NCBI GenBank assembly: GCA_018715365.1
Contig: DVLU01000028.1
Coordinates: 1-64,000, forward strand
Length of the DNA stretch: 64,000 bases
Reading direction: 5' to 3'
DNA from: Candidatus Ornithomonoglobus intestinigallinarum
GTDB lineage: Bacteria > Bacillota > Clostridia > UBA1381
Shown in pieces: positions 1-64,000 of this stretch. Under the pieces are notes generated by a model. That model worked only from the letters and a program-made list of their open reading frames with translations. It was not told where the DNA came from and did not search any database. The position numbers and the translations under genes are program-made. The first letter of the stretch is position 1. Each line of letters opens with the position of its first letter.

Positions 1-635
1 TATTCCATCAGATCCTCTATGCGGCAGCCAAGCGTCCTTGCAAGCATCATCAGGCTTTCCGCGGCGGCGCGGTTGATATTTTTGCCGCGGATTTCATACG
101 ACTGCAATGTTTTAATATTAAGGCCTGACTGTTCGGCAAGCCCGCTCTGCGTATACCCGCTTGCCAGACGCAGGGTGTGTAGCCTTGCAGGCTTATTTTG
201 TCTTTGTATCAGCCGGTCTATCGCCTCCGCAGCCCGTTCCGGCAGTTCGTTGTGCAGTTTGGGATACAGATCCTCTATATCGCTGTATGCGATTTGCTCC
301 CGTATGTCCCGGAAACTGCGTACTGTGCGCCATTGATAATAGGCAAGCATACTTCCGCACCAATAGGCCTTGGACAGCCTTCCGTTTTTGCGCGGCTCCG
401 GAAAATCCTGAAACGCATCATACTCGCCAAGTATCTCCATAGCAAGCTCTGTGCCGCTTTTGCCGGATATCACAGCCGGTATGCCGGATGCAAACCGTTC
501 GGCGTATCCGCTTGCAATAAACAGATCCCAAATCAGCTCCGGTTTTGTATTGCAGGATTTTTGCGCGTAGTCGAACATTTCGCCGAGGTTATCCATAGCG
601 TCTTTTAAGTACAGCTCATTGTATGCGCGGGTCAT
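1..635 (-). CDS. Protein with C-terminal XRE-type helix-turn-helix, partial (runs off left edge); candidate partner/antitoxin of DUF3990 protein
   Basis: Minus-strand translation from ATG at 635: MTRAYNELYLKDAMDNLGEMFDYAQKS...LRLASGYTQSGLAEQSGLNIKTLQSYEIRGKNINRAAAESLMMLARTLGCRIEDLME; open at position 1, so missing from the ORF track. Overlaps the end of the DUF3990 ORF by 20 nt. Confidence 0.8.
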   Translation of the reverse strand, partial: MTRAYNELYLKDAMDNLGEMFDYAQKSCNTKPELIWDLFIASGYAERFASGIPAVISGKSGTELAMEILGEYDAFQDFPEPRKNGRLSKAYWCGSMLAYYQWRTVRSFRDIREQIAYSDIEDLYPKLHNELPERAAEAIDRLIQRQNKPARLHTLRLASGYTQSGLAEQSGLNIKTLQSYEIRGKNINRAAAESLMMLARTLGCRIEDLME

Positions 636-1287
636 CGGGACGCACCTCCTCACGGATCAGGTCCTGTATGTACAGCCCGTTACACTCCTGCTTTTCAGAT
701 CCGGCTTGAAACGCTATCCTTGCAGCTTCATCCCGGGACTTCCGTTTCGCATAGTATTCTGCCATAGGGACGGGTTCATATGAAACGAACCGAAGCGATT
801 CAAGTGCTTTTTTGCTCTTTAGTACGAATTGTTTGCACGAATCCGGCAGTATGGAATATTTCAATTGCTTGAAGGATGCCTTGTTGCTTAAGAAGGCCCT
901 TACAAACGAGAAATAGGAATCGTCAGCGCGAAAGCCCGCCACCGCATCATATCCGGTAAGCTCGATCCTGAAATGCTCCTTAATCCATGTGACGGCAGAC
1001 TGTATACCGGACGCCGGGATACGGAACCGTCTGTATTCTGCCAAAAGCGCAATATGGTATAGCAGCGTGTACCCTGATGCAAGATCCAGTATGCGCAGAC
1101 CATCCGTATTTAACTCATATATGTTTACAAACGCTGCCGTACCTCCGGTACATGCCCATTCATTTGCAAGTTCTTTATCCCCGGTGCAGTAAAACCCGCA
1201 GCCATAATCATTAAAACTATTCCCTTTTTCATAAACCGGAGCCTTTATGATCCCGGCAGAACCGTGATACAGGAATATTTCCCCCAT
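616..1287 (-). CDS. DUF3990-family protein (ADP-ribosyltransferase-like fold, candidate toxin)
   Basis: MGEIFLYHGSAGIIKAPVYEKGNSFNDYGCGFYCTGDKELANEWAC resembles the DUF3990 N-terminal pattern (LYHGS...NDFGxGFYxT...ANEWA). Confidence 0.75.
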   Translation of the reverse strand: MGEIFLYHGSAGIIKAPVYEKGNSFNDYGCGFYCTGDKELANEWACTGGTAAFVNIYELNTDGLRILDLASGYTLLYHIALLAEYRRFRIPASGIQSAVTWIKEHFRIELTGYDAVAGFRADDSYFSFVRAFLSNKASFKQLKYSILPDSCKQFVLKSKKALESLRFVSYEPVPMAEYYAKRKSRDEAARIAFQAGSEKQECNGLYIQDLIREEVRPDDPRIQ

Positions 1288-1520
1288 GGCTTCGTCCCCT
1301 TTGATTTATAAAATATCATATCTACATTATACTACTATAAGAGTATAAAGTCAATGAAAACGCGAAATGTTGCCTTGATTCTGCGGCAATAAAATGGCGC
1401 AAAAAAGGCAGGGAAATGCCGATGACAAAGAAATAAAAGTCTGATATAATAATAACATCTGAAAATAGGCTTGTAATACGTCCCGATTTGGGGCTGAGCC
1501 TTAAGGAAGGGTGAATAAAA

Positions 1521-1880
1521 ATGAAATATTGTCCATACTGCGGCGCCGAGATCTTAAACGGCGCCGTTTCTTTTTGCTCGGAATGCGGCGGCAGCCTCAC
1601 AGAGGTAACCGCAAAGAAAAAGGGACAGAAGAAATCTGTGTGCCGGGAAAAACCGAAGAAAGAGAAAAAGACGAAAACAAAACAGCCGCCGACGGAGGAA
1701 ATACAAAAAGAACCGGATGACAGCGATTACGATAGGTACTATGACGACATTGTCCCGGCGGATATGGGGAGCACGGCCAAACAGGGGCTTGAAAAGGACG
1801 TGATCAAAAAGATCATCCTGCTTGCCGCTGGCGTTGCGGTGGTTATCGGGTTATGTGTCGTGCTGTTGTATTTTATATAA
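1521..1880 (+). CDS. Zinc-ribbon, C-terminal single-pass membrane protein
   Basis: MKYCPYCGAEILNGAVSFCSECGG zinc ribbon; C-terminal IILLAAGVAVVIGLCVVLLYFI TM helix. Confidence 0.75.
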   Translation: MKYCPYCGAEILNGAVSFCSECGGSLTEVTAKKKGQKKSVCREKPKKEKKTKTKQPPTEEIQKEPDDSDYDRYYDDIVPADMGSTAKQGLEKDVIKKIILLAAGVAVVIGLCVVLLYFI

Positions 1881-1938
1881 ACCGGGTTGTAAAACGCCGG
1901 CCTTTACCGTGTAATTTAAGCAGAAAGGGGTTTTTAGA

Positions 1939-2502
1939 ATGGTTTATTTATCAAAAGGCACAGTTTGTAATAAATCCTCTGAACGGGAACTTCATATTTC
2001 ACACGGGAGGCAGGAGTTTACCCTGACCGGACAGCAGGCGGAAGTTTGGCGAAACGGACGGTTTGCGTTGGGATACCCCAAAACGGAATGCGAAGAAAAT
2101 ATAACAATACAGCTGGCGGAAATGGGCCTGTCGGAATACGAACCGGAGGAAACGCCGATTTGTATATATCGTGTTTTAACAAGATGTATTTTTTGTGCGT
2201 CCGGATCCGGCGGCGTCCGCTTCCCGCTTTTCGGCGCGGAACGTGAACTCATGCGCTGGATAAAGAATGCCGGGCTGCGGCTGAGCACGGCGGAGCTTAT
2301 CTTTCTGGCAGAGAACCGTATCAGACCGACGGCGGATATGCTGTATGAAAAGAACAGGCAGTCCCTCACCGAGCGCATCTATACTTCCGGCACCATATAC
2401 GACAGTATTTTGGAGTGCCGCATGGAGCATGCGTCATGCCGCGACCGGATCGTAAACCTGCTGCTCGGTCTGGTAAAGAAAAAATATTTAGTTGCAGTGT
2501 GA
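1939..2502 (+). CDS. Hypothetical protein
   Basis: 187-aa ORF, RBS-like aaggggt upstream, co-directional with neighbours. Confidence 0.6.
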   Translation: MVYLSKGTVCNKSSERELHISHGRQEFTLTGQQAEVWRNGRFALGYPKTECEENITIQLAEMGLSEYEPEETPICIYRVLTRCIFCASGSGGVRFPLFGAERELMRWIKNAGLRLSTAELIFLAENRIRPTADMLYEKNRQSLTERIYTSGTIYDSILECRMEHASCRDRIVNLLLGLVKKKYLVAV

Positions 2503-2515
2503 GGTGATATAAGCG

Positions 2516-3001
2516 TTGAGCAATCAATTTAAAGATGTTCCGGCAGCGCTGCAAAAGCAGGTCATACTACGGCTGGGTCTGGGTATACTGGCTTTGCTTT
2601 TGTCTGTAATCGTATCTGTTTACTACCGCAGCCTGTATTTCAGTCTGCCGTGTTTCCTTCTGTCCGCCGTGCTGTTTGCGTATGGCGGGATCCTGTTTTA
2701 TAATTGTATCAAGAAACGGTATCTTGTCCTGCAAGGGGTCTGTGTAGACGTTCTTACAACGCGCGTCCGGCGCAGGATCAAATCTGTAACGCTGATGATA
2801 GACGAAAAAAATCTGAAGCTGCCAGTACAAAAACGAGTACAAGCGGTCAAAGAAGGAGATACTGTTACTGTGTATTTATCGGAAAAAGCGCCGGTGTATG
2901 AAGACGGCGGAAGCTATGTTGTTTATAGCTGTTATGCATTAGAAGTGCGGAAGGAGTATGATCATGAACAAAGAAAAAGAAAAATTGTACAGGATCCTTG
3001 A
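2516..3001 (+). CDS. Hypothetical membrane protein (TTG start)
   Basis: 161-aa ORF with two hydrophobic segments; tight spacing with upstream gene. Confidence 0.6.
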   Translation: MSNQFKDVPAALQKQVILRLGLGILALLLSVIVSVYYRSLYFSLPCFLLSAVLFAYGGILFYNCIKKRYLVLQGVCVDVLTTRVRRRIKSVTLMIDEKNLKLPVQKRVQAVKEGDTVTVYLSEKAPVYEDGGSYVVYSCYALEVRKEYDHEQRKRKIVQDP

Positions 3002-3125
3002 TGAGATCAGGGAACTGATAATAAACAATGAAAAACCGGACGGAACCTTCCGGTTTGACACCGTAAGAATCTTGACAGCGCTTGATTTTGTAAAAACGGA
3101 AATTTTGAAAAGTATTTCACGATAA
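2964..3125 (+). CDS. Small ORF, 53 aa, hypothetical
   Basis: ATG after aaggag RBS: MNKEKEKLYRILDEIRELIINNEKPDGTFRFDTVRILTALDFVKTEILKSISR*; overlaps previous ORF end; too short for the supplied track. Confidence 0.5.
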   Translation: MNKEKEKLYRILDEIRELIINNEKPDGTFRFDTVRILTALDFVKTEILKSISR

Positions 3126-3139
3126 GTTTTAAGAATGGA

Positions 3140-3168
3140 TTGACGGCTTTCAATAAATATGCTATAAT
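3140..3168 (+). promoter_or_regulatory. Sigma-A type promoter (TTGACG-17-TATAAT) for ssb leader
   Basis: TTGACG 3140-3145, TATAAT 3163-3168, 17-nt spacer. Confidence 0.8.
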
Positions 3169-3222
3169 AAATATATAAGTTTCAAGGTTTTCCGATAGGG
3201 ATCCATAGTAGCATAGTTTACA

Positions 3223-3264
3223 AAGTGTCAATTAACGCATTTTGCGTTGGTTGGCACTTTTTTT
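3223..3264 (+). terminator. Intrinsic terminator inside the ssb 5' leader
   Basis: GTGTCAATTAACGC..GCGTTGGTTGGCAC stem followed by TTTTTTTG, between promoter and start codon. Confidence 0.75.
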
Positions 3265-3351
3265 GTTTTCATCGGTTTCTATCTGCGAAAGCAGGTTGAA
3301 ATAAATATATTTTTTATAGCAGGCACTCCCTGCGAGAAAGGAGTTTTTCTT

Positions 3352-3843
3352 ATGTTAAAAGTATTTGCAACAGACGTCGTGATCTCCAAGGGGTTCGACG
3401 GCGCACCGGCTCTGAAGTTTTCGGAAACGGGCGAATCGGTGCGGTTTCGGTTCGGCAAAAAGGTGTATGACACACACGCTGAAAACAATACCCGCTGGGT
3501 GAACATGACCGTTAAAGCATTCGGCCCCGTATGCGAGCGTATCAAGAAGATGAAGCTCAAAGAAGGGTCGTTTGTCAACCTGACCGGCAGGCTGGACGAG
3601 GATTCCTGGGTAGACCAAAATACAAACGAAACAAAGAGTATGATGGTCATTATCCTGGACGAGATTGAGTATGCCGGTGGCGGCGGAAAGCCGAAAGACA
3701 GCCAGCAGGCGTCTTCCGGACAGGAACAGGCCCAAAGCGGTGCTGCGCCGGGTTCTGCACAGCAGACAGGCGGACAGCAGATACCCGAAAATTTTACGGG
3801 GTTTGAACCGTTCGGCGGCTCATCGTTCTTTGATGAGAACTGA
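3352..3843 (+). CDS. Single-stranded DNA-binding protein-like
   Basis: MLKVFATDVVISKGFDGAPALKFSETGESVRFRFGKKVYD...WVNMTVKAFGPVCERI..LKEGSFVNLTGRLD: SSB OB-fold pattern, Q/G-rich tail ending in FGGSSFFDEN. Confidence 0.75.
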   Translation: MLKVFATDVVISKGFDGAPALKFSETGESVRFRFGKKVYDTHAENNTRWVNMTVKAFGPVCERIKKMKLKEGSFVNLTGRLDEDSWVDQNTNETKSMMVIILDEIEYAGGGGKPKDSQQASSGQEQAQSGAAPGSAQQTGGQQIPENFTGFEPFGGSSFFDEN

Positions 3844-3871
3844 CCGGGCAAAAACAAATCAGGCGTTACAT

Positions 3872-3916
3872 AAGGCGCACATGGATTACGGTTACGTGAT
3901 TTATGTGCGCCTTTTT
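3872..3916 (+). terminator. Intrinsic terminator-like hairpin
   Basis: AAGGCGCACAT...ATGTGCGCCTTTTT. Confidence 0.65.
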
Positions 3917-3937
3917 GCGTCCCAAGGAGGGAATTTT

Positions 3938-4303
3938 ATGGTGAACGAATCGTTCTCTGTTCTTTCCGAGCATGAAAGGAGCAGTAAACTCCGGACGGTT
4001 CTCAAAAACAGGAGTGAAGGCCGTATAAGCGAGTCGGAAATACGTGCCGTTATGGATGTGATCTCTTTAAAAAAGCAGTATGCGATCCGTATCTATATAG
4101 AACCGGACGAATTCCGAAAAAACCTTGTCCTTGCAGATCCGAGCCGGAGCAAAACAGTCTTTGGCAGCGCGATTGCCGGCGTACCCGGACTCTCTGAACG
4201 CTTTTTTTCCGGGACGCATGCAGCCGCATACATTACAAAGAACAATGTGGATATTATCCATATCTACATCCCGCAGCAACGTATGGGAAAAGGAGAAGAC
4301 TGA
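3938..4303 (+). CDS. Hypothetical protein
   Basis: ATG preceded by aaggaggg; the longer ORF in the track (from 3665) overlaps ssb out of frame. Confidence 0.6.
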   Translation: MVNESFSVLSEHERSSKLRTVLKNRSEGRISESEIRAVMDVISLKKQYAIRIYIEPDEFRKNLVLADPSRSKTVFGSAIAGVPGLSERFFSGTHAAAYITKNNVDIIHIYIPQQRMGKGED

Positions 4304-4306
4304 GCG

Positions 4307-5041
4307 ATGGAAAAGGACAAAAAAGGGATCGTTATCAAAACGCTTGCTGTTTTGGCGCTGCTTTTCGTATTTGCGATCCTGTGCGGGATATGGGCTCTTT
4401 TGCTTGTGGTACTGTTTGGGATATGCTTTGCCGCCGTATGGCTGCACGATGTATTTACCAAACGGAAAGAACCCGAGCACACAGCCCCGATATCGGTAAA
4501 GGCGGCAGCGCTGCCTACGGAACGGGATGTAAAAAAGCTCGCCTACAGCATTATACTCAGACGTATTACCGAACTGGTAACAGCCGAATATCCCGATGCA
4601 CGCTGGGTCTGGGAAGCGCCCAATGCCAAACAGCTGATCGAATGCGGAGAGGGTTTATTTATCCTGCTCAACAGAGCCGGAGGCTACCGGAGAGCAAAGG
4701 TAAATATCCGCAACCTGCAGGTGCTTGGTGTGGAGTTCCGGGATACGCAGACGCAGGATACGACCGGGTCTGAGGAAATGACGGACGATGCGCAGCCAGG
4801 CGCTGAAGAGCAGGACGAAAATTACGAGCTGCTTGCTTTTGAATGGGTAGACGCTCACATCATCGAATTGAATGAGCGCTGCAACGAAGCAATCGGCAAC
4901 GGCATCACAGAATTGCTGCTTCAATCTGACGAGCTGCCGGTTCCCGACAGCTGGCCGGATATCTGCCGCGAATTGGAACGGGCAGATATAAAAGAAGCGG
5001 CGGCAGTCCCGGAAGGGATAAAAATCAATTTATTGCAGTGA
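4307..5041 (+). CDS. Hypothetical membrane protein
   Basis: N-terminal TM region (TLAVLALLFVFAILCGIWALLLVVLFGICFAAVWL) plus soluble domain. Confidence 0.65.
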   Translation: MEKDKKGIVIKTLAVLALLFVFAILCGIWALLLVVLFGICFAAVWLHDVFTKRKEPEHTAPISVKAAALPTERDVKKLAYSIILRRITELVTAEYPDARWVWEAPNAKQLIECGEGLFILLNRAGGYRRAKVNIRNLQVLGVEFRDTQTQDTTGSEEMTDDAQPGAEEQDENYELLAFEWVDAHIIELNERCNEAIGNGITELLLQSDELPVPDSWPDICRELERADIKEAAAVPEGIKINLLQ

Positions 5042-5062
5042 ACTGCAGAAAGGGAATGAATT

Positions 5063-6416
5063 ATGAGTACATACATGAAAAATCTTTTTAATTACAGCCG
5101 CAGTCTGCCGGAACCATTTGACACCCTGGCAAACAAGAAAGTAAAGGTATCGTCCAAATACGGCGACGGTACCGAGGCTACGCTTTGTACAACGGTAATA
5201 AAAGCGGTACAGGCGGTATGCTGCTGTATGAACGGTTCAAAAGAAGGCGCAGTCGGTGTAATCGATCACAGGACGGTTGCCGAATACAAATCAGCTATGG
5301 GACCGGACGCTTATCACCTGGTCGTATATGACAGCAGCTCCGGTTCGGTAATGGCGAGCGTTTATGACAAGAATACTGAGGTACTCGAAACGTATACGCT
5401 CAACAACTCCGAACGTGACGGAGCTGCGGTGATGATGGCGATCATCCCGGTATTGCTTCAGGACCAGGAGTTTAAAGACTACTTCGACGAATACTATGAC
5501 CAGTTTATCAACGGCCATCCCGATATGGGTATCACAACAATGAGTATGGCGTATCTGTGCGATAACGCATATCGCCGTATCAAAGACGACTCATGTGCTG
5601 CGCATGTTAAAGTAGAGCTGGACCGTTCCGGGAACCTGATGCGCGTTTCACAGGCGCAGATCGATTCCGGAAGCTTTATGCCGAACGAAGTTGTGGCGGG
5701 TGAATTTACCATATTCGCCAAGACCGGCCCTGCGACGATAAAAAAAGCGAGCACATTTGTGGAACATTCCGATTTTGTCGGCAAATACGAACTGCATGAA
5801 AGGACGCTGTCTCCGGCAGAGAGACAGCTTGTGCCTGTGCTCCCTGAATGGTATATCATACCGGAAGAAGTTGTGGATATATGCAAGCACGCGCAGGTCA
5901 CGACCGGAAAACCGATGCAGATGCGGAACTTCCTTCTGCGAGGTCCGGCAGGTACCGGTAAGACGATGGGCGCAAAAGCGGTCGCAGCCGGTCTGGGACT
6001 GCCGTATATGAAGTATACCTGCTCCGCCGGAACGGAGATATTTGATTTTATCGGTCAGATTTTCCCCGATTCGGAAACCGGTTCTACCGGGAACGCACAG
6101 CTTGATCTGGAGCGCGAGCAGCTGAAGGCTATGGGCGGCATCAATTACGCCAACGTATCCAAGCTGATGAAACTTCCGGATCTTGATGACATGGATTATG
6201 ACCCGTCAGGTGTATACCATGCGCTGACCGGCGTTGAAAACACGGCGGCAACTTCCCAGGATTGTATGGGTATCGTTCTGGATATGGTTACGGAAAAGGT
6301 ACGCGCATTGTCGAAAACCGATCCCGAGCATAAAAGCAGCGGGCAAAGCTTTTCATATGTGGAGACAGATTTCCTGAAAGCTCTCAAAAACGGGTATGTG
6401 GTTGAGATCCAGGAAC
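5063..6416 (+). CDS. MoxR/CobS-like AAA ATPase, exon 1 (gene split by group II intron)
   Basis: Walker A GPAGTGKT; reading frame resumes at 9171; 1354+521=1875 nt, divisible by 3, junction gives VVEIQEPTTIVQPGVLVGLNSLLEQTG. Confidence 0.88.
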
Positions 6417-9170
6417 GTGCGACACGTTCGTGACTGAAAAGGTCACGCACTAACTGTCGTTTATATGTGGTTTAGGCCGCAAAACAACAGTTGGGAGAAC
6501 TGTTAAGGCAAAGGATGGAATGAAGGGGTAACGCCCGGAAACGTCCTCTTTAATACTGCGACGTGCTAAGAGGCGGCAACAGCCAAATGGTACGAAGCTC
6601 GCAGAAGTCGGCAGAGAGTTACCGTAAGGAGTGAACAACTGCTCTACGAAAGCGTCCCAGAGGTGGGGTGTGTAGCCTATATGCCGGAAGTCCCAGAAAG
6701 TGGACATGGTGAGAATGCTTGCGTGACAAGCGGACGAACTTTCGATTTACAAGTCTATAGGAGCTCGCCAGTAGAAATGCTGGTCACGCCATCGTGCGTG
6801 GTATGTGAGGGTTAGTAAAAAGGTTCTTTATGAAACCCCTTATGCCGTTACAGGCGGCATCCAGCATACAGGCTTAGAGAAAGCACCTAAACCCATATAG
6901 AGTGGATAGCCTTAATGGAACGTGGGAAGCCGGGAACGCAGAGCCAGTTGCAGGCAATGAAGCGTGGAGCAGGAAATCCAAATCGGTATAACTGTTCTTT
7001 ATCCCGGTGATAGTGGTGCCACGACTAATGAAGTCCCTGTAATGGGGATGGAGGAACAGGCACCAGTCTCCAACAACATGAAAACAACACACACGAAAAT
7101 CAAGGGTTCTGGTAAGAAGTAAGAAAAACCATTCTCGTATGGAGGTGGTTGACCTTGGGACGACCGAAACCTATCAAGAGGCAAAAAGCCAGAAATGCAG
7201 AGTATTATGACATGCAGCGAACGCAGGATGACCTGTATAAAAGAAGTCTGAAGAATCAGAACTTCATCAAGCTGATGGACATCATCCAATGTGACGAAAA
7301 CATCATGCTTGCGTATAGGAACATCAAGCGGAACGGCGGCAGTCAAACACCCGGCACGGACGGCAAAACGATTGAGAACTTAGAAAAACTGTCACCTGAA
7401 CAGCTAACGCAGTATGTGAGAAACAGGCTGAAGTGGTACAAACCACAATCAGTCAGACGAGTTGAAATCCCAAAGGGGAACGGAAAGCCCCGGCCATTAG
7501 GCATTCCCACAATCGCAGACCGGCTCATACAGCAATGCTTCTTGCAGGTGTTGGAGCCAATCTGTGAAGCGAAGTTCCACGACCGAAGCTATGGGTTCAG
7601 ACCTCTTAGGAGCGCCCAAAATGCTATGGCAGTATACTACAAGCTCATTCAGCAAATGGACTTGTTCTATGTGGTGGATGTGGACATTAAGGGGTTCTTC
7701 GATAATATCTCCCACGGAAAACTGCTCAGACAGATGTGGGCTATCGGTATTCGTGACAAAAAGGTCATTTCTATCATTTCAGCAATGCTAAAGGCCGAAG
7801 TAGCGGGAATTGGCTTCCCTGAGAAGGGAACGCCGCAAGGTGGGATTATCTCGCCGCTCCTTGCGAATATCGTGCTGAATGAACTGGACTGGTGGATTTC
7901 TGACCAATGGCAGACATTTGAACTCAGAAAGCAATACTCAACGCAGTTAAACCCTAACGGAACCCCGAAACAAGGGTTTCGACTACGGGCCATGCGGGAC
8001 TATACCAACCTAAAAGAGGGATGGCTGGTCCGATATGCAGATGATTTTAAAATTGTATGCCGAACGCGTGCGGATGCTGAAAAATGGTTTTACGCAGTAA
8101 GACTGTGGCTGAAAGAACAACTTAAACTGGATATAAACCCGGAAAAGTCGAAAATAGTTAATTTATGTAAAAAGTATTCGGAATTTCTTGGCCTGAAGGT
8201 AAAAGCGGTTCGAAAAGGCAACAAACCGAGATGCAAAGAACCCACGCCACGATATGTGGTAAAGTCCCACATTTGTGACAAAGCGCTTAAACGAATCTCA
8301 CAGACAGCAAACGGAAGAATTCATGACATCTTAGAAGCAGGTAGTGGGAGTGCGCTAATCCGTGCAGTAGGCAGATATAATGCCTTTGTCATGGGAATGC
8401 ACAATTACTACCAGATGGCTACACATGTGGCCTGCGATGTCAACAGTATTGATTATCAGGTGTTCAGAACCTTTGAACTGCGAACCCATACGAAGCTAAA
8501 ACGGTATGTAAGCGGAGAGGGCAATCAGTATATCAAGGACAGGTACGGAAAAAGCAGCAGGCTAAAGGAGTGGCGTGGGCGTCCAATCGTTCCTATCAGC
8601 TATGTGCAAACTGTTCCGCCCAAGTTAAAGCGTGTGGATGTTAACCCATATACGCCAGAGGGCAGAGCGGCAATACACAAAAACCTGAGAGGAATAGATG
8701 TCACCGTCCTGCATTATCTCATGCGAAATCCAGTCATGGGACAGTCCATGGAATACAACGACAACAGGCTAAGTCTGTTCTGTGGTCAATATGGAAAATG
8801 CGCGATTACGGGTGTAGACCTACAAATAGGTGACATCCATTGTCATCACATCATCCATAGAACGCAGGGCGGGACAGATAGGTATGAAAACCTTATGCTT
8901 GTCACCGTTGATGTTCACAGATTGTTGCACGCAACGCAAGAGAATACCATCCAAGCCTTGCTGAAGAAGCTGAACTTGACCTCGAAGCAGAAAGCCAAAC
9001 TGAACTACTACCGTGAAAAAGCCGGACTGATGGGTGTCTAATCGCTCTAAGTCGTGTGTATGAAAAAGTAATATTGATGGAGATGGGGCGCCGTGTGAAG
9101 GGAAACTTTCATGCACGGTGCTAACCGGGGGAAAATCCAGAGATAACTTCAAAGGATTACCTATCGGAAT
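6417..9170 (+). mobile_element. Complete group II intron with RT/maturase-HNH ORF
   Basis: 5' boundary GTGCG at 6417; domain V-like hairpin GGCGCCGTGTGAAGGGAAACTTTCATGCACGGTGCT (~9087-9122); domain VI and 3' end ...GGATTACCTATCGGAAT at 9170; excision restores the ATPase ORF. Confidence 0.92.
7149..9041 (+). CDS. ltrA: Group II intron-encoded reverse transcriptase/maturase with C-terminal HNH endonuclease
   Basis: GKPRPLGIPTIADRLIQQ, GTPQGGIISPLLANIVLNELD, VRYADDF (RT motifs); CAITGVDLQIGDIHCHHIIHRTQGGTDRYENL HNH; TTG start after ggaggtgg. Confidence 0.95.
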   Translation: MTLGRPKPIKRQKARNAEYYDMQRTQDDLYKRSLKNQNFIKLMDIIQCDENIMLAYRNIKRNGGSQTPGTDGKTIENLEKLSPEQLTQYVRNRLKWYKPQSVRRVEIPKGNGKPRPLGIPTIADRLIQQCFLQVLEPICEAKFHDRSYGFRPLRSAQNAMAVYYKLIQQMDLFYVVDVDIKGFFDNISHGKLLRQMWAIGIRDKKVISIISAMLKAEVAGIGFPEKGTPQGGIISPLLANIVLNELDWWISDQWQTFELRKQYSTQLNPNGTPKQGFRLRAMRDYTNLKEGWLVRYADDFKIVCRTRADAEKWFYAVRLWLKEQLKLDINPEKSKIVNLCKKYSEFLGLKVKAVRKGNKPRCKEPTPRYVVKSHICDKALKRISQTANGRIHDILEAGSGSALIRAVGRYNAFVMGMHNYYQMATHVACDVNSIDYQVFRTFELRTHTKLKRYVSGEGNQYIKDRYGKSSRLKEWRGRPIVPISYVQTVPPKLKRVDVNPYTPEGRAAIHKNLRGIDVTVLHYLMRNPVMGQSMEYNDNRLSLFCGQYGKCAITGVDLQIGDIHCHHIIHRTQGGTDRYENLMLVTVDVHRLLHATQENTIQALLKKLNLTSKQKAKLNYYREKAGLMGV

Positions 9171-9691
9171 CCACAACGATCGTCCAGCCCGGCGTGTTGG
9201 TTGGTCTTAACTCGCTTTTGGAGCAGACCGGTTCCATCACATTGCCAACCGGTGAGATCATAAACAGGCATCCGGACGCGGTAGTCGTTGTTACAACAAA
9301 TATTAGCTATGAAGGATGCCGCGGCATCAACCAATCGGTACTCGACAGGATGAGTCTGGTAAAGGATATTGAACTTCCGGCACCGGAGATTATGGTTCAG
9401 AGGGTCATGAGCGTTACCGGAGCAACCGATGAATACAAAGTTTCACAGATGGTCCAGGTCGTCAACGATATGGCTGACTATTGCAGGAAAAACAGCATCA
9501 CTGACGGCAGCGTCGGTATGCGAAGCCTGATAGACTGGGTTGTGAGCAGCGAGATTACAGGCGATGTATATCAGTCTGCACTGTGTACGGTTGTCAGCAA
9601 AGCAACAAGCGATGGCCTTGACCGGGAAGCGCTGGTGCAAACCATATTAAACCCTATCTTCCCACCAAGAAGGATCAGGGTATCTGCGTAA
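9171..9691 (+). CDS. MoxR/CobS-like AAA ATPase, exon 2
   Basis: TTIVQPGVLVGLNSLLEQTGSITLPTGEIINRHPDAVVVVTTN...VLDRM: AAA C-terminal half (sensor region). Confidence 0.88.
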
Positions 9692-9718
9692 AATAACAGA
9701 GAGGAGGACAACCCTATT

Positions 9719-11953
9719 ATGGCAAGGGTGAATCACAAATTAGTAATGCAGCGTTTAAACGAAAAACGCAGCAAGATCACAGACAGGCAATTCTTTTCGT
9801 CCCGTATTCTTGCGGGACATTTTGAAGACATTGCTGCGGCGCAGACACGGCGGTACAATTATGATCGCCGTATCCACGTCAATCTCTACTGGAAAACAAA
9901 GTGTAAAGAAGTGGCGGTAACGGACAACCAGTATATACGCATTAACTGCGGGAATAAAATGGTTACCAGAGTTCGCGGGCGCGAAAACAGATACCACCTC
10001 GTGTGCGGCTTGTTCGCACACGAGCTGGGGCACGTGCTCTATACGGATTTTCTTGCCGCTAAGACGCATCACAATTATCTTGCACGGTATCATTGGTATC
10101 CTGTCCCGCCCGACCTGAAACAGCCCGATGACGCAAAAAATGAAAAAGCACTTTGGGAGTATGTGAAGGCGGAACCAAGGAACCTTGAAATGGTACAAAT
10201 GATATCCCATTTTATCAGCAACGTCCTGGAGGACGGCTATATTGAAAACAGGATGCTCTTGAATTTCCCCGGTACGCTCGGATACGGGCTTGAATCGCTG
10301 CGTGCAGCTGATTTCGAGGATATACCGACGGTAACACAGCTGATCGAATCAGAGGAAAACGGAACCATGCACATCTTTGAAAGCATACTGCAGATTATGC
10401 TGTCGTATGCAAAATACGGCGAAATCAAGTATGGCGACGAGCCGTTGAACGATGAGCGTATCCGGATCGTTTTCAGTCTGATCCACGAGATTGACAGCGC
10501 ACTGCTTTCGCATTCCGGCAAGCAGCGCCTTGAAGCTGTGAATACCATATTGGTCCGGTGCTGGACACATATCGAAGATTTTTCTGAAATGTGCAAGCAG
10601 CGGCAGGATGACGCAGTTTCAGCCGGTGACAATACAACGCTTGAGGATATTCTGAAGGAAACTCTGGGCTCGGTTGCCGGGATATCGGAGCAGTGCGAAG
10701 GCAGCACAGCGCCGGTAACCGAAGCTTTGTCGGAAACAAATGAGTCTGTTACAGAGAAGATGCGTGAGAAAACACATGCTGACGCTGACACTTCAGCCGG
10801 TTCTGCAGAAGGCAGTTCCCAGACTGATACGGAAAACGAAAATTCCGGATCTGGGTCTGGAGAAGATATGCTTTTATCAGACAGTTCGGGCAAACAAGGC
10901 AAGCAAACAGCCTCCGAGCATGAGAACGGAAGAATAACGAGCCGTCAAAGCGAAGAGATTTCGGTGCCTACCGGTGGGTCGGTAGAAAAAAACGACGCTT
11001 ATGAACGTGAAAAATATGAAGACGCTGCGGCAGATATTGCACGTGTTCTTGACAAAATGGCTGAAAAAGCAGCCTGTGAGGAACTGGAGAATGAACGGAT
11101 ACGGGAACTTAATGATGTTGCGCAAAGCATTTCCTACGGTGATATCCATTCGGGTGTAGCCATCCGTGTCAACCGTATCGCCAGCGTGGATGAAGAGCTG
11201 GTTGAGCAGTATCAGCAGGTATCCGGCCCGCTTTTGACCATTTCAAAGCAGCTGCAGCGCAGTCTGATAAAACAGCTTCAGGAATACAGGCGCGGCGGGA
11301 AACAGACCGGTCTCTTGATGGGACGGAGGCTGGATACTCACGCGTTGTGCAGAAACGACGGCAGGGTGTTTTATAAAAACGCGTTGCCGAACGAGATACC
11401 GGAACTGACGGTAGGTTTGCTGCTGGATGAGTCGGGTTCCATGTGTTCATGCGACCGGTGTACTTACGCAAGGGCATCGGCCATCATCCTTTATGACTTC
11501 TGTCAGAGCCTGGGGATACCTGTTATGGTATACGGTCACTCCACGGGATGCGACAATGTCGAACTGTATTCCTATGCAGAGTTTGACGGCTTTGACAATG
11601 ATGACAAGTACAGGATGATGGATATTGGCGCCAGAGGCAGTAACCGTGACGGAGCTGCGCTGCGGTTTGTAGCCGACCAATTGTCAAAGCGGCCGGAGAC
11701 AGTCAAATTGCTGATCCTTGTCTCAGACGGACAACCGGCAGACAGCGGCTATTACGGAACAGCAGCCGAAGAAGATCTGCGCGGTATCAAACACGAATAT
11801 CAGCGAAAAGGCATTATCTTTGTTGCTGCCGCCATCGGCGACGATAAAGAGAATATAGAACGGATATACGGCGATTCCTTTCTGGACATCACCGACTTGA
11901 ATCAATTGCCCGCAAAACTGACCGCTGTTGTAAAGCGGCATATCAGGGTATAA
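9719..11953 (+). CDS. CobT/NorD-like protein: zincin-like HELGH segment plus C-terminal VWA (MIDAS) domain
   Basis: FAHELGHVLYTDF near N-terminus; LTVGLLLDESGSMCSCDRCTYARA and LLILVSDGQPAD in C-terminal VWA; adjacent to the MoxR-like AAA gene. Confidence 0.85.
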   Translation: MARVNHKLVMQRLNEKRSKITDRQFFSSRILAGHFEDIAAAQTRRYNYDRRIHVNLYWKTKCKEVAVTDNQYIRINCGNKMVTRVRGRENRYHLVCGLFAHELGHVLYTDFLAAKTHHNYLARYHWYPVPPDLKQPDDAKNEKALWEYVKAEPRNLEMVQMISHFISNVLEDGYIENRMLLNFPGTLGYGLESLRAADFEDIPTVTQLIESEENGTMHIFESILQIMLSYAKYGEIKYGDEPLNDERIRIVFSLIHEIDSALLSHSGKQRLEAVNTILVRCWTHIEDFSEMCKQRQDDAVSAGDNTTLEDILKETLGSVAGISEQCEGSTAPVTEALSETNESVTEKMREKTHADADTSAGSAEGSSQTDTENENSGSGSGEDMLLSDSSGKQGKQTASEHENGRITSRQSEEISVPTGGSVEKNDAYEREKYEDAAADIARVLDKMAEKAACEELENERIRELNDVAQSISYGDIHSGVAIRVNRIASVDEELVEQYQQVSGPLLTISKQLQRSLIKQLQEYRRGGKQTGLLMGRRLDTHALCRNDGRVFYKNALPNEIPELTVGLLLDESGSMCSCDRCTYARASAIILYDFCQSLGIPVMVYGHSTGCDNVELYSYAEFDGFDNDDKYRMMDIGARGSNRDGAALRFVADQLSKRPETVKLLILVSDGQPADSGYYGTAAEEDLRGIKHEYQRKGIIFVAAAIGDDKENIERIYGDSFLDITDLNQLPAKLTAVVKRHIRV

Positions 11954-11960
11954 CTACAGC

Positions 11961-11997
11961 AATATGGGCAATTGGATTTCTTCTGTTGCCCATATTC
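11961..11997 (+). terminator. Intrinsic terminator-like hairpin
   Basis: ATATGGGCAA-ttggatttcttctg-TTGCCCATAT, 10-bp stem then TTCTTT. Confidence 0.6.
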
Positions 11998-12027
11998 TTT
12001 ATTAAAATCAGGAAAGGATATGAAATT

Positions 12028-13152
12028 ATGCATTACTTAACATTGGTGACATTGGAAATGCCAAAACTGGAAAACGATTATGAAAAAGACGAGATCAACC
12101 GCCTGCTACTGCAGTCATTGCAGGAGGCACACGAGAAAAAGCCTGACGATATCATGACCCGTATTTATTTGAGGAAATTTAATGGGCTGAAAACAACATT
12201 TGCCCGGGAAGTGGACGCTATGATTGAGGAAGAATTAGAACCTTATTGCGAGTCTACGGAAAATCCGGATTATCTGGAGTTTGAAGACCATACAGATGAA
12301 CTCAGAGCAGAATACGAAAACAATTCGATAGACTGTATTAAACTTCCCGACGGTCGCACTGTAAGCATCTGCAACAATTTTGTCCGGAGCCGCTTTGTCA
12401 TACACGACGGCAAAGTTTTTGAGAGAAATTCCGGGCCTTTAAAGTGTGACAGGCGGACAAAAAAGGCAAAGAAAATGACGGCCATACCAAATTATCCGTA
12501 TAAAAAACTGTATAAGACTTTTGACGCTTTTGCCGAAACCGAACGGTATATGGATTACAGCGAGGAGTTTGGCGGCTACGGATACCTTTATAACCCAAAC
12601 GCTTTTTGGGATTGGTATCAGATCGGCGGAAGATGGCCCAATTTGTTTTTGGTGGAAGATTCTTGCGAAGAATGCACTGAAGGCGAATACAGCCGGGCTT
12701 GTCAAGGGCATAAACCCATATCGCCGCAGGGATACAAGTGGGTATGTGCCGCAAGAAAAAGGGATATTGCCTGGCAGACAATGCAGGATTGGAAAATCAA
12801 AACCGAATCCGAACGTTATGAGTTATATAAAAAAATATTCGAGACAGGAGAGATTCCGGACGGGTGTGTCTGCAAGATTACCGAAAAAGGCGTTGTAGAT
12901 TTTACTTCATTTTTGTATGTAAAAGATGAATCGCTGGAAGAGTATCTGACACGACGTGGATTTCTCAGTCAGTATGAGTATCCCAATATTGCATACGCTT
13001 TTTTGAAAGACGGCGAGTATTATTCGCAGGATCAATGCATCAGGAATCAGACAACGGGAGAAGAAAAGGCAGAATGGCACAAAATTATTGACGGCTATAT
13101 CCGCGCCATACCGGACGATACGGTAATAGTCGGAGTAGATTGTCATATTTAA
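12028..13152 (+). CDS. Hypothetical protein
   Basis: 375-codon ORF; ATG after aggaaaggat. Confidence 0.65.
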   Translation: MHYLTLVTLEMPKLENDYEKDEINRLLLQSLQEAHEKKPDDIMTRIYLRKFNGLKTTFAREVDAMIEEELEPYCESTENPDYLEFEDHTDELRAEYENNSIDCIKLPDGRTVSICNNFVRSRFVIHDGKVFERNSGPLKCDRRTKKAKKMTAIPNYPYKKLYKTFDAFAETERYMDYSEEFGGYGYLYNPNAFWDWYQIGGRWPNLFLVEDSCEECTEGEYSRACQGHKPISPQGYKWVCAARKRDIAWQTMQDWKIKTESERYELYKKIFETGEIPDGCVCKITEKGVVDFTSFLYVKDESLEEYLTRRGFLSQYEYPNIAYAFLKDGEYYSQDQCIRNQTTGEEKAEWHKIIDGYIRAIPDDTVIVGVDCHI

Positions 13153-13170
13153 TCGGGAGGTAACAATACA

Positions 13171-13401
13171 ATGAAGATCACTTTAAAATTTTTGGGCTTG
13201 GATAGCTGGGAGCGCCCCGTTTATCGGGATGAGACCGGGACACTGTGGAAGGATGTTGATCCCCGCAGGGAATTCGCTCCGGACCTATGCACCTCAAACG
13301 GGAACCTGTTTGATGGAGAACCGGATGTTCCAATGTCTTATGTGAAAAAATACAAAGATGCAGAGATTCAGTTCGTACCCGAAAGGGTTGTATGGGATTG
13401 A
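13171..13401 (+). CDS. Hypothetical small protein (mobile-element accessory domain type)
   Basis: MKITLKFLGLDSWERPVYRDETGTLWKDVDPRREFAPDLCTSNGNLFDGEPDVPM; RBS gggaggt. Confidence 0.6.
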   Translation: MKITLKFLGLDSWERPVYRDETGTLWKDVDPRREFAPDLCTSNGNLFDGEPDVPMSYVKKYKDAEIQFVPERVVWD

Positions 13402-13438
13402 ATGAGTCACAAAATTTGAAGGAGGAAAGGAGTAAAAA

Positions 13439-14203
13439 ATGATTATCAATAAAACAGGTGCAGTATTTAAATATGAGGATACAGTATACATCATTGGAGA
13501 ACCGGTTGTTGGAACAAACACAAGCGTGTATCAAGGGCTGTTTGGTATCATTACGGAAATTCGTGATGGTACAGATAAAGAAACCGAAAACGATACTCCG
13601 GATATTTATTGCAGATTTCATCCGCCAGTTTTGGCATCAGACAGAAATCAAACAGAAAAGTTCTTTTCTGATCTGTATGGGGAATTGAAAAAAATTGAGG
13701 ATATTGCCCTTGATTGTGTTATAATGGCGCCAGAAATGATACTCCCTTTGGCAGCAAATAAAATTCAATTGACAATATTTCTCTTGGAAGAGGACTGGGC
13801 TGTTGATAATGAATGTGGTCACGATATTCTTCTTTTTACTGACTTTATAGATGCAAAAAAAGAATTATGTGAACGATTGTCTGAAGAATTGGAGAATGGC
13901 TGTATTCTTCTTTGGAAAGGACGGGATGATTTTATTGTTGATGAAACTGATTTGTCATACAAATGTTATTTAGATAACGAATATCTTACAAGTCATTATA
14001 GTATTTCAATTCAGTATAACAAACTGAAAATTTCCGATTCAGTATTTGATAATATCAGAAAAAATAATACGGAAAAAGACTTTCCGAACTGCTTTATACC
14101 GGAACCTTACAATCCCTATCCTCTTTGTATAGGTAAAGTAAAAAAAGAATGTGATAATTGTTGTCTATACAAAGATATGAAATTGGAAGGAGGAAATGAA
14201 TAA
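13439..14203 (+). CDS. Hypothetical protein
   Basis: 254-aa ORF, RBS ggaggaaagg; AT-rich relative to flanks. Confidence 0.6.
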   Translation: MIINKTGAVFKYEDTVYIIGEPVVGTNTSVYQGLFGIITEIRDGTDKETENDTPDIYCRFHPPVLASDRNQTEKFFSDLYGELKKIEDIALDCVIMAPEMILPLAANKIQLTIFLLEEDWAVDNECGHDILLFTDFIDAKKELCERLSEELENGCILLWKGRDDFIVDETDLSYKCYLDNEYLTSHYSISIQYNKLKISDSVFDNIRKNNTEKDFPNCFIPEPYNPYPLCIGKVKKECDNCCLYKDMKLEGGNE

Positions 14204-14709
14204 TGACTTTATTCGATTTATCACAACTGTTAGGCGGTATCCTGCTGGCATTAGGGTACATACCGCAAATTATCCAAATCAAAACCACCCATTCCTGCCG
14301 AGACCTAAACCCTAAAACATACCTGACGATTTTTGTTGGTGTATGCTTGATGGAGGTCTACGCAATCAACCTCTGGCTGAACGGATCCGGATATATGTTT
14401 CTGATTACGAATACCGTTTCACTTGCTATTGTGTACTACATCTGTATGCTGATCCTGGTAGAACAGGACAAGAAGGTTATAAAACCGCTTTATCCAGTTG
14501 AGGCGTTTTTCGTGTCGGAATGGGATGACGGCAGCGTATATGTATCGCCGTGCAAGGTCGATCTGGAGACCAAAGAAATATCAGAGATCGTCATGGTCCC
14601 TTATATCGGAAATGGAACCCTGTGCGGAGAACACCTGATACTTCACGGACAGGAATACTCGGTCAGCGATGATAAGCAGGCCGCAAAGGACGGCCAGTTC
14701 TGGTATTAA
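14203..14709 (+). CDS. SemiSWEET/PQ-loop-like three-TM protein with extra C-terminal soluble domain
   Basis: LLGGILLALGYIPQIIQIKTTHSCRDLNPKTY (PQ-loop) and three TM stretches, then about 70 aa hydrophilic tail WDDGSVYVSPCKVDLETKEIS.... Confidence 0.7.
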   Translation: MTLFDLSQLLGGILLALGYIPQIIQIKTTHSCRDLNPKTYLTIFVGVCLMEVYAINLWLNGSGYMFLITNTVSLAIVYYICMLILVEQDKKVIKPLYPVEAFFVSEWDDGSVYVSPCKVDLETKEISEIVMVPYIGNGTLCGEHLILHGQEYSVSDDKQAAKDGQFWY

Positions 14710-14721
14710 GGAGGCCGCATT

Positions 14722-15645
14722 ATGCAGACGGAAAAGAAACTTACAAGCATTGTGAGCTATCCTGAACGGGGGCAAGGCGGCAATAACCGCTACAGAGGGA
14801 ATTGCTCGCCCAAACTGATAGAAGACCTCATCCGCTTTTTCAAGCCGCATGAGATATGTGATTATATGTGCGGAAGCGGTACAAGCAGAGATGCTGCGAA
14901 CGCGATGAGGATTAAAAGCCATATTTATGACCTGCACAATGGATTTGATATTATGAATTCCGATATTGAAGAACGGCCGGAGTTTATTTTCTGGCACCCG
15001 CCGTATTGGGATATTATCAAGTATTCTGATGTTATGTACAGCGCGTCTGATGTGCAAAAACAATATGGGTATGATCCAAAGCAGAGCGACCTTTCACGTA
15101 TACGAGAATGGGACGATTTCGTCAAGGCTATGAACTACGCCATGATGAAACAGTTTACCGCACTGGAAAAGGGCGGACGTATGGCTGTCTTGATGGGAGA
15201 CATAAAAAAACAAGGAAAGCTCTACAGTATGCTGGCCGAAATCATCAAGCCGGGTACTTTGGAGAACATTATCATCAAAGCACAGCATAATTGCTTTTCT
15301 GACCAAATCCGGTACAGCGGGAATTTTATCCCGATCCTGCACGAGTATGTGATGATCGTCCGCAAGGATGATCCTCTCATATATCCGATCATCGCGGCAA
15401 AAACGTATAAGGCAGATATCAGAGATATGCCCGGCGCGGTGTGGAGGGACGTTGTTGCCGCCGTCATGGAACAATGCGACGGTGCAGTCCCGCTTTCATA
15501 CCTGTATGAGCAGATAGAATCTCACCAAAAAGCAAAAAAGAACAGATGGTGGAAAGAAAAGATCCGCCAGACATTGCAGTGCAACCCGGCACATTTCCGC
15601 CATACCGACCGCGGTATGTGGACACTGAACCGGAACACGGCATAG
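14722..15645 (+). CDS. DNA (cytosine-N4/adenine-N6) methyltransferase-like protein
   Basis: ICDYMCGSGTSRDAA (SAM motif, FxGxG-like) and FIFWHPPYWDIIKYS (DPPY-like catalytic motif). Confidence 0.72.
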   Translation: MQTEKKLTSIVSYPERGQGGNNRYRGNCSPKLIEDLIRFFKPHEICDYMCGSGTSRDAANAMRIKSHIYDLHNGFDIMNSDIEERPEFIFWHPPYWDIIKYSDVMYSASDVQKQYGYDPKQSDLSRIREWDDFVKAMNYAMMKQFTALEKGGRMAVLMGDIKKQGKLYSMLAEIIKPGTLENIIIKAQHNCFSDQIRYSGNFIPILHEYVMIVRKDDPLIYPIIAAKTYKADIRDMPGAVWRDVVAAVMEQCDGAVPLSYLYEQIESHQKAKKNRWWKEKIRQTLQCNPAHFRHTDRGMWTLNRNTA

Positions 15646-15656
15646 TGGAAATAACG

Positions 15657-15685
15657 AAGGGTGTCGCTTTGCGGCATCCTTTTTG
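15657..15685 (+). terminator. Intrinsic terminator
   Basis: GGGTGTCGCtttGCGGCATCC TTTTTG. Confidence 0.7.
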
Positions 15686-15777
15686 TTATATGATTTTAAT
15701 TATTATACTTGAAATTATAATAATTTGTGGTATAATAATAGTATAATCATTGCGTGATGAAAGTGAGATGATAAGCT

Positions 15778-17166
15778 ATGGATAAATTTATAGACCGTGA
15801 GGATGAGCTCAGTACACTGGAAAGCGAGTATGCGCGGGATGGCAGCGCCCTCGTTATCGTATACGGTCGGCGCCGTGTCGGCAAGACCACGCTTATATCC
15901 GAATTTATCAAAGATAAGCCTACTCTGTTTTTCCTGGCAAGCGAAGAATCCGAGACGCAGAACCGGACAGCGTTTAAAGACCGCGCCACTGAGTTTACGG
16001 GCAACGAGCTTTTGCGAGAAGCGAATGTGTCAAGCTGGGATGTGATATTCAAGACGATCATGCAGACGGAGTTTTTGCAAAAGCCCGTTATCGTGATCGA
16101 CGAGTTCCAGTATATCGGCAAATCAAACCCCGCCTTCCCTTCCGTATTTCAGCGTATCTGGGAGGAACAGCTAAAAGGCCGGGAGGTCATGGTAATACTG
16201 TGCGGTTCGCTTATCTCCATGATGGAATCGCAGACGCTTTCCTACAACAGCCCCTTATACGGCAGGCGCACCGCGCAGATAAAATTAAAGCAGATACCGT
16301 TCCGGTATTACAATCAATTCTTCCCGGGCAAAAGCGAAACGGAGCTTGTGGAGCTGTACGCCGTAACGGGCGGCGTGCCGAAATATATCGAGTCGTTTGC
16401 GGATACGGGGGATATTTTCGACGGTATTGCAAAAAACGTCCTGAACCCTTCCGGATACTTATACGACGAGCCGCAGTTCCTGCTGCAGCAGGAGGTATCT
16501 GAGGTCGGCAGCTATTTTTCGGTCATAAAGGCGATCGCTGCCGGCAACAGCAAGCTGTCATCTATCGCATCGCTGCTTGAGGTGAAAGCGACAAGCCTTA
16601 CAAAGTATTTAAAAACGCTTATCGACCTTGATATATTGGAACGCGAGGTGCCTGTCACCGAGGATAACCCGGAAAAAAGCAAAAAGGGCTTGTATAAGAT
16701 AAAGGATAATTACCTGCGGTTCTGGTTTGCGTTTATCTATCCGAACCTGAGCTTTATCGAAAGCGGCAGCCGCGGCGTTGTAATGAACAAGATACGAAAA
16801 GGCTTTATTGCGAACCATGCAGCATTTGTATACGAGGACATATGCCGTGAAAAGATGTGGGATCTGTGCGCCGGCGATACATGGCCGTTCTATTTCACGA
16901 AGGTCGGCAGGTACTGGGATAGCAAAACGGAGATCGATATAGCCGCTCTTGACCCGGATGGCGGGAATATGATACTCGGGGAGTGCAAGTATTGGAAAGA
17001 GCCGGTGGGCATAAATGTACTGCGCGGTCTTGAAGAAAAGGCAAAGACTGTTCCGTGGAACAAAAGCACGCGCAGGACGCATTATATCCTCTTTTCGGCG
17101 TCCGGGTTCACGGCTGAACTGGAAACTTTGGCAGAAGAACGCGGCGACGTCATACTTTCGCGGTAA
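15778..17166 (+). CDS. Archaeal-type AAA+ ATPase (ATP-binding/DUF234 family)
   Basis: FIDREDELSTLESEYARDGSALVIVYGRRRVGKTTLISEF; VIVIDEFQY; C-terminal DUF234-like YIKDNYLRFWFAFIYPN.... Confidence 0.88.
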   Translation: MDKFIDREDELSTLESEYARDGSALVIVYGRRRVGKTTLISEFIKDKPTLFFLASEESETQNRTAFKDRATEFTGNELLREANVSSWDVIFKTIMQTEFLQKPVIVIDEFQYIGKSNPAFPSVFQRIWEEQLKGREVMVILCGSLISMMESQTLSYNSPLYGRRTAQIKLKQIPFRYYNQFFPGKSETELVELYAVTGGVPKYIESFADTGDIFDGIAKNVLNPSGYLYDEPQFLLQQEVSEVGSYFSVIKAIAAGNSKLSSIASLLEVKATSLTKYLKTLIDLDILEREVPVTEDNPEKSKKGLYKIKDNYLRFWFAFIYPNLSFIESGSRGVVMNKIRKGFIANHAAFVYEDICREKMWDLCAGDTWPFYFTKVGRYWDSKTEIDIAALDPDGGNMILGECKYWKEPVGINVLRGLEEKAKTVPWNKSTRRTHYILFSASGFTAELETLAEERGDVILSR

Positions 17167-17202
17167 AAGCAAAATATATTATGCTTTCCTTTCTTTTATG
17201 GA

Positions 17203-17231
17203 TTGACTATTGTGAAGAATTCTGTTATAAT
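17203..17231 (+). promoter_or_regulatory. Sigma-A type promoter (TTGACT-17-TATAAT)
   Basis: TTGACT 17203-17208, TATAAT 17226-17231, 17-nt spacer. Confidence 0.8.
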
Positions 17232-17288
17232 ATCAATATAAGTTTCAGGTTTGACGAACCGGTCAAACACAGTTTAACAGAGTTTAAC

Positions 17289-17324
17289 AGTGTCATTTGC
17301 GTTTTTGCAGATGGCACTTTTTTT
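17289..17324 (+). terminator. Intrinsic terminator inside 5' leader
   Basis: GTGTCATTTGC-gttttt-GCAGATGGCAC followed by TTTTTTTG; resembles the ssb leader terminator. Confidence 0.75.
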
Positions 17325-17433
17325 GTTTCCCGTCAATCTATTGTACACAAAGCCGACAGACCTTATGGTTTGCCGGCTTTTGTTATATAAATATCAAAAC
17401 GGCAGAGCCGTAAAAAAGAAAGGAGCATTTATT

Positions 17434-18576
17434 ATGCTAAATTCATGCCAAGACAACTTTTACACGACCTTTGGCGCTTATCCCGCCATGGAAAACTACC
17501 ACGAGCGTCAGTCTGACGAAAGCCTGTGGGTTCACTGCAAAGTCAATGAGCTTACTGTGGAACCGCTTGATAAAACGTCGGTCCTGTACGCTAACCCCTC
17601 GGCATTCGCCGCCGGAACCACTCCGGAGGCAATCGAGGACACGGCCGATCATCTTGGGCTTGCACTCAAGGTAAACGGCAGCTGTTATCCTGTCAGGGAT
17701 ACGGCATATAAGAGCCTGCTGGACAGGGCAAAGATCAACGGCACCGCGCTTCCCAAACTCGGGAGAAAAGAACTTGCGGACGTATTGAACGCTTGCCTGC
17801 AGCTGTATTCATCGGATGCGCTGCTGCTTATCCGGGACGAGAAGGTATCAGCCGTTCATTCCGGTGATGCGGTGGATTATTCGATCCTCCCGATCAATGA
17901 ACTGCTGAAAACCGTGCAGAACAAGTTAAACGCCCGATTCCCGGGCAACGAGTTTGAAACCGGGTATTCAGACCACTCTCTTACCAGCGCGTCATGGACG
18001 CTGCCGGATCAGAAAAACGACCTTCTCGGAGCCTATACAAAACTGCTTGATGCACAGGGTAAATCCGTACTGGCTTCAAAGCTGGTGCCCGGTGTCAGGT
18101 TCATGACGTCCGATACCGGTATCGCTTCGGCAAAGGTTTCGGCGATCCTTACCGGCGTGCAGCACCCGATCCATATCGGCAGCTGTATCGCGGTTGAGCA
18201 CAGGCATCAGAAGAACATATCGGATTTTGATACTGCACTCGATCAGCTGTTTGCACAGTTCGGGGATTCTGTTGAAAAATTGCAGAAGCTTCTTGAAATC
18301 GAGCTTGAGTATCCGGTCAATGCGATGACGCGGATATGCAAAAAACTCAGCCTGCCGAAAAAAGCGGCTTTGGAGGCTATTGCTATGTTCGAGATGTCAT
18401 ACGGCGGCGGAACTGCTACTGCACACGATGTTTTCATGGCGATCCAGGAGATACCGTTTATTCTGAAAACATCAAACACACCTATGAACAAAATGCTGAT
18501 CATTGAGGAAAACATCGCTCGTATACTCTCCTTAAAGTGGAGCGATTACGATCTGGCAAAGGCGGTGAGTTACTGA
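17434..18576 (+). CDS. Hypothetical mobile-element protein
   Basis: 381-codon ORF with RBS aaaggagc; TGATG overlap with downstream YqaJ-like gene. Confidence 0.65.
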   Translation: MLNSCQDNFYTTFGAYPAMENYHERQSDESLWVHCKVNELTVEPLDKTSVLYANPSAFAAGTTPEAIEDTADHLGLALKVNGSCYPVRDTAYKSLLDRAKINGTALPKLGRKELADVLNACLQLYSSDALLLIRDEKVSAVHSGDAVDYSILPINELLKTVQNKLNARFPGNEFETGYSDHSLTSASWTLPDQKNDLLGAYTKLLDAQGKSVLASKLVPGVRFMTSDTGIASAKVSAILTGVQHPIHIGSCIAVEHRHQKNISDFDTALDQLFAQFGDSVEKLQKLLEIELEYPVNAMTRICKKLSLPKKAALEAIAMFEMSYGGGTATAHDVFMAIQEIPFILKTSNTPMNKMLIIEENIARILSLKWSDYDLAKAVSY

Positions 18577-19613
18577 TGGCAGCGCCGAATATTCTCTGCG
18601 ATACGGCAGGTATGTCTAACAAGCGTTGGCTGGAATGCCGTATGCACGGACCCAAAGGCAACATCCCGTACACCGTAGGCGGAAGCGATGTGGCTGCCAT
18701 TTTCGGTGTGTCACCGTGGACAACCCCGCTGGAGTTATGGATGATCAAGAAAGGCAGGATGAAACCTACATCAAAGCCAAATGCGAACCAATTGGAAATG
18801 GGTCATATGCTGGAACCGATCGCGGCGCATTTTTATGCGAAAAAGACCGGGAATACCGTCACTGACGATACGTATATGTATCAGCATGCTGACTATCCCT
18901 ATGCGCTTGCGGACTTTGACAGGCGTTTTACGCGCGCGTCTGACGGCGAGCCGGGGATACTGGAATGCAAAAGCTGTACCTATCATAAAGCATCGGACTG
19001 GGCAAACGGCGCCTACCCGCTTTATTATGAGTTTCAGCTTCGGTATTATCTTGCCGTTGCAGACGTCAATATCGGCGCTTTTTCGGCTGTATGGGGTAAT
19101 AACCCGGACAATGATCTGGCAACGCCCGATATAGTACGCGATAAGGCAAAAGAGGACATGATATTTGAACGGCTGGAGGAATGGATTTGGAGTCTTGAAA
19201 ACGACAAACCGCCGACAATGGCGGACGTGGCTCCCAAACTTGCACTGGAATCCCTTGCAAGGATATACGGCTCAGGCAATGCCGCACTGCCGTCCATAGA
19301 GCTTCCGGTTAAATACGAAAAACAGATACGGAGCATCTATGAACTGCAAGGAAAGATAGCCGAGTGCAATGATGAAATTAAAAAATATAATAAGGAGATT
19401 GAGGCACATTCCGTGCGAATTGCAGAATTGATGAAGGCACATGAACATGGCGTGCTTGAAACCACGTCGGACAAGTTCCTCATCGATTTTGTCACCAAAA
19501 CAAGCAACAGGACGGATACATCTTTGCTGAAAAAGAAATATCCGACTGTATATCAAGATGTAATCAAAAAGACTGAAAGCCGCAAACTGAAGGTATCGCT
19601 TCAGGCGGTCTGA
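18576..19613 (+). CDS. YqaJ-like viral recombinase/exonuclease
   Basis: RWLECRMHGPKGNIPYTVGGSDVAAIFGVSPWTTPLELWMIKKG, MGHMLEPIAAHFYAKKTG, GILECKSCTYHKASDW (PD-(D/E)XK pattern). Confidence 0.85.
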   Translation: MAAPNILCDTAGMSNKRWLECRMHGPKGNIPYTVGGSDVAAIFGVSPWTTPLELWMIKKGRMKPTSKPNANQLEMGHMLEPIAAHFYAKKTGNTVTDDTYMYQHADYPYALADFDRRFTRASDGEPGILECKSCTYHKASDWANGAYPLYYEFQLRYYLAVADVNIGAFSAVWGNNPDNDLATPDIVRDKAKEDMIFERLEEWIWSLENDKPPTMADVAPKLALESLARIYGSGNAALPSIELPVKYEKQIRSIYELQGKIAECNDEIKKYNKEIEAHSVRIAELMKAHEHGVLETTSDKFLIDFVTKTSNRTDTSLLKKKYPTVYQDVIKKTESRKLKVSLQAV

Positions 19614-19632
19614 CGTCGTGAAAGGAGTCAAT

Positions 19633-20139
19633 ATGAGTATTGATATTTTTAAAGAAAACTGGGAGACGGCGCTGGAGATGCAGTTTCAAAAACCTAACCG
19701 GTGTCTGAAAAAGGCCTATATTTGTTCGCCGCTGTGTGCCAAAACTGATATGGAAATGATCCGGAATATGCGGGCAGCCAGAGCGTATATGTTTTATGCT
19801 ATGAAACAGATGAATGTGCTGGCAAGGGCGCCGCACGCATATCTTCCCGCGCTGCTTTGCGAAAAGCTGCCGGCAGAACGTGCAATGGCGCTTGAGTTTG
19901 GGCTTAGGTTACTGGAAAACAGTGAAGTGTTGTTCGTTTGCGGCGACCGCATCAGTAACGGGATGAAAGGCGAAATCGGCAAGGCGGCTGTCCTGAATAT
20001 GGATATAACCGTATTTGACGAAAGCCTGTATCCTGCAGTACGGAAACTGGTTACACAGCATGGCGGCAATAAGGCAAAGGTGACGCTGGATGAAAAGAAC
20101 GCATTCCTTTCGCTTCCCCCGGAAATCATTGATTGCTGA
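19633..20139 (+). CDS. DUF4406/nucleoside 2-deoxyribosyltransferase-like protein
   Basis: KKAYICSPLCAKTDMEMIRNMRAARAYMFYAMKQMNVLARAPHAYLP...ALEFGLRLLENSEVLFVCGDRISNGMKGEIGKA. Confidence 0.6.
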   Translation: MSIDIFKENWETALEMQFQKPNRCLKKAYICSPLCAKTDMEMIRNMRAARAYMFYAMKQMNVLARAPHAYLPALLCEKLPAERAMALEFGLRLLENSEVLFVCGDRISNGMKGEIGKAAVLNMDITVFDESLYPAVRKLVTQHGGNKAKVTLDEKNAFLSLPPEIIDC

Positions 20140-20153
20140 GGAGGTATAAGATC

Positions 20154-20810
20154 ATGATCCGATTTTACCGGGAAGTGGATTTGCGTTCAAGAACAGCTAT
20201 GATTGAATTCCTTAAAAATCATTTTAGGTACTACACAATGAACTCCTGGAACAGAGCACAGTCGTATGCCTGTAATCTCAAGATTTACCGGCTTGGGCTG
20301 GATAAAGCGGTCACAGATAAGCTGTTTGACCTGCTCGAAACACAGGAGTCTTATGATGCAATGCATGATCTGATTGAGGATTTCAACTTATCACATAACT
20401 ATCGTTGGCAAGCCGGCATGAACGGCCGAAGCGGCGGGTATCTCGTATTATATCAGGGAGAAAGCCGGCCGTCTGAATACAAGTCGTATTGTACCAACTG
20501 CGGGCAGCGTAATTTTTCATCCGTATCCGAAACCGGAGCTGTATGCGGCAGATGCAGGCAGGCAGCACGTATCGATTACCGGACTGTACCGAAGGATATT
20601 TTTGTATATCCCGGACGCGGTACCGACGATGATAAGGATTTTGCGGATTGGGATTTGGACGCACTGAAAAGCCGCGTCAAGCTGGTACAGGAATTTGACA
20701 GTTTGGCGGATTCTATGGTCGGACAGGCCGTATATTTTGCGAAACATTATGAGCTGTGTGAAGAAGAATACTTCGTCCCGCAAAGCAGAAAAGTTTTAAA
20801 AGCGTTATAA
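20154..20810 (+). CDS. Hypothetical protein with zinc ribbon
   Basis: YCTNCGQRNFSSVSETGAVCGRCRQAAR. Confidence 0.6.
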   Translation: MIRFYREVDLRSRTAMIEFLKNHFRYYTMNSWNRAQSYACNLKIYRLGLDKAVTDKLFDLLETQESYDAMHDLIEDFNLSHNYRWQAGMNGRSGGYLVLYQGESRPSEYKSYCTNCGQRNFSSVSETGAVCGRCRQAARIDYRTVPKDIFVYPGRGTDDDKDFADWDLDALKSRVKLVQEFDSLADSMVGQAVYFAKHYELCEEEYFVPQSRKVLKAL

Positions 20811-20813
20811 CTA

Positions 20814-20974
20814 AATTAAGATGTCCCCCGCCTCTAAGGCGGTGGGTTCCACTTAATTTTTTCAGTGGGAGTACAATCTCCCACTGAAATCGTTGAATGA
20901 CGGGGCTATGCCACTTATTGAATCCATACGCAAAAATATGATCCGCAGTTGCCTTAAACGTCAGCTGCGGACAA
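20814..20974 (+). ncRNA. Structured intergenic/leader RNA candidate with three hairpins
   Basis: AAATTAAG..CCCCCGCCtctaaGGCGGTGGG..CTTAATTT(TTT) (20814-20863), perfect 12-bp hairpin TTTCAGTGGGAG-tacaat-CTCCCACTGAAA (20861-20890), ATCCGCAG..CTGCGGA (about 20942-20971). Confidence 0.45.
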
Positions 20975-20992
20975 AATGAAAGGAGATTTACA

Positions 20993-23164
20993 ATGCTATG
21001 TCAATTTGAACGTCTTGTATATCCCCGGAGTATCAGTATTACCGATACAGGCAGCTATATGGTTGCCTTGTACCGGCCATGCGAAAAAATAAAAGACAGT
21101 CTGGGGAATACTGTCTCGCGAATCAAAGCTGTCGGGTATTGTCTGCCCATTGCCGATAACCTGCGTTATGATATGCAGGGGCATTGGAGCAAGAATCCCA
21201 AACACGGCGTCCAGTTTGAAGTAGAAAGCTATAATGAAGTCATTGTTCCGGATAAGGAGGGTATTATCGCTTACCTGTCATCCGGGCAAATCAAAGGGAT
21301 CGGACCTAAGATAGCCGAACGGATCTATGCCGCCTTTGGAAACGCTGCGCTTGAGGTGCTGGATAAGGAGCCGGAGAAGCTTTTGTCCGTATCAGGCATA
21401 AGCGCGGCCAAACTGAAAAAGATATGTGATTCATACCTTGCCAACCGCGGCGCAAGAGATGTGGTCGCGTTCCTTACCCCACACGGTATCACGCCGAACC
21501 GCGCAGTCAGGCTGTATAAGGAATACGGTGAAAAGACAATGGATATTGTCAGGAACCATCCGTATAAGCTATGCAGTATGGCCGGCGTAGGATTTAAAAC
21601 GGCGGACAAAATCGCTATGAGCATGGGGTTTGATAAGCTGTCAACAGAGCGTGCCGATGAAGGGCTGCTCTATACCTTGACAGACGCAGAAGGGAAAGGC
21701 AATTTGTGTTTGGAAAAACACGAGCTGATAAAAAACTGTTTAAAAATATTAGACACGCCGGAGCTTACGGAAGAAATGCTTGCAAACCGTGCGGCGAGAC
21801 TGATCCAAAGCGGGCAAATCGTTTCCTATGCGGGAAACGCATACCGTTCGCGGACAGCCTATATTGAAGCGCATCTGGCAGAACTGATCGCAAGCCATCT
21901 GCATCGGAACCGGGGCTATGCTTATACGGACTTGGATGCAGAGCTTGACAAAGAGGAAGCGCTTCTTTCGGTCAAGCTGGCGCCTGAGCAGAGGTGTGCC
22001 GTCAAGACTGCGCTTACAAGCAGCGTGTCTATCATCACTGGCGGACCCGGTACCGGAAAAACAATGATCCAGCGCGCATTACTGGATATTTACAAACGGA
22101 ACCACCCTGTTGATAAGATATGCTGCTGCGCACCGACCGGGCGGGCTGCGAGACGTATGGAGCAGTCTACGCTTTTTCCGGCTATGACCGTCCATAAAGC
22201 ATTGGGGCTGATGGCAGGTGAAGACGGCGATTACAATGAGCCGACAGACCTTGACGCGGATCTGGTGCTGATAGACGAAGTATCTATGCTGGACGTATAT
22301 CTTGCAGAGCATTTGTTCAATGCAGTTAAGAACCAAAGCCAGATCGTATTGATCGGCGATGCGGACCAGCTGCCGTCTGTAGGACCCGGCGCCGTCTTAA
22401 GCGAGCTGATCGCCAGCGGGTGTATCCCGGTGGTCAGGCTTGACAAAGTGTTTCGCCAGAGTGCCGGAAGCCGTATCGCGACCAATGCAAAGCTGATCCG
22501 TCACGGGAATCTGAGTCTGGAATATGGGGCAGATTTTCGGTTTGATGATTCTGCTTCCACGGCAGAGTCCGCCGAACAAATAGCCGAGGTGTATATGCAG
22601 GAAATTGCCAAATACGGCGTGGATAATGTTGCCCTGCTTTCACCGTTCCGTCAGAAAACCGAAACGGGGGTAAATGCCTTAAACGAGCTCGTTCGTGATA
22701 TGGTAAACCCTCCCGGTAGCGAAAAAAGCGAAATACGGTTTGGGAAACGGCTTTTCCGATGCGGCGATAAGGTCATGCAGACGAAAAACCACGGCGATGT
22801 AAATAACGGCGATATCGGGTATATCACAAATATTGTACAGACCGATTCCGAAACCGTTATATATGTCAACTTCGGTGACGGAAAGCTGAAAGAGTATGAC
22901 GCGGGCGATCTTGACATGTTGGACTTAGGATACGCTTCGACCATACACAAGTCGCAGGGAGCCGAATACCAGTCTGTTATTATCAATCTGCAGTGCGCAC
23001 ACGCCATTATGCTGACAAGACCGCTTATCTATACGGCGATTACCAGAGGTAAGCAAAAAGTCATCATCGTTGGAGAACGCCGTGCGCTGTGTATTGCTAT
23101 CAAAAGGACAGACACGGAAAGACGCGGCACCTGTCTTGCAAAAAGGATACAAGAATATTGCTGA
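20993..23164 (+). CDS. RecD-like ATP-dependent DNA helicase
   Basis: Helix-hairpin-helix region, IITGGPGTGKTMIQRALL, LVLIDEVSMLD, LIGDADQLPSVGPGAVL, YASTIHKSQGAEYQSVII. Confidence 0.92.
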   Translation: MLCQFERLVYPRSISITDTGSYMVALYRPCEKIKDSLGNTVSRIKAVGYCLPIADNLRYDMQGHWSKNPKHGVQFEVESYNEVIVPDKEGIIAYLSSGQIKGIGPKIAERIYAAFGNAALEVLDKEPEKLLSVSGISAAKLKKICDSYLANRGARDVVAFLTPHGITPNRAVRLYKEYGEKTMDIVRNHPYKLCSMAGVGFKTADKIAMSMGFDKLSTERADEGLLYTLTDAEGKGNLCLEKHELIKNCLKILDTPELTEEMLANRAARLIQSGQIVSYAGNAYRSRTAYIEAHLAELIASHLHRNRGYAYTDLDAELDKEEALLSVKLAPEQRCAVKTALTSSVSIITGGPGTGKTMIQRALLDIYKRNHPVDKICCCAPTGRAARRMEQSTLFPAMTVHKALGLMAGEDGDYNEPTDLDADLVLIDEVSMLDVYLAEHLFNAVKNQSQIVLIGDADQLPSVGPGAVLSELIASGCIPVVRLDKVFRQSAGSRIATNAKLIRHGNLSLEYGADFRFDDSASTAESAEQIAEVYMQEIAKYGVDNVALLSPFRQKTETGVNALNELVRDMVNPPGSEKSEIRFGKRLFRCGDKVMQTKNHGDVNNGDIGYITNIVQTDSETVIYVNFGDGKLKEYDAGDLDMLDLGYASTIHKSQGAEYQSVIINLQCAHAIMLTRPLIYTAITRGKQKVIIVGERRALCIAIKRTDTERRGTCLAKRIQEYC

Positions 23165-23187
23165 TAAAAATTGAAAGGAGCAGAAAA

Positions 23188-23637
23188 ATGGCTACAGTAT
23201 TAGATTCATGCAAAACAAAAAGGGATACATATCGCTCACAGATCACAGAAGGCTGTCTGCCGCTGGATGAGCTGTTATTCGTTCAGGAACTGAATTACAG
23301 GATCTTAGTCCTTGAGACCTTTCAGAATTTCTGTAAAACAGCGCCTGTTACAACGGATACCAATGTTATGTCGTATCATTACCAGCTTGTGGACGCATAT
23401 ATGCGTTTTTTGCTGAATGAGCGGAAGTTTGGGTTAAAAACAGACGAAAGCGGGCAGAAAAGACGGGAAACCGCATATTCTGCATTGCAGCGTGTGATTC
23501 AGGATGCACGCAAGCGGTTTTCAAGCTTTGTACCAGGCACACAGGATCAATATAAGAAATGTATTATCCAGCTCGTAAACACGATACTGCCGGTATGGCT
23601 GCAGTACCGAAACACATACATCGAGATAAATCTTTAA
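23188..23637 (+). CDS. Hypothetical protein
   Basis: 150-codon ORF with RBS gaaaggag. Confidence 0.6.
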   Translation: MATVLDSCKTKRDTYRSQITEGCLPLDELLFVQELNYRILVLETFQNFCKTAPVTTDTNVMSYHYQLVDAYMRFLLNERKFGLKTDESGQKRRETAYSALQRVIQDARKRFSSFVPGTQDQYKKCIIQLVNTILPVWLQYRNTYIEINL

Positions 23638-23651
23638 GGAGGTTCAATACA

Positions 23652-24401
23652 ATGAGTCAAAACAACTCGAATGAAAAGCTGCCGTCTATGGCTGCTATTG
23701 AAACAATCAACGAAGTGCAGGGCTTTGATCCTGCGCCGTTTGCCGTTGAATATACCGATCTGAATTCCAACGAATCCCGCAAACGGCTGCCTGTCATGAT
23801 CCAGATGGCATGGTTCCGTTTGAAATACCCTGAAGGGAAAATTGCCGTACAGGTCAATCAAGGCAAGGATTGCTTTGTGGCGACCGCAAGGGTATATCCC
23901 AGTTATAAGGATCCGATAGATTGTTATCTTGCGGAGGCGACTGCCTCCCGCGGATACTGTACCGAAAAACCGTCTGTCTCTCCGCGCGAGTGGGCGCAGA
24001 CGGCGGCTGTCGGTATTGCGCTCAGGAATGCAGGGTTTGGTCTGCAGTTTTCAATGGCCGGTGAGGATTTCGATGATGTGGCGCCAAATGAGTTTGGGAC
24101 ACCGCATGAAAATATGACGTCGGTGCCAAGGCCACAGGAAACAATCCCGCAGCCGGCAGCTGATCCGGAGCCCGAACCGGTTGAACAACCGCCGGTTGAA
24201 CTGACGCCGGAGGAAAAACTGAATCAGGCATTACAGACTGCCTGCCCGATAGCAAAATACAAGGATAAAACACTTGGCGATGTCTTAATGCTTGACCAGG
24301 GCGCAATAAAGTGGCTCGCCAATAAATTTACCGGTGATGAACATATCAAAGAAGCAGCACAAAGGATCTGTGAATATGCCGTACAGCAGACCACAGCCTG
24401 A
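23652..24401 (+). CDS. Hypothetical protein, possibly recombination-related (by context)
   Basis: 250-codon ORF; MIQMAWFRLKYPEGKIAVQ..ATARVYPSYKDPIDCYLAEATASRGY; sits with primase, RecD and YqaJ-like genes. Confidence 0.5.
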   Translation: MSQNNSNEKLPSMAAIETINEVQGFDPAPFAVEYTDLNSNESRKRLPVMIQMAWFRLKYPEGKIAVQVNQGKDCFVATARVYPSYKDPIDCYLAEATASRGYCTEKPSVSPREWAQTAAVGIALRNAGFGLQFSMAGEDFDDVAPNEFGTPHENMTSVPRPQETIPQPAADPEPEPVEQPPVELTPEEKLNQALQTACPIAKYKDKTLGDVLMLDQGAIKWLANKFTGDEHIKEAAQRICEYAVQQTTA

Positions 24402-24454
24402 GTTAGAAAAGCGATGTGGGGACGGCTTCGGCTGTCCCCGGAAAGGAGGGCTGT

Positions 24455-25540
24455 ATGGATATTTTTCACATGACGGATATTATCTCAATGCTCGGATTGC
24501 CGTTCCCGGCGCACGGGCGCAGTTCATATTATGTGCAATGCCCATGCTGCGATGATAATGCACGCCAGCGGCATTTGAACATCAACCTGAAAAAAGAAGT
24601 GTTCCGCTGCCCGAAATGCGGGATATCCGGGGGTATGTTCGACCTGTATGCGTTATACACAGGCATACCTCGTGATAAGGTGCGCAGTGAACTGATAAAA
24701 AAGGCAGGTTCTCCCGATAAAACGGCGGTCAGGCAGCAAAAAATTTTAGCGGCACAGCCTGTTGTTGAGGAATGCCCGATCACAGATGTGGAAACACGTC
24801 ATGCAACGTACAGCGCTCTGCTTGCCAGGCTCTCGCTTTCGCCCGATCATCGCAGGAATCTGCATAACCGAGGTCTTACGGATGATGATATTGAACGGTT
24901 CGGGTATAAGACAACACCGGTCATGGGTACGACTGCGATAGCGAGACAACTTCAGTCTGAAGGGTGTTATCTGGCGGGAGTCCCTGGGTTTTACCGGACG
25001 GAAGATAATGCATGGAGCTTTGTCAATGAAAAACGCGGGATACTGATCCCTGTGCGGGATACCAACGGGTATATCCAGGGGCTTCAGATCAGGCGCGATG
25101 ATTGTAACAAACGAAAATTCCGCTGGGTATCCAGTGCTGAGAAAAAAGACGGATGCCGCGCAGAGGGTTGGACACATTTTGTGGGACCGCTTCGTCCGTT
25201 GGTTGTACTGACCGAAGGACCGATGAAGTCGGATGTGATCCATGCTTTAACCGGCTTGACCGTACTTGCTGTTCCGGGCGTAAACGCTTTAACGCAGCTC
25301 AGACTGACTCTGGAGATACTGCGTAACAACGGATTGGAGGAGATAAAAACCGCATTCGATATGGATTTTCTCACCAATTGGCACGTGCAGAGCGGATATG
25401 CAAACCTGTTATCGTTATTAAACGATATGGGGTTCAAGTTCGGAACGTACATTTGGGATCCAAAATACAAGGGGCTTGACGATTATGTCTATGCTCTTGT
25501 TTCAAAGAACAACAGGCCGGATAAAAAGCCTAATGAATAG
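24455..25540 (+). CDS. DNA primase-like protein (CHC2 zinc finger plus TOPRIM-like/DUF3854 region)
   Basis: YYVQCPCCDDNARQRHLNINLKKEVFRCPKCGISGGMFDLYALY; VVLTEGPMKSDVIHALTGLTVLAVPGVNAL. Confidence 0.85.
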   Translation: MDIFHMTDIISMLGLPFPAHGRSSYYVQCPCCDDNARQRHLNINLKKEVFRCPKCGISGGMFDLYALYTGIPRDKVRSELIKKAGSPDKTAVRQQKILAAQPVVEECPITDVETRHATYSALLARLSLSPDHRRNLHNRGLTDDDIERFGYKTTPVMGTTAIARQLQSEGCYLAGVPGFYRTEDNAWSFVNEKRGILIPVRDTNGYIQGLQIRRDDCNKRKFRWVSSAEKKDGCRAEGWTHFVGPLRPLVVLTEGPMKSDVIHALTGLTVLAVPGVNALTQLRLTLEILRNNGLEEIKTAFDMDFLTNWHVQSGYANLLSLLNDMGFKFGTYIWDPKYKGLDDYVYALVSKNNRPDKKPNE

Positions 25541-25595
25541 GACTGCCTTGCAGTCATAGAAACAAATAGATGTGAAAGACATAACAGTATTGCAA

Positions 25596-25633
25596 AGGGG
25601 TAAAGCGGAACACATCTGCTTTACTCCTTTTTC
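25596..25633 (+). terminator. Intrinsic terminator
   Basis: GGGGTAAAGCGGAACACATCTGCTTTACTCC TTTTT. Confidence 0.65.
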
Positions 25634-25741
25634 TTACGTGCATTTTAACGGGAATACGCATTTCAGTTGCAAATAGGTTTGGTTTGGCGTGTAATTAAAT
25701 GTGGAAAAACAATCCCAAAATAAATTTACGGAGGTTATCTT

Positions 25742-26662
25742 ATGTTAATAGCTATTGATCATGGGAACTATGCGATAAAAACGCCGAACTTCTCATTTGT
25801 GTCCGGGCTCTCGGAGCATACCGTAAAGCCGCCGCTGACAGATGAGATACTGGAGTATGACGGCAGATATTGGACTTTGAGCGGAAAGAGGCTGAGCTAT
25901 ATGCGTGACAAAACGCAGGACGAACGGTATTTTGTCCTTTCGTTGTTTGCGATAGCAAAAGAAATGCAGTCACGCGGCAGCTATGCTCCGCTGGAACAGG
26001 TGGACCTGGCGGTCGGTCTTCCGCCCGAACACTACGGGGTGCTGAAGGATAAATTTGCCGGATATTTTAAACGTAACGGTGTCATCAAGTTTGTATACCA
26101 GGATCGCCCGTACAGTATTATAATAAATCATGTAATGGTATTCCCGCAGGCATACGCGGCTGTTGTACCGCAAAGCAGCCTGGTCGTTAATACGCTGAGG
26201 ATATTTATTATAGATATCGGCGGATATACGACGGACGTGCTGCTTTTAAGAAACGGCAAACCCGATCTGCAATTCTGCCGCAGTCTGGAAACCGGTATCA
26301 TTACGATGAATAATGAGATCGTCAGAAAAGTTGGGACTCTTCATGATATGCGGATCGAAGACGAACATATCAGCGCAGTGCTCAGCGGACAGGAAACGAT
26401 TCTGCCGGAAGATGTTAAACGGACAATCACGGATGCAACAAAACTGCACGCAAAGAATATTTTGGATCAATTGCGCGAGCTTCAGGTTGATCTGCGCTCT
26501 AACCCTGCTGTGTTTATCGGCGGCGGCAGTATATTGCTGCATACTTTTTTGGAAAAGTCTCCGCAGGTGGCAAAAGCAAGCTTTGTTGATTCTCCGAACG
26601 CCAATGCCGTGGGTTATGAAATGCTTGCAAGGAAACAGCTTTCGCTTCAACGCATGAAGTGA
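25742..26662 (+). CDS. ParM/StbA-like actin-type partition ATPase
   Basis: MLIAIDHGNYAIKT; FIIDIGGYTTDVLLLRNG; FIGGGSILL: actin-like ATPase phosphate/adenosine motifs. Confidence 0.85.
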   Translation: MLIAIDHGNYAIKTPNFSFVSGLSEHTVKPPLTDEILEYDGRYWTLSGKRLSYMRDKTQDERYFVLSLFAIAKEMQSRGSYAPLEQVDLAVGLPPEHYGVLKDKFAGYFKRNGVIKFVYQDRPYSIIINHVMVFPQAYAAVVPQSSLVVNTLRIFIIDIGGYTTDVLLLRNGKPDLQFCRSLETGIITMNNEIVRKVGTLHDMRIEDEHISAVLSGQETILPEDVKRTITDATKLHAKNILDQLRELQVDLRSNPAVFIGGGSILLHTFLEKSPQVAKASFVDSPNANAVGYEMLARKQLSLQRMK

Positions 26663-26676
26663 CAGGCGGTGATTCT

Positions 26677-27036
26677 ATGAAAAAGGACGGAAAGTATCGG
26701 TTTTCATTGCAATTTAACTCAGAAACAGAAGAACAGTTTCGAGCAGGAGAACTGCTGGAAAGGATGGGAAATCGGAAAAGTCATCTCGTGGTGGCTGCCC
26801 TGAACGAGTATATGGAATCCCATCCGGAATTAAAAAGTAAAGACTGCAAAGTGGAGATCAAGCTTACGACAAGCTATGATCAGGCGAAAATAGAACAGAT
26901 GATACAAAACATAGTTGAACAAAGACTTACCGGCATGCAGATATCCGGTATCCAGGATAATAGCAAAAACGGCCAACAGGAGGCGTTAGAAGAAGATATT
27001 GCAAAAATGCTGGACAATCTTGATATGTTTCAGTAA
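26677..27036 (+). CDS. ParR-like small DNA-binding adaptor (ribbon-helix-helix-like)
   Basis: Immediately downstream of the ParM-like gene; YRFSLQFNSETEEQFRAGELLERMGNRKSHLVVAALNEYM. Confidence 0.65.
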   Translation: MKKDGKYRFSLQFNSETEEQFRAGELLERMGNRKSHLVVAALNEYMESHPELKSKDCKVEIKLTTSYDQAKIEQMIQNIVEQRLTGMQISGIQDNSKNGQQEALEEDIAKMLDNLDMFQ

Positions 27037-27043
27037 ACTGTGA

Positions 27044-27080
27044 ATTAGTCTGCCCACACCTATGAGCAGACTAATTTTAT
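27044..27080 (+). terminator. Intrinsic terminator
   Basis: TTAGTCTGC...GCAGACTAA followed by TTTTATTTG. Confidence 0.65.
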
Positions 27081-27202
27081 TTGTTGTTTTATTTTTTTGG
27101 TATTATTTCTTTAAATCACACTTATAGTGCGTGTATCGGATGGCTGCATTCTTCAAATTTAATAAAAGACATTGTAAAATAATTATAAGGAGAAGATGTA
27201 CC

Positions 27203-27544
27203 GTGGATTACATAGCTTTGGGAAATAATATCAGGAAATATCGGCACATTGCCGGGCTGCGGCAGGAAGACCTTGCTGAGTTGTGCGACTGCAGTACCAG
27301 CCATATCGGTCAGATCGAACACGCACGGACTGTTCCGAGTTTAGATATGACAATGCGTATTGCAAACGCATTATTTGTTACAATAGACCAACTGGTTGCG
27401 GAGAGCTATACCCATCCTGAACAGGTCTATCTGAAAGAGATTGCTGAACGTATTGAAAAATATTCAACTGCAAAGAAAATTACCATATGTGAGTCGCTGT
27501 CAAATTATTTAGACTCACTCGAAAAATTCGAGAAACTCAAGTAG
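27203..27544 (+). CDS. XRE-family transcriptional regulator (GTG start)
   Basis: LGNNIRKYRHIAGLRQEDLAELCDCSTSHIGQIEHARTVPSLDMTMRIANALFVTIDQL. Confidence 0.88.
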   Translation: MDYIALGNNIRKYRHIAGLRQEDLAELCDCSTSHIGQIEHARTVPSLDMTMRIANALFVTIDQLVAESYTHPEQVYLKEIAERIEKYSTAKKITICESLSNYLDSLEKFEKLK

Positions 27545-27663
27545 GAAGTGTTTTGCTATGTTAAGGGGATATTGCTGATTATAAAATATATCTGCGAAAA
27601 TATAAAATAACGAATTATGCAGCGGTTGAGGCTTTTGCCTTGACAGAACTGTGTTGCGCTTTG

Positions 27664-27702
27664 CGGCTGTGCCACATTAAGGTGTGGTATGGCCGTTTTT
27701 TT
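27664..27702 (+). terminator. Intrinsic terminator upstream of sigma-like gene
   Basis: CGGCTGTGCCACAttaaGGTGTGGTATGGCCG TTTTTTT. Confidence 0.7.
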
Positions 27703-27836
27703 ATACTTACTTGTAAAGGGGGTGAGTCCAATGTTCTGATTGCTTTGCTATGGATATATAAGGTAATTGGAAACGTATCACAGCATGCTATCATGGCATG
27801 TTGTGCTCTTGCTCTGATGGCATGCTTAAAGGAGGA

Positions 27837-28259
27837 ATGAAAGTGAGCCATCATCAAGAACACAACAACAGGCTCCGCGCTGAATTTACAGTGTGGATCG
27901 AACGCCTGATACGCAATGCAAGAACAGATTATATGCGTAAGCTGGCAAGAACAATACCCACCGTCTCATTTGAAGATATTCCGGAGTCTATGCTGCTTCA
28001 ATACAACGAAGACGATTTTCCGGTATTGGTATGCAATAAGCAAAGCGAGTTTGATTTTGAGGAAGAACGGCTGGCAGCTGCTTTTTCCAAACTGCCGCTT
28101 ATGCGTCAGAGGATACTGACAATGCTGTTCGTGGAGGAAAAGAAACCTGCGGAAATAGCGAAACAACTCCATTGTTCGGCTCAGTACGTTTACACACAGC
28201 GGTTTGAGGCGATAAAAAAGCTTCGTAAATTGCTTGACAAAGGCGGTGATCTGGATTGA
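27837..28259 (+). CDS. RNA polymerase sigma-70-like (region 4) protein, ICE-type
   Basis: LAAAFSKLPLMRQRILTMLFVEEKKPAEIAKQLHCSAQYVYTQRFEAIKKLRKLL. Confidence 0.82.
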   Translation: MKVSHHQEHNNRLRAEFTVWIERLIRNARTDYMRKLARTIPTVSFEDIPESMLLQYNEDDFPVLVCNKQSEFDFEEERLAAAFSKLPLMRQRILTMLFVEEKKPAEIAKQLHCSAQYVYTQRFEAIKKLRKLLDKGGDLD

Positions 28260-28450
28260 CGGAACAGGAGTTTTATCATTTGATGCAAGGCGCAGTAGCG
28301 GGCAGTCATCATCATCTGGAGATATTACTGGAGATGTATATGCCTCTTATAAACAAATACAGCCGTATCAATAATGTATTGGATGAAGATTTGAAACAAT
28401 ACATAATGATGCACATTGCATTAAATATTTCAAAATTCACAATCGAATAA
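28256..28450 (+). CDS. Conjugative-transposon helix-turn-helix protein
   Basis: EFYHLMQGAVAGSHHHLEILLEMYMPLINKYSRINNVLDEDLKQYIMMHIALNISKF; ATGA-type overlap with sigma-like gene, as in Tn916-type ICEs. Confidence 0.75.
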   Translation: MTEQEFYHLMQGAVAGSHHHLEILLEMYMPLINKYSRINNVLDEDLKQYIMMHIALNISKFTIE

Positions 28451-28796
28451 ACCGAGCAGCCTCAGAAAATTTCTGGGGCTGTTTTTTTAAAAGCAAAATA
28501 TGCGGCTTTTTGAAAACGTGATTATATATAAAGACATCCCAATGCAGCTTGAAAATTGAATATCGAATCTTGCCGGTACGTTCCCTGCCGGTGAGCGGCT
28601 ATCCGTCTGCGTGGCAGGCAGAAACATGAGCACTTATATATGGATGGCTACCATATAACGCGATGACAAGGCAGGGCTATAATGATACTTCCGTAAAACG
28701 CGGCTCGGCCACAGAGAAGGCGGAGAGATGAGATTTCTATGGACCTGTTCGCTGCAGGCGCCGGGAAGATATATTTTATGTTGAGGAGGATATAAA

Positions 28797-28991
28797 ATGA
28801 AAGAGGTTCCTATTTGGGAAAAAAGCAATTTAACTCTTGAAGAAGCTGCCGCTTATTCAGGAATTGGAATAAACAAATTACGAAAATTAACCGATCGTGA
28901 AGATTGTGACTTTGTGTTGTGGATAGGGACAAAGCGTTTGGTTAAAAGAAAGAAATTAGATGAATATATTGAAAAGATATATTCAATTTAG
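28797..28991 (+). CDS. xis: Excisionase (Tn916 Xis-like)
   Basis: MKEVPIWEKSNLTLEEAAAYSGIGINKLRKLTDREDCDFVLWIGTKRLVKRKKLDEYIEKIYSI. Confidence 0.92.
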   Translation: MKEVPIWEKSNLTLEEAAAYSGIGINKLRKLTDREDCDFVLWIGTKRLVKRKKLDEYIEKIYSI

Positions 28992-29097
28992 CACTATCGC
29001 ATGGAAAAGAGGACTTGATTATTTCTCGTAATTATGGTATACTTATAAAATAGATATAGTTACTTTTCAATGTGATAGTTGAAAAGGAGCTGATTTT

Positions 29098-30348
29098 ATG
29101 CAGACTACAAAGAAAGGAAAGGGTAGTAGGAGGTTAGATAAAGACAGATTAACACTTCGTAAAGGAGAGACACAGAGGAAAGACGGTACATATGACTATC
29201 GCTGGACAACTGCTGATGGCAAACGCCATTCTATTTATGCAAAAACTCTTGAAGAGTTGCGTGAAAGAGAAGCAGATATTGAAGTTGATAAGCATGATGG
29301 TATAAAAACCGAAATTCGTAGGATCACGGTCAATGATATTTTTGATATATGGTGTGATTTGAAACGAGGATTAAAGAACAATACTCTCCAAAACTATAAG
29401 TATATGTACAACATGTTTGTTCGTAAAAGTTTTGGCAAAATGCGAATTGCTACTGTTAAGAAATCAGATGTAAAGCGGTTTTATAATACTTTGGCAGATG
29501 GACAGATATTAAAAGTTTCGACAATTGATACTGTTCATAATATTTTGCATCAGATCTTCAATTTAGCAGTTGATGACGGATATCTTCGTATGAATCCAAC
29601 AGACAACATGTTAAAAGAGCTAAAGCAATCGCATAACTTTTCGGTGGAAAAAAGAAAGGCTCTGACAATTGATGAGCAACGTCTTTTCATTGAGTTTTTA
29701 CAACAAAATGTTCGATATCATCATTGGTACCCGGTTTTTGCAATTATGCTTGGTACGGGTATGAGAGTGGGAGAAATTACAGGGTTGCGTTGGTGTGATA
29801 TTGATTTAGAGGAAGGCATGATAAATATCAATCACACATTAGTATACTATAATGATGGTATTAACAAAGGTTGCACTTTCCATATAAATTCTCCTAAAAC
29901 AAAAGCAGGCGAGAGAATCATTCCTATGTTGGATTTTGTTAAAGAAGCTTTTCTACTTGAGCAAGAATATCAAAAGGAAGCTGGTCTTGTTTGTAATGCA
30001 ATGATTGATTGTTATACGGATTTTATATTTATCAATCGATTTGGATATGTCCAGCATCAAGGAACCTTAAATAAAGCAATTAAAAGGATTATTCGCGATT
30101 GCAATGATGAAGTGTTATTAGAGGGCAACCCAAACGCAGTTTTACTCCCTCCATTTAGTTGTCATTCTTTGAGACATACATTTACAACCCGCTTGTGTGA
30201 GGCTGGTATAAATGTGAAGGTTATCCAAGATGTACTTGGTCACAAAGATATATCGACGACGATGAATATCTATGCTGATGTCACAAAAGATATGAAACAA
30301 AAAGAATTTGGATCAGTGGAGGAATACTTCGGCAAATATATTGTATGA
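29098..30348 (+). CDS. int: Tyrosine recombinase/integrase (Tn916 Int-like)
   Basis: TGMRVGEITGLRWCDID...LPPFSCHSLRHTFTTRLCEAGINVKVIQDVLGHKDISTTMNIYADVTKD: RHRY catalytic set; follows xis. Confidence 0.95.
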   Translation: MQTTKKGKGSRRLDKDRLTLRKGETQRKDGTYDYRWTTADGKRHSIYAKTLEELREREADIEVDKHDGIKTEIRRITVNDIFDIWCDLKRGLKNNTLQNYKYMYNMFVRKSFGKMRIATVKKSDVKRFYNTLADGQILKVSTIDTVHNILHQIFNLAVDDGYLRMNPTDNMLKELKQSHNFSVEKRKALTIDEQRLFIEFLQQNVRYHHWYPVFAIMLGTGMRVGEITGLRWCDIDLEEGMININHTLVYYNDGINKGCTFHINSPKTKAGERIIPMLDFVKEAFLLEQEYQKEAGLVCNAMIDCYTDFIFINRFGYVQHQGTLNKAIKRIIRDCNDEVLLEGNPNAVLLPPFSCHSLRHTFTTRLCEAGINVKVIQDVLGHKDISTTMNIYADVTKDMKQKEFGSVEEYFGKYIV

Positions 30349-30353
30349 CCTCA

Positions 30354-30383
30354 TACGCCAATTTACGCCAAACTTTACGCCAA
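30354..30383 (+). repeat. Three direct TACGCCAA repeats just after int (candidate arm-type Int sites)
   Basis: TACGCCAA at 30354-30361, 30364-30371, 30376-30383; near-match inverted copy ATGGCGTA at 30440-30447. Confidence 0.6.
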
Positions 30384-30599
30384 TTCTCCTGGTATTTATA
30401 AAAAGACATGTAGAGTTATACTGGCTAAGAACAGAAAAAATGGCGTAACTACAGGGTTTTAAACAATTATGAAAAGATATGAAATTGTGGGGAATATATT
30501 CCCCACAATGAAGCCGATTGAGAAGTAAGGCGTGAAAAACCCTGTGTTTATGCGGGTTTTCTTCCGAGCAGTGAATTTTAAAGCAAAATAACATCAAAG

Positions 30600-30634
30600 C
30601 AGCGCTTGAGACGTATATCAAGCGCTGTTTTTTT
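30600..30634 (+). terminator. Intrinsic terminator
   Basis: CAGCGCTTGA..ATCAAGCGCTG TTTTTTT. Confidence 0.7.
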
Positions 30635-30830
30635 GCGGATGTGATACGTAATGTCGCACATAATCGACTTCCGCACAAAGAGTGTGCATCAATTTTCTTT
30701 CGCGTATTGAAAAACGAGAGTGTTTATAGTATAATATAAAATGTTATGTTAAAATATTATGTTTTAGCTTGCTTTGGCGAGAGGTTTAAAATAAAATTGA
30801 TGATACGGGCGAAATGAGGTGAAGTGAGGT

Positions 30831-32138
30831 ATGGCCGGCACTAAAAGCGCAGACGAATTGCTCGGCATGAATTTGAACATTCCCGACTATCAAAGACCGT
30901 ACAAGTGGGGTATCCGAAATATTGATGAATTATTTCTCGATATTACAAAAGCTATTAGTGATGCGGACAGATACAAGGCTGATGGGATCGAGTTTAAGTA
31001 TCGCATAGGGACAATAATATTACATAAAGAAGGCAGCAGATACAATATCGTTGACGGGCAGCAAAGGATTATTTCTTTGGTGCTTCTGAAAAAATGTATT
31101 GACCCGGAGTTTGAATGTTCCGTTACGGAAAAAGTTTTTACAAATAAAACTACTCAATATAATATTCACCGCAACTATACGTTTATCAGAGAATGGTTCT
31201 CCTTGAAAAGCGATGATGTGAAAAAAGAGTTTATTCGCGCCTTTGAGAAGATTTTGGAGGTTGTTGTCTTTTGCGTGGACAAAGAAACCGAGGCATTTCA
31301 GCTTTTTGACTCTCAGAATACAAGAGGGAAGGCATTAGACCCTCACGACCTCCTGAAAGCATATCATCTCCGGGAAATGAAAAAATATCCTTACGAAATG
31401 GAGCGCGCCGTTACTAAGTGGGAAGCGAAAGATCCCGTTAAAATCAAGGAGCTTTTTGACTTGTACTTATTCCCGATACGGAATTGGAGCAGAGGAAATA
31501 AAAGCAAGCCCTTCACCGCCAAGGAAATTGACGCCTATAAGGGTATTACGGAGGGATCGGCATATTCCTATGCAAGACGGACAAGCAAGGCGATGCCTTG
31601 TTTCCAGATTACAGAACCTTTTATAGCGGGAAATGATTTTTTTGAGATGGTTGAGCACTATATGTATCTCCTGCGGGATATTAAATCCGAAATATGCAGT
31701 AATCCTCGTTTCAGAGAAATTAAACGAGTCCTTTGCGGCGGCGGGGAGGTTGATTCTCCGGAAGATATGGATAAGGCGAGGCTTGGCTCCGCCGGTTTCG
31801 GATACACAAAAAATCTGTTTTATTGTGCGCTGCTTTGTTATTACGATAAGTTTCATAATTTTGACGAAATGGCAGTCAAAAAACTGTTCACTTGGGCGTT
31901 CATGCTTCGCGTGGATATGAAAAACCTGGGGTTTGACAGCGTAAACAAATATGCCGTCGGCGATAAAAATTCGAGATATACAAATAAGATCGGAATTTTT
32001 TCGGAGATCAGCTTTGCCCGTATGCACCATGAAATCTCCGGTTTGCAGATACAGGTACGCCGTAATCCGGATAACGGAAAATGGGAAGAGCTGTACAACA
32101 CGATCAAGGAAATCAACGGATACGGAGGTGCACAATGA
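30831..32138 (+). CDS. DUF262-family protein (GmrS-like)
   Basis: LNIPDYQRPYKWGIRNIDELFLDI; RYNIVDGQQRIISLVLL (DGQQR motif); FQLFDSQNTRGKALDPHDLLKAYHLR. Confidence 0.88.
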   Translation: MAGTKSADELLGMNLNIPDYQRPYKWGIRNIDELFLDITKAISDADRYKADGIEFKYRIGTIILHKEGSRYNIVDGQQRIISLVLLKKCIDPEFECSVTEKVFTNKTTQYNIHRNYTFIREWFSLKSDDVKKEFIRAFEKILEVVVFCVDKETEAFQLFDSQNTRGKALDPHDLLKAYHLREMKKYPYEMERAVTKWEAKDPVKIKELFDLYLFPIRNWSRGNKSKPFTAKEIDAYKGITEGSAYSYARRTSKAMPCFQITEPFIAGNDFFEMVEHYMYLLRDIKSEICSNPRFREIKRVLCGGGEVDSPEDMDKARLGSAGFGYTKNLFYCALLCYYDKFHNFDEMAVKKLFTWAFMLRVDMKNLGFDSVNKYAVGDKNSRYTNKIGIFSEISFARMHHEISGLQIQVRRNPDNGKWEELYNTIKEINGYGGAQ

Positions 32139-34099
32139 GCAATTCAATACCCGAGCTTCATATTATCGATGAGAACGATAATAATATCTTCGACACCGAT
32201 ACGGAGTACATTATCCCGCTGTATCAGCGGGCTTATGCCTGGGAAGATAAGCAGCTGACACAATTGGTTGAGGACATAAAAGATGTTTCCGAAGCTGCAA
32301 ATTACTACATGGGCTCTTTGATTGTTTCAAAACAAAACGGAAGATATGAAGTTGTTGACGGTCAGCAGCGTCTTACTTCCCTGTATTTGCTGTTGAACTG
32401 TCTTGGGATAAAAACAAAACCGACGCTTACTTTTGCCTGCAGAGAAAAGTCGAATTATACGTTGAGAAATATCGAAGAAATCATCCTTGACAATCGCAGC
32501 AAATTGGATACGGACAGGATCGAGCCGAGCATACAACGGGGAATAAAGATACTGTCTCAAGAGCTGGGACGAGATGATTTTGATAAAGAAGCTTTTATCA
32601 AGAAACTGGCGAAGGTCGTTATCTGCAGAATTGAGGTGCCGGAAAAAACAGATCTTAACCGCTATTTTGAAATAATGAACACAAGAGGCGAACAATTGGA
32701 GCAGCATGATATTTTGAAAGCTGAGCTTATGGGCTATCTTAATGATGCTGCGGATAAAAGCCTGTTTGCCAAAATATGGGACGCCTGCAGTGATATGACG
32801 GGATATGTTCAGATGCACTTCACCGGCAAAAACAATACATTGCGAGAGCTTATATTTGGTCCCGGCCGGAACGATATGCCGCCGGGCAGCTGGCAGGAAT
32901 ATAAAAAAGCGATAAATGGAGCGGCAGAAGAAACAACCGGAAAGCGTATTTGCGATTTGATCGCTGAAAATTTCGAAATCGAAGACGATGAAGGGTACGT
33001 TAAAGGCGATGAGGGCGATGTTCGCGTGCGGTTTGAAAGTGTTATTGAATTTCCGTATTTTCTGCTGCACACGCTGAAAGTATATGTGGCTCTTAATGGA
33101 ATAAGACATGAGCACGCAGGAGCAAAAATTACGGATGAACTTTCGGATGACAAGAAACTTCCGGATGCTTTTAAGAGAGTTCTCTTGCATGGCGTTTCCG
33201 ATAGCGGTAAGGCTGCGGACGATAAAGAAAATTTTGCCCGCACCTTTATAGTCTGCCTGCTAAGGACTCGATTCCTGTTTGATAAATATATCATTAAGAG
33301 AGAGTACGCAAACGATAGCTCCGAAGGGGAATGGAGCCTTAAAAGCCTCTATGTTTCCGGGAAGCGATCAGAAAAGAAGGCGTATTACAGCAACACCAAG
33401 TTCACAAAAGATGGCCGGTGGGATAAAACAAACGATTGGCTGACCAAAAAAAACATCATGATGCAGTCTGCACTGCGTGTTTCTTATACTTCGCCAAAGG
33501 CAATGCATTGGATCACAAAGCTGCTTATTTGGCTCTCCGAGAACGGCTGTGAGCGCATAAGCAACGGTGATTTGGAACGATATAATGAAGTTTCGGAGGG
33601 CATCGCCGTTGATGCGGTCAAGGAAAACTTCTTCAATGCTTGCGATAAAGACAGCTATGCGATGGGCGTAAACACACCGCATATTGTTTTCAACTATCTT
33701 GATTACCTGCTTTGGAAGCAAGCCCCGGAAAAATATAGCGATTTTGTATTTGAATTCAGAAATTCCGTTGAGCATTGGTATCCGCAAAATCCCTCCGATT
33801 TTGAATCGTGGAAAGACGGCGTTGACCGATTCGGGAATCTTTGTATCATTCAGCGAAATGTCAACGCCAGGTTTTCCAATATATCTCCGGAGGCAAAAAG
33901 CAAATTTGAAGATATAATTGCAAAAGGAAGTATCAAGCTTCGCATTATGAGCGAGCTTACCGAAAAGAACGGAGAAAAAGCTGCCAGGCTTTATTGGAAA
34001 GAAACTGCATGCAGAGTTCACGAAGAAGAAATGATCGGCTGTTTGAAAGCGGCGTGCCGGCAGTATGATGCTGAAACAGGCTCCGAAATGATGACGTGA
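32135..34099 (+). CDS. DUF262 + DUF1524 (HNH-like) protein (GmrSD-like)
   Basis: YIIPLYQRAYAWEDKQLTQLVEDI; RYEVVDGQQRLTSLYLLL; FEIMNTRGEQLEQHDILKAELM; FRNSVEHWYPQNP...FGNLCIIQRNVNARFSN (DUF1524). ATGA overlap with upstream gene. Confidence 0.9.
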   Translation: MSNSIPELHIIDENDNNIFDTDTEYIIPLYQRAYAWEDKQLTQLVEDIKDVSEAANYYMGSLIVSKQNGRYEVVDGQQRLTSLYLLLNCLGIKTKPTLTFACREKSNYTLRNIEEIILDNRSKLDTDRIEPSIQRGIKILSQELGRDDFDKEAFIKKLAKVVICRIEVPEKTDLNRYFEIMNTRGEQLEQHDILKAELMGYLNDAADKSLFAKIWDACSDMTGYVQMHFTGKNNTLRELIFGPGRNDMPPGSWQEYKKAINGAAEETTGKRICDLIAENFEIEDDEGYVKGDEGDVRVRFESVIEFPYFLLHTLKVYVALNGIRHEHAGAKITDELSDDKKLPDAFKRVLLHGVSDSGKAADDKENFARTFIVCLLRTRFLFDKYIIKREYANDSSEGEWSLKSLYVSGKRSEKKAYYSNTKFTKDGRWDKTNDWLTKKNIMMQSALRVSYTSPKAMHWITKLLIWLSENGCERISNGDLERYNEVSEGIAVDAVKENFFNACDKDSYAMGVNTPHIVFNYLDYLLWKQAPEKYSDFVFEFRNSVEHWYPQNPSDFESWKDGVDRFGNLCIIQRNVNARFSNISPEAKSKFEDIIAKGSIKLRIMSELTEKNGEKAARLYWKETACRVHEEEMIGCLKAACRQYDAETGSEMMT

Positions 34100-34186
34100 T
34101 CCGAGTGGTTTTTTCTCAAAAACAACCGTGCGATTCTTAATGCGTTGGGTACAAAACATTACCGGCGCGATGAAATGCGGGGAATG

Positions 34187-34226
34187 AAAAAGGCCGTTTT
34201 GAGCGATCTGCTCAAAACGGCTTTTT
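34187..34226. terminator. Bidirectional intrinsic terminator between DUF262 operon and tRNA
   Basis: AAAAAGGCCGTTTTGAGC-gatct-GCTCAAAACGGCTTTTT. Confidence 0.8.
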
Positions 34227-34301
34227 GGAGCTGGTAATGGGACTCGAACCCGCGGCCTGCTCATTACGAATGAGCTGCTCTACCAACTGAGCTATACCAG
34301 C
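34226..34301 (-). tRNA. tRNA-Thr (anticodon CGT)
   Basis: GCTGGTATAGCTCAGTTGGTAGAGCAGCTCATTCGTAATGAGCAGGCCGCGGGTTCGAGTCCCATTACCAGCTCCA: cloverleaf with 7-bp acceptor, loop TTCGTAA, encoded CCA. Confidence 0.95.
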
Positions 34302-34343
34302 ATATCCGGGAGCGCGTATGCTCTCCCGATTAAATTCTATTTA

Positions 34344-34517
34344 TCAATACTTTCTTTTCCTTGCAGCTTCGGACTTCTTCTTACGCTTAACGCTCGGCTT
34401 TTCATAATGCTCGCGTTTTCTGATTTCCGACATAACGCCCGATTTTGCACATTGGCGTTTGAACCTACGTAATGCGCTGTCCAAGGATTCGTTATCTTTT
34501 ACTCTTACTTCAGACAC
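34344..34517 (-). CDS. rpsU: 30S ribosomal protein S21 (GTG start)
   Basis: [56 protein letters not shown]. Confidence 0.95.
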
Positions 34518-34704
34518 TTTTATCCCTCCCTCCGGCAAGTCAGGTTTTGAAACAGACTTGATGGATTTTCCGTCATGCAGGAGCCGGTCCAAAATCTGCC
34601 CATGCAACGTATCTATTATACTATACTTTGCATATAGTTGTCAAGATGTTTTTTAATATTTTTGATAAAAAATATTAAAAATCGCTGCCGGCGGCGTAAA
34701 CGCC

Positions 34705-34947
34705 TTACGCGGAGAGGACAACAAGCGCCATTGTTGTAATGAGGAACAGTATGGCAAGCGTCGTTGTAATCTTAATGTACATGGCTTCCTTTGTGGTTCC
34801 GCCGTTATGCTTGAAGAACGAATCGCCCATATCCGACGATGCACCCTGTATGCCGCGCATACCGGGATCTTTGCCCTCCTGCACAAGAACGATGAATATA
34901 AGTAAAAGCGTTACGATTATGTGTATTACGAGCAATACATTCTGCAC
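34705..34947 (-). CDS. secG: Preprotein translocase subunit SecG
   Basis: MQNVLLVIHIIVTLLLIFIVLVQEGKDPGM...DSFFKHNGGTTKEAMYIKITTTLAILFLITTMALVVLSA. Confidence 0.92.
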   Translation of the reverse strand: MQNVLLVIHIIVTLLLIFIVLVQEGKDPGMRGIQGASSDMGDSFFKHNGGTTKEAMYIKITTTLAILFLITTMALVVLSA

Positions 34948-35057
34948 AAAAACAACCTCCTTTATCGCAAATATACATCATACCAATCTATTATACCACA
35001 AATCTGAGAATTTACAAGATGTTTTTTGAAATTTTTTTAATTTTTTTTGAAAAAATT

Positions 35058-35579
35058 TTATGCGCCGCAAAAAAGCCTTACGGCCCACACGGCTCCGACG
35101 GCCGCGGCGGCGTCGCAGGTAAGTGCGATTGCCAAAATTTTCCCCGTGGATTTTGCGCGAGTTTTGGCGTAGTAGACAGATATGCAGTAGAGAGTTGTTT
35201 CGGTGGAGCCCATAATGACGGAAGCGGCTTTCCCCGTGAAGCTGTCGGCGCCGTATGTGTTCAATATATCGGCAAGCAGCCCGATGGAGCCGCCGCCGGA
35301 AACGGGGCGAAGCAGCGCTATCGGCAAAACGTCCGCCGGTATTCCGGCGGCGTCCGCAAGCGGCGAGAGCAGGCGCGTTATAAGGCCGAGCGCGCCGGAT
35401 GCACGGAGCATCGATGATGCCGTCATTATACATAGGAGCGCGGGGAAAATGCTTTTTATCATCGAAAGCCCGCTGCCCGCGCCGTTGATAAACGCGCCGT
35501 AGGCGTTTTTGCGGCGCACGGCCGATAAAATCAAAACGGCTGCGATTATTCCCGGCATTATGTATTCCATAAACGTCAC
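35058..35579 (-). CDS. spmB: Spore maturation protein B-like (nucleoside recognition/Gate family)
   Basis: MPGIIAAVLILSAVRRKNAYGAFINGAGSGLSMIKSIFPALLCIMTASSMLRASGAL...RPVSGGGSIGLLADILNTYGADSFTGKAASVIMGSTETTLY. Confidence 0.88.
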   Translation of the reverse strand: MTFMEYIMPGIIAAVLILSAVRRKNAYGAFINGAGSGLSMIKSIFPALLCIMTASSMLRASGALGLITRLLSPLADAAGIPADVLPIALLRPVSGGGSIGLLADILNTYGADSFTGKAASVIMGSTETTLYCISVYYAKTRAKSTGKILAIALTCDAAAAVGAVWAVRLFCGA

Positions 35580-35783
35580 CTCCGCTTTTTATGCGCGCAG
35601 ATACTGCCTTGTATGCTCATATTAAAATATGCGGCATATCGTTCGTTTATGATTTTACATAGATTTTACACAGCACGGCATACAATTTTACATAAGCTCT
35701 GATATAATAAAAAAGAAGTAAAAAAATAGACAAAAGCGCCGGTTTTGTCGGCGCAGGGGACAATATTTAAAACGAGGTGCAAT

Positions 35784-37556
35784 ATGAATATTTTCAATCT
35801 GTTTGCTCTGTTCGGCGGACTGGCGATGTTTCTGTTCGGTATGAACATAATGGGAGACGGCCTTGAGAGGTTCGGCGGCGGAAAGCTTGAGAGGGTGCTT
35901 GAAAAGCTCACGTCAAACCCGATAAAGGGCGTGCTTTTGGGCGCGGCCGTAACGGGCGTTATACAGTCGTCGTCGGCAACGACCGTTATGGTTGTCGGCT
36001 TTGTAAACTCCGGTATTATGAAGCTGCGCCAGGCGATAGGCATTATAATGGGAGCAAACATAGGAACGACGGTTACGGCGTGGATACTGAGCCTTTCGGG
36101 AATAGAGGGCGAAAGCTTTGCCGTACAGTTCTGCAAGCCGGAAAACTTTACGCCGATACTTGCCGTTTTGGGCATTATATTTATAATGTTTGCAAAAAGC
36201 GACAAAAAGAAAAACATCGGTATGATACTGCTCGGCTTCACGATACTTATGTTCGGCATGAACACGATGTCGGACGCCGTAAGCGACCTTGGCGACGAGC
36301 CGTGGTTCGGCAATCTCTTTACGATGTTCACAAATCCCGTGTTCGGCGTGCTCACCGGAGCCATGCTCACGGCGATAATCCAGTCGTCATCGGCGTCGGT
36401 AGGTATTTTGCAGGCGCTTTCGGCAACGGGGCGCATAACGTTCGGCGCGGCGATACCGATTATAATGGGACAAAACATCGGAACGTGCGTTACGGCGCTG
36501 ATTTCGTGCGTGGGCGCAAACAAGAACGCAAAGCGTGCCGCAATGGTGCATCTCTATTTTAATATAATAGGAACGATACTGTTTTTGATATTGTTCTATG
36601 CCCTTAATTCCGCTATACATTTTGCGTTTGTTACGGAGCCGATAGACGAGTTTAAAATAGCCGTTGTCCACACGATATTTAACGTTATGACAACAGCGGT
36701 GCTGCTGCCGTTCAGCGCATGGCTTGAAAAGCTTGCCACAATTACGATACCCGACAAAAAGCACGAGGAGCAGCAGACCGTTGTGCTTGACGAGAGATTC
36801 CTCATTACGCCCTCATACGCTATAGAGCGCAGCATGACGCTTACGACGGATATGGCGTATATTGCGCAGGAGGCGTTTGAAACGGCGCTCAAATGCGTTG
36901 ACGACTTTTCCGATAAAAAGCTTAAGCTTGTTAAAGAGGACGAGGACAAAACGGACCGCTACGAGGATATGCTCGACACGTATCTTGTAAAGGTCAGCGG
37001 CAAGGATTTAAGCTATAAGGATTCGCAGAAGGTATCGCTTTTGCTTCACGCCATAGGCGACCTTGAGCAGATAACGGATTACGCGCTGAAGATCGCAACG
37101 CTCGGCGAGGAGATAAACAGTAAGAAGATAGTCTTTTCGGAAAAGGCAACCGAGGAGCTTGCCATTTTGAGAGCTGCCGTAACGGAAATACTGGAGCTTA
37201 CAATAACGGCGTTTGCGTCAGACGACAGACGCTCCGCCGAAAAGGTTGAGCCGCTTGAGGATTTGATAGACGAGCTTAAGGCGGAGCTTAAAACGCGCCA
37301 TATAAACCGTCTGCGCGACGGCAAGTGCACCGTTGAGCTTGGCTTTATCTTCTCCGACTTTATAAACAGCCTTGAAAAAATATCGGACTGCTGCTTAAAC
37401 GTTGCCGTTTCGATAATACAGCTTTCGGACGATAATTACGATACGCATCAGTATCTGAGCGACGAAAAGGAATCGAACGAGAAATATAAGGAACGCTATA
37501 ACGAATACTGCAAGAAGTATGCGTTGCCGTTCTCGAAATCTGGAATAGGAAATTAA
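35784..37556 (+). CDS. Na+/phosphate cotransporter with PhoU-like C-terminal domain
   Basis: LFALFGGLAMFLFGMNIMGDGLERFGGGKLERVLEKLTSNPIKGVLLGAAVTGVIQSSSATTVMVVGFVN; second QSSSAS repeat. Confidence 0.92.
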   Translation: MNIFNLFALFGGLAMFLFGMNIMGDGLERFGGGKLERVLEKLTSNPIKGVLLGAAVTGVIQSSSATTVMVVGFVNSGIMKLRQAIGIIMGANIGTTVTAWILSLSGIEGESFAVQFCKPENFTPILAVLGIIFIMFAKSDKKKNIGMILLGFTILMFGMNTMSDAVSDLGDEPWFGNLFTMFTNPVFGVLTGAMLTAIIQSSSASVGILQALSATGRITFGAAIPIIMGQNIGTCVTALISCVGANKNAKRAAMVHLYFNIIGTILFLILFYALNSAIHFAFVTEPIDEFKIAVVHTIFNVMTTAVLLPFSAWLEKLATITIPDKKHEEQQTVVLDERFLITPSYAIERSMTLTTDMAYIAQEAFETALKCVDDFSDKKLKLVKEDEDKTDRYEDMLDTYLVKVSGKDLSYKDSQKVSLLLHAIGDLEQITDYALKIATLGEEINSKKIVFSEKATEELAILRAAVTEILELTITAFASDDRRSAEKVEPLEDLIDELKAELKTRHINRLRDGKCTVELGFIFSDFINSLEKISDCCLNVAVSIIQLSDDNYDTHQYLSDEKESNEKYKERYNEYCKKYALPFSKSGIGN

Positions 37557-37597
37557 CCGAATAAAAATAAGTGGCTGTCGCTTTCAGCGCAGATCGC

Positions 37598-37676
37598 CAA
37601 ACAGCTAAAGCTGTTTGACTACAAACAAAACGCACCGCTCGGAGTACCAAATGTACGCCGTCGGGTGCGTTTTGTT
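37598..37676. repeat. Two adjacent perfect inverted repeats
   Basis: CAAACAGCT-aa-AGCTGTTTG (37598-37617) and AACAAAACGCACC...GGTGCGTTTTGTT (37624-37676). Confidence 0.7.
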
Positions 37677-37708
37677 CGTTCTGCATCTGAAATCGAGCAG
37701 CCTTGATT

Positions 37709-37741
37709 TTATTATTATTATTATTATTATTATTGTTATTA
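37709..37741. repeat. Trinucleotide microsatellite (TTA)8-TTG-(TTA)2 at the 3' end of fba
   Basis: Read directly; on the minus strand it is a ladder of in-frame TAA codons. Confidence 0.9.
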
Positions 37742-38602
37742 CGCTTTTCCCACAGATCCGAAAAGCTCCATTTTTTCTTTAACAATAACCTTTATCGCTT
37801 CCGCGCCGGGCGCCAAAAGCTTTCTCGGGTCAAAGCCCTTGCCCTGAAGGTCCTTGCCTTCTTCTATATACTTTCTTGTTGCCTCCTGGAAATAAAGCTG
37901 GCATTCGGTGTTTACGTTTATTTTTGCAACGCCCAATGATATTGCCGTCTTTATCATGTCCTCGGGAATGCCGGTGCCGCCGTGGAGCACGAGCGGAAGA
38001 TCGCCTATGAGCGCCTTTACCTTGCCGAGTGCGTCAAAGTCAAGGCCCGCCCAGTTTTCGGGATATTTGCCGTGAATGTTGCCTATGCCGGCCGCAAGGA
38101 AGTCAACGCCGAGATCGGCGATCCTCTTGCATTCGTCGGGATCGGCTATTTCGCCCGCGCCGACAACGCCGTCTTCTTCGCCGCCTATCGAGCCGACTTC
38201 GGCTTCTATCGAAAGGCCCATTGCGTGAGCTATTGAAACAAGCTCCTTTGTTTTTGCAATGTTTTCCTCTATCGGGAAGTGCGAGCCGTCGAACATTATC
38301 GAAGAAAAGCCCGCCTTTATGCACTTGTAGCAGCCCTCATACGTGCCGTGGTCAAGGTGCAGCGCAACGGGAACCGTTATGTTCATTTCCTCCATCATGG
38401 CCTTCACCATCGCGGCTACTGTTTTAAAGCCCGTCATATACTTTCCTGCGCCCTCGGATACGCCGAGGATTACGGGCGAATTGTTCTCCTGAGCGGTTGC
38501 GAGAATCGATTTTGTCCACTCAAGATTGTTAATGTTGAACTGACCGACGGCATATTTGCCCTCAACGGCCTTCTTCAACATTTCGGTTGCTGAAACTAAC
38601 AT
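37739..38602 (-). CDS. fba: Class II fructose-1,6-bisphosphate aldolase
   Basis: MLVSATEMLKKAVEGKYAVGQFNINNLEWTKSILATAQENNSPVILGVSEGAGKYM...VPVALHLDHGTYEGC..GGEEDGVVG..LVLHGGTGIPEDMI. Confidence 0.96.
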   Translation of the reverse strand: MLVSATEMLKKAVEGKYAVGQFNINNLEWTKSILATAQENNSPVILGVSEGAGKYMTGFKTVAAMVKAMMEEMNITVPVALHLDHGTYEGCYKCIKAGFSSIMFDGSHFPIEENIAKTKELVSIAHAMGLSIEAEVGSIGGEEDGVVGAGEIADPDECKRIADLGVDFLAAGIGNIHGKYPENWAGLDFDALGKVKALIGDLPLVLHGGTGIPEDMIKTAISLGVAKINVNTECQLYFQEATRKYIEEGKDLQGKGFDPRKLLAPGAEAIKVIVKEKMELFGSVGKA

Positions 38603-38678
38603 TTACATTTCCTCCTTATGGTTAGTTGAAATAATATATAAAAACAAAATATATTATACCTGTTTAATTGTTTTGTTA

Positions 38679-39284
38679 TTATTTTATAACAAACGTTTTT
38701 ATGTTCATAAGCTGCATAAGCGTATGTTCGTCGGCGGGCATGGACATTGTTCTGCCGCAGCTTTTGCATACTGCCGTAACAAACCCGCCGCGTATCGCAA
38801 GCGATATATCGCGGCTGCCGCAGGTGCATTTTACGGAGCGGTCGAGCAGCAGCACGTTAAGCCTGTCGGCAATGCCGTCGAGGATCAGATGCTCGTCGTC
38901 CTCCGGATCGCCGCCGTATTCGCCGAACAGCCTGTTGTATTCCTCAACGCTCTCGCGGAGCTTTTGCTCCACAGCGTTTTGTTCGCCGATAAAGAATATG
39001 CCTATGCCCGATTCGGGGCAGCTGCAGGCAAGCGCCCTTGCGGTCCAAAGCTTTTCCGAGGGCACGTAAAACGAATGCGTTTCCATGCAGACGGGGCATT
39101 CCGCGTCTATCCTGTATTTTTTGCCGCGCGGCACAATCGTGACGCAGTGCTCTCCGCAGCCGCGCGCGGAGCACGGCAGCTTCACCTGTCCGCCCGAAAA
39201 GTCAAAGACGTTAAGCGGATGTTCGGATATTGCCGAACAGAACGGGCACACGTATGCGGCTGTTCTGTTATAGTCGATTACCAT
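38679..39284 (-). CDS. CpXC-domain protein
   Basis: AYVCPFCSAISEHPLNVFD...CPVCMETHSFYVPSEKLWTARALACSCPESGIGIFFIGE. Confidence 0.75.
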   Translation of the reverse strand: MVIDYNRTAAYVCPFCSAISEHPLNVFDFSGGQVKLPCSARGCGEHCVTIVPRGKKYRIDAECPVCMETHSFYVPSEKLWTARALACSCPESGIGIFFIGEQNAVEQKLRESVEEYNRLFGEYGGDPEDDEHLILDGIADRLNVLLLDRSVKCTCGSRDISLAIRGGFVTAVCKSCGRTMSMPADEHTLMQLMNIKTFVIK

Positions 39285-39341
39285 AGAAACTCCCTCATTT
39301 TGCCGCGCACATTGCGCGGACGCCGAAAAATAAAAATAATT

Positions 39342-40214
39342 TTAAACGCCGATTTTGTTGTCGCGGGCCCAAAAAAACAAATATTGCTGCGCATAGCCGC
39401 CCAGAACGCCGAATTTTTCGCGCGCAAGCTCCGAAACCTCGCCGATGGACGCCTCCCTTTTGAAATAGCAGTATTCCATTATGCGCTTTATCCATACGTC
39501 AACGGGGAACGAATCGGCGCGCCCCAGCCCGAAAAGCAGTATGCAGTCCGAAACTTTATTTCCCACGCCCTTTATTTTCATAAGCTCCGCCTTTGCTTCG
39601 GGCGTGGGCAGCGAGCGTATGTATTCGAGCGACGTTTCGCCGCATGATATGCGCCTTGCGGCGTCGAGTATGTATTTGTCGCGGAAGCCGGCGCGTATAA
39701 CGGAAAGCTCCGTTTCCGAAAGCTGCGCAAGCCGCTCCGGCGCGGGGAACGAAAAGTATTCTTCGCCCATATATTCAAGCTTATCTCCGAAATTGCGGCA
39801 CAGCCTGTCTATTATGCCCTTTATGCGCGGTATGTTGTTGCTTGCCGAAATGATAAACGATATTATCATTTCCCACAAATCCTGGTTCAGTATACGTATG
39901 CCAAAGCCGTATTCGGACGCCCGGCGCATAATATCGTCGTTTTCGGAAAGCGTTTTTTTGATTTTTCCGTAGTCGCGGCCGAGATCGAAATAATCGTGCC
40001 AAAAGCCGGTAAACTCATTTTCGGAAATGCCGTGCAGCACAATATCGTTTCCGCGCTCCGAAATTTTGAGCGCGCGGCTGCCGGCGGCGCCGGAATACGA
40101 GCCGTCGGGGTTTTCGCCGAAACGGAACGTCTGACCGCAGTCGAATATATGGCGCAGCTTAAAATCGGGCGCGTTTTTCAGGACCGTATCACCGTGTTCA
40201 TATTTAATTTCCAT
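39342..40214 (-). CDS. ogg: 8-oxoguanine DNA glycosylase (OGG1-type HhH-GPD)
   Basis: FKLRHIFDCGQTFRFGENPDGSYSG...ILNQDLWEMIISFIISASNNIPRIKGIIDRLC...LMKIKGVGNKVSDCILLFGLGRADSFPVDVWIKRIME. Confidence 0.93.
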   Translation of the reverse strand: MEIKYEHGDTVLKNAPDFKLRHIFDCGQTFRFGENPDGSYSGAAGSRALKISERGNDIVLHGISENEFTGFWHDYFDLGRDYGKIKKTLSENDDIMRRASEYGFGIRILNQDLWEMIISFIISASNNIPRIKGIIDRLCRNFGDKLEYMGEEYFSFPAPERLAQLSETELSVIRAGFRDKYILDAARRISCGETSLEYIRSLPTPEAKAELMKIKGVGNKVSDCILLFGLGRADSFPVDVWIKRIMEYCYFKREASIGEVSELAREKFGVLGGYAQQYLFFWARDNKIGV

Positions 40215-40471
40215 AGTATACATATTATATCACAGCACAGCCCTTTTATCAATGAAATTGTGCAAAGTTTATTAACTTTTATAAAAAGTGTGGACTAAAA
40301 TTTAATAGTGTGGTATACTAAATGTGTATAATGTATAGGAATGTGCGCGCCGCGGGGATAAAAATTCACAAAGCTGATAAAATCAAGGCGGTGTGCGCAT
40401 GTGCACATTATGGGCTTTTATTCGGCCTTAATGATTTTCAAACAGTTTTAAACGGAAGGGACTTGATTTTT

Positions 40472-41878
40472 ATGACAGACAAGGAGCAGTTTGAAGCGCT
40501 TTCGTATAAGCGCCGCAATGCGTATGAGGTAATGGGCGAAGCGGAGTGTTCGGACATGGACGCGCTCTGCAATGAGTACAAAAGCTTTCTCGACGCGGGG
40601 AAAACGGAGCGCGAATGTGTTAAGGAGAGCGTAAGGCTTGCCGGGGAGCACGGCTTTAAAAACCTTGACGAGGTGAGCTCGCTCAAAGCCGGCGACAGGG
40701 TATACAAGCTTAACCGCGGCAAAAACATACTGCTTGCCGTAATCGGCAGCGAGGATATAACAAGCGGTATAAATCTTGTCGGCGCGCATATAGATTCGCC
40801 GCGTCTTGACCTGAAGCAGAATCCGCTTTACGAAAGCTGCGATACGGCGCTTTTGAAAACGCATTATTACGGCGGGATAAAAAAATATCAGTGGACGGCA
40901 ATACCGCTTGCGATGCACGGCGTTGTTTACACGGAGAGCGGGAAGAAAATCGAGCTTGATATAGGCGAAAGCGAAAACGATCCCGTATTCTGCGTCACGG
41001 ACCTCCTGCCGCATCTTGCCGCCGACCAGATGTCCAAAAAGATGAGCGAGGGCATAGACGGCGAAAGCCTGAATATCCTCATAGGCGGCGTTCCGGTAAA
41101 GTCGGAGGACGTATCCGAAAAGGTGAAGTTTGCCGTTTTAAAGCATATAAACGAAAGGTACGGTATGACGGAGCGCGATTTCCAAACTGCCGAAATAGAA
41201 GTTGTTCCGGCGTTTAAGGCGCGGAACGTTGGTCTTGATGAAAGCTTTATAGGCGCGTACGGTCAGGACGACCGCGTATGCGGATTTACGACGCTTAAGA
41301 GTATTTTGGACCTTGACGCGCCGAAAAAGACGGCGATGGCGATACTTGTCGATAAAGAGGAAATAGGCTCGATGGGCAATACGGGCGCGCAGAGCGCGTT
41401 CTTTAACATGGCTGTTGCCGAAATCGCCGAAAAGCTTACGGGAGCGTGCACGGTAACGCAGTATAATAAGATAATAGAAAATTCGGTGTGTATGTCGTCA
41501 GACGTAAACGCCGGCGTTGACCCGAATTACGAAAGCGTATTCGAAAAGAAAAACGCGTCGTTCTGCAACGGCGGCGTTGTGCTCACAAAATATACGGGCG
41601 CGCGCGGAAAGTCGGGTTCGTCCGACGCAAGCGCGGAGCTTGTTGCGCGCCTTGCGGGGATAATGGCGGACAATAACGTGCTGTGGCAGACGGGTGAGCT
41701 CGGCAAGGTTGACCAGGGCGGCGGCGGAACGATAGCGCAGTATGTTGCAAACCTCAATATGGAGGTTATAGACTGCGGCGTGCCGGTGCTGTCGATGCAC
41801 TCGCCGTTTGAGATAACGGCAAAAGCGGATGTGTATATGGCGTATAGGGCATATATGGCATTTTATAAGGATTGCTGA
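40472..41878 (+). CDS. M18-family aminopeptidase
   Basis: LVGAHIDSPRLDLKQNPLYE; AILVDKEEIGSMGNTGAQSAFF; GVPVLSMHSPFEITAKADVYMAYRAY. Confidence 0.92.
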   Translation: MTDKEQFEALSYKRRNAYEVMGEAECSDMDALCNEYKSFLDAGKTERECVKESVRLAGEHGFKNLDEVSSLKAGDRVYKLNRGKNILLAVIGSEDITSGINLVGAHIDSPRLDLKQNPLYESCDTALLKTHYYGGIKKYQWTAIPLAMHGVVYTESGKKIELDIGESENDPVFCVTDLLPHLAADQMSKKMSEGIDGESLNILIGGVPVKSEDVSEKVKFAVLKHINERYGMTERDFQTAEIEVVPAFKARNVGLDESFIGAYGQDDRVCGFTTLKSILDLDAPKKTAMAILVDKEEIGSMGNTGAQSAFFNMAVAEIAEKLTGACTVTQYNKIIENSVCMSSDVNAGVDPNYESVFEKKNASFCNGGVVLTKYTGARGKSGSSDASAELVARLAGIMADNNVLWQTGELGKVDQGGGGTIAQYVANLNMEVIDCGVPVLSMHSPFEITAKADVYMAYRAYMAFYKDC

Positions 41879-41906
41879 TAACCGGGGTTCCAACTTCCGG
41901 GGGTTT

Positions 41907-41930
41907 CAAAGGGGGCGAAGCCCCCTTTGA
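41907..41930. repeat. Intergenic palindrome CAAAGGGGGCgaaGCCCCCTTTGAG
   Basis: Related copies at about 43348-43366 and 43569-43602. Confidence 0.7.
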
Positions 41931-41947
41931 GAGAAAGGGAAAAGGAT

Positions 41948-43342
41948 ATGTTAAAACAAGTCTTTGAGGCTTGCGGCGCAATGCCGCCGAACCTAATCAT
42001 CACCCTTATGCTGCTGGCGCTCTTCTGCGCGGCGGCCGCCGTATCGTATTACGGCGAAAAAAAACGCCGTCCGCCCGTTAAAAGCGTTTCAAAACGCAAA
42101 AGAAAAAAAGGCGTGCGCACAAGCGCGGAGGCAAATAACTGCTCCGCCGCCGGCAGTGCGTATCTGCCTGTGCTCGACGGGCTGAGAGCCGTGTGCGCGC
42201 TGCTTATTTTCGTGTTCCACGACTGGCAGCAGACGTGGCTCAGCGCAAAATTCCAAATAGGCGGGCATATTTTAAATCTCGAACCGATCCAGCGCTACGG
42301 CTACATTGCAATAGACGCTTTCTTTGTTATGAGCGGGTTTTGCCTGTTTTACCCGACGGCACGGAGTATGTTCGGCGAATGCAAAAAATGCACATGGAAG
42401 GAATTTTACATAAAGCGCGCGCGGCGCATACTTCCGGCGTATTATCTTATGCTTATAATACTGCTGATTTTCCCGGCGCTTTCATACACAGCGTACAACG
42501 TAAACAGCGCGGCGGACGTTGCGAAGCATTTCGGGCTTCACGCGCTGTTTCTTCATATATATGATCCGTCAGCGGGCGGCTCCGTAATTTCAACGGCGTG
42601 GACGCTCGGCATCGAAGCCGCGTTTTATGCGGCGTTCCCGTTTATCGATTTCGTATTCAGAAAAAAGCCGGCAGCCGTGTTTGCCGTTATGTTTGCCGCG
42701 GCGCAGGCGCTGAGGCTTTATACGGCGTCGGCGCCGAACGTCGGCATGTACCGGATGCAGAACCCGCTTTTGTATCTCGATATTTTCGGGGCGGGGATGC
42801 TTTCGGCGTATTGCGTTGTGTATTTCCGCCATAAGGGCGCGGCGGGGCGTGATACGCGCGCGGCGCTTACGATCGTTTCGGTATTGTGCCTTGTGTGCGT
42901 GTATATGTATATGCTCTGGATGGGCAGCGCGCGGATAGAGGGCATGGACGCGCAGTCGTATCACCGTCTGCTCTACCGCTGGATACCGGCGTGGCTTTTT
43001 GCGCTGTTTATATTTTCCGCGTCGTATTCGGCTGAAAAGTGGCAGAAATTTTGGGGGAACAGGTTTTTTGTGTTTATGTCGGGCATATCGTACAGCTTTT
43101 ATCTGTGGCACCAGAATATCCATATTGCGCTGAGAAAGGCGCATATACCGCCTACGCCGGCCGAGCCCGTCATGAGCGACAGGCCCGCGATGGTGATATT
43201 TGCGCTTTTAAGCATTTCGATCAGCATTGCGGCTGCGGTGATCAGTACGTATGCCGTGGAAAAGCCGATTGTCAGGTACGGGTATAAGGGATGCGCCGTG
43301 CGGACAGCCGCGGCAGTGAAGAAGCTTTTTAAACGCGGCTGA
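41948..43342 (+). CDS. Acyltransferase 3 family membrane protein (OafA-like)
   Basis: YLPVLDGLRAVCALLIFVFHDWQQTW...YIAIDAFFVMSGFCLFYP...FYIKRARRILPAYYLMLI. Confidence 0.92.
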   Translation: MLKQVFEACGAMPPNLIITLMLLALFCAAAAVSYYGEKKRRPPVKSVSKRKRKKGVRTSAEANNCSAAGSAYLPVLDGLRAVCALLIFVFHDWQQTWLSAKFQIGGHILNLEPIQRYGYIAIDAFFVMSGFCLFYPTARSMFGECKKCTWKEFYIKRARRILPAYYLMLIILLIFPALSYTAYNVNSAADVAKHFGLHALFLHIYDPSAGGSVISTAWTLGIEAAFYAAFPFIDFVFRKKPAAVFAVMFAAAQALRLYTASAPNVGMYRMQNPLLYLDIFGAGMLSAYCVVYFRHKGAAGRDTRAALTIVSVLCLVCVYMYMLWMGSARIEGMDAQSYHRLLYRWIPAWLFALFIFSASYSAEKWQKFWGNRFFVFMSGISYSFYLWHQNIHIALRKAHIPPTPAEPVMSDRPAMVIFALLSISISIAAAVISTYAVEKPIVRYGYKGCAVRTAAAVKKLFKRG

Positions 43343-43347
43343 GAGCC

Positions 43348-43602
43348 GGGGGTTCCAAAGGGGGGCTGATTTCGCCCGCCGCCCGTTCGCGGCTTGCGCC
43401 GCTCACTGAAAATCCAATTTTTATTTTTACGTGGGGGCTTCGCCCCCACACCCCCGCGGGGCAGCAACCTAAAAGCACACGTCATCTGTCTGCGGAAGAG
43501 CCTTAACGCGCACCGTGCGTTACCAGCTCGGAGCAGACAGTGGCGGGTGCGAAAAAAAGAAAAGCCCCGGGGGTTCCAAAGGGGGCGGAGCCCCCTTTGA
43601 GG
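43348..43602. repeat. Segment bounded by direct GGGGGTTCCAAAGGGGG repeats with internal GC palindrome
   Basis: GGGGGTTCCAAAGGGGGG at about 43348-43366; GTGGGGGCttcGCCCCCAC at about 43433-43451; GGGGGTTCCAAAGGGGGCGGAGCCCCCTTTGAG at about 43569-43602. Confidence 0.6.
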
Positions 43603-43625
43603 TAATACAAACAGCCCCATGTGGA

Positions 43626-45026
43626 TCACTGATGCTTATGTATATTCCTGTATTGATCCGGCGTATATCCCGTGTGCTTTTTGAAGGCGGTGTAAAAATA
43701 TGGGCCGGAACTCAGCCCCGCGCGCTTGCCTATCTCCTGCGCGGGAAGGTCTGTTTCTATAAGCAGGCGGCATACCTCGTCAAACCGCTTGTTTGATATA
43801 TATTCCGAAACGGAAATCCCGCGGCTTTGCTTGAAAATCGTGCGCATATAGCTTGCGCTCCTGTTTACCTCTCCCGCTATCATGTCAACCGAAAGGTTGC
43901 TGTCGCGGAAATGCTCGTCTATGTAATTGCTTATTTCATCGGCAATGCTCTGCTTTGGATCGCTCTTTTTTGCGCATTTCTGCATAACGCTCTCGCAGTG
44001 CGCGGCAATAAACCGCTCTATTTCCGCTATCGTTTCCATACGCGTCATTATTTCAACATAGTTTACCGTTATATCGTCCTCCGCCGCAATGCCCGAAACA
44101 AGCTTGTCGGACGCCGAAATAAGCCTGTTGGCGTGACCGATTACCGTAGAATACGGCGCTTCGGCAATCTTTTCCGCAAATTCGTGTATGTGAGCCTTCA
44201 TGGAAGCGCCGTTTTGCGCCGATATATCGGACATTATTTCGCGCTCGAGCTGCTCGGGGTATTCGCATACGCCCTTTGCAAGGTCCTTTATGGAATTGTA
44301 AAGGATTATTGAATTATAGCCCTTCGACAGCCTGTAGGAAAGCGAATAGAGCGAGTTTCTGAACAGGTCGGAAATATCCTCCGCCGATTCGGCGCCGAAA
44401 TTGCAGCCGAACGACGCGGTTATGCCGTAAATGCTTTCGACAAATTTCTGCACCTGCTCAACCGCCGGCAGCAGCGGATGATAATCTTCGTAATTTATTA
44501 CCCATGCGATATCGTATTCGTTAGGCTCTATGCTGTATACGCGCCCCGTTTTCGAAAGCACGTCGTCGCCTATGTTCATTATGCCGAATTTCATCGTCGG
44601 CACCTTTGCGGGATCTATTTCCTTTAAACGGTCTATTCGCGCCGTTACAACGCCGAAATACGTTTTGTCGAAAACTATCCCGTTTTCTTCAAATTCCTCT
44701 CTTGATGAGGAAAAATTGCCGACAAGCAGCTTGCGTATGAGCTCGCTGCGCTTTGTTGCGAGAAAATTGTAACGGAGCGTTGATGCGCCGTCTTTTGATG
44801 CGCCGTCATGCGCCGCCTTCGCCGCCTTTACCGTAACCGCCGCCGCTGCGGCCGTAAGTATGAGCACGGCGAACGAAACCGCCGCGGCGCCCCTGCCGCC
44901 CGAGGACATAAAGCTGACCGCCGCCGCCGCAATATTCAAAACGACAAGCGCAATACAGCCCGCGGCAGTTATCTGCGGCGCGGAACGGCTTTTTATATAT
45001 TTTTTGATTTTTTCTTTCAACTGCAA
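43626..45026 (-). CDS. AraC-family regulator with N-terminal membrane segment
   Basis: Two hydrophobic N-terminal helices; C-terminal ISNYIDEHFRDSNLSVDMIAGEVNRSASYMRTIFKQSRGISVSEYISNKRFDEVCRLLIETDLPAQEIGKRAGLSSGPYFYTAFKKHTGYTPDQYRN. Confidence 0.92.
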   Translation of the reverse strand: MQLKEKIKKYIKSRSAPQITAAGCIALVVLNIAAAAVSFMSSGGRGAAAVSFAVLILTAAAAAVTVKAAKAAHDGASKDGASTLRYNFLATKRSELIRKLLVGNFSSSREEFEENGIVFDKTYFGVVTARIDRLKEIDPAKVPTMKFGIMNIGDDVLSKTGRVYSIEPNEYDIAWVINYEDYHPLLPAVEQVQKFVESIYGITASFGCNFGAESAEDISDLFRNSLYSLSYRLSKGYNSIILYNSIKDLAKGVCEYPEQLEREIMSDISAQNGASMKAHIHEFAEKIAEAPYSTVIGHANRLISASDKLVSGIAAEDDITVNYVEIMTRMETIAEIERFIAAHCESVMQKCAKKSDPKQSIADEISNYIDEHFRDSNLSVDMIAGEVNRSASYMRTIFKQSRGISVSEYISNKRFDEVCRLLIETDLPAQEIGKRAGLSSGPYFYTAFKKHTGYTPDQYRNIHKHQ

Positions 45027-45127
45027 TAACCCCTTTATGTTTTATCCCATATCATATGCTGTGCAAATTATTTGACATTATTTTAACATAAACGAGGTTT
45101 TTTGTCAAGCGCGCCGCCGACGGCGTT

Positions 45128-45559
45128 TTACGGCTTCAGCTTAAAAAGCAGCACACCGCCCGTCATAAGCGCAAGCCCTATATATTTGTTCCACAAAAAC
45201 GGCGTTTTTTCCGTGCCCATTATCCCGAACGCGTCAATGAGCGCCGCTGTAAAAAGCTGCGCTATGAGTATCACCGACACGGCAACGGCCGGCGATGTTT
45301 TGCCCATGCCGAGCATTACGGTAACCGTTATAACAACGCCGACAAGCCCGCCGAGAAGATAGAGCCTGTTTGTGTCACGGAGCGTTCCGGCTCCGCCCCT
45401 GCCGAAAATAAGCGCGATAATAAGCGATGCGGCAAACGCCGTGCCCTGCACAAACGCATTTGATTCCCACAGCCCTATTTTTTCGCTTAAGCGCGTGTTC
45501 ATAACGCCCTGGACGCTCATTGCCGCGCCGGCTATTATACATGAAATTATCCCTGTCAA
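45128..45559 (-). CDS. DMT-type transporter, DUF606/YdcZ family
   Basis: IISCIIAGAAMSVQGVMNTRLSEKIGLWESNAFVQGTAFAASLIIALIFG...LGMGKTSPAVAVSVILIAQLFTAALIDAFGIMGTEKTPF. Confidence 0.88.
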   Translation of the reverse strand: MTGIISCIIAGAAMSVQGVMNTRLSEKIGLWESNAFVQGTAFAASLIIALIFGRGGAGTLRDTNRLYLLGGLVGVVITVTVMLGMGKTSPAVAVSVILIAQLFTAALIDAFGIMGTEKTPFLWNKYIGLALMTGGVLLFKLKP

Positions 45560-45859
45560 AATATATCGGCTCCCTTGCTGTTTTTTTTGTTATTTTGCCT
45601 CATACGGGCCCGCGTTATTCGTGCGCGCGGCGCGCTTTTGCATACGCAAATATGTACCGTATATTAACAGAACGGGCGGAATGCTTCCTTTTTTATGTGC
45701 GAAATGAATACAGAAGCACGCCTTTGGGGCGTGTTAGTATAAAAAATGTACAACAAACAGGTTAATATATTAACAAGAAGTAAATTTTTTATTCTTGTGA
45801 AGGTACACGCGCCGTGGTAAAATATAATCAAGAAAAAAGCGGGAAAGGAATGACGCATT

Positions 45860-46810
45860 ATGGCTGAGCTGCAAACAAAGCCAATCACAAAAAGAAAAAA
45901 AGGCAAACTGAAGGAATTCAGAGATAACGCCGAGCTGTCGGCACTGGTTGTGCCGGGACTTGTTCTTCTTATAATCTTCTGCTATATACCTATGTTCGGT
46001 ATAATCATAGCATTTAAGGACTACAGAAACAATCTCGGTATTTTCGGCAGCGAATGGGTGGGCTTTGAAAACTTCAAATTTTTCTTCACCTCCCAGGACG
46101 CATGGAGGATAATGAGAAATACCGTCGGCTACGGCGTGCTGTTTATTGCGCTGAGGCTCGTTGCGGCGGTTGTTGTGGCAATACTCCTTTATGAGGTAAA
46201 AAGCAGGCTTGCTCTTAAGTTCTATCAGACGAGTATGATTCTGCCGCACTTTTTATCATGGGTAATTGTCGGATATATAACGTATATCCTTCTTGAGCCG
46301 AACATGGGTATTTTCAATCAGATAATAAGGGCGTTCGGCGGCGAAGGGCTGCAATGGTATTCGGAGCCGAATTACTGGGTCGGTATTCTGCCGGTCGTGG
46401 ACCTGTGGAAGAATATAGGTCTTAAATGTATTATGTATTACGCGGCGCTTATGGGCATAGACGAGGAGCTCTTTGAGGCTGCCGAAATGGACGGCGCGGG
46501 ACGCTTCAAGCAGATAATCTACATAACAATCCCCTCGCTTGTTCCGCTTATGACGATACTTACGATACTTGACGTCGGAAACGTAATACGCGGCGACTTC
46601 GGTCTGTTCTACACAATACCGCGCGACGTCGGCCTGCTTTATCCCACAACGGATATTATAGACACATACGTATACCGCGGCCTGAGAACGGGCGACGATA
46701 TAGGCATAACAACGGCCGTAGGTCTGTTCCAGTCGGTAGTCGGACTTATAATGGTAGTCGGCACAAACCTGGTGGTAAGAAAAATATCGCCGGAAAATTC
46801 ATTATTCTGA
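45860..46810 (+). CDS. Carbohydrate ABC transporter permease (LplB-like)
   Basis: VPGLVLLIIFCYIPMFGIIIAFKDYRNNLGIFGSEWVGFENFKFFFTS...YYAALMGIDEELFEAAEMDGAGRFKQIIYITIPSLVP (EAA motif). Confidence 0.94.
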   Translation: MAELQTKPITKRKKGKLKEFRDNAELSALVVPGLVLLIIFCYIPMFGIIIAFKDYRNNLGIFGSEWVGFENFKFFFTSQDAWRIMRNTVGYGVLFIALRLVAAVVVAILLYEVKSRLALKFYQTSMILPHFLSWVIVGYITYILLEPNMGIFNQIIRAFGGEGLQWYSEPNYWVGILPVVDLWKNIGLKCIMYYAALMGIDEELFEAAEMDGAGRFKQIIYITIPSLVPLMTILTILDVGNVIRGDFGLFYTIPRDVGLLYPTTDIIDTYVYRGLRTGDDIGITTAVGLFQSVVGLIMVVGTNLVVRKISPENSLF

Positions 46811-46823
46811 GGAGGTGCGCAAA

Positions 46824-47729
46824 ATGGCAGCAGCAGGAAAAAAGAAAAAATTCAGGCTTTCGAGCGTGCTCATCAATCTGTTTTTCATAATCGGCTCGCT
46901 CATGTTCATAGTGCCTTTTGTGCTTATAATCTCCGCATCGTTTACGGAGGAGAACGCACTGCTTGAGGAGGGCTACAAGCTTATCCCGGCGGTGTTCTCA
47001 ACAGAGGCATACAAATACGTATTCAGATCGCCCGAGCAGCTGATCGATTCGTATAAGATAACAATCATATATTCGTTTATAGCAACGATACTTGCCGTTA
47101 TGGTAATGTCGATGATGGCGTATCCGCTGTCAAAACCGAATTACAAATACAAAAAGCCGGTAACGTACATGATACTGTTTACCATGCTTTTTTCCGGCGG
47201 ACTTGTTCCGCAGTACATATGGTTTACGCGCTATCTCCATTTGGGAGATACGATATGGGTCTACATATTCCCCTATCTTGTGAGCGGATTCCATGTAATA
47301 GTAATAAGAACCTTCTTCCAGGGACTGCCGCAGTCGCTTACGGAGGCGGCAAAGATAGACGGTGCAAGCGAGCTGCAGACGTATTTTAAGATAGTGCTGC
47401 CGCTTTCAAAGCCCGTTATAGCAACAATAGCGCTTTTGAACCTTTTGGGAAGATGGAACGACTGGAACACGGCTCTTATCTACATACAGTCAACGGAGCT
47501 TTACTCACTGCAGTACCTGCTCCAGAAAATACTGCGTGAGGTTGAGTTTATCCAGGGCATGGCGGAAAGCTCGCCCGTCGCGGGACTTTCGTTTGACGTT
47601 TCAAGCATACCGTCGGAAACGATACGTTTTGCGATGTGTATAGTTGCGGCGGGACCGATGCTTGTTGTGTTCCCGTTCTTCCAGAAGTACTTCGCAAAGG
47701 GACTTACGGTCGGAGCCGTTAAGGGCTGA
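46824..47729 (+). CDS. Carbohydrate ABC transporter permease (YtcP/LplC-like)
   Basis: IVPFVLIISASFTEENALLEEGYKLIPAVFSTEAYKYVF...QGLPQSLTEAAKIDGASELQTYFKIVLPLSKPVIATIALLNLLGRWNDW. Confidence 0.94.
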   Translation: MAAAGKKKKFRLSSVLINLFFIIGSLMFIVPFVLIISASFTEENALLEEGYKLIPAVFSTEAYKYVFRSPEQLIDSYKITIIYSFIATILAVMVMSMMAYPLSKPNYKYKKPVTYMILFTMLFSGGLVPQYIWFTRYLHLGDTIWVYIFPYLVSGFHVIVIRTFFQGLPQSLTEAAKIDGASELQTYFKIVLPLSKPVIATIALLNLLGRWNDWNTALIYIQSTELYSLQYLLQKILREVEFIQGMAESSPVAGLSFDVSSIPSETIRFAMCIVAAGPMLVVFPFFQKYFAKGLTVGAVKG

Positions 47730-47807
47730 TCGGCGCGGAAGCGTTTACGGCATGAACTTAATTTTAAGAACAATATAAATTCAAGAGGAGAAAGGAACGG
47801 AGAGAAA

Positions 47808-50285
47808 ATGAAAAAGGCTTACTTTAAAAAAGCGTTGCTTATGATTATGTCGCTTGCGCTTATTATAAGCACAATGGCTCTGCCGGCGTCGGCAGAGGGC
47901 GCGTCGGTAACGGACGAAGGCTGGAGGTTTATCGACATCGCCTACGGCAACGGCGTTTACACGGCAATGGCAAAGAACGCCGATTATTCGTCGGCAAAAA
48001 TGTATTACTCAAACGACGGCGGCTTAACGTGGCAGGCAAGCGAAAATCAGCCGCTCGGCAGCGGAGCTGCACTTATTTCCAGCAACAAGCCGTCTCAGCA
48101 GCAGCTTATCTGGTGGGACGCGCATAATATGTTTGTTGCTCACGGCGCCGGCAAAACTTACACATCGTCCGACGGCGTATCGTGGACGGAGAACGCCAAT
48201 CTTCACTGGACAACAAACACAATGTACACGACAGTTGACGATAATCTGATATTCGGCGGACAAGCGGCGTTAAACGTAACAAACGACATCAGTCAAAAGG
48301 ACTTCGGAAAAACAAAGTGCACTATGAATATAACAAACAATTATTATGTGCAGGTAATAGGCGCAAAGCCGGCTGATGAAAACGGGAATATACAGGTATT
48401 CGGCGCGGCATTTAACGGAGCCGTTGACGCAACTCTTGCAACACAGGGCAAGTTCGGTTATACGGGAGAGCAGAACAGATATGCAGAAATCGGCGATAAA
48501 GCGCCTTATGATATGGTTTATGCAAAAGGCGCGGATCAGTTCCTTTATGTTGACGGAACGCAGTTGCTTTATGCGGCAACAAACAAAGATACAATCCCCA
48601 AGTTTGTTGTTAAAGAAGGCGTAAATGTAACGGCGATCGGGGCAAGCGATTCGTATATCGCTGTCGGCATGAGCGACGGTACAATATACTATACGGCAAA
48701 CGATCCAATAACGGCAGAAACGCAGTGGTCGCAGATACCCGTAACCATGGGCGCGGGCACGGCCGAGGCTGTAACGAACATAGAATTTTCGGACGATACA
48801 AACTTTGTTGCCCTTGCCGAAACGGAGGTTTTAAAGGGCAGCGTGAACGGCTGCTATAACATAAACGATTACGTTGAAATAGGCGATATAGAAGTTTCGG
48901 GTCAGAACGTATTTAACGGAGTAAGGCTTATAGGCGGAACATACAGCCCGACGCTTAACAAATACCTCGTTTACGGTGATACAACAACACCCGACGGTGA
49001 CAACAAATACTGGGGCAAGATATTTGTTTCGGAGGACGGTCTCAACTGGAGAGACGTATACACGGGCTATACATTTACAAAAAGGAACGTGAACACCGAA
49101 ACAGGCGCGGTAAGCTACAGCGAGGTAAGGAACGGCGCTGTTTGGTGGGGATCGCAGAGAATATTTATAGTTTCTGCATCGACGCAAGAACACACAGGCG
49201 TTACGCTTGTTTCACCGGACGGCGAAAGCTGGAAGGCGATTCAGTATAAAGGCAATACGGACGCCGAGGGCAATCCGGCTCCCGAGCTTGACACGGATAT
49301 GCAGTTAAATACCGATATAGCCGTTTCGGGCGATAAGCTCTATACAACAAATGGCCGCAGGCAGTTCCGCACATATACGGCATGGAACAGCGCTTCAATG
49401 ATATGGTTCGGAGTTACAAATGTCCCCAATAATTGGAGTATGAATCAGATCGCGGTAAGCGATGATGAGGATCCGGCGGTGCTTATGGCGCAGAACGGAA
49501 ACGGAGCCGTAAGAAATAATGAAAGCACAGCCGAGAACGAGCTTGATAAATGGACACCGATAAATGCAATAGGCGGGGCGGGCGCTCTTACGGACGCGGT
49601 ATTCAGCAAGGCGCTTAATCAATTCGTTGCCGTTTTAAACGATGGATTTAGGACGTCTATAGTAAGCAAGGACGGTTCGGTCGTTCAAGGCCCTATTGTT
49701 TCTGGCAAGGTTTGCAGGGCGATAGATACAAACGGCGAAGCGTTTATGTTTGCCTGCGAGGACGGAAACATTTACACGGCTCCCGATACGGCGGGATTCA
49801 AAAAGGACGAGGTATCGCTTACGCCCGTTCCGGCGGCGGCAGCTGTTGAAACGGCAAACACAATGCCTTTGACAAACGTAATAAAGGCGGGCGATAAGTT
49901 TATCGCAACGGCGACCGACAATGTAAACAGCGATGTGCTGCTTGTTTCAAAGAACAGCGCGGGAACGTATGAATACGTTAAGGCAAGCGAAAACGTTAAG
50001 GCCGCGGAGCTTGTTCCGGGCGAAACGATAACGGTTTCGGTTGACGGCGTAAACAAAACAGACGCTGATTATGAATTCACGCTTATAACGGCAATATATT
50101 CGGACGGCGTGCTTGTGCAGGTTCAGTCGGATGAGCTTGCGGTAACGGCAGGCATGAGCGGCAAGGCTTCAGCCGATGTTGCAATAGGCGCGGACGTTCC
50201 CGAAAATGCCGAAATGAAGATATTTATGTGGGACAGCATGAAGGGCATGGTGCCGTTAAGAGCAGCATACACCCCTTTCGAATAA
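47808..50285 (+). CDS. Secreted beta-propeller-like protein (sialidase/PSII-stability-like N-terminus)
   Basis: Signal peptide MKKAYFKKALLMIMSLALIISTMALPASA; repeated MYYSNDGGLTW, TYTSSDGVSW, IFVSEDGLNWRDV, LVSPDGESWKAI. Confidence 0.82.
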   Translation: MKKAYFKKALLMIMSLALIISTMALPASAEGASVTDEGWRFIDIAYGNGVYTAMAKNADYSSAKMYYSNDGGLTWQASENQPLGSGAALISSNKPSQQQLIWWDAHNMFVAHGAGKTYTSSDGVSWTENANLHWTTNTMYTTVDDNLIFGGQAALNVTNDISQKDFGKTKCTMNITNNYYVQVIGAKPADENGNIQVFGAAFNGAVDATLATQGKFGYTGEQNRYAEIGDKAPYDMVYAKGADQFLYVDGTQLLYAATNKDTIPKFVVKEGVNVTAIGASDSYIAVGMSDGTIYYTANDPITAETQWSQIPVTMGAGTAEAVTNIEFSDDTNFVALAETEVLKGSVNGCYNINDYVEIGDIEVSGQNVFNGVRLIGGTYSPTLNKYLVYGDTTTPDGDNKYWGKIFVSEDGLNWRDVYTGYTFTKRNVNTETGAVSYSEVRNGAVWWGSQRIFIVSASTQEHTGVTLVSPDGESWKAIQYKGNTDAEGNPAPELDTDMQLNTDIAVSGDKLYTTNGRRQFRTYTAWNSASMIWFGVTNVPNNWSMNQIAVSDDEDPAVLMAQNGNGAVRNNESTAENELDKWTPINAIGGAGALTDAVFSKALNQFVAVLNDGFRTSIVSKDGSVVQGPIVSGKVCRAIDTNGEAFMFACEDGNIYTAPDTAGFKKDEVSLTPVPAAAAVETANTMPLTNVIKAGDKFIATATDNVNSDVLLVSKNSAGTYEYVKASENVKAAELVPGETITVSVDGVNKTDADYEFTLITAIYSDGVLVQVQSDELAVTAGMSGKASADVAIGADVPENAEMKIFMWDSMKGMVPLRAAYTPFE

Positions 50286-52402
50286 AGGACGGTCAGGATA
50301 AAAAAATATACGTTTCCCCGGACGGGGACGACGCGGCGGACGGGAGCTTTAACGCTCCCGTCAAGACGCTCCGGCGTGCGCTGGAAATGGCGGAAGATAC
50401 AGGGAATACAAATGCCGGTATTGACATTTTGCTCCGCGAGGGTGTATACTGTATATCCGAAACGATAAATCTGTCACATTCGGCGAAGTGGTACGCGCCG
50501 CTTACGATAAGCGCATATAACGGCGAAAACGTTGTTTTAAACGCAGGCGTTGATATACCGCTTTCCGAAGCGGAGCCTGCGGGCAGTGAGTTTTTGTCGG
50601 AGCTTGTTGAGCCGCCCCCTTACGGCAGCATTTTAAAATACGATTTAAAGGACGCCGGAATAACCGATTACGGTGAAATATCAAGGCGGGGCCATCTTAT
50701 AACGGAGGATAAGGAGGCGCAGGCGGAGCTTGCCGTTGACGGCGAGGTGCAGCGCCTTGCCGGTTGGCCGAACGACGGCTTCACGGGGCTTATAAAGCCG
50801 GAGGATCCCTCCGAATACGGGAAAAGAACGTTATCGGGCATAGCAGACGGCTGCAGCTTCAGGGTGGATTACGACCGTCCGTCCGATTGGAGCAGGCAGG
50901 AGGAGGTTTGGCTTGCCGGAACGCTCGGGCCCAATTACGAGTTTGATTATTATCCGATGAGCCGTTTTGACGAAGCGGAAAAAAGAGTGTATTTAAGAGA
51001 AGGCGCGCTTGTGGAGTATTACACAGAGCCCTGGTACAGGTTTGAAAATATCCCGGAGGAGCTCGACGCCCCCGGCGAATATTACATAGACCGCGAAACG
51101 GGCATGCTGTATTTTTATCCGCCCGAGGGCGCGGATGAAAATTCAACGCTCACAATAACAATGCCGACAAGAAACCCGAAGCAGTATTCGGGAAAATCGC
51201 CCGACGATATGTTCAGGCTCGAGGGCTGCGACAATATAGTCTTTGAGGGGCTGACGCTTAAGGGCGGACGCGGTTCGGCCGTTACCGGCAGGGAGAACAG
51301 CGGAATAAAATTCCTGGACTGCGAGATCGCGTCGTTCGGCGCAAACGGCATACGGCTTGATTTTTCGGACAGGATAGAGGTCCGCGGCTGCGAAATCCAC
51401 GACGTCGGCCAGGACGCGCTGCAGTTTTCAAACTGCGGTGATTATGAGAATTTAACGCCGAATTTCATAATGATATGCAATAACGACATATATGATTTCG
51501 CAAGGCTTGAGCGCAGCTACAAAACGGGAATAAATCTCGGCTACAGATGCGTCGGCGCAACGGCGGCGAGAAACCATGTGCATGACGCGCCGCATTCCGG
51601 AATGATCTTCTACGGCGTGAACAATAGAATATACGGAAACGAATTTGACAATCTCGTTACGGAGTTCAGCGATATGGACGCCGTGTATGCAAACAATTCG
51701 TGCTATCCGTGGGAGCGCGGCAACGTTATACGCGGCAATTACTTCCACGATATAGGCAGACGCTCCATGAACGGCAGGCACCAGATAAACGTAAGGGCAA
51801 TACGCACCGATAACAAGGGCTGCGGCCTTGAGGTTTACGGCAACCTGTTCTACAGGATAGGCGACGGCGGAACGAACGGAAACGGAAACAACGCCGTCGG
51901 CGGCATAACCGCGGAGGGCACGAGGAATAAAATAATTCACAATTTGTTTGTTGACTGCAACGAAACGTACACGAACGGCCAGGCGTACAGGCATATAGAA
52001 ACGGCCGGGGACGGCACGCTTTATTCCGATGACGGCGTGATAAACGGCGCGAAGGTTTCGGAGCTTAAAAAGGAAATGGAAAGACGGCTTCCCGTTTACG
52101 GGAATTATTTCCCGGAGCTTTATAATTTCTTTAACGAGCATCCGAATATGTCGAAAACAAATGAGTTTAAAGACAACATAATAATAAATATAGAATTTCC
52201 GTTAAGCAGATATAACGGCGAAATATCGGAGGAGGGCTTCCGCGGCGATGAACGTCTTGTTGACGCATCGGGCAATTTTGCGGGAACGGACGACCCGGGA
52301 TTTAAGTCGTATGAGGACGGAGATTTAGAGCTTTCGCAGGAGGCGCGTTCTCTTGCCGAGGGCTTCCCGAATATAAAAATGAGCAGCTTCGGGACATTTT
52401 AA
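50228..52402 (+). CDS. Right-handed beta-helix protein (glycoside hydrolase/lyase-like); start uncertain, overlaps the previous gene and may be a -1 frameshift extension
   Basis: KKIYVSPDGDDAADGSFNAPVKTLRRALEMAE...GVYCISETINL; VDGEVQRLAGWPNDG; GEYYIDRETGMLYFYPPEGAD; beta-helix repeats. No ATG/GTG/TTG between upstream stop (50285) and the conserved KIYVSPDG. Confidence 0.85.
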   Translation: MGQHEGHGAVKSSIHPFRIKDGQDKKIYVSPDGDDAADGSFNAPVKTLRRALEMAEDTGNTNAGIDILLREGVYCISETINLSHSAKWYAPLTISAYNGENVVLNAGVDIPLSEAEPAGSEFLSELVEPPPYGSILKYDLKDAGITDYGEISRRGHLITEDKEAQAELAVDGEVQRLAGWPNDGFTGLIKPEDPSEYGKRTLSGIADGCSFRVDYDRPSDWSRQEEVWLAGTLGPNYEFDYYPMSRFDEAEKRVYLREGALVEYYTEPWYRFENIPEELDAPGEYYIDRETGMLYFYPPEGADENSTLTITMPTRNPKQYSGKSPDDMFRLEGCDNIVFEGLTLKGGRGSAVTGRENSGIKFLDCEIASFGANGIRLDFSDRIEVRGCEIHDVGQDALQFSNCGDYENLTPNFIMICNNDIYDFARLERSYKTGINLGYRCVGATAARNHVHDAPHSGMIFYGVNNRIYGNEFDNLVTEFSDMDAVYANNSCYPWERGNVIRGNYFHDIGRRSMNGRHQINVRAIRTDNKGCGLEVYGNLFYRIGDGGTNGNGNNAVGGITAEGTRNKIIHNLFVDCNETYTNGQAYRHIETAGDGTLYSDDGVINGAKVSELKKEMERRLPVYGNYFPELYNFFNEHPNMSKTNEFKDNIIINIEFPLSRYNGEISEEGFRGDERLVDASGNFAGTDDPGFKSYEDGDLELSQEARSLAEGFPNIKMSSFGTF

Positions 52403-52453
52403 AGCGCGGGCGCACAGCCCGCAGGACATTACCCCGAAGGAGGTAGGAAGAGA

Positions 52454-55150
52454 GTGAAAAAGAAAATAGCTTTGCTGCTGACGGCCGCATTGCTTGTGCA
52501 GGGCGGAGCAGCCGCTTTGGCGGCCGATTACCCCGACACGAAGGGTCACTGGGCCGAGAGTATTATAGACAGCCTCACAGAGGACGGCGTGGTTCAGGGC
52601 GACGGCCGGAACTTCAGGCCGGACAGCGACGTGAACGTGGATGAATTTCTTAAAATGATTCTGACGGCGATGGGCGAGGAGATCGAGCCCGCGCAGGGCG
52701 GCTATTGGGCGCAGCCGTATATAGACAGGGCGCTCGAGCTTGAGCTTATATATTCTGACGAATTTGCGGACGGCTATGCGCGTCCCGTAACGCGGTACGA
52801 AATCGCGATGATAAGCACAAGGGCAATAGACGCAAACGAGGTGACGGGCGCGCTTCGCGATCAGATAATCGGCAAAATATCGGATTATTACGATATTTAC
52901 AATTACGATAAGGAATACGTCCTTGCGGCGTACGCGAACAATCTGCTTTACGGCTACGAGGACAACAGCTTCCGCGGCTACAACAACACAACACGCGCCG
53001 AAGCGTGCGTTATAGTAAGCCGCGTTATGTCGGCGGGCGACTTTGAAAGACCGTCAACCGACAATCCCGACGTTCCGCAGGATCTGGGCGACGTATTCTA
53101 TGTTGCGTCAAACGGAAACGATAATAACGCAGGAACGGCAGACGCGCCGTTTGCGACGCTTGCAAAGGCACAGGAGGCGGTCAGGGAAACGCTTAAGAGC
53201 GACGGCGCGCACGAAAACGGCATAACGGTTTATCTGCGCGGCGGCGAATACGATATAACGGGTTCTCTCGAGCTTGCGTATGAGGATTCCGGCACGGAGG
53301 ACTGCCAGGTAACGTGGGCGTCGTATCCGGGAGAAACGGCAAGGCTTACGGGCAGCGTGGCGCTGCCGCACGATGCGTTTGAGCCTATAGACGATGAAAT
53401 GGGCTCAAAGCTTATAGAAAGAAGCGCCGCCGATGAGGTCCTGCAGATAGACCTCAACGAGCTCGGTATAACAAATCTGGGCAGGCTTTCAAGACGCGGC
53501 TACTTAATAGCCGAATCGGGCGTTCTGCCGCAGGCGGAATTGTATATAGACGGCAGCAGGCAGCAGCTTTCGAGATGGCCCAACAGCGAATGGGTCGGAA
53601 CAACAGGCATTGTGCGGAGCGGCGCAAGAAGCCAGTCGGGAGTGCTTGAGGGCGCGGTGTTCAATATAGATTACGACCGCCCAACAAAATGGCATAACCA
53701 GATAGACCAGATATATACGGCAGGCGTTCTCGGCCCCAACTATTTCTACGGCTATTTCCCGATAGGCGAAATAAAGCCGGGCGAGATAACGCTGAGGGAA
53801 GGCTCCGTTACGAATTATTATTCGAAGCATTTTATAAGATATGAAAATATCTTTGAAGAAACGGATATGCCGGGCGAGTATTACATAGACCGCGAAACGG
53901 GTATGCTGTATCTCTATCCGCCGGAGGGCTTCGGCGCCGATACCGATATAAGGCTCTCGATGCTCGAGGAAAATATGATAACGGGCGACAACGTTAAAAA
54001 CGTAACGTTTAAGAACCTGCAGTTCGATACGATGCGCGCCGGGGCGATAAGGATAACGAACGCCGAAAACGTCAATATAGAAAACTGCACGGTTTACGGC
54101 ACGGGCACGCACGGAGTGTATTTAAGAGGAACAAACTGCTCCGTGAAGAACAGCCTTATCCACGACATCGGTGCAAACGGCATTCAGATGGGCGGCGGCG
54201 ATTACGCGCAGGAGATAGACAGCGGCAACGAAATAACAAACAATCATATTTATAAGGCCGCGCAGATAGAACGCTCGTATCAGGCGGGAATACTGCTCGA
54301 TTACCAGTCGGTCGGCATAAAGGTAAGCCATAACGAAATACACGATATGCCGCATACGGCAGTGATAATCTACGGTCCGAACCACACGGTCGAGTATAAC
54401 AATATATACGACGCAGTTAAGGAATTCCACGATATGGATGCCATATACCTTAACGTATACCAGTATCCGTGGGAGAGAAACGTTGTTATAAGACGCAATT
54501 ATATACACGACTTCGGGCAGCAGACGTTCACGGAGCGTCAGATGAACGTTGCCGGCGTCAGAACGGATAACAACGGAAACGGACTTCAGGTGCTGGAGAA
54601 TGTATTCTACAACATAGGCTATCAGAACGCAAACGGTATACGCGCCGTATGCGCACAGGGTATAGACAACGTTGTAAAGAACAATATATTCATAGACCTC
54701 TCGGGAACGTACGACGGTCCTCATACGTATAACCCGAGCGCAAGATGGGATATAACGTCATCGACGGTAAAGCCGATATACGATCAGTGGCTTATCTACA
54801 GCCCCGTATATTCGCAGAAGAATCCCGAGGTTGCAACGTTCTTCGATCATCACTTCCAGGCGTATGAGAAGAACAATATATTCAAGGACAATGTTATAGT
54901 AAATATCGCGTTCCCGCTCGGCACGTCGAATTACCAGACGACGGGTCAGGGCTTTATGGCAAGCGATCAGCTTGTTGACGCCTCCGGGAATATCGTCACA
55001 CAGGAGGACCCCGGATTTGTGGATTACGCGGGAGAAAACTTTACATTAAAGCCCGACAGCAGGGTGTATTCGGAAATAGAGAATTTCCCGGAGATAGATT
55101 TTGAAAATATGGGAACTCTTGCGGATACGCCTGTCGGAGTAACACAATAG
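52454..55150 (+). CDS. SLH-domain secreted right-handed beta-helix protein
   Basis: Signal peptide; YPDTKGHWAESIIDSLTEDGVVQGDGRNFRPDSDVNVDEFL (SLH) x3; YVASNGNDNNAGTADAPFATLAKAQEAVRE...GGEYDITGSLEL; DGSRQQLSRWPN; GEYYIDRETGMLYLYPPEG. Confidence 0.9.
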   Translation: MKKKIALLLTAALLVQGGAAALAADYPDTKGHWAESIIDSLTEDGVVQGDGRNFRPDSDVNVDEFLKMILTAMGEEIEPAQGGYWAQPYIDRALELELIYSDEFADGYARPVTRYEIAMISTRAIDANEVTGALRDQIIGKISDYYDIYNYDKEYVLAAYANNLLYGYEDNSFRGYNNTTRAEACVIVSRVMSAGDFERPSTDNPDVPQDLGDVFYVASNGNDNNAGTADAPFATLAKAQEAVRETLKSDGAHENGITVYLRGGEYDITGSLELAYEDSGTEDCQVTWASYPGETARLTGSVALPHDAFEPIDDEMGSKLIERSAADEVLQIDLNELGITNLGRLSRRGYLIAESGVLPQAELYIDGSRQQLSRWPNSEWVGTTGIVRSGARSQSGVLEGAVFNIDYDRPTKWHNQIDQIYTAGVLGPNYFYGYFPIGEIKPGEITLREGSVTNYYSKHFIRYENIFEETDMPGEYYIDRETGMLYLYPPEGFGADTDIRLSMLEENMITGDNVKNVTFKNLQFDTMRAGAIRITNAENVNIENCTVYGTGTHGVYLRGTNCSVKNSLIHDIGANGIQMGGGDYAQEIDSGNEITNNHIYKAAQIERSYQAGILLDYQSVGIKVSHNEIHDMPHTAVIIYGPNHTVEYNNIYDAVKEFHDMDAIYLNVYQYPWERNVVIRRNYIHDFGQQTFTERQMNVAGVRTDNNGNGLQVLENVFYNIGYQNANGIRAVCAQGIDNVVKNNIFIDLSGTYDGPHTYNPSARWDITSSTVKPIYDQWLIYSPVYSQKNPEVATFFDHHFQAYEKNNIFKDNVIVNIAFPLGTSNYQTTGQGFMASDQLVDASGNIVTQEDPGFVDYAGENFTLKPDSRVYSEIENFPEIDFENMGTLADTPVGVTQ

Positions 55151-55166
55151 GAAAGGGTGACTGTAA

Positions 55167-58100
55167 TTGAAGTTAAAAAGATTAGCAGCAGCCATACTTA
55201 CGGTATTTATGCTGATGAACCTTGCCGCGGTTATGCCGGCAATGGCAATGACCGTCAATGTAGGGAGCGGGTATGAGTTTGTCGATACCGCCTACAGCCC
55301 CAAGAAAGATATTTATGTTGCCGTTGCGAGAAACAGCGGCGGAACGGCGAAAATTTATTATTCAAACGGCGGCGAAACATGGCAGGAAGCGGAACGGACG
55401 GCAGATTCCAAGACCTTCGATATGCGCGCAAACATACAGCCGAACTCCCAGCAAAGAGTTGTATGGTGGCCCAAAGAACAGGTGTTTGTTACTTTCCACA
55501 TAGTACCCAATGCCGAAAAGCTGCTCTGCTCAGAGGACGGCAAAACGTGGACGGAATTCAGCCGAACAGGCACAAACTACCTTTATGCGGTATCGGGTGA
55601 CGGTCAGCAGCTTGCCGTTATGAGACACGTGCTTATAGCGCTTGATTCGCTGGAAGAAGGAAATATGTCCGCCTTACCGACGGTTGACATCAGAGGTCTG
55701 GGCAATGACAGCAGCGGTGCCGGAATGATGGCGGTCGGCGTAAGCGATACGGCGCCTTATATCTACGCCGTATTCAGACAGAAGGGCAACGGTATGCGTA
55801 TAGCAGCACAGCCGATAGTCCCGACGCCGGAGCCCACCGAGGAAGCGCAGCTTGCCGAGGCGGAGACGGCAGAAGAAGCGGTTGAAGAAATTGCAGAGCC
55901 TACGGCCGAGCCTGTTGAAGCGACAACCGAGCCGACAGCCGAACCGACTGTTGAGCCTGTTGAAGCAACGGCAGAGCCTGCTGAAGCGACCGTTGAACCG
56001 ACTGCCGAACCTACGGCAGAGCCTGTTGAAGAAACAGCAGAACCTGTTGAGGAAACGGCAGAACCTGTTGAAGCAACTGCTGAGCCGACAGCCGAGCCTG
56101 TTGAAGAAACGGCAGAGCCGGAGCTTATGACGGCGGAGGCCGAGGCGGAGCCTAAGATGGCAGGCGCGGAGCTTATGGCCGAAACAACGGATTATACAAA
56201 GTACGCAACAACTGATGTGGCATACAACTTTACGCAGGATCCCATAGATGCGATATGGTCAAAGCCGATGGCGGGCTGGTTTGTCATAAACGGAGCGGAG
56301 CTCACGTTTGTAAAGCCCGAAAGGACAACGGCGAAGCCGACGGCGACCGCAAAGGGTGCAACTGAGCTTTCGATGTCCGACGGCGGCAAGGCGTCGGGTG
56401 AGAAATTCACGGCTGCCGGAACAAACAGTGATACCGTAATAGTCGGCACGGAAAGCGGCAAGCTCTACGCGGCGGCGGCTTCGGAGAATATCATGGACGA
56501 AGGAAGCCTTGCATGGAGCCGCGTTGAACCGGGCGCAGACGTGGAAACGGAAATAAACGAAAGAGTAAAGTCTATTTCGGAGATAAACGATAACGCGTTC
56601 TTCTTTGCAACAAACACAGGCCTTTATACGGCAGCGAGGGAGAGCGACGGAAGCTGGCGCTATCATGATATTGCAAAATCAAATATCATTGCCGACAGCG
56701 ACACATCAAAAACAAGAATAGAAGTTCCCGAGGAGGGAAGCACATCGGTAACGCTTACTCCGGAATCGAGAACGTGGGCCGGCTATCAGTCGCAGAACAC
56801 GATAACGGGTATATCGATAGATAACGCTGAAATGCCGCAGGGCGTAAACGCAGAGGTGTCGGGCGGCAGCGTAAACGTTACCGTTGAAAGCACGGCAGAC
56901 CCCGAAGCCGATAACAACATAGACGTAACGGTGACAACGGCAAGCAGCCAGGCTTACAGCTTTGAAATAACAGTCGTTTCGCCGGCACAGCCCGACGTAA
57001 CGGGTTACGACGAAATGGCAATACCGCAGCGCGGAACGGCGGCGAAGGAATATCAGTATTCCGCCGTTATAATGGGTACGGACGGACTTCCGATGGAAAC
57101 GCGCGAAGCGCGCATGGAGGTAATAGAAGTGCCGGAGGGCGTTGAATTCGATCCCGCAACGGGTATATTCACAGTAACGGAGGACGCCAAGGCCGGTACG
57201 GTGCTGCTGCACATTTATCCGGGAGACACAACGGAAAACCCGACAATAAAAGAAATCACACTAAGCGAAAGCCATTCGGTAAGAGCCGAGATAACGCTCG
57301 GCCCGGCAGAGCTTCAGATACCGGATGACGCTGCGCTCAACCAGGAATATACCGCGACATTCTACAGCCAGATAGACGAGGTCATGATTCACGAGAGCCC
57401 CGTATGGACCGTTGAAATCCCCGAGGGCTCGGAGGCCGGCGGCATAAGCATGGATGACGGCAAGCTGAGCGTTCCGTCAAACGCTACGGCGGGAAAGATA
57501 ATCATCAGGGCCGTATCGTCGGATAATCCGGAAATATACGCGGAAAAGGAAGTTGAGCTTACATACACGGATAAGAGAAAGGCGACCGAGGATCTGAGCC
57601 CGATAACGTTCGATACGTCGAAGCCTCTTGAGGATGACCTCACGTTTATAACAACGGGCGCGGAATTCGGCAGCACAATCACCTACAAAAGCTCGGATGA
57701 GAACATATTAAAGCCGGACGGTACGCTTATAAGACCGAGCCGCGAGGACGGCAGCGTTATATTAACAGCCACATCGACGCTCGGCAGCGGCAGAGCCGAA
57801 AAGCAGTGGGAATTCAAGGTTACAAAGGCCGATGATTTAAGCGCCAACGGCGACCTTTCGGACGGCACAACAGCCGGCTGGACGCCGGAGGACGGCGCGC
57901 AGCTTGAGGTTACGTCGGAGGAGGACAACAACATCTTAAACGTAACGGGCGGCGGAGTTTATCAGACGTTCGAATTCACAAACGAAAGCAGCTACGGCTT
58001 CGAAGCGCGCGTAAGAGCGGCTGCGGGGTCAACGATAACGCTCCTTTCGGAAGCGGGCGGAAAAATAGCCGAAATAACGGCGGACGGCGATTGGCAGGAG

Positions 58101-59132
58101 CTTAAGGGCTCGGTTACGTTTAAGCGCCAGTCGGATAATTTTGAGGATAAGGTTTATATAAGATACAGCACTGCGTCAAGAAGCGGCGATTTCAGCGTTG
58201 ATTATCTTAAGGCGTATGAAATAACGCTTGAGCTTTCAAAGGTCCAAAACGCCGTGAACAAGGCGACGTACAGCAAAACCCAGGCAGATATAGACGCAGC
58301 GGAAAAGCTGCTCGAGGAATTCTACGATCTGCCGATAAAGGACGAAATGCAGGAAACGCTTGACGATATAGAGCCTGTAAACAGCGGAAGCGGCTCCGGC
58401 GGCGGCGGAGGCGGCTCAAGCTCCGGCGGCGGCGGTGGCGGCGGAGGCGTCAGCAGACCGCCTTCAACGGTAGACACCATAACAGGCCCCAACAATATAT
58501 CGACCCCGTCAAAGGGCGAGGATGATTACGAGGATGAGCTCGACACGTACCTTCTGCACTTTAAGGATATGAAGAACCACTGGGCAAGAGAGGACGTTGA
58601 ATACATGGCGGAGCTCGGCATAATACAGGGCAAGGAAGAGGATAAATTCATGCCCGACGATAAAATAACAAGAGCCGAATTTGCGGTGCTTATAACGCGC
58701 ACGCTCGGTCTTTCGGAAACACCGTATGAAAATTCATTCTTCGACGTTGTTGCCGACGACTGGTATTCGGGCTACGTTCAGACGGTAAGAAGCAATAACT
58801 TCATGAACGGTTATGACGGATTGTTTAACCCCGATTCGAACATAACAAGAGAGGAAATAGCAAAGGTTATAGTTGCGGCATACAACAGCCGCACAAATAC
58901 GGCGCTTGAAACGGGTAAGTCGATATACTTTAACGATATAGACATGATAAGCTCGTGGGCATGGGATTACGTTGCGGAGGCGGCAGAGCTCGGCTTTGTA
59001 AACGGAATGACGGAGGAGCTCTTTATGCCGAAGGAAACGGCAACAAGAGCCCAGGCCGCAACAATGCTCAGGCGTGTATACGACACATTAAACCCGACGT
59101 CAACAGGGGATAGCGAATCCGAGGCCGCTTAA
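55167..59132 (+). CDS. Large SLH surface protein: propeller-like N-terminus, EPTAEPVEE low-complexity region, Ig/carbohydrate-binding-like domains, Gly/Ser linker, C-terminal SLH x3
   Basis: Signal peptide; YYSNGGETWQEA; repeats EPTAEPVEATAEP; GSGSGGGGGGSSSGGGGGGGGVSRPP; FKDMKNHWAREDVEYMAELGIIQGKEEDKFMPDDKITRAEFAVLITR. Confidence 0.88.
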   Translation: MKLKRLAAAILTVFMLMNLAAVMPAMAMTVNVGSGYEFVDTAYSPKKDIYVAVARNSGGTAKIYYSNGGETWQEAERTADSKTFDMRANIQPNSQQRVVWWPKEQVFVTFHIVPNAEKLLCSEDGKTWTEFSRTGTNYLYAVSGDGQQLAVMRHVLIALDSLEEGNMSALPTVDIRGLGNDSSGAGMMAVGVSDTAPYIYAVFRQKGNGMRIAAQPIVPTPEPTEEAQLAEAETAEEAVEEIAEPTAEPVEATTEPTAEPTVEPVEATAEPAEATVEPTAEPTAEPVEETAEPVEETAEPVEATAEPTAEPVEETAEPELMTAEAEAEPKMAGAELMAETTDYTKYATTDVAYNFTQDPIDAIWSKPMAGWFVINGAELTFVKPERTTAKPTATAKGATELSMSDGGKASGEKFTAAGTNSDTVIVGTESGKLYAAAASENIMDEGSLAWSRVEPGADVETEINERVKSISEINDNAFFFATNTGLYTAARESDGSWRYHDIAKSNIIADSDTSKTRIEVPEEGSTSVTLTPESRTWAGYQSQNTITGISIDNAEMPQGVNAEVSGGSVNVTVESTADPEADNNIDVTVTTASSQAYSFEITVVSPAQPDVTGYDEMAIPQRGTAAKEYQYSAVIMGTDGLPMETREARMEVIEVPEGVEFDPATGIFTVTEDAKAGTVLLHIYPGDTTENPTIKEITLSESHSVRAEITLGPAELQIPDDAALNQEYTATFYSQIDEVMIHESPVWTVEIPEGSEAGGISMDDGKLSVPSNATAGKIIIRAVSSDNPEIYAEKEVELTYTDKRKATEDLSPITFDTSKPLEDDLTFITTGAEFGSTITYKSSDENILKPDGTLIRPSREDGSVILTATSTLGSGRAEKQWEFKVTKADDLSANGDLSDGTTAGWTPEDGAQLEVTSEEDNNILNVTGGGVYQTFEFTNESSYGFEARVRAAAGSTITLLSEAGGKIAEITADGDWQELKGSVTFKRQSDNFEDKVYIRYSTASRSGDFSVDYLKAYEITLELSKVQNAVNKATYSKTQADIDAAEKLLEEFYDLPIKDEMQETLDDIEPVNSGSGSGGGGGGSSSGGGGGGGGVSRPPSTVDTITGPNNISTPSKGEDDYEDELDTYLLHFKDMKNHWAREDVEYMAELGIIQGKEEDKFMPDDKITRAEFAVLITRTLGLSETPYENSFFDVVADDWYSGYVQTVRSNNFMNGYDGLFNPDSNITREEIAKVIVAAYNSRTNTALETGKSIYFNDIDMISSWAWDYVAEAAELGFVNGMTEELFMPKETATRAQAATMLRRVYDTLNPTSTGDSESEAA
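55890..56125 (+). repeat. In-frame tandem low-complexity repeat (EPTAEP/VEETAEP)
   Basis: Repeated GAGCCTGTTGAAG.A.C.GCAGAGCC units read directly. Confidence 0.85.
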
Positions 59133-59223
59133 AACGGCTTTGCCGCTCCGGAAAGCTTCGGAGCGGCGGTCCGCCGGACCGGATATATGAAACCGATTAA
59201 CGAAAGGAGACGGTGATACGATA

Positions 59224-61893
59224 ATGAAACGAATAATAGGTATCTGCTTCCTGGCGCTCACAATGCTGTTTAATTCATCGTTCGTGCTTGCGGCCGATGA
59301 TGAGGAGAGTACGTCAAATCTGACCGATTCGCAGAGAGAAACAATCTCGCTGCTCAACTCTCTCGGCATTTTTGATGAGCTTGGCGAGGAGGACGCGGAA
59401 GGGAATATAACAAGAGCTGAATTTGCCGAAATAGCTGTGCGCGTTGTCGGCGGAGACGATCAGCTTTCGGAATCGCCGAGAAGGATATATGTGGATGTTC
59501 TGCCCGAGGATGAAGGCGCGGCAAGCATCGAATATCTTTACAACAGCGGGCTTATGCTCGGCTATGAAAACGCGGAGTTTAAGCCGCAGGAGCTTATAAA
59601 GGTCGAGGAAGCCGCAACGGTGCTCGTTAAGGCGCTCGGCTACACAAACTGGGCCGAATACGACGGCGGCTGGGTTGACGGATATTATTCGATAGCCTTA
59701 AAGGAAGGCCTGCTCGACGGCGTTGAGGGCGCAAGAGGCGAAGCGATAACGTATACCGACCTTGCAATCATGGTAAGAAACACGCTCGAGTGCCGTGAGT
59801 TTGTTGTAAAGAACGGCTTTGAGCAGGGGCTCCCCGTTGAGGAAACACAGACGGGAACGGCGTATATGAGCTATGCTTTAAATATCTATATGTACACGGG
59901 CATTGTTGACGGCGTGGGCGAAACTTCGCTTTCCGACGCCGACACGGAATTCCGTTCGGATATGTGCAGCATAGACGGTGAAATGTTCAATATGGGCGAG
60001 GTTGATATGACGCCGTATCTCGGTATGAGAGTAAAGGTTTATTACCTTGCCGAAAATTATGATTACACGGTGCTGTTCGTTACGGAGGACAGAAACAGCA
60101 ATAACGTTGTTGAAATTGCCGCTGATGATATTAACAGCGCGTCAACAAGCTCCGTAAATTACGTTTCCGGCACAAGGGACCGCATAGCCGATATAAGCAG
60201 CGACGCTATCTTTATCTACAACGGCAAGCGCCTTGAAACGGTAAGCGATCTTGACCTTATGATAGGCGACGGCAGCCTTAAGCTTATAAGCAACGACGGC
60301 AACGACAGGGCGGACGTTGTTGTAATAACGGAATACAAAACGTATATCGTAAGCAAGGCCGTTGTAACGGATTACATACTTCACTTTAAGTATGACGCGC
60401 CTTCGCTTGACCTGAGCGGCGACGAGTATACGGTTAAGTATTACATGGACGGCGAGGAAGCCGAATTTGCGAACATAACAACAAACAGCGTGCTTTCGAT
60501 AGCGATGAGCAAGAACCTTACGGGAAATATCCTTGTTAATGTTTATATATCGAACAACAAGGTGGAGGGCACGGTAACGAGAGTTGAGAGCGTAGGCAAA
60601 ACAAAGCTTGCAGCGCTTGAGGACGGAACGGAGTATTATTTCACTTCGGAATATATGAGCCGTCTTGAAAGCGGCCAGGGCAATACGTATGAGCCCACCC
60701 CCGGCGTTGCGGGAACGCTTTATATAGACTACTTCGGAAAGCTTGCCGCGTATATGACGGGCGGCACCGGCAAGAACTACGCTTATGTTGTAAAGTGCTG
60801 GTATGACGAAAACGAGGAAAAAGGCCAGGTAAGACTGTTCACAAAGGACGGCGAATTTATCGACCTTGCGCTTGTTGACGACGTAAGCATGAACGGCAGC
60901 AGAGTGTCACCGGCAAATGTCCGCGGCCAGCTCGAAAAGACGGGCGAGGGCGGCGAAGTGTATCAGCTTATTATATACAACAGCAATTCGGACGAGGAGA
61001 TCACTTCAATAGAAACGGCCGTTGATATGACTCTTGAAACGGCGCAAAACGGATATTATATCGCGCAGGAGGATGAATTTGTACTGAATTACGTGAGAGC
61101 AACCGGTGCGATGCGTTTCTACAAGAACATGGCGGAGCATCTTCCGTACTGCTACGTTGACGGCGAAACGATACAGTTCATGGTCCCCGCGGATAAGACG
61201 GACGAAAAGAATTACAGCGTATTGACAAAGCCGGAAACGACGGACGTTGCGTTCCCCGGCCCGATATATATCTATGACGCGAAGGAATCGGGACGCATAG
61301 GCGCTCTTGTAACGAACACGAAGGCGTCGAACCGTTACGATACGCCCGTTGTTATAAACAACGTATACGAGGGCATAGATGAGGACGGCGAGGTCTGCAC
61401 GGGTCTTGAATTTGCAAACGGCACAAAGATGCTTATAAATTCGGATGCGTCGATCGAACCGGTAACGGGCGGCAGATGGGAAGAAGCCACTGATTACGAC
61501 GGCTATACGTTTAAGGACCTTAAGCGCGGCGACGTTATTGAATATATAACGGACGGTTCAAACAATATAGATAAGTTGAGAATAGTTGTAAAATCCGACA
61601 ATATAGGCGGTTTAAGACTTAACGGAACAGACCAGGAATGGATTCAGCGAAGCGGAAATATGGTGGCCGAGGTCATATCGGTTGCCGACAGCAGAACGGC
61701 GCTTGTCAAGTACAGCTACCAGAAGGGCGGCAATATGATTTATCAGACGATGCTCGTAAACGGCCCGACTTACAGATACGACAGCACGGAAAACATGGTC
61801 TACAATTCATCGATGGCCGACCTTATGCCGGGCGACATAGTGCTTATAAATTCGTTCTGGTGGTCGCCGAATCTGGTTGTAATATTCAGATAA
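59224..61893 (+). CDS. SLH-domain secreted protein with novel-looking beta-rich body
   Basis: Signal peptide MKRIIGICFLALTMLFNSSFVLAAD; ITRAEFAEIAVRVVGGDDQ...YNSGLMLGYENAEFKPQELIKVEEAATVLVKALGY (SLH-like). Confidence 0.82.
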   Translation: MKRIIGICFLALTMLFNSSFVLAADDEESTSNLTDSQRETISLLNSLGIFDELGEEDAEGNITRAEFAEIAVRVVGGDDQLSESPRRIYVDVLPEDEGAASIEYLYNSGLMLGYENAEFKPQELIKVEEAATVLVKALGYTNWAEYDGGWVDGYYSIALKEGLLDGVEGARGEAITYTDLAIMVRNTLECREFVVKNGFEQGLPVEETQTGTAYMSYALNIYMYTGIVDGVGETSLSDADTEFRSDMCSIDGEMFNMGEVDMTPYLGMRVKVYYLAENYDYTVLFVTEDRNSNNVVEIAADDINSASTSSVNYVSGTRDRIADISSDAIFIYNGKRLETVSDLDLMIGDGSLKLISNDGNDRADVVVITEYKTYIVSKAVVTDYILHFKYDAPSLDLSGDEYTVKYYMDGEEAEFANITTNSVLSIAMSKNLTGNILVNVYISNNKVEGTVTRVESVGKTKLAALEDGTEYYFTSEYMSRLESGQGNTYEPTPGVAGTLYIDYFGKLAAYMTGGTGKNYAYVVKCWYDENEEKGQVRLFTKDGEFIDLALVDDVSMNGSRVSPANVRGQLEKTGEGGEVYQLIIYNSNSDEEITSIETAVDMTLETAQNGYYIAQEDEFVLNYVRATGAMRFYKNMAEHLPYCYVDGETIQFMVPADKTDEKNYSVLTKPETTDVAFPGPIYIYDAKESGRIGALVTNTKASNRYDTPVVINNVYEGIDEDGEVCTGLEFANGTKMLINSDASIEPVTGGRWEEATDYDGYTFKDLKRGDVIEYITDGSNNIDKLRIVVKSDNIGGLRLNGTDQEWIQRSGNMVAEVISVADSRTALVKYSYQKGGNMIYQTMLVNGPTYRYDSTENMVYNSSMADLMPGDIVLINSFWWSPNLVVIFR

Positions 61894-61970
61894 CGGCAGC
61901 ATGAAAAATGCGCGGCGCGCATTAAATTAAGTTTCTGATTTAGTTTAAACTTTATGAAAGGAGCAGATAC

Positions 61971-63566
61971 ATGAAAAAGAAAGGATTAAAAAAGGTTTTG
62001 GCGCTTGCAATGGCAGCGGCAATGGCGCTGCCTGCGCTGGCAGGCTGCGGCGGAGGAGGCGAAACCGCACAAACTGACGACGGCAGCGAGCAGGTAACTC
62101 TTAAGTGGGTGTTCGTGGGCCCCGGCGAGCAGCAGGATTCGCAGAAGGTTTGGGATAAGTTCAACGAGGTGCTTGCAAATTACCTTCCGAACACAACGGT
62201 TGAGTTTGAGTGCATAACCTCGGCGGACTATGCTGAAAAATGGAAGCTCATGAGCGCGTCTCAGGAGAACCTCGATATTGTATGGCACGGCTGGATGCTG
62301 CCGTATGTGAGCGAGGTCAAGAAGGGTTCGTATATGGAGCTTGACGAGCTTATAGATAAAGTGGCTCCCGAGCTTTACGAGGCGATACCCGAAAACATAA
62401 TGGACAAATCGCGTGTTGACGGCAAGCTCTACAGCATACCCAACATGCAGGAGATGGTTTCGTATGTGTCGTCGCTCGATTTCCCGATAGACATTTACGA
62501 AAAGTACAAGGATAAGATAAATCCCGAGGAGCTTGCAAACTTCTTTGCGGAGCACGAAACGATGGATAAGGAATCGTGGGATAAGATAGAGGAATACATC
62601 AAGATGATAAAGGACGGCGGCGACCTTGAAAAGGGCGTTTACGGCTTCGCCGACCACGTTGAAAAGGGTTACGAGTGGATCTCAAACCCGTACAAGATAA
62701 AGGCGGAGGGCGACGATTACACGCCGATAAACCTTTACAGGACTCCCGAATACAAGACGTTCGTTGAGGTATATGCCGACTGGTTCAACAAGGGCTATAT
62801 CAGAAAGGACATCTTAACGGCGGAGAACGTCGGAACGGAAAGATACGAGGTAAAGGGCGGCGCAAGCTATCTTGTGGGCCAGGGCTATATGCCGACACAG
62901 TCGGAAATAGACCAGAAGGCGGCGTCGGGCGATACGGCGTATGTGAGAATCCCGTTTGAGAACAAGCACTATATCCCGTATGCCGCAGCGGCGTCAAATA
63001 CGGCGATCTCGATGAATTCACAGCATCCCGAGCGCGCAATGAAGCTTATCGCGCTTATGAATACCGAAGCCGGAGCAGAGCTTTACAACCTGCTTGTTTA
63101 CGGTATAGAGGGCGAGCACTATAAAAAGATAAACGAAAACGAGATACAGCCCATAGGCTACACCTCACAGCCCACCTCGGACAGCCCGTACGGTCAGTAT
63201 GACTGGGCTATAGGCTCGATATTCAACGGCTATGAGATATACATGGAGGATAAGCCGCTTACGCTTCAGAACGACTTTATAAAGAAGGTAAACGAGGAAG
63301 CGGCGCCTTCAAAGCTCAAGGGCTTCACTCTCGATACAGACCCGATAAAGATAGAGCTTGCGCAGGTAACGGCTGTTGTCGGCGAGTATAAATCATCGCT
63401 TGCAACGGGCGCTGCGGCAGACCCAATGGGCTTGTATGAGGAGTTCCAGGAGAAGCTCATAACAGCCGGCGACGACAAGATAGTTGAAGAAATTTCGCGT
63501 CAGATAGAAGAATGGCGTGCGGGAAATTCGGGCGGTGAAACGGCTGAAGCCGAAGCTGCCGAATAA
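61971..63566 (+). CDS. Extracellular solute-binding lipoprotein (carbohydrate ABC transporter)
   Basis: Lipobox ALAGCGGGG; VTLKWVFVGPGEQQDSQKVWDKFNEVLANYLPNTTVEFECI; ISMNSQHPERAMKLIALMNTEAGAELYNLLVYGIEGEHYKKINEN. Confidence 0.93.
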   Translation: MKKKGLKKVLALAMAAAMALPALAGCGGGGETAQTDDGSEQVTLKWVFVGPGEQQDSQKVWDKFNEVLANYLPNTTVEFECITSADYAEKWKLMSASQENLDIVWHGWMLPYVSEVKKGSYMELDELIDKVAPELYEAIPENIMDKSRVDGKLYSIPNMQEMVSYVSSLDFPIDIYEKYKDKINPEELANFFAEHETMDKESWDKIEEYIKMIKDGGDLEKGVYGFADHVEKGYEWISNPYKIKAEGDDYTPINLYRTPEYKTFVEVYADWFNKGYIRKDILTAENVGTERYEVKGGASYLVGQGYMPTQSEIDQKAASGDTAYVRIPFENKHYIPYAAAASNTAISMNSQHPERAMKLIALMNTEAGAELYNLLVYGIEGEHYKKINENEIQPIGYTSQPTSDSPYGQYDWAIGSIFNGYEIYMEDKPLTLQNDFIKKVNEEAAPSKLKGFTLDTDPIKIELAQVTAVVGEYKSSLATGAAADPMGLYEEFQEKLITAGDDKIVEEISRQIEEWRAGNSGGETAEAEAAE

Positions 63567-63612
63567 TTCCGCGCTGACCGATTAAGAGATGACTAACCGA
63601 AGGAGTGATACA

Positions 63613-64000
63613 ATGTCACACAGACCAAAAAAAATAGCCGCGGCTGTGATTTGCGCAGTCATGGCGATCCAGTCTGTCGGCTTTGCGGCGCTGAAGCGTG
63701 ATCCGGATTTTCCGGATCTCGCCGACCACTGGTCGAAGTCGATAGTTATGCGCCTTAACGGCTACGGCATAATAAACGGCTATGAGGACGGCACAATGCG
63801 TCCCGATGCGGACGTGAGCGTTGCCGAATATCTCACGATGATGATAAAGGCGCTCGGCTTTACGCCCGAGAGCGACGGCAGCGGCTACTGGGCGCAGCCG
63901 TATATAGATAAAGCAATAGAGCTCGGCCTTATAGAAAACGGCGAAATAAGCGATTACAGCGCGCCGATAACGAGAAATCTTGCGGCAAAGATAGTTGTAA
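63613..64000 (+). CDS. SLH-domain secreted protein, partial (runs off right edge)
   Basis: MSHRPKKIAAAVICAVMAIQSVGFAALKRDPDFPDLADHWSKSIVMRLNGYGIINGYEDGTMRPDADVSVAEYLTMMIKALGFTP...; open at the window end, so absent from the ORF track. Confidence 0.88.
   Translation, partial: MSHRPKKIAAAVICAVMAIQSVGFAALKRDPDFPDLADHWSKSIVMRLNGYGIINGYEDGTMRPDADVSVAEYLTMMIKALGFTPESDGSGYWAQPYIDKAIELGLIENGEISDYSAPITRNLAAKIVV

Follow-up and report, generated by a model that had tools for sequence, protein, structure and literature searches.

The gene for a predicted secreted beta-propeller protein in the DNA stretch analysed here (the window: 64,000 nucleotides of contig DVLU01000028.1 from Candidatus Ornithomonoglobus intestinigallinarum) continues in the −1 frame into a beta-helix reading frame, and this frame break is real and conserved, not an error. 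Judging from the sequence, ribosomes almost certainly cross the junction by −1 frameshifting. Very probably, this frameshifting is programmed and aided by a long-range stimulator, so as to yield the propeller both alone and, in part, extended by a GH141-like beta-helix. According to the mechanism we propose, most ribosomes would terminate at the 0-frame stop and release the secreted propeller, while a fraction would slip back by one base on C_CCT_TTC, with tRNA-Pro and tRNA-Phe re-pairing on CCC TTT, and would then read on in the −1 frame to make one long secreted protein comprising the propeller and the GH141-like beta-helix. Slippage would probably be promoted by the element GGACGGTC (E1), sitting 7 nt after the heptamer, where the mRNA would enter the ribosome, and pairing with GACCGTCC (E2), which a hairpin 578 nt downstream would expose in its loop; a local hairpin about 31 nt after the heptamer is the second probable promoter of slippage.

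The 0-frame propeller gene (47808–50285, plus strand; an ORF of 825 aa), with an N-terminal signal peptide recognized by inspection, ends in the window with ACC CCT TTC GAA TAA. The slippery heptamer C_CCT_TTC occupies positions 50273–50279 (plus strand), and the stop TAA (50283–50285, plus strand) lies one codon 3′ of it. The initial annotation had read the heptamer as fitting X_XXY_YYZ in the 0 frame, with a −1 slip continuing as CGA ATA AAG GAC GGT CAG and onward; the phase was borne out by the ORF and sequence check, and the read-through proved correct, the −1 frame being open to 52402. The −1 extension (50280–52402, plus strand) would thus encode about 705 aa, and the predicted trans-frame peptide of the window is AAYTPFRIKDGQDK. 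The beta-helix ORF had also been said to have no ATG, GTG or TTG, which is slightly off: GTG 50228 is the sole standard start in the −1 frame 5′ of the beta-helix domain in the window. This codon had been given as ATG, while the ATG is in fact at 50226, in the 0 frame.

A protein search of 199 relatives added 11 genomes with the gene, all from the same Clostridia family as the window; the repeated search of 70 family and 95 order genomes returned the same 12 loci, and 391 genomes drawn evenly from the class gave no extra locus. These 12 loci, i.e., the window and 11 orthologues (L003–L013) from six genera, all belong to one bacterial family and come mostly from metagenome assemblies. The named records for the orthologues are uncultured Clostridia or Firmicutes and Lachnospiraceae bacterium MD329, the latter record bearing no metagenome-assembly label. 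All 12 loci have the beta-helix ORF in frame −1 relative to the propeller gene and none has an in-frame fusion, the short domain-to-domain linker being of near-equal length; in every case where a genome had a good propeller match, the −1 beta-helix was also present. The genome of the window is a draft (84.8% complete, 104 contigs), which might speak for an assembly error, a recent indel or a pseudogene, but 12 loci, taken from different assemblies, share the identical break with both ORF halves open and conserved, which rules out an error or indel and leaves this explanation a negligible probability.

The orthologues bear equally on the question of a separate start. No start codon for the beta-helix ORF is shared across the 12 orthologous loci, a start with an RBS was sought in the orthologues and found in none, and four of them (L004, L005, L012 and L013) have no possible standard start for the −1 ORF at all; the note of a missing start therefore holds in the sense that none is conserved. 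Moreover, the −1 frame is closed 10–15 codons 5′ of the junction in six of the nine core loci (the window and L003–L010; four genera). Initiation at GTG 50228 is not conserved and is ruled out as a general explanation, so that the alternatives raised in the initial annotation (an indel, an assembly error, this internal start) are all excluded as general explanations. It is also very improbable that translational coupling, with reinitiation on a non-standard codon after the propeller stop, gives a separate beta-helix protein. The overlap is indeed very tight, ATA or CTG lies close to the stop in some orthologues, and the window has GTG 50228; however, apart from the starts just described, the product would be devoid of a signal peptide, and C_CCT_TTC, E1 and E2 would be left unexplained. 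If −1 frameshifting operates instead, the fusion would be the sole route to a secreted beta-helix.

The junction itself is constrained at the nucleotide level. All nine core loci, out of the 12, have an unchanged C_CCT_TTC in the same 0-frame phase, the stop 0–1 codon on, a 7-nt spacer and then (G)GACGGTCA; the post-spacer sequence is GGACGGTCA in the core loci, with CGACGGTCA in L008. The residue preceding the heptamer varies (T, V, A, I, N) but its wobble base is always C, and among 53 variable columns, a fixed wobble base with a varying residue occurs only in this one. Similarly, in the all-Gly (47) and all-Pro (18) columns of the −1 ORF, a single codon serves all nine loci only at the element and the heptamer. 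Synonymous conservation peaks at the junction (0.955, the highest value of the ORF of about 700 codons), fourfold sites outside the junction being near saturation. The exact composite motif CCCTTTCNNNTANNNGACGGTCA has nine matches in the 70 family genomes, all at these junctions, which is more than chance; three inexact matches elsewhere in the family were inspected (L053, L055, L060), none being a frame junction, and a motif scan of viral contigs gave no match. In E. coli, C_CC.U_UU.C is reported to give high-level frameshifting and H_HH.U_UU.Y to be an efficient class (PMC4066793). We infer that ribosomes slip at the junctions studied here, and may do so efficiently.

The three remaining loci (L011–L013; genera g7 and g9) have neither E1/E2 nor CCCTTTC, but each carries a slip-prone T run that abuts the 0-frame stop. 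The slip site of L011 is T_TTT_TTT (T7 at the junction), while L012 and L013 have T_TTT only, with T5 immediately 5′ of the 0-frame stop, and an extended local stem in place of the long-range pair; it would seem that these loci have reconstructed the recoding signal and not lost it. A long-range duplex at a similar distance in L011 is only suggestive, as its candidate partner at +588 was equalled in 7 of 60 and 14 of 60 shuffles. The T7 and T5 tracts could also suit slippage of RNA polymerase instead of the ribosome, but the nine core sites carry only CCC(C) and TTT runs, shorter than polymerase slippage is known to require, and a phase-specific heptamer with downstream RNA structure suits ribosomes. 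We rate polymerase slippage as very improbable.

E1 (50287–50294, plus strand) follows the heptamer after the spacer GAATAAA. Its portion GACGGTCA is invariant in all nine core loci and its leading G is present in eight, L008 having a mismatch to E2 at the first E1 base. A second cluster of synonymous conservation (codons 195–208) holds, again in all nine, GAC CGT CC, the reverse complement of GGACGGTC. That this partner E2 (50873–50880, plus strand), the reverse complement of E1, lies 578 nt downstream of it is new; across the nine loci, E2 is found 582–600 nt from the heptamer start. Its Arg codon is CGT in 9/9, whereas CGT makes up 5–17% of the Arg codons in these genes and encodes the homologous Arg of the paralogue in four of nine; the GAC codon of E2 is also usual in the paralogue. 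The alignment contains five invariant runs of at least 6 nt, with only one pair complementary over 7 nt, for which random runs of the same composition give a null P = 0.002, the complementarity having been noticed post hoc. At column 1407 of the −1 ORF alignment, the invariant 8-mer ATGGACGC encodes Met-Asp-Ala and may reflect protein constraint only, because Met has a single codon.

E2 is placed in the apical loop of a distal hairpin, SL2 (50856–50893, plus strand), whose predicted 12-bp helix is paired in 93.5% of cells over the nine sequences vs. 33–63% for slid registers, with a mean z of −2.0 vs. synonymous shuffles; the 5′ arm of SL2 falls within TGCAGCTT, another of the invariant runs. 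Covariation in SL2 is weak because just one pair changes on both sides, and for E1/E2 it cannot be shown because both barely vary. The energy of the E1–E2 duplex in the window was matched by 8–9 of 60 shuffles and is thus unremarkable, so that the case for a long-range contact rests on the nine-way invariance and the rare codons. No E1 partner within 400 nt is shared among the orthologues. Taken together, the data make a long-range E1–E2 contact in the cell likely.

Closer to the slip site, the local hairpin SL1 (CGTTTCCCC-GGAC-GGGGACG; 50311–50330, plus strand) lies about 31 nt after the heptamer, and in most orthologues a hairpin at this place exceeds synonymous shuffles in stability (mean z −2.6, n = 12; weak in L005 and L010), E1 being the linker 5′ of the local hairpin in most predicted folds. 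RNAalifold over 60–220 nt downstream produced no convincing common fold, because the register of the local hairpin shifts between species, and synonymous-shuffle tests were therefore used instead. E1 and the local hairpin, both under synonymous constraint, probably constitute a stimulatory signal. In the initial annotation, E1, the hairpin at the SL1 site and the complementary loop 578 nt on had been overlooked, and another hairpin, ACGGGAGC-tttaac-GCTCCCGT (50339–50362, plus strand), had been pointed out: it is present about 60 nt downstream as described, but it recurs in L003 only and was dropped as a conserved stimulator. Inspection of 45 nt upstream revealed no conserved Shine–Dalgarno-like stimulator about 10 nt 5′ of the slip site.

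Could the local signals suffice, with E2 conserved for other reasons (Asp-Arg-Pro codons, folding or chance) and its complementarity to E1 coincidental? The local hairpin is strong by itself, the duplex energy in the window is not exceptional, and L012 and L013 seem to cope with a local stem. Nevertheless, we find this unlikely, as E1 and E2 are two of the five invariant runs and the sole complementary pair, the Arg codon of E2 is rare yet invariant, a third invariant run builds the hairpin displaying E2, and E1 has no shared nearer partner. Frameshifting with the long-range stimulator has a further implication: E2 lies in a coding region reached only by frameshifted ribosomes, so that each slip would melt the contact behind the ribosome. 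Tentatively, and with less than even confidence, we suggest that recoding at this bacterial chromosomal gene works as a self-limiting switch. If this is true, the amount of ribosome traffic along the transcript would govern the fusion/propeller ratio and, with it, the stoichiometry of an extracellular system that degrades glycans.

As to the proteins, the AF2 model of the 0-frame product is a tandem beta-propeller with a C-terminal sandwich, its best PDB matches being tandem propeller folds. At L039 (2357–5998, genome G006), the propeller open frame comprises 1214 aa and gives two separate matches to the window propeller; hence, the length of the 0-frame partner varies, the junction being unchanged. 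The −1 part was modelled as a right-handed beta-helix with the best structure match to 5mqp (the GH141 glycoside hydrolase BT_1002; E 1.9e-21, 16% identity), and a profile match to GH141 has E 2e-15, in an alignment that does not reach the D523/D564 part of 5mqp. By modelled fold and sequence similarity, the −1 domain is a GH141-like beta-helix. The catalytic Asp pair of GH141 is D523/D564 of BT1002 (PMC10154630), and the activities described for the family concern pectin RG-II, xylan and fucan (PMC10154630, PMC12786026). The domain found here resembles BT_1002 in its N-terminal sequence signature and overall beta-helix fold but differs in its predicted expression, by which frameshifting appends it to a propeller.

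Six named loci were inspected: in each, the propeller/beta-helix pair precedes a beta-helix paralogue and, in most, it follows two ABC-type permeases (domains assigned from the window). The operon goes on in the window (52454–63566) with an SLH beta-helix paralogue, followed by two more SLH proteins, the first of 1321 aa and with a weak match to a carbohydrate-binding domain, and by a DUF3502 protein (61971–63566), which is probably a sugar-binding lipoprotein. The permeases, the DUF3502 protein and the SLH proteins point to glycan use, and the operon likely represents a surface glycan-use system. Elsewhere in the window (29098–34099), a Tn916-like integrase gene precedes two restriction genes of the GmrSD type, and together they may represent an integrated element serving defence.

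Conserved programmed frameshifting is reported to be rare in non-mobile cellular genes (PMC5009743), and our literature search for frameshifting in gut Firmicutes or in secreted or polysaccharide-related genes of Clostridia found no report of this case. It adds a case from gut Clostridia in which an exported protein would gain an enzyme domain through predicted frameshifting. Gene callers will annotate the beta-helix as a protein that is truncated or has no leader, and such fusions are therefore probably missed. Among bacterial chromosomal genes, −1 frameshifting operates in dnaX, copA and cso2 (PMC5009743). The predicted situation here is similar in that a non-mobile gene gives two products with a common N-terminus, the shift yielding the longer one as in cso2 and some dnaX; it differs in the heptamer, the stimulator and the protein families, in having no conserved Shine–Dalgarno-like stimulator, and in the predicted export of the products.

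Contact between two RNA elements is also known for −1 frameshifting in bacterial IS elements, where IS3411-type stimulators join an apical loop and an internal loop over 44–104 nt (PMC5009743). In contrast to these transposons, we deal with a non-mobile gene for a secreted protein and a span of 578 nt, i.e., with a candidate bacterial stimulator split over nearly 600 nt. This makes the junction a compact testable system for studying how distant RNA contacts may control ribosomes in bacteria. Such a long-range arrangement has so far been known mainly from plant viruses: in barley yellow dwarf virus, red clover necrotic mosaic virus and PEMV RNA2, −1 frameshift signals involve long-distance pairing, the proximal partner being the internal loop of an adjacent stem-loop and the distance reaching up to 4 kb (PMC5009743). 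Just as in these viruses, an element a few nt after a −1 heptamer would pair with a far downstream apical loop, and E2 does lie in a predicted apical loop as in luteoviruses and dianthoviruses. Unlike the viral proximal partners, E1 is predicted to form a single-stranded linker 5′ of a hairpin and not an internal loop of an adjacent stem-loop, which sets the junction apart from the viral long-distance class; here, moreover, the gene is bacterial, and E2, at a distance of 578 nt, is situated within the −1 coding region itself.
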